Positions 1-64,000 of a DNA stretch of 64,000 nt are shown here, in pieces (positions within the stretch are counted from its first letter, which is position 1; each line of letters starts with the position of its first letter). Position numbers and translations under genes: made by a program. The stretch covers positions 3,782,001 through 3,846,000 of the forward strand of contig NZ_CP162495.1 in assembly GCF_040939125.1 (NCBI RefSeq). The letters are read 5' to 3'. Under the pieces are notes generated by a model that searched no databases, had not been told where the DNA came from, and saw nothing but the letters and a program-made list of their open reading frames with translations. The DNA is from Clostridium sp. BJN0013 (GTDB lineage: Bacteria > Bacillota > Clostridia > Clostridiales > Clostridiaceae).

Positions 1-120
1 GAAATGCTTTCCTCCAATTTGAACCCTAGAAGAACTTATCCAGAGGCGCAGTAGCGCTTATACCCTCACTTTTGAAGAAGCTGGAGGTATCAGCTAACTG
101 TCACCTTCGGATAAATTAAC
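1..120 (+). repeat. Dispersed structured element, copy A (5' cut by window edge)
   Basis: This shares a core with four other intergenic copies in the window. An outer pair TTATCC (36-41) and GGATAA (109-114) encloses a hairpin region containing GCGCAGTAGCGCTTAT and a second one containing TATCAGCTAACTGTCACC. The sequence GAAATGCTTTCCTCCAATTTGAACC just upstream matches the right arm of the first hairpin in the other copies. No protein-coding signal was seen. It points the same way as the next gene (nhaC fragment). Confidence 0.6.
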
Positions 121-141
121 TTTAAATATTCACATAACATA

Positions 142-167
142 AAAAGGCAGAAACAATCCCGCCTTTT
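142..167 (+). terminator. Probable intrinsic terminator
   Basis: The stem AAAAGGC (142-148) pairs with GCCTTTT (161-167) around a 12-nt loop and directly follows repeat copy A. The T run is short, so it could also act in the opposite direction. Confidence 0.5.
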
Positions 168-455
168 AATCACAAAATAAACTATATAATTATACAGTTT
201 CCCCCTAGTTTTGTTTATAGACAGGATGGTTTCGAACTGTCATTTATGTAATTTTAAATATTATTATATTCTATAAAGTGGCTAAAATCAAGGGTTTTAT
301 AGTGAATATAATTTTTTATTTCTTGTTAAATGCTACCAAATCTTATTAAAATTCGTATTTTACGTTTGCAAATATGTTAGCAAATATGGATTTTACAAGT
401 GATCTTACAAATAATAATTTTGCTAGTAATTATGTAGTAGAAAGGAAATGATAAT

Positions 456-680
456 ATGAGCCAAGGAATAGTTTCACTTTTTACACCTATAATAGTCATT
501 GTCTTAGCTATGATTACAAAGAGAATAATAGCTGCACTTATTGTAGGAATTTTAGCTAGTAGCATATTACTTGCAGGAGGAAATATAATTAATGGATGTA
601 TTTTAGCTACAGAACATTTAGTTAACGCAACTGCAAATAAAGAAAATGTTTATATAATAATGTTTCTATTTCTATTACGA
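456..680 (+). pseudogene. NhaC-type Na+/H+ antiporter, N-terminal fragment
   Basis: About 75 residues remain of a polytopic membrane protein. Hydrophobic segments at residues 7-20 and 26-42 are followed by the sequence NKENVYIIMFLF, typical of the start of NhaC antiporters, which are normally about 450-480 aa and exchange Na+ for H+ across the membrane. The reading frame stops at the junction with a 5'-truncated IS1182 transposase, so the rest of the gene is missing. The start is supported by AGGAAATGATAAT upstream. The NhaC assignment rests on pattern recognition of a short N-terminus. Confidence 0.55.
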
Positions 681-708
681 TGAACTACTCAATAATTACA
701 GTGTTGAC

Positions 709-2019
709 ATGGGGCGTGGTGCCAAGGATCCCATCATGCTGTTTAAATACCTTATATTGAAGACAACCTATGAACTTTCCGATGAAGACGTAGTTGAAAG
801 AACACTTTATGACATGTCATTTAAATACTTTCTGAATCTTGCACCTGAGGAAGTTGATCTGATTCATCCAAGTACATTAACAAAATTTAGAAAGCTACGC
901 TTGAAAGATACGAATATGCTTGATTTATTAATCAAGAAAACAGTTGAAATTGCAATTGCTAAGGGAGTTTTAGCCAGTAGAACTCTTATAGTTGATTCCA
1001 CACATACCAAAGCAAGATATAACCAGAAGTCTGCTCAGGAAGTGCTATTGGAACGGGCAAAGTCTTTGAGGAAGGAAATCTACGCAGTTAACAGTGAGAT
1101 AAAAGAAAAGTTTCCTCAAAAGGTTACAGGTGATAAGATTAAAGATATTATAAGATACTGCCAAGATTTAATCAATGTTGTTGAACCTACACCTGAGCTT
1201 GTGATATATGAGAAGATTAAAGAACGACTCAATTATTTAAACGAGGCCATCGAAGATGACCTGGAGCAGTTAGCGCTTTCAAAGGATGAAGATGCCCGAG
1301 TAGGGCATAAGACAGCCGATTCTTCATTTTTTGGGTACAAAACACACATTGCAATGAGTGAAGAACGCATAATTACAGGAGCTACTATTACTACCGGAGA
1401 AAAATCCGATGGTAAAGAACTTCAAGAGTTAATTGAAAAAAGTCAAAACGCAGGCATGACAGTTGATGAGATAATTGGTGATACTGCTTATTCGGAAAAA
1501 GGAAATTTAGAGTATGCCAAAGAAAATCAAATCAAGTTGATTTCAAAACTTAATCCAATAATTTCATGTGGATCTCGTACGAAAGAGGAAGAATTCCAAT
1601 TCAACAAGGATGCTGGAATGTTTATTTGCCCTGCCGGTCATATAGCCATAAGAAAAGCCCGTCAGGGTAAGAAAAATCATAATAAAAATCAAGTTACTAC
1701 ATACTATTTTGATGTTAATAAATGCAAATGCTGTTCTCGAGGAGAAGGATGTTACAAAGAAGGTTGCAAGTCCAAGACCTATTCTGTATCTATAAAGTCT
1801 GATATTCATAAAGATCAAATGGCTTTTCAAGAAACAGAATACTTTAAGGAACGAGCAAGACAACGATATATGATTGAAGCTAAGAACAGTGAACTTAAAC
1901 ACCAGCACGGCTATGATATGGCATTATCGTCGGGCTTAATTAACATGCAAATGCAAGGTGCACTTACAATATTTACTGTTAATATCAAGAGAATCATAAA
2001 GCTCCTAACGGAGCAATAA
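709..2019 (+). pseudogene. IS1182-family transposase, 5'-truncated
   Basis: DDE transposase of 436 residues from the first ATG. The catalytic triad is visible: Asp in VDSTHT, Asp in GDTAYSE and Glu in IEAKNSELKH. A Cys-rich segment near residues 340-355 is typical of the IS1182 group. Family members usually start about 40-50 residues earlier. Here the same frame stays open upstream (YDELLNNYSVDMGRG) but runs into the nhaC fragment, so the 5' end of the element was lost and the ATG at 709 is not the native start. The 3' side faces a truncated dinB, so this copy probably mediated or survived a deletion. Confidence 0.8.
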
Positions 2020-2044
2020 GCTTTAAGTAACACATTAATGAGAG

Positions 2045-2095
2045 AAGAGCACGAAATATTTCAGAAAGAAATGAAATACTCCGTGCTCTTTTTAC
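2045..2095 (+). terminator. Terminator at the 3' end of the IS1182 copy
   Basis: The long hairpin AAGAGCACG ... CGTGCTCTT is followed by TTTT, directly after the transposase stop. It probably lies within the right end of the element and also shields the dinB remnant on the other strand. Confidence 0.7.
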
Positions 2096-2103
2096 TGCTT
2101 AAA

Positions 2104-2634
2104 TCAATCTTTAGGAAAAAAGCGAAGCTTTTTCAGTGGCCTCGTAATACCTAGGGGCTTTTTCATTTCAGAAGCCATCTTTGCCAGAAATTTGTTTTCA
2201 GATATACCTATGGAACAATCCAGACCTAGCTCACGATTAATATGTCTCATAATATGCTTTGCTGATTGATATGGTCTTCCAAATATTCTTTCACAACCCG
2301 TCATGTCAAGCCATGCTTCATCAATACTATTTTGTTCAATAACAGGAGTATATTCAGATAGTATATCCATAACCTCTTTGGATTTCTGTTTATAAAAATA
2401 ATGATCAGGAGGAATAATTATCATATTTGGACAAAGTTTTAACGCCCTATGTAAAACCATAGTTGTTTTAACTCCAAATTTTCGTGCCTCATAATTTGCA
2501 GTTAGAATAATACCTGACCGATTTTTTGGTTCTCCTGCTACGGCAGCAGGTTTTCCAATAATTTCAGGATGTCTTGTTGATTCACGACTTATGAAAAAAG
2601 CATTCATGTCTACAAGAAAAATTATTCTATGCAT
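2104..2634 (-). pseudogene. dinB: DNA polymerase IV (Y family), C-terminally truncated
   Basis: 176 residues covering the palm and fingers of a Y-family translesion polymerase. The metal-binding Asp lies in LVDMNAFF, the Asp-Glu pair in SIDEAWLD, and a conserved thumb segment reads GISENKFLAKMASEMKKPLG. A full DinB is about 350-420 aa, so the rest of the thumb and the little-finger (DNA-gripping) domain are gone. The frame ends in RPLKKLRFFPKD beside the IS1182 3' end, which suggests truncation by that element. It is probably non-functional. Confidence 0.8.
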
Positions 2635-2690
2635 AACTACACCTACTTATTCTAAAGATCAATTTTACTGATTATCCCAAATTAATATAA

Positions 2691-3020
2691 TTACCCTAAT
2701 TTATCACCTTTTTCAACAGGCTGCTGGGGTTGAATCATCACAACTCCTTGCTTGGAATAAGTTCCTAGTACCAATACCTCTGACATAAAATCTGCAATTT
2801 GTCTTGGTGGAAAATTTACTACTCCTAAAACTTGCCTACCTATAAGCTCTTCTTTTTTATAACATTCAGTAATTTGAGCACTTGATTTTTTTATGCCAAT
2901 TTCATCGCCAAAATCAATCCACAATTTGTAAGCAGATTTCCTTGCCTTTTCAAAAAATTTCACTTTAATAATTTCCCCTACTCTTATATCTATTTTCACA
3001 AAATCCTCAAAAGCAACCAT
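2691..3020 (-). CDS. csaA: CsaA-type tRNA-binding-domain protein
   Basis: 109 aa, the full length of the family (about 110 aa in Bacillus). The whole protein is one tRNA-binding OB-fold with the opening FVKIDIRVGEI and the family segments VLGVVNFPPRQIADFMSEVLVLG. CsaA is a small cytosolic dimer described as a secretion chaperone in Bacillus; its OB-fold resembles the MetRS C-terminal domain. The start is preceded by AGGAGTGTGTT. It stands alone between the dinB relic and an IS982 copy, with about 230 bp of A+T-rich DNA upstream. Confidence 0.88.
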   Translation of the reverse strand: MVAFEDFVKIDIRVGEIIKVKFFEKARKSAYKLWIDFGDEIGIKKSSAQITECYKKEELIGRQVLGVVNFPPRQIADFMSEVLVLGTYSKQGVVMIQPQQPVEKGDKLG

Positions 3021-3249
3021 AACAACACACTCCTAACGATATAATTAATATGTAACAGTATTCTAATTATAATTCTAATGATCTAGCATGTATTTTTCAA
3101 TATGGTTCTTTTCTTACTTATAAGCCGTAATTTAACCCATTGTGCTAGTTGAATTGACTAGCAACATTATACAAATAGAAAACTCCAGCAATTTATGTTA
3201 CCGTATCATTAAAAAATGAGCAAAAATTCTAATGATGGGGGGAACATAT

Positions 3250-4190
3250 ATGCTAGAGTTCAAAAAATATTATACTATAGAAATAAATAATCTTAAAGAC
3301 TTCATTACTGTTATATTCGAATAATTGATGATTTTTACTACAAAGTTACTCCAACACATATTAAAAATCGTAGAAATATTGATAAAGCAATTATGAGTGA
3401 CAGTGAAATAATTACTCTGTCACTAGTTGGTGAACTTCTTTCTATTGATTCTGAGAAATCATGGTTCAGTTTTTGTACTAGAAATTTAGGTGATTTATTT
3501 CCCAAGTTTTGTACAAGAACAAGATTTCATAGGACAAGAAAATCTCTTTATGAGGTTATGGAGCAAATTCGTCAAGAACTAACCCGATTTCTTGACTATA
3601 CCCAGGAACAATATAGGATAATTGACAGTATGCCAATTCCTGTTTGTAAATTTGGAAGAGCCCATTTTCATAAATCCTTTAAACCGAAGGCTGCCTACGG
3701 CAAATGTGTCTCCAAGAAAGAAACATATTATGAATTTAAGCTGCATACTCTAACAACATTTGATGGATATGTTACTGATTTTGTTCTGACTCCTGCCAAT
3801 GTTGATGATAGAGCCGCAGTATGGGAATTAACTTATACTTTACCTTCATCAACTATAATAGGGAATAAAGGATATATGGGAAATAAATTTGCTTTAGAAT
3901 TAAAATCTGACAGAAATATCAACCTTGTTACAATAAAGAGAAAGAAAGATACAAATCAATTTCCAAAAGGATTCAGGCAATTAATATTTAAAGCAAGACG
4001 AAGAATTGAAACAACTTTTTCTCAATTATCCATTCATCAAAATATACAAAGAGTACTTGCCAAATCTATTTGGGGATCAATAAGTAGAATAACGAATAAA
4101 ATTTTAGCTCACAATCTGTGCTATTTTATCAATAAAACACTAAATATTAATCCAAATATATCAAAAATCAAAGAATTGATATTTGGTTAA
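3250..4190 (+). pseudogene. IS982-family transposase, frameshifted
   Basis: The main frame (3393-4190, 265 aa) begins MSDSEIITLSLVGELL, an internal IS982 motif. The missing N-terminus is present just upstream in another frame: an ATG at 3250 gives a peptide ending LKDFITVIF, and the main frame resumes as IIDDFYYKV. One base has therefore been lost near 3320. The first Asp (IIDSMPIP) and the Glu (RRRIETTF) are present. The segment that normally reads GDKGY is GNKGY here, so a catalytic Asp has probably become Asn. Clear terminal inverted repeats were not found. The element is judged dead. Confidence 0.75.
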
Positions 4191-4282
4191 ATTTTCTTAA
4201 ATATATAAATATATATTCTAGAATTTTTAGGAATACTATACTATTTTATTATAGATTATATATCCTGGTTATGAAAATTCAT

Positions 4283-4475
4283 CTTTTAGCTCAACATAGG
4301 TAATCTAAAATTCATAGATTCAGTGCCATAATCAGTATGAGCCTTAGAAATTTCAATTCCTTATAAGTAGTCTAAAATTTCTAATTGCGTATTTACAATT
4401 ATGTTATTAATACTTAATTTCAATTCCTTATAGGTAGTTCAGAGATATCTTTTTATCTTTATAAGTAATTTAAAG
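4283..4475. CRISPR. Degenerate CRISPR relic (three to four repeats)
   Basis: Repeat-like 29-nt units end at 4311, 4378 and 4445, an exact 67-nt period (29-nt repeat plus 38-nt spacer). The best two share ATTTCAATTCCTTATA and then AGTAGTC or GGTAGTT. The first unit keeps only the 3' part (TAGGTAATCTAAAAT). A fourth weak unit (TTTATAAGTAATTTAAAG) ends at about 4475, as if a spacer had been deleted. ATTTCAATTCC resembles clostridial type I-B repeats. No cas gene is in the window. The following 330 bp to 4805 show nothing recognisable. Confidence 0.5.
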
Positions 4476-4805
4476 AATATTCACAAAATACAAATAATTT
4501 CATATTATATTATATAAAGAGATCAATAAGCTATTTTAAGTTTTTACTAAAGTATGGACACTATTGTAAACGTATGCTTAAATGCTAAAATTAATAAAAA
4601 GGAAATTTTCATCTAAGTATGAAGTTATTATAAGACCAGCTAGTAAAAGTCAATAGTTAATTTAAAAAATTTATTTACTAAATTTAAGAGCAAAAAAGAG
4701 CATGGCAAACAAACCATAAAAAAATACGAACTATGGCAAATTTTTACTAAAACTAAATTGGAAATAATTTATCCAATTTGGACCATAATTAATTTGTCTA
4801 AGTGG

Positions 4806-6104
4806 TTAAGAAACTGATCTTGAAAAATTAGTAACATACATTTGGTTGTGCAGTTTTGGTTCACGAATTTCATAAGGCTTTTGATCTCTAAGAACTGCAA
4901 ATATGTACTTTACAAGTTTGTGCATAATTGCACAAAGAGCAACTTTCTTCTTCTTACCATTTAAGTTTTTATTGCGATACTGGTAAAGAACACTGTTAAT
5001 TGGTTTACCAGTTTTGGATTTTCTTATTGATGCAAGAGCAGCAGCATAAAGTGCTCTTCTACCAAAGCGTGTACCACGCTTGGACATTTTATTTTGGTCA
5101 CTATTAAATTTCCCGGATTGACTAACTGAAGGGTCAATTCCAAAGAAAGCAACCATTTCTTTTGGATGCTTGAACCTTGTAGGATCGCCTATTTCACTCA
5201 TTATGGTTACAGCTGTAATAAAGCCTATACCTTTGAAAGAAAGAAGCAATGCTATGTTGTTCTTAAATGAAGCAGGTGTTGAGTCATTTTTAACTGCTGA
5301 TTCTATTTCATTTACTAGAGTTTCAATTTGTTCATTAATGATGTTTAAAAGCTTTATATTTATGCCTATAGTTACTTTAAAGGAATTATTGGTTATTCCT
5401 ATTTGTACAGCACTTAGTGCAGCGTTTAAAAGTTTGTTATATGTGTTTGTACACCAGTCAATTGATTTACAAGAATTTTCCTTTAGTAAAGCAATTAAAT
5501 CATCTTTTGGTGCATCAACAATTGCTTTAGGGGATGAAAATTTACTTAAAACTGCTAATGAAGTAACACCAGCTACGTCAGAAAAAACATTATGATATCC
5601 AGGAAAAAACGTTCTAAGATCAGAAGATAACTTTTTCTTGAACTGGGAACGGTTATCTATAAGGCTGTAGTAATCACGACAAAGTGATCTTACAGCAAAT
5701 ATTGGGATATCTAAATAATCAGACATTTTTATATTTTGAAATTTTGCTATGTTTGCAATAGTTAAGGCATCCATTTTATCATTTTTCACTTTTCTTATTC
5801 CTAAATTTTTGTTACTATTAGTAATAAGAGGATTTATAACGAAAGTTTCTAATTCGTTATTCTTTAGGAAGTGGAAAAGAGTTAAATGGTAAACACCAGT
5901 TGATTCCATGAAAAGTGATGGTTTCATGGAGAACTCTTTTTCCACTTTTCTCATTTCTTTGAGAAGATAAGAGAAACCATCAGAAGTGTGCATTATCTTG
6001 AAAGCCTTTCTATAAACTGCTCCATCAGGGGCTAGTATTGCAACCATAGAATAATCAGCAGAAACATCGATACCTACTACAGGTAAATTAAAAAATTTTG
6101 ACAT
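4806..6104 (-). CDS. IS110-family transposase (DEDD plus Ser recombinase)
   Basis: 432 aa, full length. The N-terminal RuvC-like DEDD domain shows Asp in VVGIDVSADYS, Glu in MESTGVYH and Asp-Asp in KNDKMDALTIA. The C-terminal Transposase_20 domain starts at LLSFKGIGFITAVTIMSEIG and holds the likely nucleophile Ser in IDPSVSQSGKF, followed by KRGTRFGRRALY. Such enzymes move circular IS copies using a bridge RNA from the non-coding end. No frame disruption is visible, so this may be an active element. The structured 5' leader is listed separately. Confidence 0.9.
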   Translation of the reverse strand: MSKFFNLPVVGIDVSADYSMVAILAPDGAVYRKAFKIMHTSDGFSYLLKEMRKVEKEFSMKPSLFMESTGVYHLTLFHFLKNNELETFVINPLITNSNKNLGIRKVKNDKMDALTIANIAKFQNIKMSDYLDIPIFAVRSLCRDYYSLIDNRSQFKKKLSSDLRTFFPGYHNVFSDVAGVTSLAVLSKFSSPKAIVDAPKDDLIALLKENSCKSIDWCTNTYNKLLNAALSAVQIGITNNSFKVTIGINIKLLNIINEQIETLVNEIESAVKNDSTPASFKNNIALLLSFKGIGFITAVTIMSEIGDPTRFKHPKEMVAFFGIDPSVSQSGKFNSDQNKMSKRGTRFGRRALYAAALASIRKSKTGKPINSVLYQYRNKNLNGKKKKVALCAIMHKLVKYIFAVLRDQKPYEIREPKLHNQMYVTNFSRSVS

Positions 6105-6119
6105 TGTAAATATCTCCTT

Positions 6120-6310
6120 TTCATATATTTTTGAAGATAGAACAGAGTATCCATACCTAACAGTGAGCTAACAACCTCGTTTGTGACACGAGTAATTCTT
6201 CCGCAAGGGAAGAAACTCAACCAGCTAAACATCTAATCTCACTGATGGAATGATACGCTTTTTCACGGGTATAGGAACTCCGAAGGAGTCCTCCCAGGAG
6301 GAATACATCT
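6120..6310 (-). ncRNA. Candidate IS110 bridge RNA (left-end non-coding region)
   Basis: The roughly 190 nt upstream of the IS110 transposase are rich in hairpins on the transposase strand. One is a short stem capped by TTCG (about 6285-6302). Another is GAGT-CTTCC / GGAAG-ACTC with an internal loop (about 6190-6225), bounded by AGCT ... AGCT. Size, position and internal-loop architecture fit the bridge RNAs described for the IS110 subgroup, in which guide loops pair with target and donor. The sequence also differs in composition from the A+T-rich surroundings. The exact ends are unknown. Confidence 0.5.
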
Positions 6311-6449
6311 AACCTCTATTCAGAAGATATTATACAATGATTTAACTATTAATCAAGTTACCCTTGTGGAAGATACACTCTTATTATTTTTAGACTTACT
6401 AAAGGATATTGCAATTTCCAGAACGGAACTTGAGATGTACGAACAATAA
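6306..6449 (+). pseudogene. C-terminal gene fragment beside IS110
   Basis: An open frame without a start ends at a TAA at 6447-6449 and encodes a helical tail (DLTINQVTLVEDTLLLFLDL, then KDIAISRTELEMYEQ). It begins about where IS110 should end, so it is probably the 3' remnant of a gene interrupted by the insertion. The family is not recognised; the heptad-like pattern suggests a coiled helix. Confidence 0.35.
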
Positions 6450-6537
6450 TTAATTTATATTTATAAATATCCGTTAGTAGAGATGATCTAATCTCTATTG
6501 ATTGGTACAACTATATTATACGAGGAGGTATATATTT

Positions 6538-6735
6538 ATGGCAAACTTAGATTCTCTGGATCAAAAATCACTAGAAAAAAATCATACTATACTACAGTCA
6601 ACCGAAGAATTAAATAAACTTAATAGCTCCGTACCAGAAGATAATAGTTCTGTATCAGAAGATGATATATCGCCTATATTATTAATTTTGTGTACAGCTA
6701 TTCCTATGATCATATTAATTATATTATTTATATAG
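6538..6735 (+). CDS. Small acidic tail-anchored membrane protein, unknown
   Basis: 65 aa starting at the ATG preceded by GAGGAGGTATATATTT, an excellent ribosome binding site that excludes the upstream ATG at 6502. Residues 1-45 are hydrophilic and Ser/Glu/Asp-rich, with a near-tandem SSVPED / SSVSED pair around residues 32-43. Residues 46-65 form one hydrophobic segment ending at the C-terminus (ILLILCTAIPMIILIILFI), as in a tail-anchored protein. No family was recognised. An IS110 copy lies upstream. From 6736 to about 6960 only A+T-rich DNA was seen. Confidence 0.6.
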   Translation: MANLDSLDQKSLEKNHTILQSTEELNKLNSSVPEDNSSVSEDDISPILLILCTAIPMIILIILFI

Positions 6736-6959
6736 AGCCTTAACAGGTTCTTTTTTGATTGATAAACAGTGTTCTTAATAATATAAAAACATAGTAAATT
6801 GAGTATAATAATTAACACCCATAAAAACACTTTAATATCATCTCAATATGTTTTAATATAATTTATAAAAATTTTATCTAATATTTAAAATATAGTACCT
6901 CTTCATTTCAAAAACCTACGTTCGTATAATAGGCAAAAAAACATAGTGACCGCTAATAA

Positions 6960-7735
6960 ATTAATTTTGTATTACTTTATCTTCTAACAGTTACTCCAAT
7001 AGCTTAAATGTCCATTCCACCTTTGATGTATAAACTTAACAGTCCATCACTGCAGCAGATACTGTCAAACCCCATACGTCCATAACAGAGTCATATCCCA
7101 ATATATAAACAGACATATCCGTAATTAAATCCACCACTTCCGCCACAGCAGATTGAATAATGGAATATGATAATTATTACCTATATCTCTAAAAGTCTAC
7201 CCGCACATACTGTCAATCAAGTCAGAATCTACGCAGACAGGATCTACTGCAATATATCTGCGAATAATCTCTGTAAGTTTCTCAACGGTGTTTTTGGAAT
7301 AAACAACGCGAGATGGATTGTTAGGAGAATTAATCAATACTGCTGCTACCTTCTCAGTTAACATTTCTTCAAAGAGAGTAAAATTAGCCTGAAAATTTTC
7401 CACATTTGGAGGGACTACTTTCAGTACAGAAGCACCTGTTAAATCAATATAAGGATGATACTCAGGAAAAAAGAGGGCAAAGATAATCATTTTGTCTCCA
7501 AATTCCATTACGCACCTATTGCATAGGCTATGGCATCGGTAGTCATAAAAATATGGTTTTCAGTATAATTCATATCAAAATACTGGTTTAAAAATTGTGC
7601 TATTTTTTTTCCTGACAGATGGAATTCCCAAACTTGGACTATATCCATAAAACTCTGCAGAACTTTTACTAAACAGTATTTTAATCATACACAAGTAGAC
7701 TCTTCTAGAACAGAAACAGTTTGAAATCATTATGT
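6960..7735 (-). pseudogene. PLP-dependent class I/II aminotransferase, decayed
   Basis: Aminotransferase-like segments lie in several frames. Around 7510-7735 there are SPSLGIPSVRKKIAQFL and MTTDAIAYAIGA, matching the P-x-G-xP-xLR and (T)xGAxxA regions. At 7197-7508 there are ALFFPEYHPYIDLTGA and LINSPNNPSRVVYSKNTVEKL, the latter being the conserved N-PNNP-G motif with Gly lost. The PLP-lysine region is not found. A weak C-terminal-like stretch (EVVDLITDMSVYILGYDS) lies near 7050-7160. A frameshift at an A7 run (about 7610) and several stops show a dead gene. It precedes a hydroxyacid dehydrogenase that may once have shared its pathway. Confidence 0.65.
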
Positions 7736-7749
7736 TTCCTCCTTAATTT

Positions 7750-8739
7750 TTATAATCCGTTGACAATATGTTTAGGATGCTGACCTTTTAATGCAGCATC
7801 AATATTAATCCAGTTTCTCCTATGTGCCTGGTAGAAGTAACTTGTAGTAATTCCACCGATATGTGGTGAAAAAATTATTCTGTCAGCATATTCCTCTGGC
7901 AAATTTAAAAGTATGTTATCCCGCGTTGTAGGCTCTGGAGACACGGTATCTAAGCCGGCACCTTTAATCTGTCCGGATACAATAGCCTGGTAGAGTGATT
8001 CATTATCAATTATTTCCCCCCGAGCTGTGTTGACTATATAGGCCGTCGATTTCATTTTACTTAGAAATTCACTATTAATCATTCCTGTAGTTTCAGTGCT
8101 CACAGGACAGTGAATACTAATAATATCGCAGATATGTGCCATTTCACCCAAATCCATGTAAGATACATGATATTCTTTTTCCACATCTACCGGTTTTCGG
8201 GTTTTAGTGTAATAGTATATCTCACATTCAAAGGGCTTTAGTCTTTTTGCTGTTGCCTTTGCGATATCACCTAATCCAATGAGGCCAATTTTACAATCAC
8301 CCAGTTCTGTGATACCTTCCACCATCATTTTTTCCTTCATATATATTTGTTTGCCTTCCCTCTCTGTGCGGTCACCAACAATAATGTTACGAAGTAAAGC
8401 CAGCATTAAAAGTACTGTCTGCTCTGCTACAGCACCTGCATTTGCACCTTTGCAGTTGCAAACGTATATTCCTCTTTCTTTTGCAGCCCAGCAATCAATA
8501 CCATTAAATCCCACGCCTTCCGACTGGATTATTTTTAAGTTCGACATCTGACGGATAACATTTCCCGAAAGATTTGCTATAGGATCAATCGCAATAGCAT
8601 CTGCGTCAGAAGCAGCTTCTAACAATTCTTTGTCACTTGCACCACAAGGGCAGAAAACCATAGTAATCTCTTTCACAATATTCAAGTCGGGCATATATTT
8701 TTTATATCGATCTTCATTTCCAATAATCAAAATTTTCAT
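7750..8739 (-). CDS. D-isomer-specific 2-hydroxyacid dehydrogenase
   Basis: 329 aa, full length for the family. The Rossmann motif GLIGLGDIA lies at about 152-160. The catalytic set is complete: Arg in NTARGEI (about 240), Glu in SPEP (about 269) and His in FSPHIGG (about 293). These cytosolic enzymes reduce 2-oxoacids to D-2-hydroxyacids with NAD(P)H, or the reverse. Substrate (phosphoglycerate, hydroxypyruvate, lactate or other) cannot be told from sequence; the lack of an ACT domain makes a SerA role less likely. The start has AAGGAGTACAGT upstream. The neighbours are pseudogenes, so this may be the last intact gene of a lost amino-/hydroxyacid operon. Confidence 0.85.
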   Translation of the reverse strand: MKILIIGNEDRYKKYMPDLNIVKEITMVFCPCGASDKELLEAASDADAIAIDPIANLSGNVIRQMSNLKIIQSEGVGFNGIDCWAAKERGIYVCNCKGANAGAVAEQTVLLMLALLRNIIVGDRTEREGKQIYMKEKMMVEGITELGDCKIGLIGLGDIAKATAKRLKPFECEIYYYTKTRKPVDVEKEYHVSYMDLGEMAHICDIISIHCPVSTETTGMINSEFLSKMKSTAYIVNTARGEIIDNESLYQAIVSGQIKGAGLDTVSPEPTTRDNILLNLPEEYADRIIFSPHIGGITTSYFYQAHRRNWINIDAALKGQHPKHIVNGL

Positions 8740-8838
8740 ACTGTACTCCTTTGCATCTTAAATAATTTAATAATATAAATCCTCTGGTAACTAAAGAGTT
8801 AAGTAAAAATTTAATTTTTTAACTCAATTGCAAAAACT

Positions 8839-9298
8839 TTATATACGGGTATAAGGCAATAGTATTTCAGTTACATATTTATCTATATCATTAGTAATAC
8901 CATAATTAATTAGTGTTACTTCAATAGAATCGTCTGTTAGTTCATAATCATGTCTTTTCATATGTGCAAATAATTTTTTATAGCAATCTGCTGCATCCAC
9001 ATGAATTCCTTTAAAACGAATTCGTAAATATCTTCTTGATGGAAAAGTGGTTTCAAAAGTAATTATTTTATCTTCATCTTCAAGAACTATAAAAATACCA
9101 GAATACGTGTCAAACTTATGGCTTTTAAACTTGAAACAGAAATAGGAATATCTATTTTCTTCAAGAAAATATCTCCATCTATACCATAGTTTATAAGTAA
9201 TTCTAATCGGGTATTCTATGTCGTCACCAAGAGAATATTCACGGCTTAAATAAGCCACACGCCATCCTAGAAGTTTTACTGACCTGTACTCGAATTGA
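8839..9298 (-). pseudogene. MerR-family regulator, C-terminal effector-binding half
   Basis: The longest open stretch (8839-9258) is preceded by in-frame codons (QFEYRSVKLLGWRVAYLSRE) up to the IS3 left end. The fold pattern is that of GyrI-like effector-binding domains found at the C-terminus of BmrR-type MerR activators, including the terminal LLPY segment. The DNA-binding and coiled-coil half of the same gene lies on the other side of the IS3 element at 12727-13005. The gene was therefore split by IS3 insertion. The GTG at 9258 is not a real start. Confidence 0.7.
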
Positions 9299-9345
9299 TG
9301 AACACATATGAGTTAGCTATAATAATCATATGGAGGAGATAAGAA

Positions 9346-9636
9346 ATGTCAGGTAACGGTAATAGGTATAATGCAGAATTCAAAAAAGATGCAGTAAGAC
9401 TTGTACTGGAAGAAGGAAGATCTGTCATAAGTGTATCAAAAGATTTAGGAGTAAATGCTCAAACCTTAAGAAACTGGATAAAAAACAAAAAGAGGATAGA
9501 GGATCCTTCGAGCTCAAGAATGGATGAGCTTGAGAGGAAACTTAAAGAAAAGCAGAAAAGAATAGATGAACTTGAGGAATCAGTTGATATACTAAAAAAA
9601 GCTGCTGCACTCTTTGTCAAAGACAACCGAAGGTAA
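9346..9636 (+). CDS. IS3-family transposase OrfA
   Basis: 96 aa. An N-terminal helix-turn-helix (RYNAEFKKDAVRLVLEEG ... LGVNAQTLRNWIKNK) is followed by a leucine-zipper coiled coil (residues 60-90, LERKLKEKQKRIDELEESVD). This protein binds the IS ends and is normally joined to OrfB by -1 frameshifting; a slippery A AAA AAG run lies near codon 85. The ribosome binding site is GGAGGAGATAAGA. Confidence 0.88.
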   Translation: MSGNGNRYNAEFKKDAVRLVLEEGRSVISVSKDLGVNAQTLRNWIKNKKRIEDPSSSRMDELERKLKEKQKRIDELEESVDILKKAAALFVKDNRR

Positions 9637-9683
9637 TCTATAAGTTTATAAGAAGTCAGCGTGACAAACATTCGGTTACAAAG

Positions 9684-10219
9684 ATGTGCAGGCTATTCAA
9701 TGTGTCATGCAGTGGATATTATCTGTGGAATAGTCCAACAAAGAGCAAAACAAAAGCTGAAAATGAGCAGATACGGAAGATAGCACAGGACAGTTATCAT
9801 AGAAATCATGGAATTTGCGGACTTGACAAGCTTCTTAGTGATGTAAGAGAGAAATTTCCACACTGCAGCAGGCAAAGGCTTTACAGGATACAAAGAGAAA
9901 ATAGACTTTACTCCATAAGGAAAAGGAAATTCAAGGCAACTACATACTCTGCTCACAAACTTCCAACAGCTGAAAATCTTTTGAATCAAAATTTTAAAGT
10001 TGAAACTCCAAATTCTGTATGGGTAACTGATATCAGTTATGTTAGTACACGTAAGGGTTGGTTATACCTTGCGACTGTAAAAGATATATGTACAAAGGAA
10101 ATAGTAGGCTGGTCAACAGCAGATAATATGAAAACATCGCTGTGTATAAAAGCACTTGAAAATGCTATAAAAACAGGCCTGCACCGGGATTGATACACCA
10201 CTCGGACAGGGGGGTACAG
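9684..10219 (+). pseudogene. IS3-family OrfB, 5' exon, frameshifted then split by intron
   Basis: The open frame runs 9684-10193 and encodes the HTH_21 segment (HRNHGICGLDKLLSDV) and the first half of the rve integrase core (first Asp in VWVTDISYVST). At 10188-10193 the frame ends prematurely. The expected LIHHSDRGVQ continues in another frame up to 10219, so one G has been lost from the GGG run near 10187. The group II intron starts at 10220. Both lesions would need correction to make a functional OrfB. Confidence 0.8.
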
Positions 10220-12341
10220 GTGCGACAAGAAGTCGCGTAATACATTGTCGTAAGACTGCCCCATCCATTCGGGGTAACTCTATCGTGACTAGCGTGAATG
10301 GTAACGTTTGGGTTAGAAAGCTCACGAGACAATGTGGAAGTTCGAGTAGCCTAAGCTGGGACAACTGCTAGAGTAAGAATGCTATGGAGAACGTAAAGTG
10401 AATCATTGTAGGAATCGTTACGCTGGAGAAAGCGAAATAGGCTGAAACGCTTTGACCAAAATGGTAAGGAGTCGAGCAAAGGCCAACTGTTAAACCAATG
10501 CGAATGGATAAAGAACTCCCGGTTTAAAGATGACTCCTAAGGCATTTACAATTATGTATTATGTGGAACTTGGTAAACCCTATATGTTCCTCCATCGAGA
10601 GGTATCTAACCGTAAGGGGCGAAATGACATAGAGGGCAGAAGAAAAGGATAAAAAGCGAATGCTGATTTTGTAATGAAAACAGATAAGGGTTCAAAATTT
10701 GCCCTAATTCGAAAGAGTGCAGACTTATCCTATGGTATTTCTTAGCAGGAAAGGAGTATATATTTATGAATTTTAGTAATTCAACGACGGATAAAACCGA
10801 GAGACTAAAAGACACGAAATCACTTGAATTTCAATGGGAAACAATTGACTGGAAACAAGTTGAATTCGATGTTAATAGACTACAAACCCGAATCGCTAAG
10901 GCAACAAAAAAAGGGGACAATAATAAAGCCAAAAGATTACAATACTTATTAACCCACTCTTTTTCAGCTAAGGCTTATGCTGTAAGAAAAGTAACAACAA
11001 ATAAAGGGAAGAATACGTCTGGAGTAGACAAAAAACTATGGTCTACCTCTGCTTCGAAGATGAAAGCTGTGCTTTCACTTACTGACAAAAACTATAAAGC
11101 AAAACCTTTAAGACGAGTATACATCGAAAAGAAAGGTAAAAAACAGAAACGTCCATTAGGTATACCAACAATGTATGATAGAGCAATGCAAACATTATAT
11201 GCACTAGCGCTTGAGCCAATCGCAGAAACAAAAGGTGATTCCATTTCCTTTGGATTCCGCCGTGGACGAAGTGCAAAAGATGCCTGTGAGCAGATATTTT
11301 GTGTATTAGCTAGAAAGTGTTCTCCGACATGGATACTTGAAGGCGATATTAAAGGTTGCTTTGATAACATTAACCATGAATGGTTACAAAACAATATACC
11401 AATGGATAAAATTATTATGAAGCAGTTCCTAAAATCGGGATATATATATGAAGAAAAGCTGTTCCCAACGGAAACAGGGTCGCCACAAGGCGGTGCAATC
11501 TCAAGTATATATGCAAATATGACATTAGATGGACTCGAAAAAGTGATTCAAGATAAATATCATAGAAATTCAAAAGGTAAAATAGAAAATCATTACAGAG
11601 CCAAAACTAAAGTGAACTTGATTCGGTATGCTGATGATTTTGTTATTACTGCAAACTCAAAAGAAATTGCTGAAGAACTTAAAACTACTGTTAGTCAATT
11701 CCTCCAATCAAGAGGTCTAACACTATCAGAAGAAAAGACTACAATCACACATATCGACAAAGGGTTTGACTTTCTTGGCTGGACATTTAAGAAATACAGT
11801 GGGAAATTAATAGTTAAACCTTCTAAAAGTTCTATTAAAAACATAATTAGGAGATGTTCCACAATAATCCTTAAGGAGGGGAAAGCTAGCACCCAATCTG
11901 ACTTAATAAGAAGGCTTAATCAAGTCATAAGAGGTTGGACAAATTATCACAAACACGTGGTTGCTAGTAAAGCCTTTTCAAATATTAACAACACCCTTTA
12001 TCACTTACTACAGCAATGGGCAAAACATAGACACCCAAATAAGAACAAATGGTGGAGACTAAATAAATACTGGCATGAAAAAGGTTGGAAAAGATGGCTT
12101 TTCAAGACGGACGAGTACAGTCTAATTAATTTGAGACGGATTAAAATCGTCAGATATCCAAAATTGCAGATCATAAAAACACCTTTCTTAGACAAGGACT
12201 ATTTTGATAAAAGAAAGATAAAACTGCATACATTTGTTGCTGCCTGAAAGGGTGAAGAAATGCTTGAGCCGTATGAGCGGGAAACTCTCACGTACGGTTC
12301 TTAGATGAGGGAAAGGGAGCAATCTCTTTTTCTTAATCGAT
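10220..12341 (+). mobile_element. Group II intron copy 1 with maturase ORF
   Basis: It begins GTGCGAC, the group II 5' consensus, at 10220 and ends ...AATCGAT at 12341. Domain V is recognisable at 12266-12300 (GAGCCGTATGAGCGGG ... TACGGTTC), with a domain VI-like hairpin after it. The 5' 545 nt form the structured domain I-IV RNA, and the RT ORF lies at 10766-12247. The boundaries are fixed by exon coding: OrfB reads HSDRGVQ before the intron and YCSSEYQ after it. Length 2,122 nt, the same as copy 2 (56404-58525). Confidence 0.92.
10766..12247 (+). CDS. ltrA: Group II intron reverse transcriptase/maturase
   Basis: 493 aa. An N-terminal RT extension contains WETIDWKQVEFDVNRLQTRI. The RT palm shows GIPTMYDRAMQTLYALAL, DIKGCFDNINHEWL, TGSPQGGAISSIYANM and the catalytic YADD in LIRYADDFVIT. 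Domain X (GIIM maturase) follows at about 370-460. The C-terminus ends LHTFVAA with no HNH endonuclease motif, so insertion would need another source of primer, such as a replication fork. It binds the intron RNA, assists splicing and drives retrohoming. The protein is identical to the copy at 56498-57979. Ribosome binding site GGAAAGGAG. Confidence 0.93.
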   Translation: MNFSNSTTDKTERLKDTKSLEFQWETIDWKQVEFDVNRLQTRIAKATKKGDNNKAKRLQYLLTHSFSAKAYAVRKVTTNKGKNTSGVDKKLWSTSASKMKAVLSLTDKNYKAKPLRRVYIEKKGKKQKRPLGIPTMYDRAMQTLYALALEPIAETKGDSISFGFRRGRSAKDACEQIFCVLARKCSPTWILEGDIKGCFDNINHEWLQNNIPMDKIIMKQFLKSGYIYEEKLFPTETGSPQGGAISSIYANMTLDGLEKVIQDKYHRNSKGKIENHYRAKTKVNLIRYADDFVITANSKEIAEELKTTVSQFLQSRGLTLSEEKTTITHIDKGFDFLGWTFKKYSGKLIVKPSKSSIKNIIRRCSTIILKEGKASTQSDLIRRLNQVIRGWTNYHKHVVASKAFSNINNTLYHLLQQWAKHRHPNKNKWWRLNKYWHEKGWKRWLFKTDEYSLINLRRIKIVRYPKLQIIKTPFLDKDYFDKRKIKLHTFVAA

Positions 12342-12623
12342 TACTGCAGCAGTGAATATCAGAAATTTTTAAGGGAAAATAAAATAATATGCAGTATGAG
12401 CCGCAAAGGTAACTGTTATGATAATGCATGTGCTAAAACATTCTTCAGCACCATAAAGTGCGAACTGCTCTACCAGAGGGAATATAAAACACGGGAAGAG
12501 GCAAGGCGTGATATATTCTGGTATATTGAAATATATTACAATAACCAGAGGAGAAACCAGGCAATTGGCTATAAGGTACCATCTCAGTTCAGAAAAGAAT
12601 TTAATATTTTAATGGCATCATAG
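12342..12623 (+). pseudogene. IS3-family OrfB, 3' exon
   Basis: This continues the OrfB reading frame directly after the intron: YCSSEYQKFLRENK, then the catalytic-Glu region (MSRKGNCYDNACAKTFFSTI, KCELLYQREYKTREEA) and the C-terminal YIEIYYNNQRRNQAIGY. The ATG at 12396 is internal. With the 5' exon (9684-10219) it forms a standard IS3 OrfB of about 275 aa, apart from the one-base lesion upstream of the intron. Confidence 0.85.
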
Positions 12624-12726
12624 TTGATTTTAGGGAAAATACTATAGTCAATAATAACAATAGTAATTATGCGATATTGAGAGAATTTCTAACTATAAAG
12701 TGTCCACTTTTTCGAGAAAAGCTCAT

Positions 12727-13005
12727 ACCTCCTCAATAGTATCCAATGGAGTATTAGTAGCATCTTTAATTTGCATTAAGCGACGAGATATTTTGCGCTC
12801 AATTTGCTCCAACTCTCTCTTTGTTTGAACAATTTTAATCTGCTATCTTTCCAATATTTCAACTAGAGTGTCTATTTTACAATAGTACTTTATTGAATTC
12901 AATCATTCAAACTGTGGAGTTAATAATAACGGTAGTTGGTTTGCTTATCTGTATATTGGCGTTTCAAGACACTAATTTCATCATAATATCTAAGTGTTAC
13001 TTAAA
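12727..13005 (-). pseudogene. MerR-family regulator, N-terminal half (split by IS3)
   Basis: Translating the minus strand gives a MerR winged-helix segment (VTLRYYDEISVLKRQYTDKQ, then NYRYY), after stops a helix (KIDTLVEILER), and the dimerisation coiled coil (QIKIVQTKRELEQIERKISR, then NTPLDTIEEV). The last residues join naturally to the effector half on the far side of IS3 no. 1 (8839-9298). At least two internal stops and a frameshift are present and the first residues of the HTH are missing, so the gene was decaying independently of the insertion. Confidence 0.65.
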
Positions 13006-13085
13006 GTGGACCCTTTGTCAAGACAATTTTTTAATATATTTATAGTTAGCTCAATAAACAGAAATCTAATAAAATATATGGATAT

Positions 13086-14520
13086 CTAACCTACGGACAG
13101 CTAATAACCATATAAATGGGAATTAAAATTTGTATAGAAATATTCTGAAAATAATAAAAAGCACCAATTCATAGTATAAAATTGATTTGCAGCACAATTT
13201 TACTAGAAAAGGTGGCTTATTATGATCAATGATCAAGAATATATTACTACAGAATTAAAAAAAATACTAGAAAAAATGATAATTTTATCATCATACCGTT
13301 TAAATAACTTAATAGCTATAGTTGTAGGAATAATAGTTTCACAGTCAGTTATATTATCCAAAATATCTCAAGAGCTGAAGGATTCCTATTCTTCAGGTAC
13401 AGAAGAAAGTAAAATTAAAAGATTGAGAAGATTTTTAACTAACAAGGCTATTAATTGTGAGAAAATATATGAATTCTTCGCATATAGGTTACTACAAAAG
13501 TATAAAAGTCATTCAAAGAAAATATATATAATTTTTGATCACACAACTATTATAGATAAATTTGTTATATTACAGTTTTCTTTAAAAGTGGGAAGAAGGG
13601 CAGTTCCCCTGTGGTATAAGATGTTCTTATATAAAGATGAGGGAAGTAAAGATTTCAAGTATATTAAACAAGGACTTAATTTTATACATAAAATAGTAGT
13701 TCCCTATAATTTTGATGTTACAATTTTAGCAGACAGGGGATTTAAAAGTGTCGATTTGTTTAAGTTTATAGATAAGACTTTAAAATTCAAGTATTGTATC
13801 AGGTGTACAAAAAATTTAAAAATATCAATATGCGGTAAACCAAATATAAAAAAGCTGGGAAATATAATACCTTTAAAGGGAAAGACAAGACACTTTTACA
13901 ATGTAAAATTAACATCTAAAAAATATATATGCAATCTGGCAGTCTGCAGGGCAGAAAGTTCTGATGATACCTGGTTCATAGCAAATAATTTAGAACAGAC
14001 CTTTTCAATTAGAGAATATAAAAAAAGATTTGATATAGAAGAAATGTTTAAAGATTTTAAATCTGGTGGGTTCAATTTAGAAGGTACCTGGACACATAAT
14101 ATCCAGTATGCAAGAACCTTATATTTATGCATTTGTATAGCTTACTGCTGGATGATAACCCTTGGAACATCTTGTACAAAAGATAAGAAAAATAAACTTA
14201 TTGGGGCTACAAAAACATTGAGAGACAAACAGGTAAGAATCTACAGCTTATTTAGGGCTGGAGTTAAATGGTTCAAAAGATGTTATTATTCTTTAAGAAA
14301 TACCTATTATTTAAAAATTGCTTTTACATTATATGAATATTAGTTCCTTTTATTTACATTGACATAAAACACTGTTATAAGTATAAATTTATACTTACAT
14401 TTTAATCAATTTATTCAATAATAATCAATTAGGAATATGATTAAATCCTTGAGTATAAACATCAACATCAATCATTATACTTTAATGGAATTTTATATAA
14501 ATTTACTGTCCGTAGGTCAG
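13086..14520 (+). mobile_element. IS4-family element with matched ends
   Basis: 15-bp terminal inverted repeats: CTAACCTACGGACAG (13086-13100) and CTGTCCGTAGGTCAG (14506-14520), one mismatch. Length 1,435 bp. One complete transposase lies inside. No clear target duplication was seen. The element is close to the broken MerR gene but does not interrupt a recognisable frame. Confidence 0.85.
13222..14343 (+). CDS. IS4-family transposase
   Basis: 373 aa, intact. DDE motifs: Asp in IYIIFDHTTI, Asp in VTILADRGFKS, and the YREK-type signature REYKKRFDIEEMFKDFKSGG with Glu. The start is supported by AAAAGGTGGCTTATT upstream. Complete motifs and conserved ends suggest that this copy could still be mobile. 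Confidence 0.88.
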   Translation: MINDQEYITTELKKILEKMIILSSYRLNNLIAIVVGIIVSQSVILSKISQELKDSYSSGTEESKIKRLRRFLTNKAINCEKIYEFFAYRLLQKYKSHSKKIYIIFDHTTIIDKFVILQFSLKVGRRAVPLWYKMFLYKDEGSKDFKYIKQGLNFIHKIVVPYNFDVTILADRGFKSVDLFKFIDKTLKFKYCIRCTKNLKISICGKPNIKKLGNIIPLKGKTRHFYNVKLTSKKYICNLAVCRAESSDDTWFIANNLEQTFSIREYKKRFDIEEMFKDFKSGGFNLEGTWTHNIQYARTLYLCICIAYCWMITLGTSCTKDKKNKLIGATKTLRDKQVRIYSLFRAGVKWFKRCYYSLRNTYYLKIAFTLYEY

Positions 14521-14529
14521 ACCATAAAC

Positions 14530-14827
14530 CCAAATCAACTAATTCTTTTTGTCCAAATTTTAATTTAATATTAATTATACTCAAGCATTACATCACATAT
14601 ATACCTGTTCTTTTGTTGCAATCTAAAAACGCATGATTCTTCATTATATTAAAACATATATTAGCATATTTAAATTCAATAGTTGGATATAATTCTTCTC
14701 CATAAAATGTAGCCTTAGAATTTTCTATTCATGATTTCAAAAGTTCCATATCTTTAAGCCCCTTCAAACCACCTGTAATATCTATCATCTTATCATGCAA
14801 TTTAATATATATTTTACTGAGATACAT
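14530..14827 (-). pseudogene. doc: Doc/Fic-type toxin relic
   Basis: Minus-strand translation gives MYLSKIYIKLHDKMIDITGG, then KATFYGEELYPTIEFKYANI and the Fic-type core KNHAFLDCNKRTGIYVM, matching the H-x-F-x-[DN]-x-N-K-R motif. A stop interrupts it after MELLKS, another follows the core, and the usual DGNKR Gly is Cys. Doc toxins phosphorylate EF-Tu in intact modules. This one is dead. The start overlaps the end of the upstream antitoxin relic, as in phd-doc operons. Confidence 0.65.
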
Positions 14828-14828
14828 T

Positions 14829-15051
14829 TTATTTATCTGCTAACTCCTTAAATACTTCTATATTTTCTATTAAAATTCTATCGGGAATTTTATCAAGTAT
14901 TTGTTCGTGAGATACAGCTTCTTTGGCAAATTCTTCAAAATTCAAAAATACATAATTACAGATTTATTCTCATCAACTATCTTAGAGCTACTTTAGAAAA
15001 ATTCTGATTAACTTCTGATATTGAAACTATCTTCTTAGTATTTACTAACAT
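14829..15051 (-). pseudogene. phd: Phd/YefM-type antitoxin relic
   Basis: Starts at the ATG at 15051 after GGAGGGTTTTTA: MLVNTKKIVSISEVNQNFSK, the N-terminal DNA-binding pattern of Phd/YefM antitoxins, then a frame loss with KIVDENKSVI readable in another frame. The C-terminal toxin-binding tail (IPDRILIENIEVFKELADK) is in frame at the end. It sits directly upstream of the Doc relic, which supports both calls. Confidence 0.6.
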
Positions 15052-15190
15052 TAAAAACCCTCCTTAACATTGTGGTACTTGAGTATTCATTTTAAAATAA
15101 TCCTCCTCTTAATTTTAATTCTTCAATTAATTTCTTTGTAGATATATCTTTTTAATTCATCCTTCTCACCTCACCCTCCTACGGCAGTCT

Positions 15191-15301
15191 TCATAAATTT
15201 TTTATATCATAAAATGAGAAGTATTCGCTTCTCATTGCTTTATTTTTATTTAATTTTTTGTCTTGAGTAAGCTTTTCTTTCAGAATTTCTCTTATCTTCA
15301 T
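15191..15301 (-). CDS. Possible 36-aa helical peptide
   Basis: An ATG with AGGAAAGTGATAGGT upstream opens 36 codons of a Lys/Glu-rich, likely helical peptide (MKIREILKEKLTQDKKLNKN ...). A hairpin (GAGAAG ... CTTCTC, about 15216-15234) lies inside the frame, so part of the stretch could instead be a terminator. Just downstream another fragment (DISTKKLIEELKLRGGLF) carries an early stop. Function unknown; possibly remnants of small phage- or plasmid-type genes. Confidence 0.3.
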   Translation of the reverse strand: MKIREILKEKLTQDKKLNKNKAMRSEYFSFYDIKNL

Positions 15302-15384
15302 ACCTATCACTTTCCTATTAATCCACAGGTCATCAATAGCTTATCCACAGATTGTCAATATTATTCATAATATTCCATCAAGTA

Positions 15385-16670
15385 AACTTTTAGAACAAAA
15401 ATAAGCACCCTAAATGATGGATGCCTACTTTGTGCCTAAAAAGTTTATTTTTTATGATTATGTGGTATCAACATAATCATATTGTATATAAAGATTGTTA
15501 TGTAAAAATATTTCCCTCGTTAAGTCTTTGTTAAAAAGGCACCTGACTAAAAACTAAATGTCTCTCTCCGCACAAAATAAGTACCCTAAATAATGGGTAC
15601 TCATCTTTTTATCTAAATTTTAATAATTTAGGATATTTTTATTATGTACCAATTATTGCAGTAATATGTATTAAATATCAAATAATGTTTGTATTTTAAA
15701 TACTTTAAACATAAAAATAAGTACCGGGGTTAAGTGTAGCACTTATTCTTTATATTGAATTTAGAGTTAGATTTAAATAGTGGTTGCATTTAAATTTAAC
15801 GTGCCCTGCAACCACAGACACAGCCTTACATATCTTCAATGCCTGGGATATTATATACTTTACTATGTATTATATTTTATATTCATTAATTGTTATAATA
15901 TTATTTATACAGGTTAAATAAATATTTACACATATTAAAAGACACCTGAACTTAATCAGGTACCTCTAAAATTATATACAATTTTAACTATACTTTAAAT
16001 ACTTTATACATAGAGAAATAAGTAGCAATTTATTATTTTAGGTACTTATTTTCTGTAATAGTTCGCAATGTGTGTGATAAAAAATTTAGAACTTGGAGAT
16101 TTTTATTAAATTGTATTGCACTTATAATAATATACAATTTAGCATATATACAATCGTATTAATTTAAAAGAACTTTATGAATAAAGATAATTTTTTTATA
16201 GCAAAAGGCACCTAGATTTCCTTAATTTTGAGTTTAGTAGTTTATCAGCTTCCTTCATTTGATTTATATAATTGTCAATATTTCTAATTAAATGACCATG
16301 TCTTATATCAAACATTGGAGCAACTTTTCTACTGCTTAAAGTAATTTTTTTCAGGAATTAAAGCATTTAAATTTAGCATTTATTTAAAGTAAGTAAAATA
16401 TTTTTAGGTAGAAAAAAAGGAAAATATACCAGCAATTACCTTGCTAATAGGCCTTTTATTTATACTAAAGACTTTTTATAATTAATATTGAGAAAACAAA
16501 CTTTTTTACGTTATAACAGGTAAAATTATTTTTATATAATTTTTCCATATAACAACACTTTTAAATGGTTTAACTTTCTTTCAGAGCTATATTGCTTATT
16601 CTGTGATCTAATATAGGGTATTTGTCATTTATTTCTTTATTATTGTGTTAAATGATGGGTACTTATTTTT
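15385..16670. repeat. Family of degenerate hairpin repeats in a gene-free stretch
   Basis: At least five units share AAATAAGTACC ... GGTACTTATTTT, for example near 15387, 15568, 15712, 16013 and 16640. In the 15568 unit GTACCC and GGGTAC pair and are followed by a T-rich run. A second motif, AAAAGGCACCT, recurs near 15535, 15943 and 16202. Apart from a Rha-like remnant no gene is recognisable between about 15.3 and 16.75 kb. They may be terminators of lost small genes or a small repetitive element. Confidence 0.45.
16205..16385 (-). pseudogene. Phage Rha-family regulator fragment
   Basis: Minus-strand translation reads ITLSSRKVAPMFDIRHGHLI, then RNIDNYINQMKEADKLLNSK. This is the N-terminal pattern of Rha-type phage regulatory proteins (SR-VAxxxxxxHxxLxRxI). 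No start is visible and the frame is cut after LRKSRCL. It suggests a decayed prophage or integrative element next to the tRNA array. Confidence 0.45.
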
Positions 16671-16793
16671 TATCCAAATTTTAGTAACTTTGGTTTTTAG
16701 TAACTTTGGTTGTGTTGTTCTTATAAAAACTTCTGTGGGTTGTGTTATTTTGCATTAAAAAAGACCTTTACACATAAGCAAAAGCCTTGATAT

Positions 16794-16870
16794 TGGCGCA
16801 CCCAGCAGGGCTCGAACCTGCGGCCTCTGGATTCGAAGTCCATCACTCTATCCAACTGAGCTATGGGTGC
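16794..16870 (-). tRNA. tRNA-Arg (TCG)
   Basis: Full cloverleaf on the minus strand: acceptor GCACCCA/TGGGTGC, anticodon loop CTTCGAA giving TCG, encoded CCA. Last gene of the array in transcription order. Confidence 0.93.
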
Positions 16871-16893
16871 TAATTTTATTCTAAAAATGCAAA

Positions 16894-16967
16894 TGGAGCG
16901 GGTGAAGGGAATCGAACCCTCATAACTAGCTTGGAAGGCTAGCACTCTACCATTGAGTTACACCCGC
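16894..16967 (-). tRNA. tRNA-Gly (TCC)
   Basis: Acceptor GCGGGTG/CACCCGC, anticodon loop CTTCCAA giving TCC, encoded CCA. Same sequence as the copy at 18070-18143. Confidence 0.93.
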
Positions 16968-17054
16968 ATAACTATTAAATACTTTCTTTATAAAATAATA
17001 CCACAAAAAAGAAATATTATCAAACATAAATTACCTTATTTCTATTTAGTCAAA

Positions 17055-17130
17055 TGGTCGGGGTGACAGGGATTGAACCTGCGACCTCATGGTCCCAAAC
17101 CACGCGCGCTCCCATCTGCGCCACACCCCG
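17055..17130 (-). tRNA. tRNA-Pro (TGG)
   Basis: Acceptor CGGGGTG/CACCCCG, anticodon loop TTTGGGA giving TGG, encoded CCA. Same sequence as the copy at 18195-18270. Confidence 0.93.
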
Positions 17131-17139
17131 TTACAAAAC

Positions 17140-17214
17140 TGGTACACTATTGGGGCTTAAACTCCAGATAACCTGATTAAGAATCAGATGCCCTGCCAGC
17201 TGAACTAATAACGC
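17140..17214 (-). tRNA. Divergent tRNA-Lys (CTT), probable pseudo-tRNA
   Basis: This is clearly a paralogue of the tRNA-Lys at 17907-17982: the anticodon loop TTCTTAA giving CTT and encoded CCA are kept. The acceptor arm has changed to GCGTTAT/ATAGTGT, pairing only through several G-U wobbles. The T arm reads GTTTAAG in place of TTCGAGT, losing the invariant TTC and a stable T stem. It sits between the same neighbours (Pro side and Arg) as a degenerate block duplicate. Confidence 0.7.
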
Positions 17215-17219
17215 ATATC

Positions 17220-17296
17220 TGGTGCGTCTTAAGGGATTCGAACCCCCGGCACACGGCTTAGAAGGCCGTTGCTCTATCCAACTGAGCTAAAGACGC
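17220..17296 (-). tRNA. tRNA-Arg (TCT)
   Basis: Acceptor GCGTCTT/AAGACGC, anticodon loop CTTCTAA giving TCT, encoded CCA. Identical to the copy at 17988-18064. Confidence 0.93.
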
Positions 17297-17301
17297 ACGT
17301 T

Positions 17302-17375
17302 TGGAGCGGGTGAAGGGAATCGAACCGTCATAACTAGCTTGGAAGGCTAGCACTCTGCCATTGAGTTACACCCGC
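17302..17375 (-). tRNA. tRNA-Gly (TCC), variant with T-stem mismatch
   Basis: Differs from the other two tRNA-Gly(TCC) copies by two bases: one in the D loop (GGCAG for GGTAG) and one in the T stem (GACGG for GAGGG), which creates a C-C mismatch. Anticodon loop and CCA are normal. It may be a decaying duplicate. Confidence 0.85.
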
Positions 17376-17393
17376 ATGAAATTCTTCTTTATT

Positions 17394-17468
17394 TGGAGCG
17401 GAAGACGGGATTCGAACCCGCGACGTTCACCTTGGCAAGGTGACGCTCTACCACTGAGCCACTCCCGC
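17394..17468 (-). tRNA. tRNA-Gly (GCC)
   Basis: Acceptor GCGGGAG pairs with TTCCGC, anticodon loop CTTGCCAA region giving GCC, encoded CCA. Confidence 0.92.
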
Positions 17469-17537
17469 AATATATATAAACGTATACTTTCCACACTATT
17501 TTAATTAGCTATAATAAAAACACATTATTAATAAAAT

Positions 17538-17621
17538 TGGTGCAGATGAAGGGAGTCGAACCCCCACGCCATAGGCGCTAGATCCTAAGTCTAGTGCGTC
17601 TGCCAATTCCGCCACACCTGC
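17538..17621 (-). tRNA. tRNA-Leu (TAG)
   Basis: 84 nt with a long variable arm (class II). Acceptor GCAGGTG/CATCTGC, anticodon loop CTTAGGA giving TAG, encoded CCA. Confidence 0.93.
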
Positions 17622-17662
17622 ATTTAAAACAAACATAAGTCAAACATTTTTGAACACCAACT

Positions 17663-17737
17663 GGTGGCTTACCGGGGAATCGAACCCCGGACACCATGAT
17701 TAAAAGTCATGTGCTCTACCAACTGAGCTAGTAAACC
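17663..17737 (-). tRNA. tRNA-Lys (TTT)
   Basis: Acceptor GGTTTAC/GTAAGCC, anticodon loop CTTTTAA giving TTT, encoded CCA. Confidence 0.93.
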
Positions 17738-17739
17738 AT

Positions 17740-17814
17740 TGGCTGGGATGGCAGGATTTGAACCTACGAATGGTGGAGTCAAAGTCCACTGCCTTACCAC
17801 TTGGCTACATCCCA
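17740..17814 (-). tRNA. tRNA-Gln (TTG)
   Basis: Acceptor TGGGATG/CATCCCA, anticodon loop CTTTGAC giving TTG, encoded CCA. Two bases separate it from tRNA-Lys(TTT). Confidence 0.93.
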
Positions 17815-17820
17815 TTAAAT

Positions 17821-17897
17821 TGGGGTGAGCGATGGGACTCGAACCCACGACAACCAGAACCACAATCTGGCGCTCTACCAACTGAACTACGCTCACC
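17821..17897 (-). tRNA. tRNA-His (GTG)
   Basis: Carries the extra 5' G pairing with C before CCA that marks tRNA-His; acceptor GGTGAGC/GCTCACC, anticodon GTG. Confidence 0.93.
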
Positions 17898-17906
17898 ATA
17901 TTACTT

Positions 17907-17982
17907 TGGTACGCCATCGGGGACTCGAACCCCGGGCAACCTGATTAAGAGTCAGATGCTCTACCAGCTGAGCTAATGGCGC
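17907..17982 (-). tRNA. tRNA-Lys (CTT)
   Basis: Canonical cloverleaf: acceptor GCGCCAT/ATGGCGT, anticodon loop CTCTTAA giving CTT, T loop TTCGAGT, encoded CCA. Intact parent of the degenerate copy at 17140-17214. Confidence 0.93.
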
Positions 17983-17987
17983 ATACT

Positions 17988-18064
17988 TGGTGCGTCTTAA
18001 GGGATTCGAACCCCCGGCACACGGCTTAGAAGGCCGTTGCTCTATCCAACTGAGCTAAAGACGC
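17988..18064 (-). tRNA. tRNA-Arg (TCT), second copy
   Basis: Same sequence as 17220-17296, with anticodon TCT and encoded CCA. Confidence 0.93.
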
Positions 18065-18069
18065 ACGCT

Positions 18070-18143
18070 TGGAGCGGGTGAAGGGAATCGAACCCTCATA
18101 ACTAGCTTGGAAGGCTAGCACTCTACCATTGAGTTACACCCGC
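18070..18143 (-). tRNA. tRNA-Gly (TCC), second intact copy
   Basis: Same sequence as 16894-16967, with anticodon TCC and encoded CCA. Confidence 0.93.
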
Positions 18144-18194
18144 ACAAATTACTCCATAAGCAAACTAAACTCGGATAGCTTACTTAGAATTAAA

Positions 18195-18270
18195 TGGTCG
18201 GGGTGACAGGGATTGAACCTGCGACCTCATGGTCCCAAACCACGCGCGCTCCCATCTGCGCCACACCCCG
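18195..18270 (-). tRNA. tRNA-Pro (TGG), promoter-proximal copy
   Basis: Same sequence as 17055-17130. First gene of the array in transcription order. Confidence 0.93.
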
Positions 18271-18397
18271 ATATAAAAAGTATTAAAACCATTAATACTT
18301 TAAATTAAAAATTGCTTGAAACTCTTGACGACATTAATTATTCTACACGATATATATTAATTCGTCAATACCTATTTCTTAGTTTTTCTATTTTTCT

Positions 18398-18868
18398 TTA
18401 AATTCCTTTAATATCTGGACTTATAACTCCTTTCTGTATATCTATAGTTACTACACTATTAAAACCATCCCTAGGTATAGACGGACTCCCAGGATTAATA
18501 AACCATATTCCCTCTTCATAAACTATCTGGGATATATGAGTATGTCCGAATAAAACTACATCTGCTTTCTGTTCTAAAGCTCTGAATTTTAACCTGGATA
18601 AACTATATTTAACATCATATCTATGTCCATGAGTTATAAAAAATCTTTTGCTATTTATAACTTCTAATCTTTCACTAGGAGCATCTACATTAAAATCACA
18701 GTTACCTCTTACATTAATAATAGAGCCTGTATAAATCCTTTTTATTTCATTAGCATCCTGAACATTATCTCCCAAATGAATAATTAATTCTGTATTATAC
18801 AGCACATCTACAACTTTCTTCATAAACTTTTTATACCTGTGAGTATCACTTACCACTCCTATATGCAA
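18398..18868 (-). CDS. yfcE: YfcE/MJ0936-type metallophosphoesterase
   Basis: 156 aa, full length. Dimetal phosphoesterase signature in order: SDTH near residue 8, LGDN (about 33), RGNCD (about 54), THGH (about 79) and FGHTH (about 110). Family members hydrolyse phosphodiesters, cytosolic, with Mn2+ or similar metals; the physiological substrate is unknown. The gene starts 3 bp after the stop of rdgB, so it is co-transcribed with rph and rdgB, an order common in clostridia. Confidence 0.9.
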   Translation of the reverse strand: MHIGVVSDTHRYKKFMKKVVDVLYNTELIIHLGDNVQDANEIKRIYTGSIINVRGNCDFNVDAPSERLEVINSKRFFITHGHRYDVKYSLSRLKFRALEQKADVVLFGHTHISQIVYEEGIWFINPGSPSIPRDGFNSVVTIDIQKGVISPDIKGI

Positions 18869-18871
18869 AAT

Positions 18872-19480
18872 TTAAACCTCCTTCATAAGGTATCTCATTT
18901 CCTTTTCCAACTCTTTTAATGCCATGGCTCTATGACTTATACAATTTTTAAGTGTAGAATCCATTTCCCCAAAGGTCATATTATATTCTGGTATGTAAAA
19001 TAAAGGATCATATCCAAATTTATTCCTTCCCCTTTCTTCATCACATATCATACCGGCTATTTCTCCCTGAACCTCTAGAACTTTACTGTCATCTATTATT
19101 AATGTAATGGCACATACAAATTTAGCCTTTCTATCATCATAACCTTTATGTTCTAAAAGCTTTAAAAGTTTTTCGTTATTTTTCTTATCATTTCCGTGTT
19201 CCCCGGCAAACCTTGCAGAATATACTCCTGGCTTTCCATTTAACCCACTTACCATAAGTCCTGAATCATCTGCCAGTACCATACATTTAACTTTCAACAA
19301 ATCATATATGGTTTTAGCTTTTTTATAGGCATTTTCTTTAAATGTAGTTCCATCCTCTACAATATCAATATCTATATTAGCCTCTTTCATAGATATGACT
19401 TCTATTGGATATTTAGAAAGTATTTGTTTTATTTCTTTTATCTTGTTAAGATTATTGCTTGCTACTATTAATCTTTTCAT
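18872..19480 (-). CDS. rdgB: XTP/dITP pyrophosphatase (RdgB/HAM1)
   Basis: 202 aa from the ATG at 19480, which overlaps the rph stop in an ATGA. An in-frame ATG at 19504 would add eight residues inside rph and is less likely. The protein opens [17 protein letters not shown], followed by ADDSGLMV and [12 protein letters not shown], the nucleotide-binding motifs of the Ham1 family. It hydrolyses non-canonical purine triphosphates (ITP, dITP, XTP) to monophosphates, keeping inosine and xanthine out of DNA and RNA. Length matches the family (about 200 aa). Confidence 0.93.
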
Positions 19481-20226
19481 TGCTCCCCACCTGTTCCTAT
19501 CCATAAAGAATCCATTTTTAAACTATCCTTTTGTGCACTAATCATATTTTTTATTCCTTTTTCTGCCAAGAGCAAGAGTTCCTTTAAATCCTCCCTAGTA
19601 AAAGGATTTTGTTCTCCTGTACCTTGTATTTCAACAAATTCTCCCGAATCTGTCATCACCACATTCATATCTACCTTAGCCTTAGAATCTTCTAAATAAC
19701 ATAGATCTAGCATCCTTGTATCATTTACTATTCCTACACTTATGGCACTTACAAAATCTCTTATGGGATATATTGTAAAAGGATTTTGTCTATGAAGTTT
19801 ATTTACGGCATCAACCAAAGCTACAAAGGCGCCGGATATAGATGCGGTTCTAGTACCACCATCTGCTTGGATTACATCACAATCAACCCATATGGTTTTT
19901 TCTCCTATAGCCTTTAAATCTACTACAGATCTGAGAGCCCTGCCTATTATTCTCTGAATCTCCATGGTTCTGCCATCAATTCTACCTCTATTTATATCTC
20001 TAGCCTTCCTTACTTGGGTAGCCCTAGGAATCATATTATACTCACAGGTAATCCATCCTTCTCCTTTTCCCTTTAAAAAAGGTGGTACTTTATCCTCTAT
20101 AGAAGCGGTACATATTACCTTTGTATCTCCATTTTCTATTAATACAGAGCCCTCTGCATACTTTGTATAATTTCTGGTTATTTTTACAGGTCTAATTTGG
20201 TTACATTTTCTACCATCGACTCTCAT
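19477..20226 (-). CDS. rph: Ribonuclease PH
   Basis: 249 aa, full length. It opens [16 protein letters not shown]. Family motifs are [20 protein letters not shown] and [19 protein letters not shown], followed by [20 protein letters not shown]. It removes 3' nucleotides from tRNA precursors with phosphate as nucleophile and forms a hexameric ring. It is the first gene of the rph-rdgB-yfcE operon and lies just upstream of a large tRNA array, a fitting but possibly accidental neighbourhood. A ribosome binding site (GGAGGTAGAAT) precedes the ATG. Confidence 0.95.
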
Positions 20227-20271
20227 ATTCTACCTCCACAATTAAAACTATATTCTTCAATTATACCCTAA

Positions 20272-21261
20272 TTACTTTAATTTTTCCTCTAATATAAATA
20301 ATTCATCTCTTTTAGGAGCAACCACTTTCTTTTCCTCACCATTGCAAATTAGTTTATACCCATTTTTAGTGATTTTCCCTACAACACAGGCCTTAATACC
20401 TTCAGACTCCAACATATGAACTAATTCTTCACCTTTTGAAGTTGTAATAAGCATACTTCCCGAGGAAATGAGTTTTAAGGGATCTACTAAATACTGACTG
20501 CATATTTTTTTTGTTATCTTAGTTAATGGCATTTTGTCTTTATATACTTTAAAGCCAACTTTACTAGCTTTAGCAATCTCCCATAAAGCCCCTAATATTC
20601 CCCCTTCTGTTATATCATGCATTGAATTTACTCCAAATTCTCCTGACAGTATTCCCTCTTTAACCACACTTATTTGTTTTATATAATCCTTAGCTTCACT
20701 TATCTCTTCTGGAGTAAGCAAACCAATTAATTTATCTTCATAGTCATTTACTATAATACTAGTACCTTCTAAACATAAATATTTAGTTACCACTATATCA
20801 TCTTTTTCTTTTGCCCCTGATGTAGACACTGCTTTTCCCTTATCGCCTTTTCCTATGGCAGTACAGGATATTACTATTTTATTCACTGAACTTGTTACTT
20901 CAGTATGTCCCCCTAAAATTTCCACATTTAACTTTTTAGCCTCTTCACTAACTTCTCCCATAAGTCTATTTATATCGTCTAAAGAAGCTCCTTCGGGTAA
21001 AAGCATTGTAACCAAAAGACCTACCGGCTCAATTCCACAAGATGCTATATCATTACAGTTTATATGTACTGCAAGTTTTCCACTGTTTATATTGGCTCCA
21101 GTAATAGGATCTGTAGAAACAACACACTCTTTATCTCCAAAATTTATTACACTACAATCCTCTCCTATTCCACTTCTTATTCTAACATCATTTCTCTTAA
21201 CAGATCTATTTTTATCTATTATACTTTTTAAATCTTTCCAATCTAGCTTTCCAGCTTTCAT
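20272..21261 (-). CDS. AIR synthase-related protein (PurM/HypE/ThiL superfamily)
   Basis: 329 aa. The N-terminal PurM-type ATP-binding half contains RIRSGIGEDCSVINFGD, VSTDPITGA, VHINCNDIASCGIEPVG and LGGHTEVT. The C-terminal half contains HDITEGGILGALWEIA and LISSGSMLITT. The overall pattern is closest to HypE-like proteins, but the C-terminal Cys tail of HypE is absent, so hydrogenase maturation cannot be claimed. It probably binds or uses ATP on an unknown substrate. It lies 45 bp upstream of rph on the same strand. Confidence 0.8.
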   Translation of the reverse strand: MKAGKLDWKDLKSIIDKNRSVKRNDVRIRSGIGEDCSVINFGDKECVVSTDPITGANINSGKLAVHINCNDIASCGIEPVGLLVTMLLPEGASLDDINRLMGEVSEEAKKLNVEILGGHTEVTSSVNKIVISCTAIGKGDKGKAVSTSGAKEKDDIVVTKYLCLEGTSIIVNDYEDKLIGLLTPEEISEAKDYIKQISVVKEGILSGEFGVNSMHDITEGGILGALWEIAKASKVGFKVYKDKMPLTKITKKICSQYLVDPLKLISSGSMLITTSKGEELVHMLESEGIKACVVGKITKNGYKLICNGEEKKVVAPKRDELFILEEKLK

Positions 21262-21337
21262 AAAATTTCTTCCTTTCCAAAAATAAATAAGAACTATTTT
21301 TCATCCTATTTCATATTATTTATATAAGGATTAATTT

Positions 21338-22765
21338 ATGGTAGGTGTAAATATTTTGAAATATATAGGACCTTTCTTGAGAATTAATAAGATAAAACCT
21401 TATAATATTAAACATCAATTATTTTATTTTTCAAAAGAATCTTTAAAGGAAATTGTACTACACTCAAAATGTGGAATTTTCACTCCAATTAAAGAACTAA
21501 ATATAAAAAATATATCTAACTTTGATATTACCACATTTAAAGATGTTTCTCCACTTCTATGTATATATAAAAAAGCAAATCCTGTTCTTATAAATATGGA
21601 TAACAAACTTTGTTGGAATGAGGACAAATTCAAAAAAGAAATAAACATAGATAGCAATGCATTTATGACCTTATGCTTGCTGGAACTTTCAGACTACTAT
21701 ACCTCTTTTTATAACATAGATAAAAATAAATACAATTTAAAAACACTTTACAACTTGATGTGTAAAAATCAGCTTGAATTTTACGCTTTACATTTTAGAA
21801 ATGTCCAGGGCATTTTTACTGACAAAAAATGTGAGAATATCTCTTCTCCCGAAGATTTGAGATTCATAGAAAAGAATAAAAAATTTAAATTCTCATCTCA
21901 GGCTCTTTTGATGGCGGCTTATTACAAGTGCAGTCTCCTTCTTGAAAATCAAGAAAAAGAAGAATTTAAAAACTTTTCTTTTGATATTTTAAATATGCTT
22001 ATTGATTCAAAAGAAGAATTATATGATTTATCTTTTGAAGAACTTACAAAATTATGCTTTGGTTTGAATATATTTTATAATTACTCAAAAGATAATCAAT
22101 GTAAAGATTTAATATTGGATATATCTGAACTTTTGTTTGAAAAGTATTATAAAGAAGATTCCCAATCCAGTATATTAAAAAACATAGATGTGGAAAATGA
22201 TGCATTAAACTATATAAACTATACTTTAATATATAGAAACACAAATATTATGAAATCTAAGGACAATACAAAATTTATATCAGAAAGGCTTCTAAAACTC
22301 TACGATGCAGAAAAAGGGTTATTTATAAAAAATACATCCAAAAAAAATATAGAATTTACATCCCTAGAAATTATGCTTTACCTTATGGTCTTTATGATAG
22401 ATACAGCTCTATATAGAGATGAAAATAAAAATGACTTAGTAGTATTAGATATTTTCAAACGCCAACTACTAGATTCAGGTATAATTTTAAGTTGGCCTGA
22501 AACTCCTGACTTAAACGATGTAGAAAGATATAGAGGTTTTTCTCTTAAGTCAGAGGATTTAATTGAAGAACAAAATTTTAGACCATCTTCAATTCCATCG
22601 CCAGAGTCTTGTGAACTGGCACCTATTTTTGCTAAATATGTAACTTACAGTAGAAAAAAAGAAAATTTTAAATCTATAAAAGCTTCTTTTGATACCTACA
22701 AAAATATGTTTATATTTTTTATTATAATACATTTTTTTAAGCCAGAATCGCCTCTAAATCTATAA
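21338..22765 (+). CDS. Conserved clostridial-type protein of unknown function
   Basis: 475 aa, transcribed divergently from the PurM-like gene. No signal peptide and no known motif was recognised. The sequence is all-helical in character, Lys/Glu/Asn-rich, with short repeating helical pairs (ALLMAAYYKCSLLLEN, LEIMLYLMVFMIDTALYRDE) that could form an alpha/alpha-toroid as in six-hairpin proteins. The last about 20 residues are strongly hydrophobic (MFIFFIIIHFF). AAGGATTAATTT supports the ATG at 21338. The stop codon touches dispersed-element copy B. Confidence 0.6.
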   Translation: MVGVNILKYIGPFLRINKIKPYNIKHQLFYFSKESLKEIVLHSKCGIFTPIKELNIKNISNFDITTFKDVSPLLCIYKKANPVLINMDNKLCWNEDKFKKEINIDSNAFMTLCLLELSDYYTSFYNIDKNKYNLKTLYNLMCKNQLEFYALHFRNVQGIFTDKKCENISSPEDLRFIEKNKKFKFSSQALLMAAYYKCSLLLENQEKEEFKNFSFDILNMLIDSKEELYDLSFEELTKLCFGLNIFYNYSKDNQCKDLILDISELLFEKYYKEDSQSSILKNIDVENDALNYINYTLIYRNTNIMKSKDNTKFISERLLKLYDAEKGLFIKNTSKKNIEFTSLEIMLYLMVFMIDTALYRDENKNDLVVLDIFKRQLLDSGIILSWPETPDLNDVERYRGFSLKSEDLIEEQNFRPSSIPSPESCELAPIFAKYVTYSRKKENFKSIKASFDTYKNMFIFFIIIHFFKPESPLNL

Positions 22766-22922
22766 GTGACTTTTAGCTTCAGGTGGAGTTTGCTCATGAG
22801 GAATGTTTTCTCCATCTGAACCTTAGCTAAACTTATCCAAGGGCGTAGCAGTGCTCATGCCCCACTTTAAAAAAGCTGGCTAATATTAGTAATGATAGCG
22901 TTGGGATAAATTAAAGATATTT
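22763..22922 (+). repeat. Dispersed structured element, copy B
   Basis: Hairpin 1 is TTCAGGTGGA ... TCCATCTGAA (about 22780-22822). The outer pair TTATCC (22833-22838) and GGATAA (22904-22909) encloses GGGC ... GCCC around GTAGCAGTGCTCAT, then AGCTGGCTAATATTAG. It starts at the stop codon of the 475-aa gene and points toward the small Cys protein at 23085. Confidence 0.7.
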
Positions 22923-23084
22923 TTAGAAATAAATTTTATAATTTTAGGACATAATAATATAACCCAGAGTACAAGCATTTTAAGTATATAAAAATAATTA
23001 ATAAAAAAATCATACTTTAACCATTTTTTTAATACTTTACGATTCTTTAAATTCATCCAACTTCTATAAGGAAGGTGATAACTA

Positions 23085-23243
23085 ATGATGGATATTAATT
23101 GTTCTGAGAATTGTGTTCATCAGAAAAATGGAAAATGCACTTTAAACTACGTTACTCCTATTACAAACCTTTCCTCTTTAGAAACAAATTGCATATATTT
23201 TACTCCTAAAAAAAAATCTAATAATAAATTTACTCGTCTTTAA
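23085..23243 (+). CDS. Small cysteine-containing protein, unknown
   Basis: 52 aa, starting MMDINCSENCVHQKNGKC. Four cysteines are spaced C-x3-C ... C ... C (residues 6, 10, 18, 36), a possible metal-binding or redox site, followed by a Lys-rich tail. The ribosome binding site AAGGAAGGTGAT lies 6-7 nt upstream of the first ATG. A terminator follows. I have seen this kind of short Cys protein in clostridia but cannot assign a role. Confidence 0.65.
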   Translation: MMDINCSENCVHQKNGKCTLNYVTPITNLSSLETNCIYFTPKKKSNNKFTRL

Positions 23244-23294
23244 AATATGGAAAATAATTTAGTTAAAATTGATCTATATTTCTAACTTAACATA

Positions 23295-23321
23295 GGATCT
23301 CATAAATAGTAAATGAGATCC
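23295..23321 (+). terminator. Intrinsic terminator between convergent genes
   Basis: A perfect 9-bp stem GGATCTCAT/ATGAGATCC with a 9-nt loop, followed by TCTTT. It lies between the small Cys gene (+) and the binding-protein gene (-), so it may serve both. Confidence 0.75.
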
Positions 23322-23344
23322 TCTTTAAATATTCTTTACATAAT

Positions 23345-24961
23345 TTAATCTTTCGACAGATAAACCTTATCCAATTTTATATTACCCATTTTATTAGTAT
23401 ATACATCTTTTACATAATTCCTTGTAACAATAATTGTTTTATTAAAATATAGAGGTACTATTGGCATATCTTCAAGTAATATATTTTCCATATCTTTAAA
23501 CATTTCTATTTTTTTATTTACATCCTTCTCTAAGATCGCACCAGTGAACTTATTGTCAAATTCTATATTACTATACCCATATAAATTATATGTAGAAGAA
23601 GATTGCCACATTTGGAAAAAAGGTATAGGATAATTATAATATCCCTGGTAAAATATTTCCGCCATATCATAGCTGCCATTTTTTATTTCGTTATTAAACG
23701 ATTTTAAATCATATCCTACACACTTCACATTTACTTTTATATATTTTTTTAGACTATTTGCTATTTCATCACATACCTTTTTATTTTCAACTGAATTTAT
23801 ATATATAAGTTTCAAAGATTTTTTTCCCTCATCATAATCTAAACTTTTCATAACATCTAAAGCTGCATCTCCTTGAGCATTTTCTGAGAAAAAGGATTTA
23901 TTTATAAAGTTACCATTTAACCCATTACCTACATAACTAGGTATATAAGAACTTGCTGGTATTGAAGTATTTTTTAATATATTTTGGACTATATTGTTTC
24001 TACCTATAGAAAGAGATACTGCTTTTCTGAAATTGACATTGCTTACAATACCTTGCTTTTTTAAATTAAAAACTATCCCTGTACCTTTTAATTGGGTTTC
24101 AGATATATATTTGTCTTTTTTCTCAATATTACTAATTTCCCCCAGGGGAGGATCTGTGAATATACTTATCCTGTAATTTTCAAATCCTGCCAGTGCACTT
24201 TCACCGGTTTTTAAAGATGTTACTACTATAGTGTCACTTTTCACTCCACTACTATTCCAGTACTTAGAATTTTTCTTTAAAGTTACTTCTTGTTCATCAG
24301 ACAAATTAAATATAGTAAAACTTCCCGAATACAATATTGAATTATAATATTTTTTCCAATTTATAAGTTTGTAATCAATTATTCTAAGTGCATATATAGG
24401 TTGGGCAAGTATATTTAAAAAATAATTACAGGGATAATTTAATCTTATAGATAGAGTATCTTTATCTATAGCAGTAATAGCTACATTCTTAAAATCACAT
24501 TTACCCTTTCTATAATCTTCCGCACCAAAAATGCAATTTAATTGATCTTCATATATATTTTTTGTATTTGGGTTTAATATACTAGAAAAGAAATCCACAA
24601 AATTATACGCAGTTATATCAGTTCCATTACTCCACTTTGCATTTTTTCTTATTTTAAAAGTATAGCTAGTTCCTTCATCACTTATGCTCCAACTTTCTGA
24701 CAAAGATGGAATTATCCTTCCATTACTATCACTGCTTACCAGACCTTCAAAAGCATTGGCAAGTATATCCTTTTCTCTCACATTATCTGAATCCAACATT
24801 ATTAAATCATCTGGCAACTGGCCTAAATTATATACTACACTATTTTTATAACTATTGGTCTGAATTTCCTTAGTCTTTTTCTCCAGTGCGCCTCCACTTA
24901 AAGTTATAGAAACCATACCAATTACTAATACAATTATTATTATATAAATAAGCTTTTTCAT
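23345..24961 (-). CDS. Peptide/nickel-type ABC substrate-binding protein (SBP_bac_5)
   Basis: 538 aa, the normal size for OppA/DppA-type proteins. An N-terminal membrane segment (residues 3-24) is followed by typical motifs: DLIMLDSDNVREKDILANAF, GRIIPSLSESWSISDEGTSY, FKIRKNAKWSNGTDITAYNF. It should bind oligopeptides or similar ligands outside the cell for an ABC importer. Oddly there is no lipobox Cys after the hydrophobic segment (SITLSGGAL), so it is membrane-anchored or secreted rather than a lipoprotein. No permease or ATPase gene is adjacent, so it is an orphan. Confidence 0.87.
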   Translation of the reverse strand: MKKLIYIIIIVLVIGMVSITLSGGALEKKTKEIQTNSYKNSVVYNLGQLPDDLIMLDSDNVREKDILANAFEGLVSSDSNGRIIPSLSESWSISDEGTSYTFKIRKNAKWSNGTDITAYNFVDFFSSILNPNTKNIYEDQLNCIFGAEDYRKGKCDFKNVAITAIDKDTLSIRLNYPCNYFLNILAQPIYALRIIDYKLINWKKYYNSILYSGSFTIFNLSDEQEVTLKKNSKYWNSSGVKSDTIVVTSLKTGESALAGFENYRISIFTDPPLGEISNIEKKDKYISETQLKGTGIVFNLKKQGIVSNVNFRKAVSLSIGRNNIVQNILKNTSIPASSYIPSYVGNGLNGNFINKSFFSENAQGDAALDVMKSLDYDEGKKSLKLIYINSVENKKVCDEIANSLKKYIKVNVKCVGYDLKSFNNEIKNGSYDMAEIFYQGYYNYPIPFFQMWQSSSTYNLYGYSNIEFDNKFTGAILEKDVNKKIEMFKDMENILLEDMPIVPLYFNKTIIVTRNYVKDVYTNKMGNIKLDKVYLSKD

Positions 24962-25132
24962 AATTTTCTCCTCATCTTATCTATGGGATACTAATTAAAT
25001 TATTGTCACTTAACTATGAAAATAAACAAATTGTATTATAATATTTTTAATATCATTTTTTTATGATATAATGTTCACGTATATTTAAGTGGCCTCATGT
25101 CCTTAAAATTGATTATTATGGAGGAGTATAAA

Positions 25133-25345
25133 ATGATACTTACTATAGAGATATTAGGCATTTTAACTATGTGCACTATAATATTCGTGTTAATTTGGGG
25201 GCTTATAATAATTAAACAAACACTATCTCAAATAAAGTACAAAAACTATCTTCTGGAAAAGATAACTCAATATATGCATATGCTTATAAAAAAAGATGAT
25301 AATATAATGAAACAAGAAGAAAAAATAAGAGACCTTAAGGAATAA
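25133..25345 (+). CDS. Small single-span membrane protein, unknown
   Basis: 70 aa from the ATG at 25133, 8 nt after GGAGGAG; an earlier in-frame ATG overlaps this site and is unlikely. Residues 3-30 form one membrane helix (ILTIEILGILTMCTIIFVLI). The rest is a Lys/Glu-rich helix probably in the cytosol. It is transcribed divergently from the binding-protein gene, and its stop is inside a terminator stem. Confidence 0.65.
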   Translation: MILTIEILGILTMCTIIFVLIWGLIIIKQTLSQIKYKNYLLEKITQYMHMLIKKDDNIMKQEEKIRDLKE

Positions 25346-25359
25346 GTCTCTTATTTTTT
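25325..25359. terminator. Bidirectional terminator
   Basis: ATAAGAGAC ... GTCTCTTAT with T-rich or A-rich runs on both sides. It overlaps the stop of the small membrane gene (+) and lies just downstream of gatB (-). Confidence 0.8.
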
Positions 25360-25366
25360 ATGAAAT

Positions 25367-26797
25367 TTAATATTTATCTATTTCTTCATCTACTAACTCA
25401 TTTACAATCATAGGATTGGCATTACCCCTAGTTTTTTTCATAACCATACCCACTATGAATTTCACTGCTTTTTTCTTGCCATTTTTATAATCTTCAATAG
25501 ACTTTGGATTTTCTTCCATAACTTCTTTTACAACTTTTAAAATTTCCTCTTTACTGTTATTTTGAACAAACCCTTTTTCTTTTATTATTTTCTCAGGACT
25601 TCTACCACTGTAAAACATTTCTTCAATGACTTTTTTACCTATATTATTGGAAATAACATTACAATTTATAAATTCAATTAGTTGGGCTAAATCCTTTTCT
25701 GTAAATTTTAATTTATTCAAAGGGGTGCCTGTTTCCTTTGCAAGTCTTGATATATCCCCCGTAATCCAATTAGAAACAGACTTTGCATCTCCACTTAATT
25801 TGGCGGCATTTTCAAAGAAATCTGTTATTTCTATGTTTAAAACTAAAATTTCTATTTCCTTTCTAGAAATTTTGAATTCTTCAACAAATCTATCTATCTT
25901 TTTATCAGGAAGCTCTGGAATAGTTTTTCTTATATTATCTATGTAATCATTTGAAATGTTTATAGCTACCAAATCTCCTTCCGGAAAATATCTATAATCA
26001 TTGGCATATTCCTTACTTCTCATAACTTCAGTTATATTTTTGGAATCATTCCATCTTCTGGTCTCCTGCTTCACTTTTTCTCCAGATTCTATTATATAAC
26101 TTTGCCTTTTATACTCATACTGTATAGCCTTCTCAAGAGCCTTAAAAGAATTCATATTTTTTATCTCTGTTTTCACTCCCAATTCCAAATTACACTTAGG
26201 CCTTACAGATATATTACAATCACACCTAAAAGAACCTTGTTCCATTCTACAATCTGATACTCCTATAAATTTAAGTATATTTCTTAACTTTTCAAGATAT
26301 AGGAGTGCCTCCTTTGAAGTTCTGATATCTGGTTTTGACACTATTTCTATAAGAGGTATTCCTGCCCTGTTATAATCAATTAATGTACCTTCATCTGTAT
26401 GTATAAGTTTCCCTGCATCCTCTTCTATATGTATTCTTTCAATACCTATTTTTCTTTTTTGGCCTAAATGATTTCTTATTTCAATAAATCCTTCCCTGCA
26501 AATAGGAAATTCCTGCTGGGTTATTTGATAATTTTTGGGACAATCAGCATAAAAATAATTTTTTCTGTCCATTCTACTTTTATTGTTTATAGAACAATTG
26601 AGAGCAAGTCCTGCTTTTATGGCATATTCCACTACTTTTTTGTTTAACCTTGGAAGGGCTCCTGGAAGTCCAAGACATACGGGACAAACATGTGTATTTG
26701 GTTCACTTCCGAACCCAGTACCACATCCACAATATATTTTAGTTTTTGTCAAAAGTTCTACATGAACTTCAAGACCAATAACAGCTTCAAATTCCAT
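25367..26797 (-). CDS. gatB: Asp/Glu-tRNA amidotransferase subunit B
   Basis: 476 aa from the ATG at 26797 after AGGTGAGTACT; an upstream in-frame ATG would give a 20-residue hydrophobic extension inside gatA and is rejected. The start MEFEAVIGLEVHVEL, the Zn-site cysteines (YCGCGTGF, HVCPVCLGLPGALP) and the signature YNRAGIPLIEIVSKPD are all present, and the C-terminal YqeY-like tRNA-binding tail is complete. GatB activates Glu/Asp on misacylated tRNA(Gln)/tRNA(Asn) with ATP and transfers ammonia from GatA. It is the third gene of gatC-gatA-gatB. Confidence 0.95.
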   Translation of the reverse strand: MEFEAVIGLEVHVELLTKTKIYCGCGTGFGSEPNTHVCPVCLGLPGALPRLNKKVVEYAIKAGLALNCSINNKSRMDRKNYFYADCPKNYQITQQEFPICREGFIEIRNHLGQKRKIGIERIHIEEDAGKLIHTDEGTLIDYNRAGIPLIEIVSKPDIRTSKEALLYLEKLRNILKFIGVSDCRMEQGSFRCDCNISVRPKCNLELGVKTEIKNMNSFKALEKAIQYEYKRQSYIIESGEKVKQETRRWNDSKNITEVMRSKEYANDYRYFPEGDLVAINISNDYIDNIRKTIPELPDKKIDRFVEEFKISRKEIEILVLNIEITDFFENAAKLSGDAKSVSNWITGDISRLAKETGTPLNKLKFTEKDLAQLIEFINCNVISNNIGKKVIEEMFYSGRSPEKIIKEKGFVQNNSKEEILKVVKEVMEENPKSIEDYKNGKKKAVKFIVGMVMKKTRGNANPMIVNELVDEEIDKY

Positions 26798-26813
26798 AGT
26801 ACTCACCTTTCTG

Positions 26814-28262
26814 TTATATATTAGGAATAATATTATGCCATTTAGTAGATTGTTCAAAACTATAGGCTATATTGAAAAGTATGTCTTCCCTAAAATAATC
26901 AGACATGATCTGAAGTCCTACAGGAAGACCATCTACCATGCCACAGGGAATAGATATAGCAGGTATACCTGTTATGTTAACTGGTACGGTATATATATCT
27001 GACAAATACATAGTCATTACATCTTCTTTTTTTTCTCCTATTTTAAAGGCTGTAGTAGGACATGTAGGAGATATGATTGCATGAAATTCCTTCATTATAT
27101 CCTGGAATTGCATTCTCATAAGTTTTCTAATCTTTAAAGCTTTTTTATAATAATCATCATAATATCCTTCAGAAAGCACATAAGTTCCAAGGATTATTCT
27201 TCTTTTCACTTCACTTCCTAACCCTTCACTTCTAGATTTAAAATATATATCTACTGAATCTTTAAAGTTTTTTGCCCTATAACCATATCTTATTCCATCA
27301 AATCTGGCAAGGTTTGAGGAAGCCTCAGCACTTGCAATTATATAATAAGCTGCCAGTGCATATTGTAATAGTGGAATAGAACATTCTCTAATTTCCGCCC
27401 CATTTTCCTCGAGTACATAAACTGCTTCTTCTACAGATTTTCTAACTTTATCATTTAATCCCTCTCCAAGATATTCCTTAGGTATCCCTATTTTCATTCC
27501 CCTAATATCTCTACTTAATCTTTTACTGTATTTAGGTACCTTTATATCTGCCGTAGTAAAATCCTTCTTATCAATTCCAGATATACATTCAGTTAAAAGT
27601 GCACAATCTTCTACATCTGCTGCTATAGTTCCTATTTGGTCTAAGGTTGATCCAAAGGCAACAGCTCCATATCTTGAAATTCTCCCATAGGTTGGTTTTA
27701 AACCCACTACCCCACAAAAAGATGCAGGCTGCCTTACAGAACCTCCTGTGTCTGTGCCAAGGGATAATACAGCCTCTCCTGCTGCCACTGAAATTGCAGA
27801 GCCCCCCGAGGAACCCCCCGGTACCATATTTAAATCCCATGGATTTCTAGAGAGCTTTATAGAACTATTTTCTGTAGAAGATCCCATTGCAAACTCATCC
27901 ATATTAGTTTTACCTATAATTATTCCCTGGTGAAATTTTATCTTTTCTATTACATGGGCATCATAAGGTGATACATACCCTGTTAACATCCTGGAAGCAC
28001 ATGTATTTTGCATACCTTTAACACTTATATTATCTTTCACAGAAATGGGTATCCCAAAAAGCCTTCCCAAGTCTTCACCTTTACCGATTCTTTTATCTAA
28101 TTCTCTTGCCTTTTGCAATAATTTTTCCGATGCTATATATAAATAGGCTCCTAGCTTGCCATCTACTTTATCTATTCTATTCAAATAAGTCCTCGCAATT
28201 TCTTCCACGCTTATTTTTCTGTTTTTTATCATATCTTTTAATTTATGTGCAGTTAGCCTCAC
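26814..28262 (-). CDS. gatA: Asp/Glu-tRNA amidotransferase subunit A
   Basis: 482 aa, full length. Amidase-signature Ser-cis-Ser-Lys triad: Lys in [11 protein letters not shown] (about 77), cis-Ser in the Gly/Ser-rich stretch [11 protein letters not shown], nucleophile Ser in [14 protein letters not shown]. It hydrolyses glutamine and channels ammonia to GatB. It begins 63 bp after gatC and ends 16 bp before gatB, forming one operon. Presence of GatCAB indicates indirect charging of tRNA(Gln) and/or tRNA(Asn), usual in clostridia. Confidence 0.95.
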
Positions 28263-28325
28263 CTATTTCACTCCCTTGTAAAAGTTCATAGTAGTAAATA
28301 TAAAATATTTCATAATATCATAAAA

Positions 28326-28613
28326 TTATTTTACTACTTTAGGTACTACTATATATCCTTGAAAATTATCAGGAGAATTATCCAATACCTGTTCTATATC
28401 TAAAGAAGGTTCTAAAATATCCTCTCTAAACTTATTTTCCATATAATACGGATTTACAACTATATTCTCTTCTTCTATATGCGTCTCCTTTAGTTTTTCC
28501 ATATATTCTAATATTTTATTTAAATCTTTAACAAGTTCCATTTTCTCTTCTTCCTTAAACTCCAGCCTGGAAAGATCTGATACATATTCCACATCTTTTT
28601 TTGTAACTGACAT
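28326..28613 (-). CDS. gatC: Asp/Glu-tRNA amidotransferase subunit C
   Basis: 95 aa, normal for GatC. It contains VEYVSDLSRLEFKEEEKMEL, LNKILEYMEKL and the C-terminal FREDILEPSLDIEQVL pattern. It is the small belt subunit that stabilises the GatA-GatB complex. First gene of the operon; the ATG follows AAGAGAGGGATTCAT. About 25 bp upstream lies dispersed element copy C in the same orientation, so it may be transcribed as part of the leader. Confidence 0.93.
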   Translation of the reverse strand: MSVTKKDVEYVSDLSRLEFKEEEKMELVKDLNKILEYMEKLKETHIEEENIVVNPYYMENKFREDILEPSLDIEQVLDNSPDNFQGYIVVPKVVK

Positions 28614-28624
28614 ATGAATCCCTC

Positions 28625-28785
28625 TCTTTTATATTTTATCCTAAGGTGGAAATTAGCTAATACCCATCAAATTAGGGGATAAGCACTACTACGTCCCTTA
28701 AATAAGTCTTCTAAGATTCAGTTGAAAAAAGCAGCGTTTATGAACAAACTCCACCTGAATCTTTGAATTACTTGATATTAAATAA
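28625..28785 (-). repeat. Dispersed structured element, copy C
   Basis: On the minus strand: hairpin 1 GATTCAGGTGGA ... TCAACTGAATC, then CTTATTTAAGGGACGTAGTAG, then GGGTATTAGCTAATTTCC and the closing GGATAA (complement of 28636-28641). It lies between a terminator and gatC, pointing toward gatC. Confidence 0.7.
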
Positions 28786-28803
28786 TTATAAGCTTTATTG
28801 ATA

Positions 28804-28838
28804 TAAAAAACGAGACAATCTTTTTTTTAGATTGTCTC
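28804..28838 (-). terminator. Intrinsic terminator
   Basis: A 10-bp stem GAGACAATCT/AGATTGTCTC (28812-28838) followed on the minus strand by G and six T. It ends the small membrane gene at 28846-29115 and separates it from the gat operon leader. Confidence 0.85.
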
Positions 28839-28845
28839 TTAATTT

Positions 28846-29115
28846 TTAATAAACTTTCATATACATAAAAAACATAGTTACACAGGCTATTAATACACAT
28901 GTTAGAGGATATATTACATTTTTAAAACGGGTTTTAAAAACCACCATATTTATAGCCCATATTATCATTGTAATAAATATACTCCACTGCAGTGTATAAT
29001 AGTCATTAAAATATTTTACATACGTAAACTGATATGTAGTAAGGAGTGTTAATATTAGTGCAAGAATAGTAAATATAACCCCTATCCACCCTAATAAATT
29101 TATTGTATTTTTCAT
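28846..29115 (-). CDS. Small three-helix membrane protein, unknown
   Basis: 89 aa with three hydrophobic segments (about 7-27, 42-60, 68-86), no recognised family and few charged residues. The ribosome binding site GGAGGAGAAAC precedes the ATG. It is monocistronic: a terminator follows and about 150 bp of A+T-rich DNA separates it from ligA. Confidence 0.65.
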   Translation of the reverse strand: MKNTINLLGWIGVIFTILALILTLLTTYQFTYVKYFNDYYTLQWSIFITMIIWAINMVVFKTRFKNVIYPLTCVLIACVTMFFMYMKVY

Positions 29116-29267
29116 GTTTCTCCTCCAAAGTCTTATACCAAAGTTTAACTGTAAATTAAAAATTAAACTATTTTTATAATAATCCTTTTTTATAGTTTTG
29201 TAAATATTTATATATAGTTTTAAAAATTTATTATCAATATTAATGATTAATTTTGTATACCTGAAAA

Positions 29268-31259
29268 CTATTTAATCATATCCATGAATTCTTCCTCATC
29301 TATTATAGTTATCCCTAAATTCTGAGCTTTATCCAGCTTACTCCCTGCCTCCTTACCTGCAAGTACATAGGATGTTTTTTTAGATACACTACTTGAAACC
29401 TTTCCTCCACAGTTTTGAATAATCTCTGATGCTTCTGACCTTTTTAATGTAGGTAAAGTGCCTGTTATTACAAATGTTTTACCTTCAAGCCTATTATTTT
29501 TTTTATTATATGAAATTTTAGAAATAGTATTAACTCCTGATTCTTCAAGTCTTGAAATAACTGAATTAAATTTTTCCCCTTTAAAATAATTAATTATATC
29601 CTTTACCATAGTATCTCCAAAATCCTTTAAAATAATTAGATTATCATATGTAGCATCTGCAATATCTTTAATACTTGAAAAATTTGCTGCTAATATCTTT
29701 GCAGATTGTTTTCCAACATTTCTAATTCCAAGTCCTGTAATTAATCTATCTATGTCATTTTCTTTAGATCTTTCTATGGTACTAATAAGATTATCCACTG
29801 ATTTTTCTTTACCTATTATACCCTTTTCTATAAGCTCTTCCCTATAATTTTTTAAGTAATATATGTCTGCCACATCCTTAATGTATCCTTCTTTCATTAA
29901 GGCCTCTACAGAACTTGGACCAAATCCTTCTATATTCATAGCATCTTTTGATACAAAATATTCTATACTTCTAACTACCTGTGCATAACAGTTAGAATTG
30001 CTACAGCGAATATCAGATCCTTCAGGTTCTCTTAGGGTTTCAGAGCCACATATGGGACATTTATCTGGTATGATATACCTTTTAGAATTTTCAGGTCTTT
30101 TTTCTGGTATGCTTTTTATTACTTCTGGAATAATATCTCCTGCCTTTTGTATTATTACAGTGTCTCCAATTTGAATATCTTTTGAATCTATAAAATCTTG
30201 ATTATGTAAAGTAGCTTTAGATACTGTAGTTCCTGCTAATTTAACTGGACTTAAAATTGCCAGAGGAGTCAATCTTCCAGTACGCCCTATTTGAACGATT
30301 ATATCTTCCACAACAGTTTCTTTTTGTTCTGGAGGATATTTATATGCAATAGCCCATTTAGGTGTTTTGCTTGTACTTCCTAATGATTTTCTATCTTCCA
30401 GGCTATCTACCTTAACTACTGCACCATCAATTTGAAAGGGCAATTTCCATCTTTTATCCTGAATTTCACATATGCTATTCCAAACCCCTTCTGCTGTTTT
30501 ACAAAGTGCAAAATCAGGACTGACTTTAAATCCCTGTGCTAAAAGCCAGGATAATGATTCTGAATGATAGCTAAATTGTTTCCCTTGTACAGTTTCAAGA
30601 TTAAAAATAAATATGTCAAGATTTCTGTGCTTAACAATAGTTGGATCCAATTGTCTTAAAGTTCCTGCTGCTAGATTTCTGGCAGTTTGATATTTTCTTC
30701 CTCCCTGTTGTTTCTGCATTTCATTAATTTTTATAAAAGAATCATTAGACATATATACTTCTCCACGGACCTCTAAGTACGGCAATCTCTCTGGAATAGT
30801 TTTGGGAATGGTTTCAATCTGTAAAAGATTCTCATATACAGATTCACCTATTATGCCATCTCCTCTTGTTATTCCCTCTTTAAATTCACCATTATAGTAC
30901 CTCAATACAACCGAAAGCCCGTCAATCTTTTTTTCAACTACAAATGCTGGATTATGAAGTTCACTACTTATTTTATAAATAAAACTATAAACTTCTTCCT
31001 TTGAAAACACATCTTGTAAACTCATAACAGGAATATCATGATTTACTTTTTTTAATTCCCTCTTTGTTGTTCCCCCTACTTTCTGCGTAGGTGAATCTTT
31101 ACGGGCATATTCTGGATACTCCTTTTCAAGTTTTCTTAATTCAAGAGATAGCTTGTCATATTCATAATCTGTAATTTCTGGTTCATCTTTATTGTAATAT
31201 CTATCATTATGATATTCTATTAGCTTACTCAATTCTTCTATTTTATTTTTAATATCCAC
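29268..31259 (-). CDS. ligA: NAD+-dependent DNA ligase
   Basis: 663 aa, full length. Domains in order: Ia (residues 1-70, EYHNDRYYNKDEPEITDYEYD), adenylation domain with nucleotide-accepting Lys in VEKKIDGLSV (about 113), OB fold, a Cys4 zinc finger (CPICGSETL ... CSNSNCYAQ), helix-hairpin-helix repeats (about 470-570) and a C-terminal BRCT domain (LEGKTFVITGTLPTLKRSEA). It seals nicks in DNA replication and repair. It is the second gene after pcrA, 77 bp apart, a common clostridial pairing. Confidence 0.95.
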   Translation of the reverse strand: MDIKNKIEELSKLIEYHNDRYYNKDEPEITDYEYDKLSLELRKLEKEYPEYARKDSPTQKVGGTTKRELKKVNHDIPVMSLQDVFSKEEVYSFIYKISSELHNPAFVVEKKIDGLSVVLRYYNGEFKEGITRGDGIIGESVYENLLQIETIPKTIPERLPYLEVRGEVYMSNDSFIKINEMQKQQGGRKYQTARNLAAGTLRQLDPTIVKHRNLDIFIFNLETVQGKQFSYHSESLSWLLAQGFKVSPDFALCKTAEGVWNSICEIQDKRWKLPFQIDGAVVKVDSLEDRKSLGSTSKTPKWAIAYKYPPEQKETVVEDIIVQIGRTGRLTPLAILSPVKLAGTTVSKATLHNQDFIDSKDIQIGDTVIIQKAGDIIPEVIKSIPEKRPENSKRYIIPDKCPICGSETLREPEGSDIRCSNSNCYAQVVRSIEYFVSKDAMNIEGFGPSSVEALMKEGYIKDVADIYYLKNYREELIEKGIIGKEKSVDNLISTIERSKENDIDRLITGLGIRNVGKQSAKILAANFSSIKDIADATYDNLIILKDFGDTMVKDIINYFKGEKFNSVISRLEESGVNTISKISYNKKNNRLEGKTFVITGTLPTLKRSEASEIIQNCGGKVSSSVSKKTSYVLAGKEAGSKLDKAQNLGITIIDEEEFMDMIK

Positions 31260-31336
31260 AAACGCTCTCCTTTTCCTGCATAATCATTCTTTTAAAGAAC
31301 TAAATTTTAATGTAAAACTCCATACATTTTCTATAT

Positions 31337-33574
31337 TTATACTGCCTCCAGTGGAACTACCCCATACATTAAATTTTTTATTCCCATATTATCAAAAACT
31401 ATAGTAAGCTTTATATCTTCATCTCTTTTAGATATACTTACGATAGTACCTACTCCAAATTTTTTGTGTTTTACTTTTATTCCTTCTTTTATATTTTCTG
31501 GTTTTAAATAATTGCCTTGAGGAATATTATTTACAGATAAAGTCTCTCTCTTAGGAGGTATATTATTTAAAACACTCTTTTTCGTAGGTGAAAATATATT
31601 TTTACTTAAGGATTTATTTACAAAACTACTAATATCCGATTTCCTGAAATCATCATATTCTTTTAATTCACTGGATATCTCATCTATAAAACTAGACTGT
31701 TCATAAGATACCATCTTGCCAAATACTCTCCTTGTATCTGCAAATGTCATATAAATATTTTCTTTTGCCCTTGTTATTCCCACATAACAAAGTCTCCTTG
31801 ACTCTTCCATCTCTTTAGGGTTATCTAATGACTGTATCCCCGGAAATATGCCATTTTCCATTCCCACCATAAAAACCACAGGAAATTCCAGACCCTTTGC
31901 ACTATGCATTGTCATAAGCACCACTGAATCTGCATTATTATCAAAATTATCTATATCAGAAACCAGTGTTACCTTTTCCAAAAATGCAGAAAGTGATGTA
32001 TCCTCCGAAGTAGCTTCAAATTCTACAGCTGCAGATACCAGTTCTTTAAGATTTTCTATTCTACTTATACTATCTGGCTCTTTAGAGTCTTTCAATTCTT
32101 CCAAATATCCTGTAGTATTCAATATTTCTTTTATTAAATCAGATACAGAAATTTTATCCCTACTTTTTATAAAACTATTTATAAGACTCACAAATTTTTT
32201 TATAGAATTAATACTTCTTTGTGTCAAATTTACGCTTTTATCAATATCTAAAAGGGCATTATATATTGATTCATCCATAGAATCTGCAAGACTTTGTATT
32301 TTTTGTACTGTAGCTTCTCCTATATTCCTTTTAGGTACATTTATTATTCTTCTTAAACTTACATTATCTAAAGGATTATTTATAAACTTCAAATAAGCCA
32401 AAATATCTTTTATTTCTTTTCTATCATAAAATTTTAATCCCCCAATAATTCTATAAGGTATATTAGATTTCATAAAAACATCTTCAAATATACGGGACTG
32501 AACATTTTTTCTATAAAGTATTGCAAAATCTCTATAACTCTTATCTTTATCTGTATTTAAAATTTCCTTGATCTTAGATGCTACATATCTTCCCTCATCC
32601 ATATCAGAATTAGCTCTGTATAATTTTATTTTATCTCCATTATCATTGTTGGTTTTAAGTACTTTTTGTTTTCTATGGAAGTTATTACTTATAACATCAT
32701 TGGCAGCTTTTAATATGTTTGCCTTTGATCTATAGTTTTGTTCCAACTTTATAATCTTTGAATTTATGTAATCACTCTCAAAATTTAAAATATTTTCTAC
32801 ATTTGCACCCCTCCAGGCGTAAATGCACTGATCATCATCTCCCACTACACATATGTTTTTTTCTGCCTGGGCTAATAATCTTACAAATTCATACTGTGAC
32901 TTATTGGTATCTTGATATTCATCTACCATTATATATTTAAATTTTCTCTGATAAAATTCAAGTACATCTGGATGTTCTTGAAAAAGCTGTACTGTTTTAA
33001 ATATAAGATCGTCAAAATCCAAAGCATTGTTTTCCTTAAGCTTCTTTTGATACATTACATACACATCTGCTATTTTATTCATTCTAAAATTGCCTTCATT
33101 TTCTTTTTTAAACCTATCCGGAGATATAAGATTATCCTTTTGCCTGCTAATTTTATTTATTATTTCCTTATCAGTTATACTATCCTCTATATTTAATTCC
33201 TTCACACACTGCTTTATAAGTACTTTTTGGTCATAGCTGTCGTATATAGCAAAATTTTTATTATATCCAAGCTTATCTATTTCTCTCCTCAATATTCTTA
33301 CACAGCTTGAATGAAATGTAGATACCCACATGCTGTCCACTTCATCCCCCACCAGTTTTCTTATTCTATCTTTCATTTCCCCGGCGGCTTTATTTGTAAA
33401 AGTTATAGCTAATATTTTAGAGGGATATATATTTAGATCTTTAATCATATGGGCTATTCTATAAGTAAGAACTCTAGTCTTACCAGAACCTGCTCCGGCT
33501 AAAATTAATAACGGACCTTCTATAATTGTGGCCGCTTCATATTGTTCTTTATTCAAAAGATTTTTTAAATCCAT
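31337..33574 (-). CDS. pcrA: UvrD/PcrA-type DNA helicase
   Basis: 745 aa from the ATG at 33574 after AGGAGTGGTTTTT; a GTG three codons earlier overlaps the ribosome binding site. SF1 motifs: Walker A ILAGAGSGKTRVL, motif II YIMVDEYQDTNKSQYEF, motif III VVGDDDQCIYAWRGA, motif IV LEQNYRS, motif V TMHSAKGLEFPVVF and motif VI YVGITRA. The C-terminal Tudor-like segment (VKHKKFGVGTIVSISKRDED) is the PcrA RNA-polymerase-interaction fold. It unwinds DNA 3'-5' in repair and in replication restart. Confidence 0.95.
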   Translation of the reverse strand: MDLKNLLNKEQYEAATIIEGPLLILAGAGSGKTRVLTYRIAHMIKDLNIYPSKILAITFTNKAAGEMKDRIRKLVGDEVDSMWVSTFHSSCVRILRREIDKLGYNKNFAIYDSYDQKVLIKQCVKELNIEDSITDKEIINKISRQKDNLISPDRFKKENEGNFRMNKIADVYVMYQKKLKENNALDFDDLIFKTVQLFQEHPDVLEFYQRKFKYIMVDEYQDTNKSQYEFVRLLAQAEKNICVVGDDDQCIYAWRGANVENILNFESDYINSKIIKLEQNYRSKANILKAANDVISNNFHRKQKVLKTNNDNGDKIKLYRANSDMDEGRYVASKIKEILNTDKDKSYRDFAILYRKNVQSRIFEDVFMKSNIPYRIIGGLKFYDRKEIKDILAYLKFINNPLDNVSLRRIINVPKRNIGEATVQKIQSLADSMDESIYNALLDIDKSVNLTQRSINSIKKFVSLINSFIKSRDKISVSDLIKEILNTTGYLEELKDSKEPDSISRIENLKELVSAAVEFEATSEDTSLSAFLEKVTLVSDIDNFDNNADSVVLMTMHSAKGLEFPVVFMVGMENGIFPGIQSLDNPKEMEESRRLCYVGITRAKENIYMTFADTRRVFGKMVSYEQSSFIDEISSELKEYDDFRKSDISSFVNKSLSKNIFSPTKKSVLNNIPPKRETLSVNNIPQGNYLKPENIKEGIKVKHKKFGVGTIVSISKRDEDIKLTIVFDNMGIKNLMYGVVPLEAV

Positions 33575-33701
33575 AAAAACCACTCCTGTTTTATATACAC
33601 TTTTATTATTAAAATTTTTTTATACATCATTTATGATATATTAATATTATATCATTTTAATAATTATTTAATCATCTGAATTACCTTAGGCTCATAAAAA
33701 A

Positions 33702-33723
33702 TGTGCTGACCTCCATCAACACA
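33702..33723 (-). terminator. Intrinsic terminator after the YerC-type gene
   Basis: On the minus strand TGTGTTGA-TGGAGG-TCAGCACA (one G-U pair) is followed by TTTTTT. It lies 7 bp past the stop of the gene at 33730. Confidence 0.8.
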
Positions 33724-33729
33724 CTTAAA

Positions 33730-34032
33730 TTAAATATTGTTATTTAATCTCTCTAAAACAATTCTATATCCATCACTTCCATAGTTTAAACATCTATTTA
33801 CTCTACTTATAGTGGCAGTACTTGCACCAGTTGCAGATGCAATATCTAAATATGTTTTCTTATTCTTCAACATTTTAGCTACCTGAAGTCTTTGTTCTAA
33901 CGCTTTTATTTCATTTATAGTACATATATCATCGAAAAATCTATAACACTCTTCCTTTGTTTTAAGACACAATACTGCTTCACACAAATAATCCATTGCC
34001 TTACTTTTTAACTTAGATTCATAATCTCCCAT
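33730..34032 (-). CDS. yerC: TrpR-like YerC/YecD family DNA-binding protein
   Basis: About 100 aa; the start at 34032 (MGDYESKLKSKAMDYL) sits behind GGAGTGGCGTTC. The TrpR fold is recognisable: FFDDICTINEIKALEQRLQV, the helix-turn-helix KTYLDIASATGASTATISRV, and NRCLNYGSDGY. The family is widespread in Firmicutes and placed next to pcrA-ligA in many of them; the ligand and targets are unknown. The gene is monocistronic with its own terminator. Confidence 0.88.
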   Translation of the reverse strand: MGDYESKLKSKAMDYLCEAVLCLKTKEECYRFFDDICTINEIKALEQRLQVAKMLKNKKTYLDIASATGASTATISRVNRCLNYGSDGYRIVLERLNNNI

Positions 34033-34223
34033 GAACGCCACTCCTTATTCATGTACATTTTTTCTTTAATTCTATCATGTATTAAACTATTAATCTATAA
34101 AATTGCAAATAATTTTGTAATATATTATATTAATATAACTCATATATCCAATTTTTCATTTAAAAGAATATATTCTGATCACATACTACATTAAATTTAT
34201 TCTTTCATTAATATAAAAATTTC

Positions 34224-34260
34224 AAAATAAAAAACAGCCCATTTGGGGTATAGGCTGTTT
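34224..34260 (-). terminator. Intrinsic terminator after the pseudouridine synthase gene
   Basis: AAACAGCC ... GGCTGTTT stem (34232-34260) with TTTTATTTT following on the minus strand. It lies about 170 bp beyond the stop at 34428, the nearest upstream minus-strand gene. Confidence 0.7.
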
Positions 34261-34427
34261 AGTCATAAATAAAAAGGGGGCCATTATTCCTTTATATTTA
34301 TTTCTATGTTTTAATTATAATAAAACACAGTAAAAATATCAAGCCCATCTACTTTTATTTTACTTATTTTACATATATTATATGACAGCTAACTTGCAAT
34401 ATATATTGTGCTATGATTTTAACAATT

Positions 34428-35144
34428 TCATATACTCTTTAACATTTTAATCTCTTCCTGGTATAACTCTCTATACTCTCCTTCCTGCAAATTCTCATCT
34501 AAATTCAAAGGTCCGAATTTTATTCTCTTTAAATAAACTACATTTTTTTCTAAGGCATTAAACATCCTTTTTATCTGATGAAACTTTCCTTCTTGAACAG
34601 TTACTTCTACTCTAGAACCATTTTCATCAGATTCTATAATTTTTAATTCTGCTGGCAGACAAGTATATTCGTCTTTTAATACTATACCCTTTTTAAATTT
34701 TTTCACGTCAGCTATATCTGCTTTTTTATCTATTTCTGCATAGTAAACTTTATCTACATGATTTTTGGGAGATATCAATCTATGATTTAATTCTCCATCA
34801 TTGGTAATAAGAAGTAATCCCTTAGTATCCTTATCCAGTCTTCCTACAGGGAAAGGCTTAAATGCCTGATATTTAGGTTCTAAAATATCTATAACAGTTT
34901 CATCGTAATTATCAAATGTTGCAGACACTACTCCTTCAGGTTTATTCATTAATATATATATGTATTTTTTATATTCTACATTAATTCCCTCTACCTCTAT
35001 TTTACATTTATCTGGATTTATTTTTATAGAATTATCTTTTACCACTAAACCATCTATTTTTACCGCTCCACTTTTAACTATGGATTTTATTTCTTTTCTA
35101 GTTCCATATCCTAAGTTTGCTAAAATTTTATCCAATCTATCCAT
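34428..35144 (-). CDS. rsuA: RsuA/RluB-family rRNA pseudouridine synthase
   Basis: 238 aa. An N-terminal S4 RNA-binding domain (MDRLDKILANLGYGTRKEIK, residues 1-60) is followed by the RsuA catalytic core: LMNKPEGVVSATFD, catalytic Asp in GRLDKDTKGLLLITNDGEL, and the closing EGKFHQIKRMFNALEKNVVY. It isomerises uridine in rRNA. Sequence favours the RsuA (16S) branch, but RluB/RluE substrates cannot be excluded. The ATG follows GGAGGGAAAATCT. Element copy D lies in its upstream region. Confidence 0.88.
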   Translation of the reverse strand: MDRLDKILANLGYGTRKEIKSIVKSGAVKIDGLVVKDNSIKINPDKCKIEVEGINVEYKKYIYILMNKPEGVVSATFDNYDETVIDILEPKYQAFKPFPVGRLDKDTKGLLLITNDGELNHRLISPKNHVDKVYYAEIDKKADIADVKKFKKGIVLKDEYTCLPAELKIIESDENGSRVEVTVQEGKFHQIKRMFNALEKNVVYLKRIKFGPLNLDENLQEGEYRELYQEEIKMLKSI

Positions 35145-35311
35145 AGATTTTCCCTCCTTTTTATCTATATACTTTTACATAAATTGATTGTCTATTTAAA
35201 AATATTTTAAACATAAAAATACAGAATATTAAAATATATTATTAATATTCCGTAACATAAAAATACTTTTATACAGTTTAAATTTAATATTTTACTGTAT
35301 TTATTAAAAAA

Positions 35312-35518
35312 ACTTTAATTTTATCCAAAAGCGGTAATTAGCTCATACCCATCCTCTTCAAAGTAGAATATAAGCACTGCTATGCCCTTTATAAGTTACT
35401 TCCCCTAAAGGATAACGTATTCTAGTGCTAAAGACACTAAGAATACTGTTAATAAGGTTCAAATGGAGAAAAGCATACCTTAGTGCAAACTCCAACCAAA
35501 TCTAGGAATTACTTGATT
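35312..35518 (-). repeat. Dispersed structured element, copy D (long version)
   Basis: On the minus strand: AAGTAATTCCTAGATTTGG, hairpin TTTGGTTGGA ... TCCATTTGAA, an extra stem-loop not present in the other copies (TATTCTTAGTGTCTTTAGCACTAGAATA, given as two arms of under 14 nt, about 35405-35440), then GGGCATAGCAGTGCTTAT, GGGTATGAGCTAATTACC and the closing GGATAA. The first bases overlap the slt stop codon. Confidence 0.68.
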
Positions 35519-36185
35519 TTCCATAGTAATTCATAACTTTTTGCACATAATTTCTAGTCTCATAAGATAAATTTGAAATATCCGAACTATTTTTTACCCC
35601 TTTATATTGCAAGGTTCCGGGCCCCGCATTATAGGCAGCCAGTACCAGTTCTTTAGAATTTCCATACATATTCAACATATTCCTTAAATACTCAGTGCCC
35701 GCATCCACATTCTGATCTATATTGTAAGCATCTGTCACTCCTAATTCACTGGCCGTTCTCGGCATAAGCTGCATAAGTCCCATAGCTCCCGCAGAAGAAG
35801 TAGCTGTTGGATTAAAATCAGATTCTTGTTTTATAACTGCCATTATCAAATCCTTATCCACACCATACTTTTTAGAGGCTTTTTCCACTGCTTCATCTAT
35901 GTCTGAAACACCACTTTTCAAATAATCTTTTACACTATTATAAGCAGTATTAAGCCGCTGTCCTCCACCGTATCCCAGTTTACTTAAATCTTCTTCTCCC
36001 AGTGCAAGTTTAGATATATCTATATTTCCATTACTGTCAGATGCCGCCTTTAGCAAACTTTCCATCATAATCTGAAAGGAATCTGAGTCTCCAAAGGCCT
36101 GTTCAAATATTTGGGTCATCATCTGAAACTGTAAGACTTTTTCTAAAGTTTTATCCTGATCATTACTTGTAACGTTTATACTCAT
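35502..36185 (-). CDS. Lytic transglycosylase (Slt domain)
   Basis: 227 aa from the ATG at 36185 behind GGCAGGTGAGAAA. Residues 1-110 are a low-complexity Gln/Asp-rich region. The C-terminal SLT domain shows catalytic Glu in IMAVIKQESDFNPTA, then SSAGAMGLMQLMPRTA and LVLAAYNAGPGTLQYKG. It cleaves peptidoglycan glycan strands to 1,6-anhydro ends. No signal peptide is visible, which is common for clostridial members with a spore- or flagellum-linked role. The last five codons and the TAG stop (KSSNS) are encoded by the first bases of dispersed element copy D. Confidence 0.87.
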   Translation of the reverse strand: MSINVTSNDQDKTLEKVLQFQMMTQIFEQAFGDSDSFQIMMESLLKAASDSNGNIDISKLALGEEDLSKLGYGGGQRLNTAYNSVKDYLKSGVSDIDEAVEKASKKYGVDKDLIMAVIKQESDFNPTATSSAGAMGLMQLMPRTASELGVTDAYNIDQNVDAGTEYLRNMLNMYGNSKELVLAAYNAGPGTLQYKGVKNSSDISNLSYETRNYVQKVMNYYGKSSNS

Positions 36186-36254
36186 TTTCTCACCTGCCAA
36201 AAAATACACTATAATTTTTATCGTACAGAAATATATATACTTTACAGAATTAAT

Positions 36255-38261
36255 TTACTGTACTTTAAATAAAAATATATTATAATCCTCATAAAAATCC
36301 TTATTATACTGACTTTTACACAAAACCAGTACCTTATATTCATCTTTATGAAAAGGAATAAAAGTATAATAATTTTTTTTACTATAACTTTGAACTAAAT
36401 TCCAGTCTCCCTTTTCCATTATATAAAACTCATATACTACATCTTTACCCCCTTCACTATGAACAGTGAAAACAACTGGTTCGTTGCAGAAGAAATTTGC
36501 ATTATCACAGGTTATTCTCGTATTGGTCACAGGTAGTGCTTCATTGATTCCAATAGTTACCTCCCTCTTACAATCAAATTTTTTATTGCTTTTAATATTT
36601 CTTGCTAAAATTTCCACCTTATAAGTACCGCTATATTTAGGTATAAAAGCATAGGATTTTCCTGTAACAAAATCTGTCTCTTCCACTTTGCGGTTATTTA
36701 TACTCAATATATATTTCATAATAACATTTTTAGTATCTTGAGTTATACAATTTATAACAATCCTTTCACCTACTAAATGATACTCTCTCACAGGATAAAG
36801 TATATAGTCAATAACTGCTGGTATATAGTCAAATACATCTATTTTCATTATAGAATGACAATCATATTCTCTATCAGAATATTTGTCCTTCACCCTGACT
36901 TCCAATTCATAATTTCCATTCTCTTCCGGAATAAATCTCATAAAGCTATTTTTATTATATTCTATCGTTTTTATTTCAGTTCCATTCCTCTTTATAATAA
37001 AAGAATACCTTAATTCTACTCCTCCTGAAGCATTTACCTTAACATTAATATTTTGATTTTTCAATATACCTTTATTTTTATCTAACATAACCCTCTCAAT
37101 TTTAACGGGCTCCCCACTCTTTTCATCTATAACATAATCTAAATGTTCTATAGCTTCGTAATCTCCTGAAAAAGATTTATCTTTAACCATCAAAGTTATG
37201 GTATAATTTCCTGCCATTTTACTTTCCCATACATAACTAGTACAAATAGTATATCCTGAATCTTCTCTACTATAACTTCCCTGAATTATATATCTATACA
37301 AAAGTTCCCTTCCCCCTATGGTATCTGCCATTAAAGTAACCTTTGTTCCACATAACTGGGGATAGTTAATGTCTGTGGTAAAATTTTTTATATAGATTTT
37401 GCTATATTTTTTTACACTAAAATTTAATACTGCTCTATCATCGAATTTATTAATAGAATACATATCCTTAGCCATACATAAAATCTTATAATCTCCACTT
37501 TTAGTTTCAACATAACTTACTATTCTCTGGGTGGAATAATTCTGTATACATTCCACTTCCCTGTTAGAATTAACTTTAAAAAATTTATAGAGAATAGTTC
37601 TATCTTCATCATGCTCAGAAGTTACTTGAAAAACCAATTCGGAATTTTCTAAAATTTCGGAAGTTAAGCATTTAAAATCTGTTATTTTTACTTCTTTCAA
37701 CGGTATCACCTGAAACTTTACACTTTTAAAATCATCAAAATCGTTTTTTGAATCAATATTTTTACACTCTACTAATATTTCACCTTTTCCTTCAGTTTTA
37801 ACTACCCAGGAAAGCATATTATCCACTGAGTAGTCTTTTATCATTTCCCATTCATCCTCTATTCTTATCAAATATCTAAACATAAGTGGAAATTTAACAG
37901 TATCTACGGTTACAATTAACTTATCACCTAATACCAATTTGTCTTTATCTATACAAACATTACTTATCAATTTTTCTTCCACTTTTCCTATTACATAATC
38001 CATCCTAGATACATAATCAAAGCTTTTACTGCTATCTGGTTTTTTAGCTTGTACCATTAACACATATTTTCCATCCTGTACTGGAGCCCATTCAATTTTT
38101 TCTTTCTCTGAAAAATCTTTTATAGTATTCCATATTCCATTATATCCTACCATATACTTATATAAAAGTTTTTCCTTTAAATTATTATTTATATTTATAA
38201 TAATTTTTGTCTTTTTCTCCTGTGGACTTTTCACATCGCAGCTTATGGCCAGTTCATTCAT
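36255..38261 (-). CDS. Triple-tyrosine-motif repeat protein
   Basis: 668 aa built from about seven Ig-like repeats of 85-95 residues. Each begins with a cytosolic-looking beta segment (for example LLYKYMVGYNGIW, LMFRYLIRIEDEWEMIKDYS, ELRYSFIIKRNG) and ends with GxYxL/I-x-V-x-A/C-K followed by a D/Y-rich linker. This is the Y_Y_Y (triple tyrosine) family common in clostridia. No signal peptide was seen. Such domains occur in sensors and surface or polysaccharide-binding proteins; the role here is unknown. Ribosome binding site GGGGGATGATG. It is 45 bp from slt, so possibly co-transcribed. Confidence 0.82.
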   Translation of the reverse strand: MNELAISCDVKSPQEKKTKIIININNNLKEKLLYKYMVGYNGIWNTIKDFSEKEKIEWAPVQDGKYVLMVQAKKPDSSKSFDYVSRMDYVIGKVEEKLISNVCIDKDKLVLGDKLIVTVDTVKFPLMFRYLIRIEDEWEMIKDYSVDNMLSWVVKTEGKGEILVECKNIDSKNDFDDFKSVKFQVIPLKEVKITDFKCLTSEILENSELVFQVTSEHDEDRTILYKFFKVNSNREVECIQNYSTQRIVSYVETKSGDYKILCMAKDMYSINKFDDRAVLNFSVKKYSKIYIKNFTTDINYPQLCGTKVTLMADTIGGRELLYRYIIQGSYSREDSGYTICTSYVWESKMAGNYTITLMVKDKSFSGDYEAIEHLDYVIDEKSGEPVKIERVMLDKNKGILKNQNINVKVNASGGVELRYSFIIKRNGTEIKTIEYNKNSFMRFIPEENGNYELEVRVKDKYSDREYDCHSIMKIDVFDYIPAVIDYILYPVREYHLVGERIVINCITQDTKNVIMKYILSINNRKVEETDFVTGKSYAFIPKYSGTYKVEILARNIKSNKKFDCKREVTIGINEALPVTNTRITCDNANFFCNEPVVFTVHSEGGKDVVYEFYIMEKGDWNLVQSYSKKNYYTFIPFHKDEYKVLVLCKSQYNKDFYEDYNIFLFKVQ

Positions 38262-38398
38262 TTACATCATCCCCCATGTAAAAATCTTATAAATACTATT
38301 TCTCTTAAAATATATTATACTATAATACCATATTTTGTAATAGTATTTTTTGTATATTTATATTATATTCTACTATACTAATAAGTAGGTGAATATGT

Positions 38399-40513
38399 AT
38401 GAAAATAATAAATGCTTATACTAACTCTTTTAATAAGATAATTTTAGTATCAGATAAAATATTTCAATTTAAATCTTATAGGTTAAATATAAAAAATGGC
38501 ACAGAAGAAATATCTATACTTAGTTATTCTATAGTTGACGATACTATAATCTTAAATCTAAGCATGGATATAAATATAAAATACTATTGTTTCATAGAAT
38601 ACGAAAATATTCCTTATAACGTATGGTACTATCCTCTATATTCTACAGAAGAATTCAATAGAAAATTTTTCCATAATACACCTTTAGGTGCCATATATAC
38701 TGAAGAAAAGACTACCTTTAAACTCTGGTCCCCTCCGGCCACCTGTGTAAAGCTTGTAATATATAAAAAAACTTCTCCCGATAATTTTAGTATTAGACAC
38801 ATGATAGATATGAGGGAATATAGAGGACTTTGGTATACTTCCGTAAAAGGAGATTTACATGAAACCCACTATAATTATCAGGTAACTTTATATGATAATT
38901 CAAATATAGTAGTAGATCCTTATGCCACTGCAGTAAGTATAAATGGATTAACAGGAGTTGTATTAAACTTAAAAAGAACAGATCCTCCTATGTGGCATAA
39001 TGACACTTGTACTGTTATTAAAAAATATACTGATGCAATAATATACGAAGTCAGCTTAAGGGATTTATCTTCTCATCCCAGCAGTGGAGTTTCAAACAGC
39101 AGAAAATTTTTATCCTTAACAGAAAAAAACACAAAATCCCCACAGGGTCTCAGTACCTGCTTAGATCACATACTGGAACTGGGCATTACCCATGTTCAGT
39201 TAATGCCTATATTTGATTTTAGTTACAAAAGTGTAGATGAAAGATATGCTGATAAAGATTACAATTGGGGGTATGATCCCCAGAATTATAACGCCCCTGA
39301 AGGAAGTTATGCCACAGATGCCTACCATCCTCTATGCAGAATAACAGAACTTAAAAAAATGATCTACTGCCTTCACAAAAATAATATAGGAATAAATATG
39401 GACGTAGTTTATAATCATATTTATCATGCCTGGGCAGATAACTTCCAAAATATATTCCCGGACTATTATTTTAGATTTTCACAGGAAGAGATACTTTGCA
39501 ATGGAAGTGGATGTGGAAATGATCTGGCTTCTGAAAACCTAATGGTAAGAAAATTTATAGTAGACTCTGTAACATTTTGGGCTAGAGAATATCATATAGA
39601 TGGATTTAGATTTGATCTTATGGGGCTTATAGATATAGATACCATGAAATTAATAGAACACGAACTTCATAAAATAAATAAATCCATAATGATCTATGGT
39701 GAAGGTTGGGATTTGAATACCTCACTTTCAAATCATAATAAATCTACTTTTGATAACGCAAAATATTTAAATAATATAGCCTTTTTTAACGATAAAATAA
39801 GAGATTGTTTAAAAGGTAATGTATTTGATTTGAAAGACAGAGGTTTTATAATGGGAAATATGGATCAAAAACAAATATTGGAAGAATGTATAATGTCACA
39901 ATATATTTCCCCTGAGCAATCTATAAATTACGCCAGCTGCCATGATAACCACACTTTATGGGATAGAATAAATTTGAGCTGTACTGATGAAACCATAGAA
40001 GAAAAAAAGAAAATGGTAAAATTGTGTTCAACTATAATTTTAACTTGTCCTGGCATCCCATTTATATATTCAGGAGAAGAATTTTGCAGAAGCAAACAAG
40101 GGGAATTCAACAGCTTCAACAGTCCAGATTATATAAATTCCATTGATTGGAATAAAAAAGCTGAATTTATAGATGTGTTTAATCACTATAAAAAGTTAAT
40201 TCATATGAGAAAATCTCATAAGCTATTTAAATTATACTCCATAGAAATTTTATTAAATAACTTAACCTTTATAAAAAATACTTCTAAAGATATTCTTGCC
40301 TTCATATTAAAAGACAGTACAGGAAAAGATCCCTGGAAACAAGCTCTCATAGCGGTTAATGCAGGAAAAAAAGATATGTATATAAATATTCCTGATATAA
40401 AATGGAAATTAATTTTAGACAGTAATCACAGTAAAAATGAAAATATACTTTTGAAAGATAAACTTCTAGTAAAAGGACTGTCTTCTTATATATTATACTA
40501 TGGAAAGAATTAG
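38399..40513 (+). CDS. pulA: Type I pullulanase (GH13)
   Basis: 704 aa, intracellular (no signal peptide). An N-terminal domain is followed by CBM48 (about residues 95-190, LGAIYTEEKTTFKLWSPPAT). The GH13 barrel has the pullulanase signature YNWGYDPQNYNAPEGSYATD and the conserved regions DVVYNHIY, nucleophile Asp in DGFRFDLMGL, acid/base Glu in YGEGWDL, and SCHDNHTLWDRI. It hydrolyses alpha-1,6 branches in glycogen, amylopectin or pullulan, most likely for internal glycogen breakdown. Convergent with yaiI, with 7 bp between. Confidence 0.95.
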   Translation: MKIINAYTNSFNKIILVSDKIFQFKSYRLNIKNGTEEISILSYSIVDDTIILNLSMDINIKYYCFIEYENIPYNVWYYPLYSTEEFNRKFFHNTPLGAIYTEEKTTFKLWSPPATCVKLVIYKKTSPDNFSIRHMIDMREYRGLWYTSVKGDLHETHYNYQVTLYDNSNIVVDPYATAVSINGLTGVVLNLKRTDPPMWHNDTCTVIKKYTDAIIYEVSLRDLSSHPSSGVSNSRKFLSLTEKNTKSPQGLSTCLDHILELGITHVQLMPIFDFSYKSVDERYADKDYNWGYDPQNYNAPEGSYATDAYHPLCRITELKKMIYCLHKNNIGINMDVVYNHIYHAWADNFQNIFPDYYFRFSQEEILCNGSGCGNDLASENLMVRKFIVDSVTFWAREYHIDGFRFDLMGLIDIDTMKLIEHELHKINKSIMIYGEGWDLNTSLSNHNKSTFDNAKYLNNIAFFNDKIRDCLKGNVFDLKDRGFIMGNMDQKQILEECIMSQYISPEQSINYASCHDNHTLWDRINLSCTDETIEEKKKMVKLCSTIILTCPGIPFIYSGEEFCRSKQGEFNSFNSPDYINSIDWNKKAEFIDVFNHYKKLIHMRKSHKLFKLYSIEILLNNLTFIKNTSKDILAFILKDSTGKDPWKQALIAVNAGKKDMYINIPDIKWKLILDSNHSKNENILLKDKLLVKGLSSYILYYGKN

Positions 40514-40520
40514 TAAAATG

Positions 40521-40979
40521 CTACCAATCCTCCCCCTTATAAATTTTGCCATTTGAGATCAATTGAAGCAAATTTTTTCTAAGTCTTTTGTCATCTTCTT
40601 TTGTCCTTTTTTTAGGATTTGAAGTTTTTCCACCTGTCCTTCTAACTTTTGAAGATATATACCTTTCAAATAAAAGCTTATCCATGTTACCATCATGATA
40701 TATATATCCTTTAGGATTTATTGCATAGGCTTTTTTACCTAATGCCATGGCTGCAACCCCATAATCTTGACTTACCACTATATCTCCACTTTTAACTTTA
40801 TTTATAATCATCATATCTACACTTTGAAAACCACTATCAACAGTAACTACAGTACTATAATTACTTTTTAAAATATGATTTGTATCACAGTATATCACTA
40901 CTTCTATACCCTTTTCTCTTGCTGTATTTTCTATTATATATTTTCCAGGACAAGCATCCCCATCTACTATTATTATCAT
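40521..40979 (-). CDS. YaiI/YqxD family protein (DUF188)
   Basis: 152 aa, full length. The PIN-like fold motifs are IIVDGDACPGKYIIENTARE, VDSGFQSVDMMIINKV, GDIVVSQDYGVAAMALGKKA and GKTSNPKKRTKEDDKRLRKN near the end. The conserved acidic residues suggest a nuclease-like metal site, but the family's activity is not established. No clear operon partner. Confidence 0.9.
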   Translation of the reverse strand: MIIIVDGDACPGKYIIENTAREKGIEVVIYCDTNHILKSNYSTVVTVDSGFQSVDMMIINKVKSGDIVVSQDYGVAAMALGKKAYAINPKGYIYHDGNMDKLLFERYISSKVRRTGGKTSNPKKRTKEDDKRLRKNLLQLISNGKIYKGEDW

Positions 40980-41165
40980 TACAATTTATAGTATAAAATT
41001 TTATAGTAACTATTAAAATTTTACCTATTTCTCCTTCCAATACTTAATCAATCTTTTCCCTTGTAAGCTTTTGTAAATATTATATTTAAATTATACACCA
41101 CTATAATAAAATTATCATCTGTTAGTTTTTAGTGAAACTGATAATCATACTAACTTTATTTTAAA

Positions 41166-41202
41166 TAAAACTCTACAATAGACATGCTATCATAGAGTTT
41201 TA
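41166..41202 (-). terminator. Intrinsic terminator after pgi
   Basis: TAAAACTCTA ... TAGAGTTTTA stem with T-rich DNA following on the minus strand, about 50 bp beyond the pgi stop. Confidence 0.7.
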
Positions 41203-41254
41203 CTATATTATCTAAAAAATTATAACTATATTCAATAGATTTATATCCTGATAT

Positions 41255-42606
41255 TTATATTTTTTGTTTCAATTTTAAACTTATATTATTATATTCAGGT
41301 TTTTTAAGTAATGCAAACATATTATTTTTATAGGCTTCGACTCCAGGTTGATCAAAAGGATTTATTCCCATTAAATATCCACTCATTGCACAAGCTTTTT
41401 CAAAAAAATATACTATATATCCAAAGTAATAAGGTGTTAACTCAGGTACATTTAAAATCATTACAGGAACTTCCCCATCACTATGGGCTAACACTGTTCC
41501 TCTTAAAATCTGCTGATTCACAAAGCTCATTGACTTGCCTGCAATAAAATTTAATCCATCTAAATTATCCTTACTCTCTTCTATAGTTATATCTTTTGCG
41601 GGTTTTTCTACACTTATAAAAGTTTCAAATAATATTCTAAGTCCCTGTTGTATATACTGTCCCATAGAGTGTAGATCCGTTGAAAAATCTCCGCAGGCAG
41701 GAAATATGCCTTTGTTTTCTTTTCCTTCACTTTCTCCAAAAAGTTGTTTCCACCATTCTCCAAAATAGTGGAGACAGGGCTCAAAATTCACCATCATTTC
41801 AGTAGTCTTACCTCTTTTAAACAATATATTTCTAACTGATGCATATCTATAGGCGGCATTTTTGTTTAAATCTTCACTGCCATAGACCTCTCTGGCATCA
41901 GCTGCACCTGTCATAACATCTTCTATATTAATTCCTGCCACTGCCATTGGAAGTAATCCTACTGCAGTCAATACGGAATATCTTCCTCCTACATTATCTG
42001 GAATAATAAAGGTTTCATATCCTTCTATATCTGCCAGAGTTTTTAAAGCTCCTCTCTTCTTATCCGTAGTAACATATATTCTATGCTGTGCCTCTTCTTT
42101 ACCATATTTTTTTCTAACAAGTCTTTTAATAACCTAAATGCAACAGCAGGTTCTGTAGTGCTTCCTGATTTGGAAATAACATTTAAAGATACGTCCATAC
42201 CTTCTATAGCCTGAAGCAAGTCTTTCATATAAGCCGCACTCATATTATTTCTTGCATAAAGTATTATAGGACCCTTTCTTTTATTCTCAGGCAGCATATT
42301 GCTAAATGCATTTGAAAGCATTTCAATAGCAGCTCTAGCTCCTAAATAGGACCCTCCTATACCTATAACTATAAATACTTCTGAAGTACCTCTGATTTTT
42401 TTAGCCGCTATTTTTATTCTATTAAATTCTTCTTTGTCATAATTCACCGGTAGATTAACCCATCCCAAAAAATCTTTGCCTCTACCTGTTCCATTTTCTA
42501 TCATATGGTGGGCAATAGATACAAAAGGCTGCAGACTATCCATATCATTCTTACTCACATAAGAGTAAACCTTACTTAAATCCAAACTTATACCTTTTTC
42601 CAACAT
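41255..42606 (-). pseudogene. pgi: Glucose-6-phosphate isomerase, one frameshift
   Basis: The two parts together make a normal Pgi of about 450 aa. The N-terminal frame (42043-42606) has [20 protein letters not shown] and [20 protein letters not shown]. The C-terminal part continues in another frame as [30 protein letters not shown] and [20 protein letters not shown]. The shift lies at the TTTT (AAAA on the coding strand) at 42124-42127, where one more A would restore the frame. Because Pgi is central to glycolysis, a sequencing or assembly indel is at least as likely as true loss. No other pgi copy is in the window. Confidence 0.88.
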
Positions 42607-42689
42607 GACTTTGTTTGCACCTCCAGCATTTTATTTATATTAGAATTATATTAATTCCCATTATGATCTTATACAGGGAACCTAATAAT

Positions 42690-42840
42690 TTTTATCTCAA
42701 GTTTTACTAACACCCTAAGTTTCCTTAAAATGTGGGATAATCATTGCTGCTATCCTCAATAAGTTGATCTAAAGTTCAGATAAATCATTCCTTGTAAACA
42801 AGCTTTACCTGAACTTAGGAATCACTTGACGGCTATTTTA
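42690..42840 (-). repeat. Dispersed structured element, copy E
   Basis: On the minus strand: AAGTGATTCCTAAGTTCAGG, hairpin GTTCAGGTAAA ... TTTATCTGAAC, then ACTTATTGAGGATAGCAGCAA with stem GGATA/TATCC and a degenerate 3' part ending GAGATAA. It lies between divergent genes and points toward pgi, so it could be in the pgi leader. Confidence 0.65.
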
Positions 42841-43096
42841 GTTATATTACCTATATATTCATTTTATTCTTTACATTTTCCTATCAATTTTATTCATTAT
42901 ATATTATTTATATTAATTTAACATTAAAAATTTCTATAATTTGAAAATACATATTACTGACAATTATATAACCTATTTGTTGTCCAAATATCAAAAATTT
43001 ATGTGAAATTTATGTGATTATGACTACTTATTATATTATGAATTATATTGATATTATTTCCAATTAATTGTATAATATTTCAAGGAGGTGCCAACT

Positions 43097-43708
43097 ATGG
43101 AAAATAATACAATTAACATAAGTGATTTTAAAAATGTTACCTACAAAATTAGGGAAGTTGCTAAAATGTTAAATACCAATACTCAGACAATCAAGACTTA
43201 CTGCTCAACTTTTAAAACCATATTAAATAGAAGTAATATTTCAGGTAAAAGGGGAGATTTTTCTGGAGACGATATTAACAAGTTAAAAATGATTCAATAT
43301 TTATCAAAACAAAAGCATTATAAGCCTCAACAAATTATAGAATATTTCTTGTACAATGATTCTACTTCCTTGGGGAGTAAGAAAGAATTAGAATTTATAG
43401 CAGAAACAATATATAATTTAATTAAACCTGAAATAGAAAACACTATTAAGAATTCCATCGATACTACTATACAAAAACATAGTACTAATATAAGAAATGA
43501 TATCAAAATTAATAGGAAAGAGATAACTGGAAGTATGAATAAAATATTAAGTACTAATGATTCTTTAATTAATTCTATGACAGAAACTAAAAATTTAATT
43601 AAAAATATTGAAGATAATCAAAATCAATATCTTAGCAGAATGGAACGAAAAAAGCAAAAAAATAAATGGTATAATAATTTATTTAAACTATCCCCAAAAA
43701 ATAAATAG
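43097..43708 (+). CDS. MerR-type HTH protein with coiled coil (RacA-like architecture)
   Basis: 203 aa from the ATG at 43097, 6 nt after AGGAGGTG. N-terminal MerR-like winged helix: YKIREVAKMLNTNTQTIKTY, then FSGDDINKLKMIQYLSKQKH. It is followed by a long polar coiled coil (about 105-190, IENTIKNSIDTTIQKHSTNI) and a basic tail (RKKQKNKW). The layout (MerR HTH, coiled coil, basic C-terminus) resembles RacA, which anchors the origin region during sporulation, but homology cannot be claimed by eye. A strong terminator follows; the gene is monocistronic. Confidence 0.7.
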   Translation: MENNTINISDFKNVTYKIREVAKMLNTNTQTIKTYCSTFKTILNRSNISGKRGDFSGDDINKLKMIQYLSKQKHYKPQQIIEYFLYNDSTSLGSKKELEFIAETIYNLIKPEIENTIKNSIDTTIQKHSTNIRNDIKINRKEITGSMNKILSTNDSLINSMTETKNLIKNIEDNQNQYLSRMERKKQKNKWYNNLFKLSPKNK

Positions 43709-43737
43709 TAAAAATCCCCTCCAAGAAAGTATGTTAA

Positions 43738-43787
43738 AACCAAAAAACAGTACAGTCTTTAAATACTATACTGTTTTTTGGTTTTTT
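43738..43787. terminator. Strong bidirectional terminator
   Basis: AAACCAAAAAACAGTA ... TACTGTTTTTTGGTTT stem with a loop of about 17 nt and flanking A/T runs. It ends the RacA-like gene on the plus strand and the YidC-like gene on the minus strand. Confidence 0.85.
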
Positions 43788-43827
43788 AACTCTAATTTGC
43801 TAAAGTATAAAACTCAATTCTTTAAAT

Positions 43828-44469
43828 TTAATTCAGGCATTTATTCTTCATATAGAACCTATATACTATTTCTTCAATTAATGAGAATAATCCTGTAGTA
43901 ATTAAATAAATTCCTATAGTTATTGGTGCTTTAAATGTTATTAACAGACTTATAATACTTGTAACAACAAGATTTATTTTCTGTACCTGTACTTCTTTAA
44001 CTATTTTTAAAAATGGTATATATGGTATAAAATTTGGACTTAAAGAAATGAAGGTATAAATAATTGGAATAATAAAATAATTATCCGGCATTTTCATGTT
44101 TGTTATCCAAGGAACAATAACAGTTCCAACTTGTACTGGCATTTTATTAAAAACTATAAACAATGAAGATATTACAGGTAATTGTAGTAAAGTAACAAGA
44201 CATCCAAACATATTTTTAGTATTTTGCTCATAATATTTTTTTACTTCCTGTTGAAATTTCTGTTTATTATATTTATATTTTATTTTTAATTTTTCTATTT
44301 TTTGAGATAATATCTGCTGCTTATAAATATTCTTCCTTTGTTTTAAGGACATTGGCAGCAAAATAATTCTTACTAGTACAGTAAGTAAAATTATGCTTAT
44401 ACCATAATCTCCTGTTATACTAAAAAAATAACTTAATGCAGTATTTAGTATACTTAAAATAATGTTCAT
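43828..44469 (-). CDS. YidC/Oxa1-family membrane insertase paralogue
   Basis: 213 aa from the ATG at 44469 (AGGAGAGAATTTAT upstream). It shows the YidC core: ISIILLTVLVRIILLPMSLK with the conserved Arg that faces the hydrophilic groove, a charged cytosolic hairpin (KIEKLKIKYKYNKQKFQQEV), FGCLVTLLQLPVISSLFIVF, and further helices. Length is shorter than housekeeping YidC (about 230-260) and it is not beside rnpA/rpmH, so it is a second, accessory insertase. It is 3' of a small membrane gene, probably in the same operon. Confidence 0.85.
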   Translation of the reverse strand: MNIILSILNTALSYFFSITGDYGISIILLTVLVRIILLPMSLKQRKNIYKQQILSQKIEKLKIKYKYNKQKFQQEVKKYYEQNTKNMFGCLVTLLQLPVISSLFIVFNKMPVQVGTVIVPWITNMKMPDNYFIIPIIYTFISLSPNFIPYIPFLKIVKEVQVQKINLVVTSIISLLITFKAPITIGIYLITTGLFSLIEEIVYRFYMKNKCLN

Positions 44470-44511
44470 ATAAATTCTCTCCTTATTCAATATTTAGATT
44501 TACTTTAAACA

Positions 44512-44748
44512 TCATCTTATTTGAAAATATACACAATACCACCATATTCTATATTTTTCATAAACTAAATAGTCTTTAGGATACAATTTTTTCATATACT
44601 GCAGTATTTGTATCAAACTACATTTTCCATATTCATCATAAAAATAACTTACACTCTTTCTATAAATGGTGTTAACATAGAGCAGTATACTTAAAGCACA
44701 CAAAAAAATTATAATAATTTGCATTATTAATAGAGTATCTATTTTCAT
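44512..44748 (-). CDS. Small membrane protein upstream of the YidC paralogue
   Basis: 78 aa from the ATG at 44748, behind AGAGGTAG; the in-frame ATG at 44778 is possible but less well placed. One N-terminal membrane helix (LLIMQIIIIFLCALSILLYV) is followed by a Tyr/Lys-rich tail (YFYDEYGKCSLIQILQYMKK). No family recognised. The gap to the YidC-like gene is about 40 bp on the same strand, so it could be a substrate or partner of that insertase. Confidence 0.6.
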   Translation of the reverse strand: MKIDTLLIMQIIIIFLCALSILLYVNTIYRKSVSYFYDEYGKCSLIQILQYMKKLYPKDYLVYEKYRIWWYCVYFQIR

Positions 44749-44842
44749 TAAACTACCTCTTAACACAGATTCCTTCATTATTTATATATTGTATGGAATA
44801 CCATCATTTTAACACAAGTACATTTTTATTTACAAATTATTA

Positions 44843-46718
44843 TTGAAATTTTTCAACTTGACATGTAGTGTAAAACTAATATCACAACCTGAAATCAACA
44901 CTGGAATAAATGATGTTAACTCATCTATAAATACTTCACTGCTCAGTTTAACAACTCACACTGGTAATAACCCCATACATGGTATTTTATCTGCAATTTG
45001 GGTTTTAGGATTTATTTCACTGATAGTTTATAGTATCATATCCTATTTAATCTTAAAACATAAAGTTTGTACTGCAATAATTATAAAAGATAATATTTTT
45101 CAGTGTGAAAATATTTCTTCTCCCTTTGTACTAGGATTTATAAGACCTAAAATTTATCTTCCCACAGCACTTAAAAAAAACAGAACAGGGTTACATTTTA
45201 AAGCATGAGCAGATCCATATAAAACGATTTGATTACCTCATAAAACCCACTGCATTTTTGGCTTTATGCCTTCACTGGTTCAATCCTCTTGTATGGATTA
45301 GTTTCATGCTTATGAGCAAGGATATGGAAATGTCCTGTGATGAAAGAGTATTAAAAGAACTTGGAACACACATAAAAAGGGACTACAGTATATCTTTATT
45401 ATCTTTTTCAGTGAACAAAAATACCATAAATGGAAACCCTCTAGCCTTTGGTGAAAACAATACAAAGACAAGGATTAAAAATATACTTAATTATAAAAGA
45501 CCTGTTTTTTGGGTACTGGCAGCCTCTATAATAGCTGTTATATGTATTAGCGTTGCACTTATTACTAACCCCTCAGCCTCCTCAAAATCAGAGAAAAATA
45601 ACTTTACAGAAAAAATATACAAATACAGAACTCCCTATGTAGGGGATAATAGCAAGGTAGTTAATATAATAACTGCTCTTCCCGTACCAGAAACATTACA
45701 CCATGCAAAGATACAGCTTTTTACGGATAAAGAACCTTATGGAATTCAAATAACTTATGAAACTACAAATGATGTTAAAGAATCCTTCCTAAGAAAAGAA
45801 AATCAACTGATTTTTGATGAAAATGCTGCCATAATATTTTCTTTGGTAGGTAATGCCGACTACATTGATTTTGTGCTAAAAACAGAAGGTCAATTTGATA
45901 GAACAATTAAGATAAACAGATCCTGGTTAAACAATACTCTGGGCAAAGATTTATGGAAAAGTTCCATTAACTTTCAAAGATTTGATACAATATATAAAGA
46001 AATTATGACTAAATTTGTAACCACTTATTCTCTTCCTATATTACTTGAAGAAGGTAAAAAAACTAATACTCAGAGCGTAAATGATGTACCTTTGGCAGCT
46101 AATTACGATAAGATAAAAAATAATAATAAAACTTATTATATATATGAAAAGAATAGAAAATATTATGTAGAGAAACCCTATGAGTTTATCCATGAAATTA
46201 CAAAAGAAACCTATGAAAAGCTTCATACACTGATTGTATCTGAAAATTATTATGAAAATATAAAAAATCAACTATCATTAGATTCAAAAAAATATTTTCT
46301 ACAAAATACCATTGACAACTCCTGTATTCTAGACGGGGATGGTTTAGTAAACAAGGGCAGTGAATTGGCAAACAAATTTATATCTGACACTGAGAAAGGG
46401 AAAAAATCCTCCATCAAGATTATTCACCAAATGCCAGATAGTTATTCGAAAGAGATCCTGGATATAACGGAGGTAATGTATGACGGGGAAAACTATTATG
46501 GGGTTAAATATATTCCAACAGCTTATTATTCAGGAACTCCTGGTTTTTATTATAAATTTAGATTTAAATATATTAAAACCTTTGATATATCAATATATAA
46601 ATTTGTGTATTTGTTAGAAGATAACAAAGTAACCTATGATGATATATATAAAAGAGGACTATCTAGAGACCCTAAAGACTGGGTAGACTATCATTTTCTC
46701 TATGCTGTTGAAAAATGA
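44843..46718 (+). pseudogene. M56 (BlaR1/MecR1-type) metallopeptidase sensor, frameshifted and 5'-truncated
   Basis: The first frame (44843-45208) ends in FVLGFIRPKIYLPTALKK, the segment before the zinc site. The HEQIH motif follows in another frame (LKHEQIHIKRFDYLIKPTAF), then LCLHWFNPLVWISFMLMSKD, DMEMSCDERVLKELG and a membrane helix. One A too many in the A8 run at about 45172-45179 explains the shift. The N-terminal membrane helices usual in M56 proteins are missing. The C-terminal about 350 residues are an extracellular domain not recognised as a beta-lactam sensor. No BlaI-type regulator is adjacent. Confidence 0.75.
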
Positions 46719-46776
46719 GTCAGAATTATTTCACCCCATATTTTACATCTTATAAATATCAACCTCAATTAAGATT

Positions 46777-48140
46777 TTAAAAGGCTTCCTTCACTTTTAA
46801 ATCTTTAATTTTACTATTAAAATAAATATAAAGTATGCATCCTATTACGCAGGTAATTATTTCCGTAACAGTCATGGACCATATAACTCCATGCAGTCCA
46901 AATAAATTATGGAGTACTATTATAACCGGAATATAAAGAATACCCTGTGTAACGGACATAATAGTAGTTGGTATGCCCTGGCCTGAAGCCTGGAAAATGC
47001 CTGTAAACAGTCCGGTAAATCCATTAAACAGCGCAGATATAAACATAGCTGTCATAATATATGTCCCAATACCAATCACTGAAGAATCATTGGAAAACAA
47101 CTGGATAATTGGCATTCTAAAAATATAGACTACCCCGATAAAAACTATGGACAATATGGCAATACATAAAGCTGATTGTCTTATTCCACTTTTTAATCTT
47201 TCAAAATTCCTATTGGAGAAATTATATGCAATGAGGGGTATAATTCCAAGGTATAACCCCATTGAAAGAAATTCTGGAACCTGTACAATCCTTAAAGCTA
47301 TACCAAAACCAGCTACTACATTATATCTCCATATACAATTGAAAAATTATTTAAAAGAAGGGTTGTGATAATAAGAAATACAGTCATCAATAATTCAGAA
47401 ACCCCAATTTTATATATTTCCATTTTATCTTGAAAAGAGATTTTGAAACAATGGATAAATCCTTTTAAATGTTCACTTTTTATCTCCAAATAATAAATAT
47501 AATAAATGGATGACCCTAAATTGGCCAAAATCATTGCAAGTGCCGCACCTACAACATTCATATTCAATAATAGTATAAATAAGGGATCAAAAATAAAATT
47601 TAGTATTGTACTTATAAACATGCCATACATGGATTCCTTCGAAGCCCCTTCAGCTCGTACTATTTGCTGCAAAGCAAAATTTAATACAGTAGTAAATCCA
47701 CCAAAAAACATAGTTAAAGAGTAACTTTTTGTGTAAAAGACAGTAGAAGCATCTGCCCCTAAAATTTTAACAAGAGGGTCAATTATAAACAAGGCAATAA
47801 TGGCAATTAAAATTGATGCTATTATACTGCTGTAGAAAGTATATCCAGCTATATGTTTTGCTTTTTCTATTTCCTTTTTTGCTACGAGTCTGGTGACAAA
47901 TGTTCCCCCTCCTACTCCAAACATATTTCCAAAAGCCATTAATATAGTAAAAATCGGCAGTGCCAAAGTAACAGCTGTAAGCATTTCCGTATTATGCATT
48001 AATCCTATAAAAAAAGCATTGATTACATTATATATTGTACCCACAGACATTCCAATCATCATAGGAATTGATAAATGTGCAATTGACTTTAAAATCGGAG
48101 CACTTTCCAGGTAATACTGATTCGTTAAATTATTTTCCAT
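46777..48140 (-). pseudogene. MATE-family multidrug efflux transporter, one frameshift
   Basis: The N-terminal frame (47316-48140, 274 aa) has the MATE start SIAHLSIPMMIGMSVGTIYN and FGVGGGTFVTRLVAKKEIEK. The C-terminal part continues in another frame (NVVAGFGIALRIVQVPEFLS, then LIAYNFSNRNFERLK and the terminal helices). One base is missing near 47322. Joined, they give about 450 aa and 12 helices, a Na+- or H+-driven drug exporter. It lies just downstream of a MarR gene, which probably controls it. As for pgi, sequencing error is possible. Confidence 0.85.
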
Positions 48141-48246
48141 TCCTTACACCCCTTTATCCAAGATATTATTAGACTTGATATTATTATATATCTAATAATT
48201 AAAATTCTAATTATATAGGTATAAACTACTGTAGATTTTATAGAAA

Positions 48247-48690
48247 TTATAAATTTTTGTTTACCTTTATCAGTAAAGATAAAAAACATTCTTTTTCATC
48301 ATCGGTCAAATTTTCAGTAATACTTTTTTCAACTTGAAAGAATATCCTGTTAAATTCTTCTATTAACTCTGCACCTTTTTCAAGTACATAGATATTTTTC
48401 TGCCTTTCATCATCCTTAGGAATACTCCTTTCAATATATCCTTTTCTCTCCAATCCCTGAAGCATACTGGTAATACTCGCTCCTCTGCGCTGGAAAACAT
48501 CTGCCAGGTCCTTTTGAATTATCCCCTCATCCTGATGTTCATATATATAACTTATCATACGCCCCTGCTGGGAGTTTAACCCCAACTTATTTATATTTTC
48601 ATCAGATTTGAATTTTATTTTTAAAGCAATATTTCTTATCAAATCCGAATAAGGACTTTCAAATGAAAATTTAGGCTTATTCATATTCAT
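48247..48690 (-). CDS. MarR-family transcriptional regulator
   Basis: 147 aa, full length. Winged helix: LNSQQGRMISYIYEHQDEGI, IQKDLADVFQRRGASITSML, QGLERKGYIERSIPKDDERQ, KNIYVLEKG. It is the likely repressor of the MATE gene (107 bp downstream, same strand) and of itself, given the large palindrome just upstream of its start. The ligand is unknown. Ribosome binding site AGGAGGTATGAAT. Confidence 0.92.
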   Translation of the reverse strand: MNMNKPKFSFESPYSDLIRNIALKIKFKSDENINKLGLNSQQGRMISYIYEHQDEGIIQKDLADVFQRRGASITSMLQGLERKGYIERSIPKDDERQKNIYVLEKGAELIEEFNRIFFQVEKSITENLTDDEKECFLSLLIKVNKNL

Positions 48691-48708
48691 ACCTCCTACA
48701 GCTTACCT

Positions 48709-48755
48709 AATTAGAACTCTAACTATATTAAATTATATTAGTTAGAGTTCTAATT
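48709..48755. promoter_or_regulatory. Probable MarR operator
   Basis: Two 17-nt arms, AATTAGAACTCTAACTA and TAGTTAGAGTTCTAATT, form a perfect inverted repeat around 13 bp. Each arm also contains a shorter near-palindrome TTAGAACTCTAA. It is 19 bp upstream of the marR start, the place expected for autoregulation. A related TTAGA-type sequence lies in front of the MATE gene (48160-48215). Confidence 0.75.
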
Positions 48756-48887
48756 GTCAATAATTATCTTTATAGTTTACAGATTAAATGCATCTTGATA
48801 TTTCGTCCTATGGTCATTCTTTTACCATAGGATTTTATCATAGTATTTTTTTAAGTGGGGAATTTTCGTTCCGGTTTTCGGGTATTT

Positions 48888-49105
48888 TTATGGTAGCATT
48901 AACATAAAAACAACCTTTTTTAAGTATCTTTTATCTAAAGTACATCTAAGTTTCTTTAAATTCAAGCTTTTCTTTGAAGTTTTTTCTTCTCTAAGTAAGT
49001 TTAATGCTATATAGAAAGTAGCAAATATATAAAGAGCATTCCAACAGATTCCAAGATAAAATTGGCTAAATAGTGGAACTATAAAAACATAATAATTGTA
49101 GCTGT
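48888..49105 (-). pseudogene. C-terminal gene remnant, membrane-like
   Basis: A minus-strand frame without a start encodes YNYYVFIVPLFSQFYLGICW, then NALYIFATFYIALNLLREEK and a basic tail ending KKVVFMLMLP. It resembles the tail of a membrane protein or of a transposase; not identified. A hairpin CCTATGGT ... ACCATAGG lies just beyond its stop (about 48808-48832). Confidence 0.3.
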
Positions 49106-49108
49106 AGG

Positions 49109-49815
49109 ATGGTGAATGGAATGAAAAAAAGAAATGATAGAATAAATTATTATGCTGAAAAATCAGATTTTGAAGAAGTTTATCAGGTATTAAAAAATAA
49201 TTCTGACAAGAGGATGTATATAAGATATATAGTTATTCTTAACTATCTCCAAGGATATAAGCTTAATGAAATTGCTTATATGAACAACATATCTTCTCAA
49301 ACTGTAGATATTTATGTTAAAAAGTATAAATTGTTGGGATTAAATGATCTTGATAATGGGCAAAAGTTCAGGGGCTCAATGTGAACTATATAAATTTCAT
49401 TAACAGATGGCTATAAAAGTTCTTCCAAATAACCTTGCTAACTCTTTACTAGTTCTTCTAACAGAAAATATAACTGTAGATCAATATCAGGTATTCTTTC
49501 TTAACGAGTAAAATAAATATTCGATAATGTAAGAATTCCAATAAATATCTATAAAATTTCAGTACAAGCATAATAGATTTATAATATAAAAATCTACTTT
49601 ATACATGTATTGAAGTGGTGTAGATTTCTACTTCGCCACTAATGACACATTCACTGTTACCTCTATTGAAATGATTTGGGATAAAATTCATGAAAATTTT
49701 TTTAGAAATAAATTATTTAAGACACTAACTGCAGTTTCCGATAAATTATGTGAAGCTGTTGTTCATCTTATACATAATAAAACTATTATTAAATCCATTA
49801 CAGGTTGACATTGGA
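49109..49815 (+). pseudogene. IS630-family transposase remnants
   Basis: 49109-49384 encodes an N-terminal IS630 helix-turn-helix (YIRYIVILNYLQGYKLNEIA, then NISSQTVDIYVKKYK). After a gap with no readable frame, 49620-49815 encodes the C-terminal end (SIEMIWDKIHENFFRNKLFK, then LCEAVVHLIHNKTIIKSITG). The DDE centre is missing, so the element is dead. The right end may touch the IS5-type element at 49844. Confidence 0.65.
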
Positions 49816-49843
49816 TAATATCGACACTTTCAAAACTTAATTA

Positions 49844-50721
49844 GGGTGTGTCTGAAAACAATGCAACAATAAATTACTTAGATAAAATAAAAATAGCAGC
49901 AATATAAACAAAAGCAAGGAAAGAATCAGCAAGCTTGTCATAACGAGTTGCAATTCTTCTAAAATGTTTGATTTTGTTAAAGAAACATTCAACTAAATGA
50001 CGTTCCTTGTACAGCCACCAGTCACAATTCCATGGTTCTCTTACATTTGATTTTGGTGGAATAGTATATGAGGATTTCTTTGAAGTAATATATTCTCTAA
50101 TTTCATTTGTGCCATATGCCTTATCTGCCAGGATATTGCTGCCTTCTATATCAACGTTGGAAAGAACATCTACGGCCTGTGTACTGTCGTGTAGATTGCC
50201 AGATGATAATTGAAAATGGATTGGATTGCCAAGTCCATCAACAACTGCATGAATTTTTGTTGTATGTCCGCCGCGACTCAGTCCAATATGCTGTTTTGTT
50301 TCGCTGTTTACAGCCCCTTTTTAGCACCAGCACTGTGCTGGTGGGCTTTTATACATGTTGAATCAATGCTTAAATTTTCATAATCTGCATCTGAGGTTAA
50401 CTCTTTAAAAATTGTTAATAAAGTACCATCGTTACGCCACTTACAAAAACGACTGTATACAGTTTTCCATGAACCGAAGCGTTCTGGTAAATCACGCCAT
50501 GCTGCACCACTTCTTGCAATCCATAGTATGGCATTAAATATAAGTCGATTGTCTTTTGGAGGTCGTCCTGTTTTTGCTATTGGAATTAAGTTTTTTATTT
50601 GATCCCATTGTTCATCTGATATTTCATAACGCTTCTGTGACATATTTGCACCCTCCGAGTTTTTTATCTTATTTTACCTAAAACTCGGTTCTTTCGCAAT
50701 ATTTAGTTTTCAGACATACCC
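49844..50721 (-). mobile_element. IS5-family (IS427-group) element with ends and TA duplication
   Basis: Terminal repeats GGGTGTGTCTGAAAAC (49844-49859) and the reverse complement of GTTTTCAGACATACCC (50706-50721), one mismatch. It is flanked by TA on both sides, the target duplication expected for this group. Length 878 bp, with one two-frame transposase on the minus strand. Confidence 0.85.
49874..50643 (-). CDS. IS5-family (IS427) transposase, two overlapping frames
   Basis: OrfA (50308-50643): MSQKRYEISDEQWDQIKNLI, GRPPKDNRLIFNAILWIARS, GAAWRDLPERFGSWKTVYSR and first Asp in LSIDSTCIKAHQHSAG. The frame then shifts and OrfB runs to 49874: GLSRGGHTTKIHAVVDGLGN, second Asp in NILADKAYGT, and VECFFNKIKHFRRIATRYDK with Glu. 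In the IS427 group the two frames are normally joined by programmed frameshifting, and the A/AAA-GGGG region near 50315 (AAAAAGGGG) is a good slippage site. The element is probably functional. Confidence 0.82.
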
Positions 50722-50894
50722 TAGTATAAATCAACAGACTGTAGACAAAAGCCAAATTCTAAGTATGAGGATTTAGCTTTTGGAATATAGTGCAAACTAA
50801 TAAATATTTGGAAAGATATTTAATTAAAAAACAAGAAAACATGACTATGACACCTTCTCTTTCATAGTCTATTTGCTAATTTTTTTAAATTCAT

Positions 50895-50990
50895 GCATGC
50901 AAAAATAAGCACGACTTCCATTTTTATTGTAGCCATATCTTCAATTACTGTCACACCAGACCAAGAAAGGTTACCTTTACACTATAAATA
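50895..50990 (-). pseudogene. C-terminal transposase fragment
   Basis: Minus-strand reading ATIKMEVVLIFACMNLKKLA resembles the C-terminus of IS1182-type transposases (M-x-xVLxFxxMNLKK). Only about 30 residues remain, right after rodA. The neighbouring hairpin GACTATGA ... TCATAGTC at about 50842-50868 may be the old terminator. Confidence 0.35.
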
Positions 50991-50996
50991 ACTACA

Positions 50997-52118
50997 TTAA
51001 AAATTGATTTTTTTTCTCCGCATTCCTATATTTAAAACTAGTGCAATACTGACAAATGCTGTTAGAATTGAACTACCCCCATAACTCATAAAAGGAAGAG
51101 TAATTCCCGTTACAGGTAATAATCCTATTGTCATTCCTATATTTTGAAATATAGAAAATAACATAGTTGAGGCAACTCCTATACATACTATAGCTCCAAA
51201 TATGTCTTTGGCTTTTATAGATATATTCATTATTCTATAGAGTATAATTGCATAAAACAAAATTAAAACTACTGTACCTAAAAAGCCCCATTCTTCGCCA
51301 ACTACAGAAAATATAAAATCTGTAGAAGCAAACGGAACATATCCTCCTAAAATTTGTGTACCCCTCAAGAATCCCTTACCTAATATTCCTCCAGAGCCTA
51401 TTGCTATCTGTGATTGTATAAGTTGAAGCGAATAAGACATCTCATATTTTTCAGGACTAAATAATGATATAATCCTCATTTTCATATATGGATCTATAAT
51501 AGAAAATTTCCATGTTATAAATACTGATACAGACACAATCAGTAAACCTGTGCTCATGGCTTTTATGTTTAACCCTGAGGAAAAATATATTCCAACAACT
51601 GTAAAAAAGCAAATCATTGTCATCCCCATATCAGGCTGTTTTACTATAAGTACTATTGGAATAGCTGCATAAAGAGTTAGTATACAAAAATTTTTAAAAT
51701 TATTTATATTTCCTCCCATTTTTTGTAATTTTTGAGCAAGTATTAAAATTATACCTATTTTAGCAATTTCCGATGGTTGGAAGGTTATTCCCGCTATTTT
51801 TATCCATGATGCGGCTCCATTAACTGTAACTTTGATACCAGGAATACGATTTAAAACTAACAAAAACACTCCAAACCAATATATTATATTTGTATAATTA
51901 TGTATTGTTCTATAATCTATAACAAGTATGATATATGCAAGTATAATACCAACAATTATCCATATAATCTGACTTTTAAAAGTAGAAAATTCATTATATA
52001 TTCGTGTGGCACTATATATATTTAAACTTCCAAATACAGCAATTAAAATTACTGTTATTATTATTGTAAAATCCAATTCCCTTAAAAATCTTCTATTAAT
52101 AGCCAATTTTTTCATCAT
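50997..52118 (-). CDS. rodA: RodA/FtsW-family peptidoglycan glycosyltransferase
   Basis: 373 aa, about ten membrane helices. SEDS-family motifs: GAASWIKIAGITFQPSEIAK near the first third, DFIFSVVGEEWGFLGTVVLI, and the C-terminal TGITLPFMSYGGSSILTAFV. It polymerises lipid II during cell elongation and partners with a class B PBP, which is not adjacent here. RodA rather than FtsW/SpoVE is favoured by the short N-terminus. It stands alone between IS remnants, so its usual neighbours were displaced. Confidence 0.87.
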   Translation of the reverse strand: MMKKLAINRRFLRELDFTIIITVILIAVFGSLNIYSATRIYNEFSTFKSQIIWIIVGIILAYIILVIDYRTIHNYTNIIYWFGVFLLVLNRIPGIKVTVNGAASWIKIAGITFQPSEIAKIGIILILAQKLQKMGGNINNFKNFCILTLYAAIPIVLIVKQPDMGMTMICFFTVVGIYFSSGLNIKAMSTGLLIVSVSVFITWKFSIIDPYMKMRIISLFSPEKYEMSYSLQLIQSQIAIGSGGILGKGFLRGTQILGGYVPFASTDFIFSVVGEEWGFLGTVVLILFYAIILYRIMNISIKAKDIFGAIVCIGVASTMLFSIFQNIGMTIGLLPVTGITLPFMSYGGSSILTAFVSIALVLNIGMRRKKINF

Positions 52119-52369
52119 ATTATTACCTACTTTCTATACAAATATATACAATATACACTATATATAGAATAATAACTACTATACAATTATATAGTAAATG
52201 ATTTGTTTAGGCTGTAAGATATGAATTATTTACGTCAATCCAAATAGGGCTTTAGGTTCTTATAAATATGTATTTTGGCATGAAATAACTATTTAAATAA
52301 TCTAAATTTTCCTTTAATCCTACACCCGTATAAAAATTATCTTTTGTTTTAATGAATGCTATGTTTTAC

Positions 52370-52556
52370 CATCTTTCGTTTAAGAGAAAAATTACCTCTT
52401 TAAATTGAACTTTTTCTTTATTGCTATCACAGTAATCTCTACATTTGAAAACTACATGACCATTCTCAAAAGCTATAATTCCATTATTGAAAATTGCTAC
52501 TCTATGCCCTTTTCCCAATAAATTAGATAATCCAAACTCGTTGTTTCTGGCTTTTT
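52370..52556 (-). pseudogene. Possible IS91-type transposase fragment
   Basis: A minus-strand frame reads NNEFGLSNLLGKGHRVAIFN, then NGHVVFKCRDYCDSNKEKVQ. The V-x-F-x-x-x-D-Y-x-x-x-x-x-x-K-V pattern is typical of the C-terminal half of Y2 (IS91/IS801) transposases. No catalytic part is present. From 52140 to 52370 nothing recognisable was seen. Confidence 0.35.
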
Positions 52557-52562
52557 TGTAAA

Positions 52563-52826
52563 TTAACTTGTTATTTCATTTTCTATTGGTGTTAAGTAGT
52601 CATTAGAAGCATGAATTCTTTGCCTATTATAAAAAAAATATATGTACTCAAATACAGATGCACGAGCTTCTTGGCGGGTTTTAAAATGTTTATCATAAAG
52701 CCATTCACATTTCATTTTACCCCAGAATGATTCCATAGGAGCATTGTCCCAGCAATTACCTTTTCGAGACATACTGCATACAAAACCGTACTCTTTTATT
52801 AAATTTTGGTAGTCATTAGAACAATA
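52563..52826 (-). pseudogene. IS3-family OrfB, 3' exon fragment (element no. 3)
   Basis: It begins with the Tyr codon right after the intron 3' end: YCSNDYQNLIKEYGFVCSMS, RKGNCWDNAPMESFWGKMKC with the catalytic Glu, then YIYFFYNRQRIHASNDYLTP. The 5' exon and orfA are missing. The frame upstream of 52826 that looks open is intron sequence. Confidence 0.8.
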
Positions 52827-53150
52827 ATCGACTAAAGAAAAGGGATTACTCCCTCTCCCTCGTCTAAGAACCGTACATGAGAGTTTCCCTCTCATACGGC
52901 TCAAGCATTTCTTCACCTTCCCAGGCGGCAACAAGTGATTTTAACTGCACCTTTTACTGTTGCCTTATCAATTCTGGATTGTAGCCTATTAACATTATTT
53001 TGTACTTGTGCCCAGTCAATGGAATCCCATTGATTTGCAAGTGCTTTTATGTTTTTTAGCCTCTCGGTTTTATCCGTCGTTGAGTTACTAAAATTCATAA
53101 GTTTACCATCCTTTCATGCCAAGAAATACCGTAGGATAATTCAGCACTAG
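52827..53150 (-). mobile_element. Group II intron copy 3, collapsed
   Basis: The 3' end is intact: domain V at about 52868-52902 with TACGGTTC/GAGCCGTATGAGAGGG, and the terminal TAGTCGAT. The start of the maturase gene is kept (MNFSNSTTDKTERLKNIKAL, from 53098), but the frame jumps from about residue 50 to the last residues of the ORF region, so nearly the whole RT is deleted. The 5' half of the RNA beyond about 53150 is also lost. It is diverged from the other two copies, so an older insertion. Confidence 0.8.
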
Positions 53151-53201
53151 GGACTATACTTCATACATAAGGATAGTTTATAAGATTCTGTCCACATTAA
53201 A

Positions 53202-53316
53202 GTATAGTAATAATATTTTTATTTCTCCTTTTTTACTAGCATTTTTATTATGCATATTATCAATTCCTGCAATAGCAATTTTATTTTATTATATCATTAT
53301 TGAAGTAGAGTTTTGA
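53202..53316 (+). pseudogene. C-terminal membrane-protein fragment
   Basis: A plus-strand frame with no start encodes two hydrophobic stretches (FLFLLFLLAFLLCILSIPAI, then LFYYIIIEVEF) and stops at 53314-53316. It begins where the intron remnant breaks off, so the gene was probably lost by the same rearrangement. Family unknown. Confidence 0.35.
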
Positions 53317-53375
53317 ATGATATTTTTAAATATGCTTAATCTTTTATGTGTTATATAGTATTCATTTTTTAAATT

Positions 53376-54539
53376 TTAATCATCTTTTTTTAACGTTGAT
53401 AACATACTTAAAATTATAAATAAAATTGACCATAAAATCATAATTATTATAGAAGAAATTGTATTAATATACACAGCTCCTGTATTTTTTATAAAATCTC
53501 TATTAATAATGCTAGGAAAATTATATAAATTCATAAAAAATCCTGATAATATTGGTGCAATATTATTAAATGAAGAAAATTCAAAAATAATAAAAACATT
53601 TAGAAAATATACGATTATTGGTATAATCATTGACGCTATATTATTTCTTAATAATGATGATATAAAAATGCAAAAACTAGCTGAAACAATAATAAATAGA
53701 ATTTGAAGAATCCAATGTTGAAGCAAAAAGCTATAAAACGGAATAATAGTAGATGAATTCGGAATTAAAGATATAAACTTATGAAGTGTACTATTTAACA
53801 TATTACTAGATACAAATTTAGGTCCAATGATTATTGGAAATTTTAAACTACTAAATCCAAATGCTATTCCACTTGCAAGATAAACAATTATATCAAAGAT
53901 TGTTACAATTACAGTTATAGATAAAATTCCAGTAAAGAATTTACCTAATATTAGCTGTATTTTGCTTATAGGACGGGTTAATAAAAATCTTATAGTTTTT
54001 GATGAATATTCATCAGAAACACTATCTGAAATCATGAAAACTACAATAATAAAGATCAATATATTTAATATATTAGAATAATCACTAAAAAATACCAATT
54101 GAGTTTTGGAAAATCCATTCATTGGTTTAATACTATTTTTTATAAGGTACTCATTTCGTGCTATGGTTTCATTTATTTGTTCCTTTTCAATATCACTTAG
54201 ATTATTTATATTCTGATTTTGTAATTGCTTTGTTATTTTTACAAGGTCTGTTTTCCAATGAGTAGAATTATTTTGTAGTTCAGAATACTGTTGCATGCTT
54301 TTTTCAATAGAATTTATTTCTGTTTTTATCTTATTTTTTTCATCAATGGATTTACTTGATGCTTCTTGAATTTTTAAACTTTTAATATATCGTTTTGATC
54401 TAGCAATACCAGCTTCGCCCCTTTGCGAATTGAAAGAAATCATTGTTAATATTACTATGATTATTAAAACTATACAACAACCTAATACTTTTTTACGGTA
54501 ATACATTTTTATTAATTCATTTTTTATTATTTGAGTCAT
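53376..54539 (-). CDS. ABC-2 type transporter permease
   Basis: 387 aa. One N-terminal helix (KKVLGCCIVLIIIVILTMIS), an extracytosolic helical domain (about 45-145, Lys/Gln/Glu-rich) and five more helices from residue about 150. The segment VSDEYSSKTIRFLLTRPISK is the cytosolic coupling motif of bacitracin/lantibiotic-immunity type permeases. It overlaps the ATPase gene upstream by 23 bp (translational coupling). It likely exports or expels a peptide or antibiotic from the membrane. Confidence 0.85.
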   Translation of the reverse strand: MTQIIKNELIKMYYRKKVLGCCIVLIIIVILTMISFNSQRGEAGIARSKRYIKSLKIQEASSKSIDEKNKIKTEINSIEKSMQQYSELQNNSTHWKTDLVKITKQLQNQNINNLSDIEKEQINETIARNEYLIKNSIKPMNGFSKTQLVFFSDYSNILNILIFIIVVFMISDSVSDEYSSKTIRFLLTRPISKIQLILGKFFTGILSITVIVTIFDIIVYLASGIAFGFSSLKFPIIIGPKFVSSNMLNSTLHKFISLIPNSSTIIPFYSFLLQHWILQILFIIVSASFCIFISSLLRNNIASMIIPIIVYFLNVFIIFEFSSFNNIAPILSGFFMNLYNFPSIINRDFIKNTGAVYINTISSIIIMILWSILFIILSMLSTLKKDD

Positions 54540-55434
54540 TTCTAATAACCTCCAAATATCTTTTTTCTAAGGTTTTATTTTTAGGTATAATTTTATCAAA
54601 TACAAGATTATTACTTATAAGTAATTTAGTTAATTTGTAATAACAATTTTTATTAATGGTAATATCTACATAATTTTTATTAATTGTAATTTCTTTTATA
54701 AAATCAAATTTATTTATTATGTTATTATATTTTTCTGATTCAGTAGTTTCAATTTGGAAAGTTTCATAATCGTTGTCAATATTTTTAATATTTTCAATTG
54801 ATTTTACCTCACCATTATTTATAAATACGATTTTATTACACAATACTTCTATTTCACTCAGTATATGTGATGATATAAGAATAGAAATATTATTTTTTTT
54901 GGCACTATTTTTTAAGAGTTCTCTAAATTCAATTATTCCATTTGCATCAAGACCATTTGTTGGTTCATCTAACACCCAAAGCTTTTTTTCACCCATTATT
55001 ACTTGAGCTAGTCCTAATCTTTGTTTCATACCTAATGAATATGTTTTAAATTTGTCATACATCCTATCCTTTAGACCAGTTATCTCTAGAGCTTTAAGTA
55101 TATCATCATCACTAATATTTTTATCTAATCTTGCTAACTGTCTTAAATTTTCAATTCCACTTAAATAAGTATACATTTCAGGAGTTTCAACAATAGTACC
55201 TATATTTGAAATATACTTTTTCCTTTCTTTCTTTATAGTGTTACTACAAACATATATGTTTCCGCTATCTGGAGTTAAAAGCCCAACAATCATTTTTATT
55301 ATGGTTGTTTTTCCAGATCCATTAGGTCCAAGTAGTCCACAAATTTCTCCTTCTTTTACATTTAAACTTATGTTGTTAATAATTTTTTTATTATTAATAT
55401 TTTTAGACACGTTTTCAATTTTTAATACTTCCAT
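54517..55434 (-). CDS. BcrA-type ABC transporter ATP-binding protein
   Basis: 305 aa. Walker A LLGPNGSGKTTIIKMIV, signature YSLGMKQRLGLAQVIMG, Walker B KLWVLDEPTNGLD, H-loop SSHILSEIE. The C-terminal about 90 residues are the extension typical of BcrA/immunity-type ATPases. It pairs with the overlapping permease at 53376-54539. Such pairs give self-immunity to bacteriocins or resistance to cell-wall antibiotics. It lies on the same strand as the ABC exporter and Cys-rich peptide further on, separated by transposon debris. Confidence 0.9.
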   Translation of the reverse strand: MEVLKIENVSKNINNKKIINNISLNVKEGEICGLLGPNGSGKTTIIKMIVGLLTPDSGNIYVCSNTIKKERKKYISNIGTIVETPEMYTYLSGIENLRQLARLDKNISDDDILKALEITGLKDRMYDKFKTYSLGMKQRLGLAQVIMGEKKLWVLDEPTNGLDANGIIEFRELLKNSAKKNNISILISSHILSEIEVLCNKIVFINNGEVKSIENIKNIDNDYETFQIETTESEKYNNIINKFDFIKEITINKNYVDITINKNCYYKLTKLLISNNLVFDKIIPKNKTLEKRYLEVIRNDSNNKK

Positions 55435-55527
55435 TTTTTATCTTTAGTGAGAGAGTGTATAGTAAGTACCAAACTCCCACTAAATCCGCCTTTCTTTCTT
55501 ACTATTCACCTTTTAGTGTCTAATAAG

Positions 55528-55959
55528 TTATTTTATATTTCTAATTCTATCTAAATTTTCTCTTAACCTTTCATTTTCATCTTTAAGTTCTTCCATTTCA
55601 ATTAATTTAATAATTAAGTTTTGTTTATCTTCTTTAAGTTTCTTAATCTCTTCATATAGTTGTTTTATCTTATCGTCTTTAGCCTTTATTTTATCTTTAG
55701 GTGTAGCAACTATACTATCATTAGAAACACCTTTTTTAATGGCTCTAAGACTTAATATTCGTTCCTTAAGAATGTCATTATTCTATAGAGTAGCCTTAGA
55801 TACTCCTGCTTCCTCGGCTACTACTTTAAAATTAATTTTCTTAGTTTTAGAACACTTTAATTTATCTATTACTTTATTAATCTTTTCGATAGTCTCTTGG
55901 TTCTTCTTTTCCGCAAATTCCTTTAAACCTTCTGTATTTCTATTACGCTTCTTTACCAT
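55528..55959 (-). pseudogene. Tn554-type TnpC (DUF6262), nonsense codon
   Basis: The minus-strand frame begins MVKKRNRNTEGLKEFAEKKN and continues with the HTH segment VVAEEAGVSKATL, then an amber codon where family members have an aromatic residue (ATLYxN), then ERILSLRAIKKGVSND and a coiled coil (DKIKQLYEEIKKLKEDKQNL) to the stop at 55528. TnpC is the small DNA-binding helper of the Tn554 transposition system. Apart from the single stop the frame is intact. Confidence 0.65.
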
Positions 55960-56056
55960 TCATTTGCACCTCCAAACTATCTACAAGTGGTTTCAAATAT
56001 TTCCATTTAACATATTGTCTTTCCCAAGACCTTTGTTGACCTAATTCTTTGGTACT
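55943..56056 (-). pseudogene. Tn554-type TnpB, C-terminal fragment
   Basis: The end of a reading frame (GQQRSWERQYVKWKYLKPLV, then DSLEVQMNGKEA) overlaps the start of TnpC, the arrangement of tnpB-tnpC in Tn554-like elements. The rest of tnpB is cut off by the right end of the IS3 element. Confidence 0.5.
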
Positions 56057-56109
56057 ATGTCAAGAAAAAGCACAAATTAAAATGAGAAAATTCTAACAAG
56101 TCCTATATT

Positions 56110-56403
56110 TTAACTTGCAATTGATTCACTAAATTTTGCAGCCTTTTCATATGCTTTTTTAAACTCGTTTGGTGACATATAATTGCAATGGCTGTGAATT
56201 CTTATGGTATTATAAAATGTTTCAATATATTCAAATACAAGAATATATGCATGACGATAATTTTTAATTCTAAAGCGATTTATCCACTCACGTTTTATAA
56301 TTGCATGGAAGGATTCAATACATGCATTATCCCATGGATGTGCTTTTTTAGAATAACTAAGTACCATTTTTGAAGCAGCTTTTTTATATTCTTTGGATAC
56401 GTA
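56110..56403 (-). pseudogene. IS3-family OrfB, 3' exon (element no. 2)
   Basis: It resumes with Tyr immediately after the intron: YVSKEYKKAASKMVLSYSKK, then AHPWDNACIESFHAIIKREW with the catalytic Glu, and YIETFYNTIRIHSHCNYMSP. Together with 58526-59143 it reconstitutes a complete OrfB without other lesions, so splicing of the intron would restore the transposase. Confidence 0.85.
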
Positions 56404-58525
56404 ATCGATTAAGAAAAAGAGATTGCTCCCTTTCCCTCATCTAAGAACCGTACGTGAGAGTTTCCCGCTCATACGGCTCAAGCATTTCTTCACCCTTTCA
56501 GGCAGCAACAAATGTATGCAGTTTTATCTTTCTTTTATCAAAATAGTCCTTGTCTAAGAAAGGTGTTTTTATGATCTGCAATTTTGGATATCTGACGATT
56601 TTAATCCGTCTCAAATTAATTAGACTGTACTCGTCCGTCTTGAAAAGCCATCTTTTCCAACCTTTTTCATGCCAGTATTTATTTAGTCTCCACCATTTGT
56701 TCTTATTTGGGTGTCTATGTTTTGCCCATTGCTGTAGTAAGTGATAAAGGGTGTTGTTAATATTTGAAAAGGCTTTACTAGCAACCACGTGTTTGTGATA
56801 ATTTGTCCAACCTCTTATGACTTGATTAAGCCTTCTTATTAAGTCAGATTGGGTGCTAGCTTTCCCCTCCTTAAGGATTATTGTGGAACATCTCCTAATT
56901 ATGTTTTTAATAGAACTTTTAGAAGGTTTAACTATTAATTTCCCACTGTATTTCTTAAATGTCCAGCCAAGAAAGTCAAACCCTTTGTCGATATGTGTGA
57001 TTGTAGTCTTTTCTTCTGATAGTGTTAGACCTCTTGATTGGAGGAATTGACTAACAGTAGTTTTAAGTTCTTCAGCAATTTCTTTTGAGTTTGCAGTAAT
57101 AACAAAATCATCAGCATACCGAATCAAGTTCACTTTAGTTTTGGCTCTGTAATGATTTTCTATTTTACCTTTTGAATTTCTATGATATTTATCTTGAATC
57201 ACTTTTTCGAGTCCATCTAATGTCATATTTGCATATATACTTGAGATTGCACCGCCTTGTGGCGACCCTGTTTCCGTTGGGAACAGCTTTTCTTCATATA
57301 TATATCCCGATTTTAGGAACTGCTTCATAATAATTTTATCCATTGGTATATTGTTTTGTAACCATTCATGGTTAATGTTATCAAAGCAACCTTTAATATC
57401 GCCTTCAAGTATCCATGTCGGAGAACACTTTCTAGCTAATACACAAAATATCTGCTCACAGGCATCTTTTGCACTTCGTCCACGGCGGAATCCAAAGGAA
57501 ATGGAATCACCTTTTGTTTCTGCGATTGGCTCAAGCGCTAGTGCATATAATGTTTGCATTGCTCTATCATACATTGTTGGTATACCTAATGGACGTTTCT
57601 GTTTTTTACCTTTCTTTTCGATGTATACTCGTCTTAAAGGTTTTGCTTTATAGTTTTTGTCAGTAAGTGAAAGCACAGCTTTCATCTTCGAAGCAGAGGT
57701 AGACCATAGTTTTTTGTCTACTCCAGACGTATTCTTCCCTTTATTTGTTGTTACTTTTCTTACAGCATAAGCCTTAGCTGAAAAAGAGTGGGTTAATAAG
57801 TATTGTAATCTTTTGGCTTTATTATTGTCCCCTTTTTTTGTTGCCTTAGCGATTCGGGTTTGTAGTCTATTAACATCGAATTCAACTTGTTTCCAGTCAA
57901 TTGTTTCCCATTGAAATTCAAGTGATTTCGTGTCTTTTAGTCTCTCGGTTTTATCCGTCGTTGAATTACTAAAATTCATAAATATATACTCCTTTCCTGC
58001 TAAGAAATACCATAGGATAAGTCTGCACTCTTTCGAATTAGGGCAAATTTTGAACCCTTATCTGTTTTCATTACAAAATCAGCATTCGCTTTTTATCCTT
58101 TTCTTCTGCCCTCTATGTCATTTCGCCCCTTACGGTTAGATACCTCTCGATGGAGGAACATATAGGGTTTACCAAGTTCCACATAATACATAATTGTAAA
58201 TGCCTTAGGAGTCATCTTTAAACCGGGAGTTCTTTATCCATTCGCATTGGTTTAACAGTTGGCCTTTGCTCGACTCCTTACCATTTTGGTCAAAGCGTTT
58301 CAGCCTATTTCGCTTTCTCCAGCGTAACGATTCCTACAATGATTCACTTTACGTTCTCCATAGCATTCTTACTCTAGCAGTTGTCCCAGCTTAGGCTACT
58401 CGAACTTCCACATTGTCTCGTGAGCTTTCTAACCCAAACGTTACCATTCACGCTAGTCACGATAGAGTTACCCCGAATGGATGGGGCAGTCTTACGACAA
58501 TGTATTACGCGACTTCTTGTCGCAC
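56404..58525 (-). mobile_element. Group II intron copy 2 with maturase ORF
   Basis: Starts GTGCGAC (complement of 58519-58525) and ends AATCGAT (complement of 56404-56410), 2,122 nt, the same length as copy 1, and no difference was seen in the stretches compared. Domain V at 56445-56479. The exon junction reads HSDRGSQ before and YVSKEYK after, the same codon position of OrfB as copy 1. Confidence 0.93.
56498..57979 (-). CDS. ltrA: Group II intron reverse transcriptase/maturase, copy 2
   Basis: 493 aa, identical in sequence to the protein at 10766-12247: RT motifs including YADD, maturase domain X, no HNH domain. Identity with the first copy although the host IS3 elements differ shows recent intron spread. 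The ribosome binding site GGAAAGGAG lies upstream of the ATG. Confidence 0.93.
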   Translation of the reverse strand: MNFSNSTTDKTERLKDTKSLEFQWETIDWKQVEFDVNRLQTRIAKATKKGDNNKAKRLQYLLTHSFSAKAYAVRKVTTNKGKNTSGVDKKLWSTSASKMKAVLSLTDKNYKAKPLRRVYIEKKGKKQKRPLGIPTMYDRAMQTLYALALEPIAETKGDSISFGFRRGRSAKDACEQIFCVLARKCSPTWILEGDIKGCFDNINHEWLQNNIPMDKIIMKQFLKSGYIYEEKLFPTETGSPQGGAISSIYANMTLDGLEKVIQDKYHRNSKGKIENHYRAKTKVNLIRYADDFVITANSKEIAEELKTTVSQFLQSRGLTLSEEKTTITHIDKGFDFLGWTFKKYSGKLIVKPSKSSIKNIIRRCSTIILKEGKASTQSDLIRRLNQVIRGWTNYHKHVVASKAFSNINNTLYHLLQQWAKHRHPNKNKWWRLNKYWHEKGWKRWLFKTDEYSLINLRRIKIVRYPKLQIIKTPFLDKDYFDKRKIKLHTFVAA

Positions 58526-59143
58526 CTGACTGCCTCTGTCACTATGTATAATAAGGGGATTAAGCAACTTCCTATTTTGTTTAGCTTTATTAATTGTGTC
58601 AATAACACAGGAAACAGCTAATGTTTCTGCAAGAGTCCAAGCTATAATTTTTCGAGAGTATAAGTCCATAATACTTGTAAGATATACAAAACCTGTGTTG
58701 GTCCAAAGATATGTGATGTCTGTACACCATACTGCATTTGGTGTAGATGGGTTAAACTTCTCATTTAGGATGTTTTCAAGTTTACTGCTGAAATCAGAAT
58801 CTTTTGTAGTAACGGTATATGGCTTTACATATTGAGCTTTAATACCAAGCTCCTTCATGTATTTTCCAACGGTGCGTTCTGATATTTTTTCGCCAGTTTT
58901 TTGTATTTCTTTTGTAATTTTAGGAGCACCATAATTTTGATGTAATTTATCATAAATTTCCCTAATTTCTTCTTTTACAGCTTTCTTTCTCTTTTGCCTG
59001 CTGGATGGCAGGCGATGCAGCCATGAATTATACCCTGAACGTGAAACGCCTAATATACGAAGCATTCCGCTGATAGAAGCCCGGCGTTTCCCTTGAAGTT
59101 CTTCATGTTTATTCAAGACTTCAAGATAGATTGCTTCTGTCAT
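58526..59143 (-). pseudogene. IS3-family OrfB, 5' exon (element no. 2)
   Basis: Starts MTEAIYLEVLNKHEELQGKR and has the HTH_21 motif (HQNYGAPKITKEIQ), first Asp in AVWCTDITYLW, second Asp in LIIHSDRGSQ, where the intron begins. The open frame runs a few codons into intron sequence (to 58505). The start overlaps the orfA stop by 4 bp; a slippery A AAA AAA G run in orfA allows the usual OrfAB fusion. Confidence 0.87.
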
Positions 59144-59439
59144 TTTCCCAAAATGCCTATGGCTTTTTTTAATACATCAAGAGCATCCTTTGTGTTACGA
59201 AGTTCACGCTTTAATCGTACAATCTCTTTTTGTTCATCGCTGGAATAATTACCAGAACCACGAACTTCGATACCATTTTCACTTTTAGAATCCCTAATCC
59301 ATTTTGATAAAGTACTGGCACCTATATCAAGGTTTAGGGCACAACCTCTTATTCCAAGTTCTTTATGATCCATATAGTATCTTACGGAATCTTCTTTAAA
59401 CTGTTTGTCATGTTGTTTTCTCATGATAAGTTCCCCCAT
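59140..59439 (-). CDS. IS3-family transposase OrfA (element no. 2)
   Basis: 99 aa (a start six codons in, MRKQHDKQFKEDSVRYYMDH, is also possible). HTH: GCALNLDIGASTLSKWIRDS; coiled coil: DEQKEIVRLKRELRNTKDAL. Binds the IS ends and is fused to OrfB by frameshifting at the A7 run near 59166. Confidence 0.87.
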   Translation of the reverse strand: MGELIMRKQHDKQFKEDSVRYYMDHKELGIRGCALNLDIGASTLSKWIRDSKSENGIEVRGSGNYSSDEQKEIVRLKRELRNTKDALDVLKKAIGILGK

Positions 59440-59489
59440 TTCTTATATTCATTTTAACCTCTATCGGGAACTTTCTCAATTTATCTTGT

Positions 59490-59800
59490 ACTATTTTTAT
59501 TCTAGCATCAGTTTTTTAACTATCCTCATCTTATTATCCAATACAACAACAATATTTTTTCCTTTGTGCTTTACTATACTCAATTCCACTTCTATTTTTC
59601 TCCATACTTACTTTACATATCTAATAAGTTTATATTACTATCATAATACAATTTAACATAACCATCAATAATAACATATTCCTTATCAATATCTATAACA
59701 AATATAGTACTCATTCATTTTTATATTCTTTCTATCTATACTCTCTAATAGCACTATATCACTAATATTTTTTATAATTATATTAGTATTTACTATCTAT
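59490..59800 (-). pseudogene. Possible Tn554-type TnpA N-terminus and other debris
   Basis: Next to the IS3 end a short frame reads VKHKGKNIVVVLDNKMRIVK, which resembles the N-terminus of Tn554-like integrases, then stops. Further out a 33-codon frame begins MSTIFVIDIDKEYVIIDGYV with a weakly similar pattern. Both are too short to be sure. With the TnpB/TnpC pieces on the other side they would make a tnpABC module gutted by IS3. Confidence 0.3.
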
Positions 59801-59822
59801 ACTATAATCACTAAAGATAACA

Positions 59823-61586
59823 TTATTTTAACACCACATTTCTATTTATATATTTATTCCAATGTTCTCCATATAATTTTTTATACTCATCACAATATTG
59901 AATTAATTCATAATGACTTCCATTGCCAACTAACTTGCCATTACTCATAACAAATATATTATGAACTTGTAATAATGTTGTAAGCCTATGTGCAATTACA
60001 ATTATAGTTTTATTTTTTGACAATAAATTTAATGTATTTAATATATATTCTTCCGATTCACCATCTAAGCCTGATGTTATTTCATCAAATAAAAAGATTT
60101 TTCTATTACTTATTATAGCTCTTGCAATTGCTAATTTTTGTTTTTGACCACCAGATAAACTCATTGCACCGTCACCAATACGGGTTAAATACTTTTGTGG
60201 TAAACTTTCTATATAATTATCAATATGTGCTGTTTCACATGCTTTTTTGACATCTTCAATTTTTACATTATGATTTAATATTGCTAAGTTTTCAAATATA
60301 CTTCCACTAAAAATAAATGGATCCTGTTGAATATATACTATATTATTTCTTAATGAGTTTAATGATATATCGTTAATGTTGTACCCATCAATTATAATGT
60401 TACCATTGTTTACTTCATATAATCTGCAAATTAAGTTTAAAAGTGTACTTTTTCCACATCCATTTAATCCAACAATTCCATATAAAGAATTTGGCTTTAT
60501 TTTTAAAGAAAAATTATTTAATAAATAATTATTACTATCATCATATTTGAAATTTATATTGTTTATAATAATGCTTCCTCTTTTAAATAATATATTATCC
60601 ATTTTTTCAACAGGTTGTTCATAGCTTAGAGAATTTATATATTCAACTCTTTCCATAGAAACTTTTAATGTTTTCATACTTATATGAAAATCTGAGAATT
60701 TATAAATTGAATTTACAAATTTACCTAAATAGCTGTTAAAAGCAACGTAAGATCCAACTGTTAGTTTATTACCAATTATAAGGATAGATGCATAAAAAAG
60801 TATCATCCATTGAGAAATTGATGCAATAAACTGATTAACAAGATTATAGATTAATGTTATCATTTTAATAATAAATGTATTTTTTATTGATTCATTTAAG
60901 AATGATGAATATCTATTCATAACATTTTGTAAAATATTCAAACACTTTATTTCCTTATAAGAATTTAATACTTCGTTTAAATAAGCAAAATATGAATCAG
61001 CAATTTTTTTGCCTTTTCGTGTATTAGTATCGATACTCTTTCCCAAAAAAAACATGAATAGAAAATTAATTGGGATTATCATTATTGCTATTAATGATAA
61101 TTTCAATGATATTTTTAGTATAAAGTATAAGGAAACAACTATATCTATAATATATATAATAAAATCTGACAAATCATTTATAATAAATTTACAAATAACC
61201 GATGCATCTCCTTCAATCCTAGAAACATATTCACCAATTTTTAGTTTTTGATACTCAGACATAGTTGTACTCATAATTTTATTAAACAATTTAGTTTTTA
61301 TATCATATGTAATTTTATTATTTAACTTAGCAGAAAGATACGTTTCAATTGAACTTAAAATTGAATTTACAAAAAAAATTATTATCATAAATATTATTAT
61401 TTTTTTTATGTACACTAGATTTTTACAAATAACATAATCTACACTTTTACCAAATAAATATAGTGGTAATAAAGTTATTACATCAGATATAATAGCTATA
61501 GTATATAAAATTAACAACTGAAACTTATATTTACTAGAATACATGTAGCTATGTTTTATTGAAATAATTAAATTGTATAAAAACAT
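59823..61586 (-). CDS. ABC exporter (fused membrane and ATPase domains)
   Basis: 587 aa. The type I ABC transmembrane domain covers about 15-310 with six helices. The ATPase domain has Walker A IVGLNGCGKSTLLNLI, Q-loop VYIQQDPFIFSG, signature MSLSGGQKQKLAIARAI, Walker B KIFLFDEITSGLDGES and H-loop IVIAHRLTTL. There is no N-terminal C39 peptidase, so any peptide leader would need a separate protease. This architecture is typical of bacteriocin/RiPP or lipid exporters. It lies about 1.2 kb downstream of the Cys-rich peptide gene on the same strand, with an IS630 relic between. Ribosome binding site AAAGGAATTATT. Confidence 0.85.
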   Translation of the reverse strand: MFLYNLIISIKHSYMYSSKYKFQLLILYTIAIISDVITLLPLYLFGKSVDYVICKNLVYIKKIIIFMIIIFFVNSILSSIETYLSAKLNNKITYDIKTKLFNKIMSTTMSEYQKLKIGEYVSRIEGDASVICKFIINDLSDFIIYIIDIVVSLYFILKISLKLSLIAIMIIPINFLFMFFLGKSIDTNTRKGKKIADSYFAYLNEVLNSYKEIKCLNILQNVMNRYSSFLNESIKNTFIIKMITLIYNLVNQFIASISQWMILFYASILIIGNKLTVGSYVAFNSYLGKFVNSIYKFSDFHISMKTLKVSMERVEYINSLSYEQPVEKMDNILFKRGSIIINNINFKYDDSNNYLLNNFSLKIKPNSLYGIVGLNGCGKSTLLNLICRLYEVNNGNIIIDGYNINDISLNSLRNNIVYIQQDPFIFSGSIFENLAILNHNVKIEDVKKACETAHIDNYIESLPQKYLTRIGDGAMSLSGGQKQKLAIARAIISNRKIFLFDEITSGLDGESEEYILNTLNLLSKNKTIIVIAHRLTTLLQVHNIFVMSNGKLVGNGSHYELIQYCDEYKKLYGEHWNKYINRNVVLK

Positions 61587-61779
61587 TATTAATAATTCCT
61601 TTCAAAATATTAAATTAACGTGAGTTCGATGAAAAACCTTAGTATTTCCAGCACTTGAAAGACTGTAGACTATACTATTCTTATAATTATGTAAACAATA
61701 GTTTTATATTTTTGTTTTTTATATAAATCTCATTATTAGGTAGCCACTAAAAATTCTCCAAAATTCACACACTAAAAAA

Positions 61780-62400
61780 ATACAGTTTTGGAGATGATAT
61801 TTACTATGAACAAAAAGCTTGAAGTTAATATTTAACATAGTTCTTATGCTATGTTAAAACAATTATATAAAACTGAAAAGGATGTAAGAATGAAAATTAG
61901 ACTACTTGTAATTCTATACTTTTTTGAAGGCTACTCAAATATAAAAGTAACTAAACTGGTTCATCAATCTAGCTCAACGTTAGAAGATACCTCTATGGGT
62001 ATAATAAATTGGGATCAGTTGGAACTGTTAACCCTAAAACTGGTGATTTATCACAACAGTTGAGTGACAAAGGAAATACCGAAAACTTCAAGTATTTTTT
62101 TTATACAGTATCTAAAGATTATTCCAATAAAAAAGTGATAATCATTGCTGACAATATAAAGCACCATCATTTTAAAAGTATAAACAAATACTTAGAAAAA
62201 TTAAAGAACATTGAATTTTTCTACTTACCCCTATACTGCTCTGAACTAAATGCTGTAGAACATTTGTAAAAAAATATACGTGCTAATATTACACATAATA
62301 CACTTTTTAGTGCTTTTACAGAATTAATACAGCAGGTGAATTCTTATTTTTATTGCCTGAAAGAGGATTAAAGAGTAAGTTACATAAATTGTGTGCATAT
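61780..62400 (+). pseudogene. IS630-family transposase, decayed
   Basis: A hairpin CTCCAAAA ... TTTTGGAG (about 61759-61796) precedes an ATG at 61806. Then come the HTH part (MKIRLLVILYFFEGYSNIKV), a frameshifted middle (SVGTVNPKTGDLSQQLSDKG) and the DDE_3 end (KVIIIADNIKHHHFKSINKY, FFYLPLYCSELNAVEHL with Asp and Glu), followed by stops. At least two stops or frameshifts separate the parts. About 340 bp after it (62400-62740) show no recognisable gene. Confidence 0.7.
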
Positions 62401-62758
62401 ATATGCTAACCTTCCCATTTGGAAGTTAGCTATTTGTTATTTTAAATTATATGGCATACTTTAAAATAATGTAATCTTATAGCATTGATATTACACAGTT
62501 CATCACATAAACTTCCGTCAAACTCACATTAAATTAACATATTAGGAGATGTTATGTATTGGGGAGCTAATTTTTTATCATATAATATCAAATATATATA
62601 TTAACTCTATAATAGTACAAAAGTGATTGAATAATTTTAAACTTGTAAAATACTCAATTAAAAATGCACTATTATAGATTGACTCTATTAGTTATTGGTT
62701 TACTCCCAATAAGTAGTTAGCATAATATATTACAAATTTTTTATTTATAAATTACTAA

Positions 62759-62920
62759 TTACCACTTAAGTGCTCGACATCCTTCACATGGTCCCAAACA
62801 GTGACCTTCACATGAAGTACATGAGTTTGAGCAACCTATAACACAACCACTACCACAAAAAATCAAAGGATTAATATCCTGTGATTTGTTTTGTAAATCC
62901 TTTTTTACATCTAATTTCAT
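62759..62920 (-). CDS. 8-cysteine peptide, RiPP-precursor-like
   Basis: 53 aa. A polar Lys/Asp/Gln leader (MKLDVKKDLQNKSQDINPLI, 1-20) is followed by a compact Cys/Gly/Ser-rich core (21-53) with eight cysteines at 22, 26, 30, 34, 37, 41, 45 and 48, spaced x3-x3-x3-x2-x3-x3-x2, and the tail RALKW. The ribosome binding site AAAGGAGAAATTTT is ideal. The leader/core layout and regular Cys spacing match precursors of radical-SAM-modified peptides (sactipeptide/ranthipeptide type), but no maturase is in the window. A small metal-binding protein is the alternative. An ABC exporter and immunity-type ABC pair lie downstream on the same strand. Confidence 0.6.
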   Translation of the reverse strand: MKLDVKKDLQNKSQDINPLIFCGSGCVIGCSNSCTSCEGHCLGPCEGCRALKW

Positions 62921-62951
62921 AAAATTTCTCCTTTCATTTTATTATTAATTA

Positions 62952-62999
62952 GGCGTTTGTGAAACGCCGCAATCCGCATAAATGCGGGATATTTTTTGT
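62952..62999. other. Tandem GC-rich hairpins at an element border
   Basis: GGCGTTT-GTG-AAACGCC (about 62953-62969) and CCGCAT-AA-ATGCGG (about 62974-62987) followed by TATTTTTT. It lies between the Cys-rich peptide gene (-) and a transposase gene (+). It may be the left end of that element, or a terminator stopping plus-strand transcription. Confidence 0.5.
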
Positions 63000-63090
63000 T
63001 ACAAAATAAAATAGCTCCTCACTGATTTATGGTAAAATTGAATTGACAAGAAACAAAATCACCATTTCCTCGGAAAGGAGTTACATATAC

Positions 63091-64000
63091 ATGATATCAT
63101 ATAAACAGCTTTCTTTGGCAGATGTTTATTCTGATTGCAAAGAAAAATTTGAAAGCAACAAATGTCAGTTTCTTTCTTTACTTGAAAATAGTATTGATCT
63201 TGATGATTTGGTTCCTGTTTCTTTCATAAATCATTTTTACGCTTCCACCAGAAGGCCTCGTAAATATAAGCTTTATGCCATGATTCGTGCTTTGATTTTG
63301 CAACATATTTTTTCTATCCCTATAGACTCTCTTTTAATCATTTTTCTTAAGTATTCTCAAGAGTTAAGGGATTTCTGCGGTTTTCTTAAAGTTCCTGATG
63401 CTTCTAAGTTTACTCGTTTTAAACAAGACTTCCTTTTGGACTTACAATACATGTTCGATTATCTGGTTGATATCACCGAACCGATATGCCAACAAATTGA
63501 TGCAAAACTTGCTTCTATGACTATTTTTAATACTTCTGGTATTGAAGCTTTCGTCACTGAAAATAATCCTAAATACGCTAACCGCATCATAAAACAACTT
63601 AAAGCTTTTAAGAAGGTACATGGTTTGGATGATTCTTATGATCCTTATAAAGCTGCCTATGGTTCTATGCCTTCACATGCTGCAGCTAACCTAGCCATTC
63701 AGCAAATGTACATTAACGGGTATTTCTGCTATTCTTTTAATTTGGTATTATAACCAACGGTCTTGGCATTGTAAGAAACATTTCGTTTTACAATAAAAAT
63801 TTTCTTGAGACTCATCCAGATATTGTTATTGAGAAAAAATCTGATTCACCTGATGAGGATAAGTCTCTTGCTGATGCTAAAGCATTTATACCTGTTCTTA
63901 AGGATTTTCTTGAAAAACATCCTTTGATAAATCCAAAAACCTTTTTAGGTGATGCAGCCTTTGACAGCATTGAAATTTATCGCTACCTTTTGCAGGAATT
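63091..64000 (+). pseudogene. DUF772-type (IS1182-like) transposase, frameshifted and cut by window end
   Basis: Starts MISYKQLSLADVYSDCKEKF after GGAAAGGAGTTACAT. The DUF772-type N-terminus is RPRKYKLYAMIRALILQHIF. The first catalytic segment reads TIFNTSGIEAF where Asp is expected in place of Asn. The frame ends at 63753 (SFNLVL), but the protein continues in another frame (GIITNGLGIVRNISFYNKNF, then FLGDAAFDSIEIYRYLLQE) to the window edge; one base was lost near 63738. It looks inactive. Confidence 0.72.

What the first reader, a model, noticed from the sequence alone, without database searches (positions are those of the whole stretch)
53376..62920. Fragmented Cys-rich peptide locus: 8-Cys precursor-like ORF, ABC exporter and immunity-type ABC pair
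Seen: a 53-aa ORF with a polar leader and eight cysteines in a regular x3-x3-x3-x2-x3-x3-x2 pattern, an ABC exporter without a peptidase domain, and a BcrA-type ATPase/permease pair. All are on the minus strand, interspersed with IS630, IS3-intron and Tn554-type debris. Known: such peptides with exporter and immunity ABC genes form RiPP/bacteriocin clusters, often with radical-SAM maturases. Inference: the maturase was lost or lies elsewhere, or the peptide is an orphan that uses a maturase encoded in trans.
Basis: partly seen in the sequence, partly recalled or inferred. Interest (0 to 1): 0.75.

Follow-up and report, generated by a model that had tools for sequence, protein, structure and literature searches.

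The report
Mobile-element-split radical-SAM peptide operon
The small cysteine-rich peptide is one of two neighbouring precursors of a known but biochemically unexplored family of enzyme-modified bacterial peptides, and its supposedly missing modifying enzyme lies intact just beyond the edge of the window.

Summary
In detail: a 53-aa ORF with 8 regularly spaced Cys, an ABC exporter without peptidase domain and a BcrAB-type pair, all minus strand, among mobile-element debris. The inference of a lost or trans-acting maturase is wrong: same strand, 2.4 kb upstream of the peptide and 1.3 kb past the window end, lie a 729-aa radical-SAM maturase (TIGR04115 537 bits, cut-off 350; TIGR04119 254/150), its TIGR04116 partner (80/50) and a second precursor (63 aa, 11 Cys). 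A decayed IS sits between the precursors and IS630 debris before the exporter; the five RiPP ORFs stay open. It is a split member of the CXXX-repeat radical-SAM RiPP family, without the subtilisin-like protease and TIGR04118 leader that go together in related clusters; neither precursor reaches an NCBIfam precursor cut-off. The maturase is a tandem duplicate: an rSAM-SPASM half plus a half without CX3CX2C but with a second 7-Cys SPASM-like set. Likely chemistry: several Cys cross-links, then export; untested. BcrAB linkage is only proximity. New member of a known kind. In passing: viral contigs carry related maturases near proteins with 33-82 cysteines.

The parts
62759..62920 (-). precursor 2: 53-aa peptide, 8 Cys (the finding)
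   Evidence: Weak NCBIfam matches only, all below cut-off: the CXXX-repeat target families TIGR04118/04114/04117 (12.7-13.3 bits), ranked after an unrelated Fe-S protein model, ndhI (E 0.047). RBS-like AAAGGAG upstream.
59823..61586 (-). ABC exporter, 587 aa, no peptidase domain
   Evidence: PF00664 + PF00005. 31% identical to the exporter of the C. zeae CXXX cluster. phmmer bits to exporters of 8 CXXX clusters: 145.5-321.1, of which 6 of 8 exceed the 237 bits of its best paralogue in the own genome. Its place in the tree is unresolved.
62952..64000 (+). decayed IS (DUF772 transposase, IS1182-like; family name recalled) between precursors 1 and 2; continues about 0.7 kb past the window end. 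Beyond it, outside the window and so not listed as parts: precursor 1, TIGR04116 partner, maturase, regulator (coordinates in the full report)
   Evidence: About 85% identical to two other copies in the genome that hold a 506-aa ORF; here the largest pieces are 236, 100 and 50 aa. Left end judged by eye.
61851..62269 (+). IS630-type transposase debris between precursor 2 and exporter
   Evidence: PF13358 DDE_3 58.7 bits on an 86-aa piece; the frame of the first base has 9 stops across the stretch.
54517..55434 (-). BcrA-type ABC ATPase (membership doubtful)
   Evidence: TIGR03740 201.9 bits, under cut-off 309.75.
53376..54539 (-). ABC-2 permease of the pair (membership doubtful)
   Evidence: PF12679 78.2 bits; relatives stand elsewhere in the genus in genomes without TIGR04116.

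Best explanation
The 53-aa ORF is the second of two tandem precursors of a CXXX-repeat radical-SAM RiPP operon, ordered maturase - TIGR04116 partner - precursor 1 - precursor 2 - ABC exporter, that mobile elements have pried apart. Shown by sequence: the genes, their family assignments, the intact Fe-S cysteines and the open frames. Inferred: the MKLD-type leader is recognised, perhaps by the TIGR04116 partner because the maturase has no room for an N-terminal recognition domain (its CX3CX2C begins at residue 36). The N-terminal rSAM-SPASM half abstracts hydrogens and joins Cys sulfurs to nearby residues of the C-X3 repeats as thioethers, as ranthipeptide maturases do. The C-terminal half, a degenerate copy of the first that kept a second 7-Cys SPASM-like set, assists, for example in electron relay or in positioning a long repetitive substrate. 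The cross-linked peptide is exported by the 587-aa exporter, and the leader, if removed, is removed by a protease not encoded here. Most likely an accessory secreted peptide used against or between bacteria.
For: Maturase TIGR04115 536.9/350 and TIGR04119 253.7/150, partner TIGR04116 79.7/50. Same order and strand. Cys pattern in 2 of 349 ORFs, 0 of 18,144 in shuffles. Among 14 other loci with this maturase, an exporter gene lies beside it in 9. 18 invariant Cys columns in the 14 full-length maturases aligned (own included), covering CX3CX2C and two 7-Cys sets; the halves align over 283 columns, hhalign probability 97.3. The best NCBIfam match after the two CXXX models is PapB, a ranthipeptide maturase (226.1 bits, below its cut-off 340); the only solved match at E 1e-5 is 5wgg, which I recall as CteB, a ranthipeptide maturase. 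PapB joins Cys to Asp/Glu in CX3D/E motifs (PMC9413430, abstract and passages). Sparse and mobile: TIGR04116 in 1 of 13 genus genomes, TIGR04119 over cut-off in 6 of 391 class genomes, own included, a relative on a plasmid predicted conjugative. The IS between the precursors has decayed while the RiPP ORFs are open.
Against: No precursor model of NCBIfam reaches its cut-off: precursor 2 has 12.7-13.3 bits to three CXXX target models and its top match is an unrelated Fe-S model; precursor 1 has no match. The leader similarity of the two precursors is modest (434 of 20,000 shuffles reach it). The exporter does not group with the other clusters' exporters with support, and 2 of 8 of those score lower against it than its best own-genome paralogue. 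Most C-X3 units have no acidic residue, so the PapB reaction cannot be copied literally. The operon is cut by two elements, so precursor 2 and the exporter may have lost the operon promoter; the promoter scan was uninformative. No close relative was found to measure selection. No structure could be predicted.
Confidence: 0.8

Rival explanations
1. The peptide is an orphan whose maturase was lost or acts in trans.
For: The peptide is cut off from its neighbours by IS elements.
Against: An intact cognate maturase, partner and second precursor lie upstream on the same strand.
Confidence: 0.02
2. A metallothionein-like metal-binding peptide: free thiols bind metal and the maturase acts only on precursor 1.
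For: High Cys content; spacing includes CX2C.
Against: Similar Cys period and leader start to precursor 1, with exporter and maturase in the neighbourhood. No metal-homeostasis gene was recognised among the genes annotated here; this was not searched for systematically.
Confidence: 0.08
3. A dying cluster: the ORFs are still open but the split operon no longer makes product. (Not exclusive of the best explanation.)
For: Two insertions split the operon; no dedicated protease was found; the own genome's only match to the C. zeae S8 protease at E 0.001 has 29.7 bits and lies elsewhere.
Against: The five RiPP ORFs and all 18 invariant maturase Cys are intact although the IS between the precursors has decayed to pieces.
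Confidence: 0.25
4. The product is a bacteriocin and the BcrAB pair is its immunity transporter.
For: The ATPase is nearest to the lantibiotic-protection family; the pair lies 4.4 kb downstream of the exporter on the same strand; the cluster is sparse and mobile.
Against: Below the family cut-off. Full-length permease relatives at 39-41% in 5 of 12 other genus genomes, beside an apparent two-component system in 3 of 3 inspected, in genomes without TIGR04116. In the fetched stretches of the other loci (4-20 kb) phmmer found no match to the permease, and ATPase matches only in L085 (121 bits, 4.5 kb from the maturase) and L094 (80.6 bits, beside a distant radical-SAM gene).
Confidence: 0.25

Closest known systems
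CXXX-repeat radical-SAM RiPP systems (NCBIfam TIGR04115/04119 maturase, TIGR04116 partner, TIGR04118/04117/04114 targets)
   Same: Maturase and partner above cut-off; small Cys-rich peptides at a mostly four-residue Cys period next to them; ABC exporter nearby.
   Different: Precursors below the cut-off of the NCBIfam target models; two tandem precursors; no S8 protease found; operon split by IS elements.
C. zeae cluster (L046/L084), with G251, G342, L085, L092, L093
   Same: Maturase 44-47% identical to ours; partner and Cys-rich peptide in all 6; exporter in 5 of these 6 (not found in G342).
   Different: All 6 have a subtilisin-like protease gene, and 5 of 6 precursors are over the TIGR04118 cut-off (the sixth 33.4 of 35).
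Anaerococcus prevotii plasmid pAPRE01 and G168
   Same: Same fused maturase (43%), exporter, no S8 protease found.
   Different: The peptide before the maturase has only 4 Cys and a basic tail; on pAPRE01 the partner ORF is only 41 aa.
Ranthipeptide maturases PapB and CteB
   Same: rSAM-SPASM architecture; nearest characterised family model and nearest solved chain (that 5wgg is CteB is recalled).
   Different: Below the PapB cut-off; ours carries a second, degenerate half; acceptor residues must differ.

Membership tests
CXXX-repeat radical-SAM RiPP system | Maturase above TIGR04115 cut-off | tested here: met
   536.9 bits, cut-off 350
CXXX-repeat radical-SAM RiPP system | Maturase above TIGR04119 cut-off | tested here: met
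   253.7 bits, cut-off 150
CXXX-repeat radical-SAM RiPP system | Partner above TIGR04116 cut-off | tested here: met
   79.7 bits, cut-off 50
CXXX-repeat radical-SAM RiPP system | Neighbouring small peptide with Cys at a four-residue period | tested here: met
   Spacing 3 in 5 of 7 (precursor 2) and 8 of 10 (precursor 1) intervals; 80 of 103 in the 11 precursors counted, these two included
CXXX-repeat radical-SAM RiPP system | Precursor over the cut-off of TIGR04114, TIGR04117 or TIGR04118 | tested here: not met
   Precursor 2: 13.3/20, 12.7/50, 12.8/35; precursor 1: no match. The peptide-model claim fails; membership rests on the maturase and partner.
CXXX-repeat radical-SAM RiPP system | Intact CX3CX2C and SPASM cysteines | tested here: met
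   C36, C40, C43 and 7 SPASM Cys present
Ranthipeptide | Thioether from Cys sulfur to a non-alpha carbon | not testable with these tools
   Needs mass spectrometry or NMR; the PapB model NF047865 is below cut-off (226.1/340)
QHNDH-like export with subtilisin-like protease | QhpE-like S8 protease beside the maturase | tested here: not met
   None in the locus; best in the own genome 29.7 bits, elsewhere. The C. zeae protease itself is below the QhpE cut-off (126.4/165).
Lantibiotic-protection ABC (TIGR03740) | Score over the family cut-off | tested here: not met
   201.9/309.75
Bacteriocin | Antibacterial activity of the product | not testable with these tools
   No assay

The most novel reading that the evidence does not exclude
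The CXXX-repeat maturase makes a general 'Cys-ladder' modification: runs of C-X2/3 units turned into a cross-linked rod. The same enzyme family is used for small secreted peptides (ABC-exported in clostridia and Bacteroidales, apparently Tat-targeted in planctomycetes and alphaproteobacteria) and, in a single-half form, for large Cys-rich proteins encoded in phages, beside tail genes in the two loci whose neighbours were annotated. The window's operon would be one small instance of a modification shared between peptides and virion parts.
Probability: 0.25. Interest if true: 0.75.

Novelty: new member of a known kind. Interest (0 to 1): 0.4.

Why it matters
It corrects a plausible but wrong inference caused by a window edge and shows that a known RiPP family has a sub-type that current precursor models miss: no protease gene and different leaders. 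The two tandem precursors beside one maturase, and the tandem-SPASM architecture, make leader recognition and the role of the degenerate half directly testable. On what this family makes I found nothing in the held library: searches by TIGR numbers and 'CXXX repeat' gave zero papers; broader searches gave listings, of which five papers were opened at passages only, and the words TIGR04115/TIGR041/TIGR04 or CXXX that I looked for in each had no occurrence.

Tried and rejected
Rejected: chance ORF; lost maturase. Tried without result: the peptide by sequence in 59 genomes found only itself. The exporter tree leaves ours unresolved: the CXXX exporters as a label need 2 changes against 7.2 in shuffles, but in only 1% of bootstrap trees are they one side of a branch. 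TIGR04116 against solved structures gave only weak, unconvincing matches (12 at E up to 1, best 0.0034, a eukaryotic SAM sensor). TIGR04116 against the phage small proteins: hhalign probability 6.7, not claimed. The promoter scan is no different from shuffles (77 against a mean of 72.3). Rfam found nothing at gathering score. Our maturase as a single query in viral contigs found no relative. Papers: PMC9413430, PMC8326336, PMC11002830, PMC10352776 and PMC9062424 were seen as passages through 'find' only, besides search listings; Haft and Basu 2011, which I recall as the source of these families, was not read.
Full report
WHAT IS THERE. The 53-aa ORF at 62759-62920(-) has eight Cys at spacings 3,3,3,2,3,3,2. 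In an 86-kb contiguous stretch (window plus the next 22 kb) 2 of 349 ORFs of 35-120 aa hold six or more Cys at spacing 2-3; in 60 dinucleotide-preserving shuffles 0 of 18,144 do. The second of the two is another precursor 1.8 kb upstream, outside the window. The exporter has the two ABC exporter domains and no peptidase domain.

THE MISSING MATURASE. The window is G000:C1:3782001-3846000. A search of 59 genomes with the family model TIGR04115 gave 3 over the cut-off: C. zeae (G023), a genus member (G011) and the own genome, just past the window end. Reading on gives, all on the minus strand: a 729-aa maturase, a 95-aa protein, a 63-aa Cys-rich peptide, an IS, then our 53-aa peptide. NCBIfam: maturase TIGR04115 536.9 bits (cut-off 350) and TIGR04119 253.7 (150); the 95-aa protein TIGR04116 79.7 (50). 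These are the radical-SAM maturase and partner of the 'CXXX-repeat' RiPP systems. The peptide itself had matched the target families of that system only weakly (TIGR04118 12.8 bits of 35, TIGR04114 13.3 of 20, TIGR04117 12.7 of 50), after an unrelated Fe-S model, ndhI, at E 0.047; precursor 1 matches none.

GENES OUTSIDE THE WINDOW (genome coordinates G000:C1; in brackets L043). Precursor 1, 63 aa, 11 Cys at spacings 1,3,3,3,3,3,3,3,2,3: 3846729-3846920(-) [10729-10920]. TIGR04116 partner, 95 aa: 3846964-3847251(-) [10964-11251]. Maturase, 729 aa: 3847276-3849465(-) [11276-13465]. Divergent regulator, 442 aa, with PF12844 HTH_19 and PF13424 TPR_12 over cut-off, its role in this system inferred: 3849942-3851270(+) [13942-15270]; it has no phmmer match in the other loci examined. 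The IS between the precursors ends at about 3846712.

HOW THE OPERON WAS SPLIT. The insertion between the two precursors is about 85% identical over 1.8 kb to two other copies in the same genome; those are 99.4% identical to each other and hold a 506-aa ORF, whereas here the transposase is in pieces. Its ends lie about 17 bases from the stop of precursor 1 and about 31 bases from the start of precursor 2, with similar AT-rich sequence on both sides (ends judged by eye). So the two precursors were tandem neighbours. IS630-type debris separates precursor 2 from the exporter. Despite this the five RiPP ORFs are open, and the maturase keeps all 18 Cys columns that are invariant in the 14 full-length maturases aligned, itself included. 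That suggests, but does not prove, that the genes are still used.

THE MATURASE. The 18 Cys are CX3CX2C (36, 40, 43), seven SPASM Cys (277-371), one at 418, and a second set of seven (589-672). Profile comparison of the two halves gives probability 97.3 and E 2.3e-11 for that single pair over 283 columns. The C-terminal half is therefore a degenerate copy that lost the SAM-cluster motif but kept a SPASM-like set. In L090 and L091 (alphaproteobacterial MAGs) what reads as the C-terminal half is a separate gene (phmmer match and by eye). The only solved match at E 1e-5 is 5wgg, recalled as CteB; the best family after the two CXXX models is PapB at 226.1 bits, below its cut-off 340. Both are ranthipeptide maturases, and PapB joins Cys to Asp or Glu in CX3D/E units (PMC9413430, abstract and passages). 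The repeats are rich in Gly at the second position after Cys (38 of 80 three-residue intervals in 11 precursors) and in Ser, Thr or Gly at the first and third, so acceptors other than Asp/Glu are expected. This part is inference.

RELATIVES. Apart from ours I examined 14 loci with this maturase: C. zeae L046, G251, G342, G168, G291, G088 (4-kb contig, partial gene), L085, L086, L087, L088 (5.8-kb contig), L089, L092, L093 and plasmid pAPRE01 of Anaerococcus prevotii. An exporter gene lies beside the maturase in 9 of 14 (not found in G342, L086-L089). An S8 protease gene lies beside it in 6 of 14 (C. zeae, G251, G342, L085, L092, L093); in the short contigs its absence says little. In those six, 5 precursors are over the TIGR04118 cut-off and the sixth has 33.4 of 35. 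Of the four peptides scanned from Firmicutes clusters without the protease (own two, G291, G168) 0 reach it, ours best at 12.8. So protease and leader type go together, and ours belongs to the type without. The own genome has no close S8 relative (29.7 bits elsewhere). In planctomycete and alphaproteobacterial MAGs the Cys-rich proteins begin with RR-containing signal-like stretches (Tat model TIGR01409 below its cut-off in the two scanned, 13.6 and 11.2 of 16.7), which suggests another export route.

THE EXPORTER. phmmer bits of our exporter to those of 8 CXXX clusters are 321, 316, 306, 302, 293, 262, 215 and 146; its best paralogue in the own genome has 237. A tree of 21 exporters leaves its place unresolved. 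Its assignment rests on position and strand.

DISTRIBUTION. TIGR04116 is in 1 of 13 genomes of the genus; TIGR04119 is over the cut-off in 6 of 391 genomes of the class, own included; the peptide itself in 1 of 59. A relative sits on a plasmid predicted conjugative. This is an accessory, mobile pattern, unlike a core function.

THE BCRAB PAIR. The permease has full-length relatives at 39-41% identity in 5 of the other 12 genus genomes (one with a stop inside) and a 136-residue piece in a sixth; in 3 of 3 inspected (G003, G004, G006) the pair lies beside a response regulator and a kinase-like gene (read from the ORFs by eye), and none of the 12 has TIGR04116. It is a general transporter type; its place 4.4 kb from the exporter is the only link.

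VERDICT. It is a new, IS-split member of the CXXX-repeat radical-SAM family, with two precursors that present models miss and no protease gene found. Chemistry and function are untested.

Noticed in passing
L045:8418-10873 (G011, same genus) and L113: A TIGR04115 maturase (414.9 bits, over cut-off; the N-terminal half only) directly before a 230-aa protein with 33 Cys in C-X2/3 repeats, inside a phage tail module: PHROGs gives a tail-collar fibre and a baseplate gene upstream; an amidase-like gene downstream is read by eye.
   Followed up: partly
L113-L124 (IMG/VR viral contigs): In 10 of 12 viral loci found with that maturase a Cys-rich ORF (33-82 Cys) lies in the same locus, next to or near the maturase (L120 and L122 have the same ORF coordinates and may be one phage); exceptions L121 (3.7-kb contig) and L124. 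Six of seven of these maturases scanned are over the TIGR04115 cut-off, L120 just under (342.2 of 350). Tail genes were confirmed by PHROGs in L113 and L117 only. Possibly a radical-SAM-modified virion protein; two paper searches found nothing.
   Followed up: partly
L120, L122, L123, L124: Maturase frames in these viral contigs are interrupted under the standard code; in L120, L123 and L124 a frame of over 430 residues opens if TAG is read as a residue, suggesting recoded phages (L122 has the same ORF coordinates as L120 and was not tested).
   Followed up: partly
L113, L114, L116, L117: A family of small proteins (130-174 aa, 23-33% identical to the first row) accompanies the phage maturase and Cys-rich gene; relation to TIGR04116 not shown.
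   Followed up: partly
L108 and L109 (pAPRE01, Anaerococcus prevotii): The plasmid's CXXX cluster lies next to a class III lanthionine synthetase gene, with another small Cys-containing peptide and a radical-SAM gene at 107 kb: a RiPP-rich plasmid predicted conjugative.
   Followed up: no
L043:17306-18430 and 15449-15772: Further transposases lie upstream of the maturase, beyond the HTH-TPR regulator; the region is dense in mobile elements.
   Followed up: no
window 56110-59439: A group II intron reverse transcriptase lies between two pieces of an IS3-type transposase on the same strand (the 58505-59143 piece read by eye).
   Followed up: no
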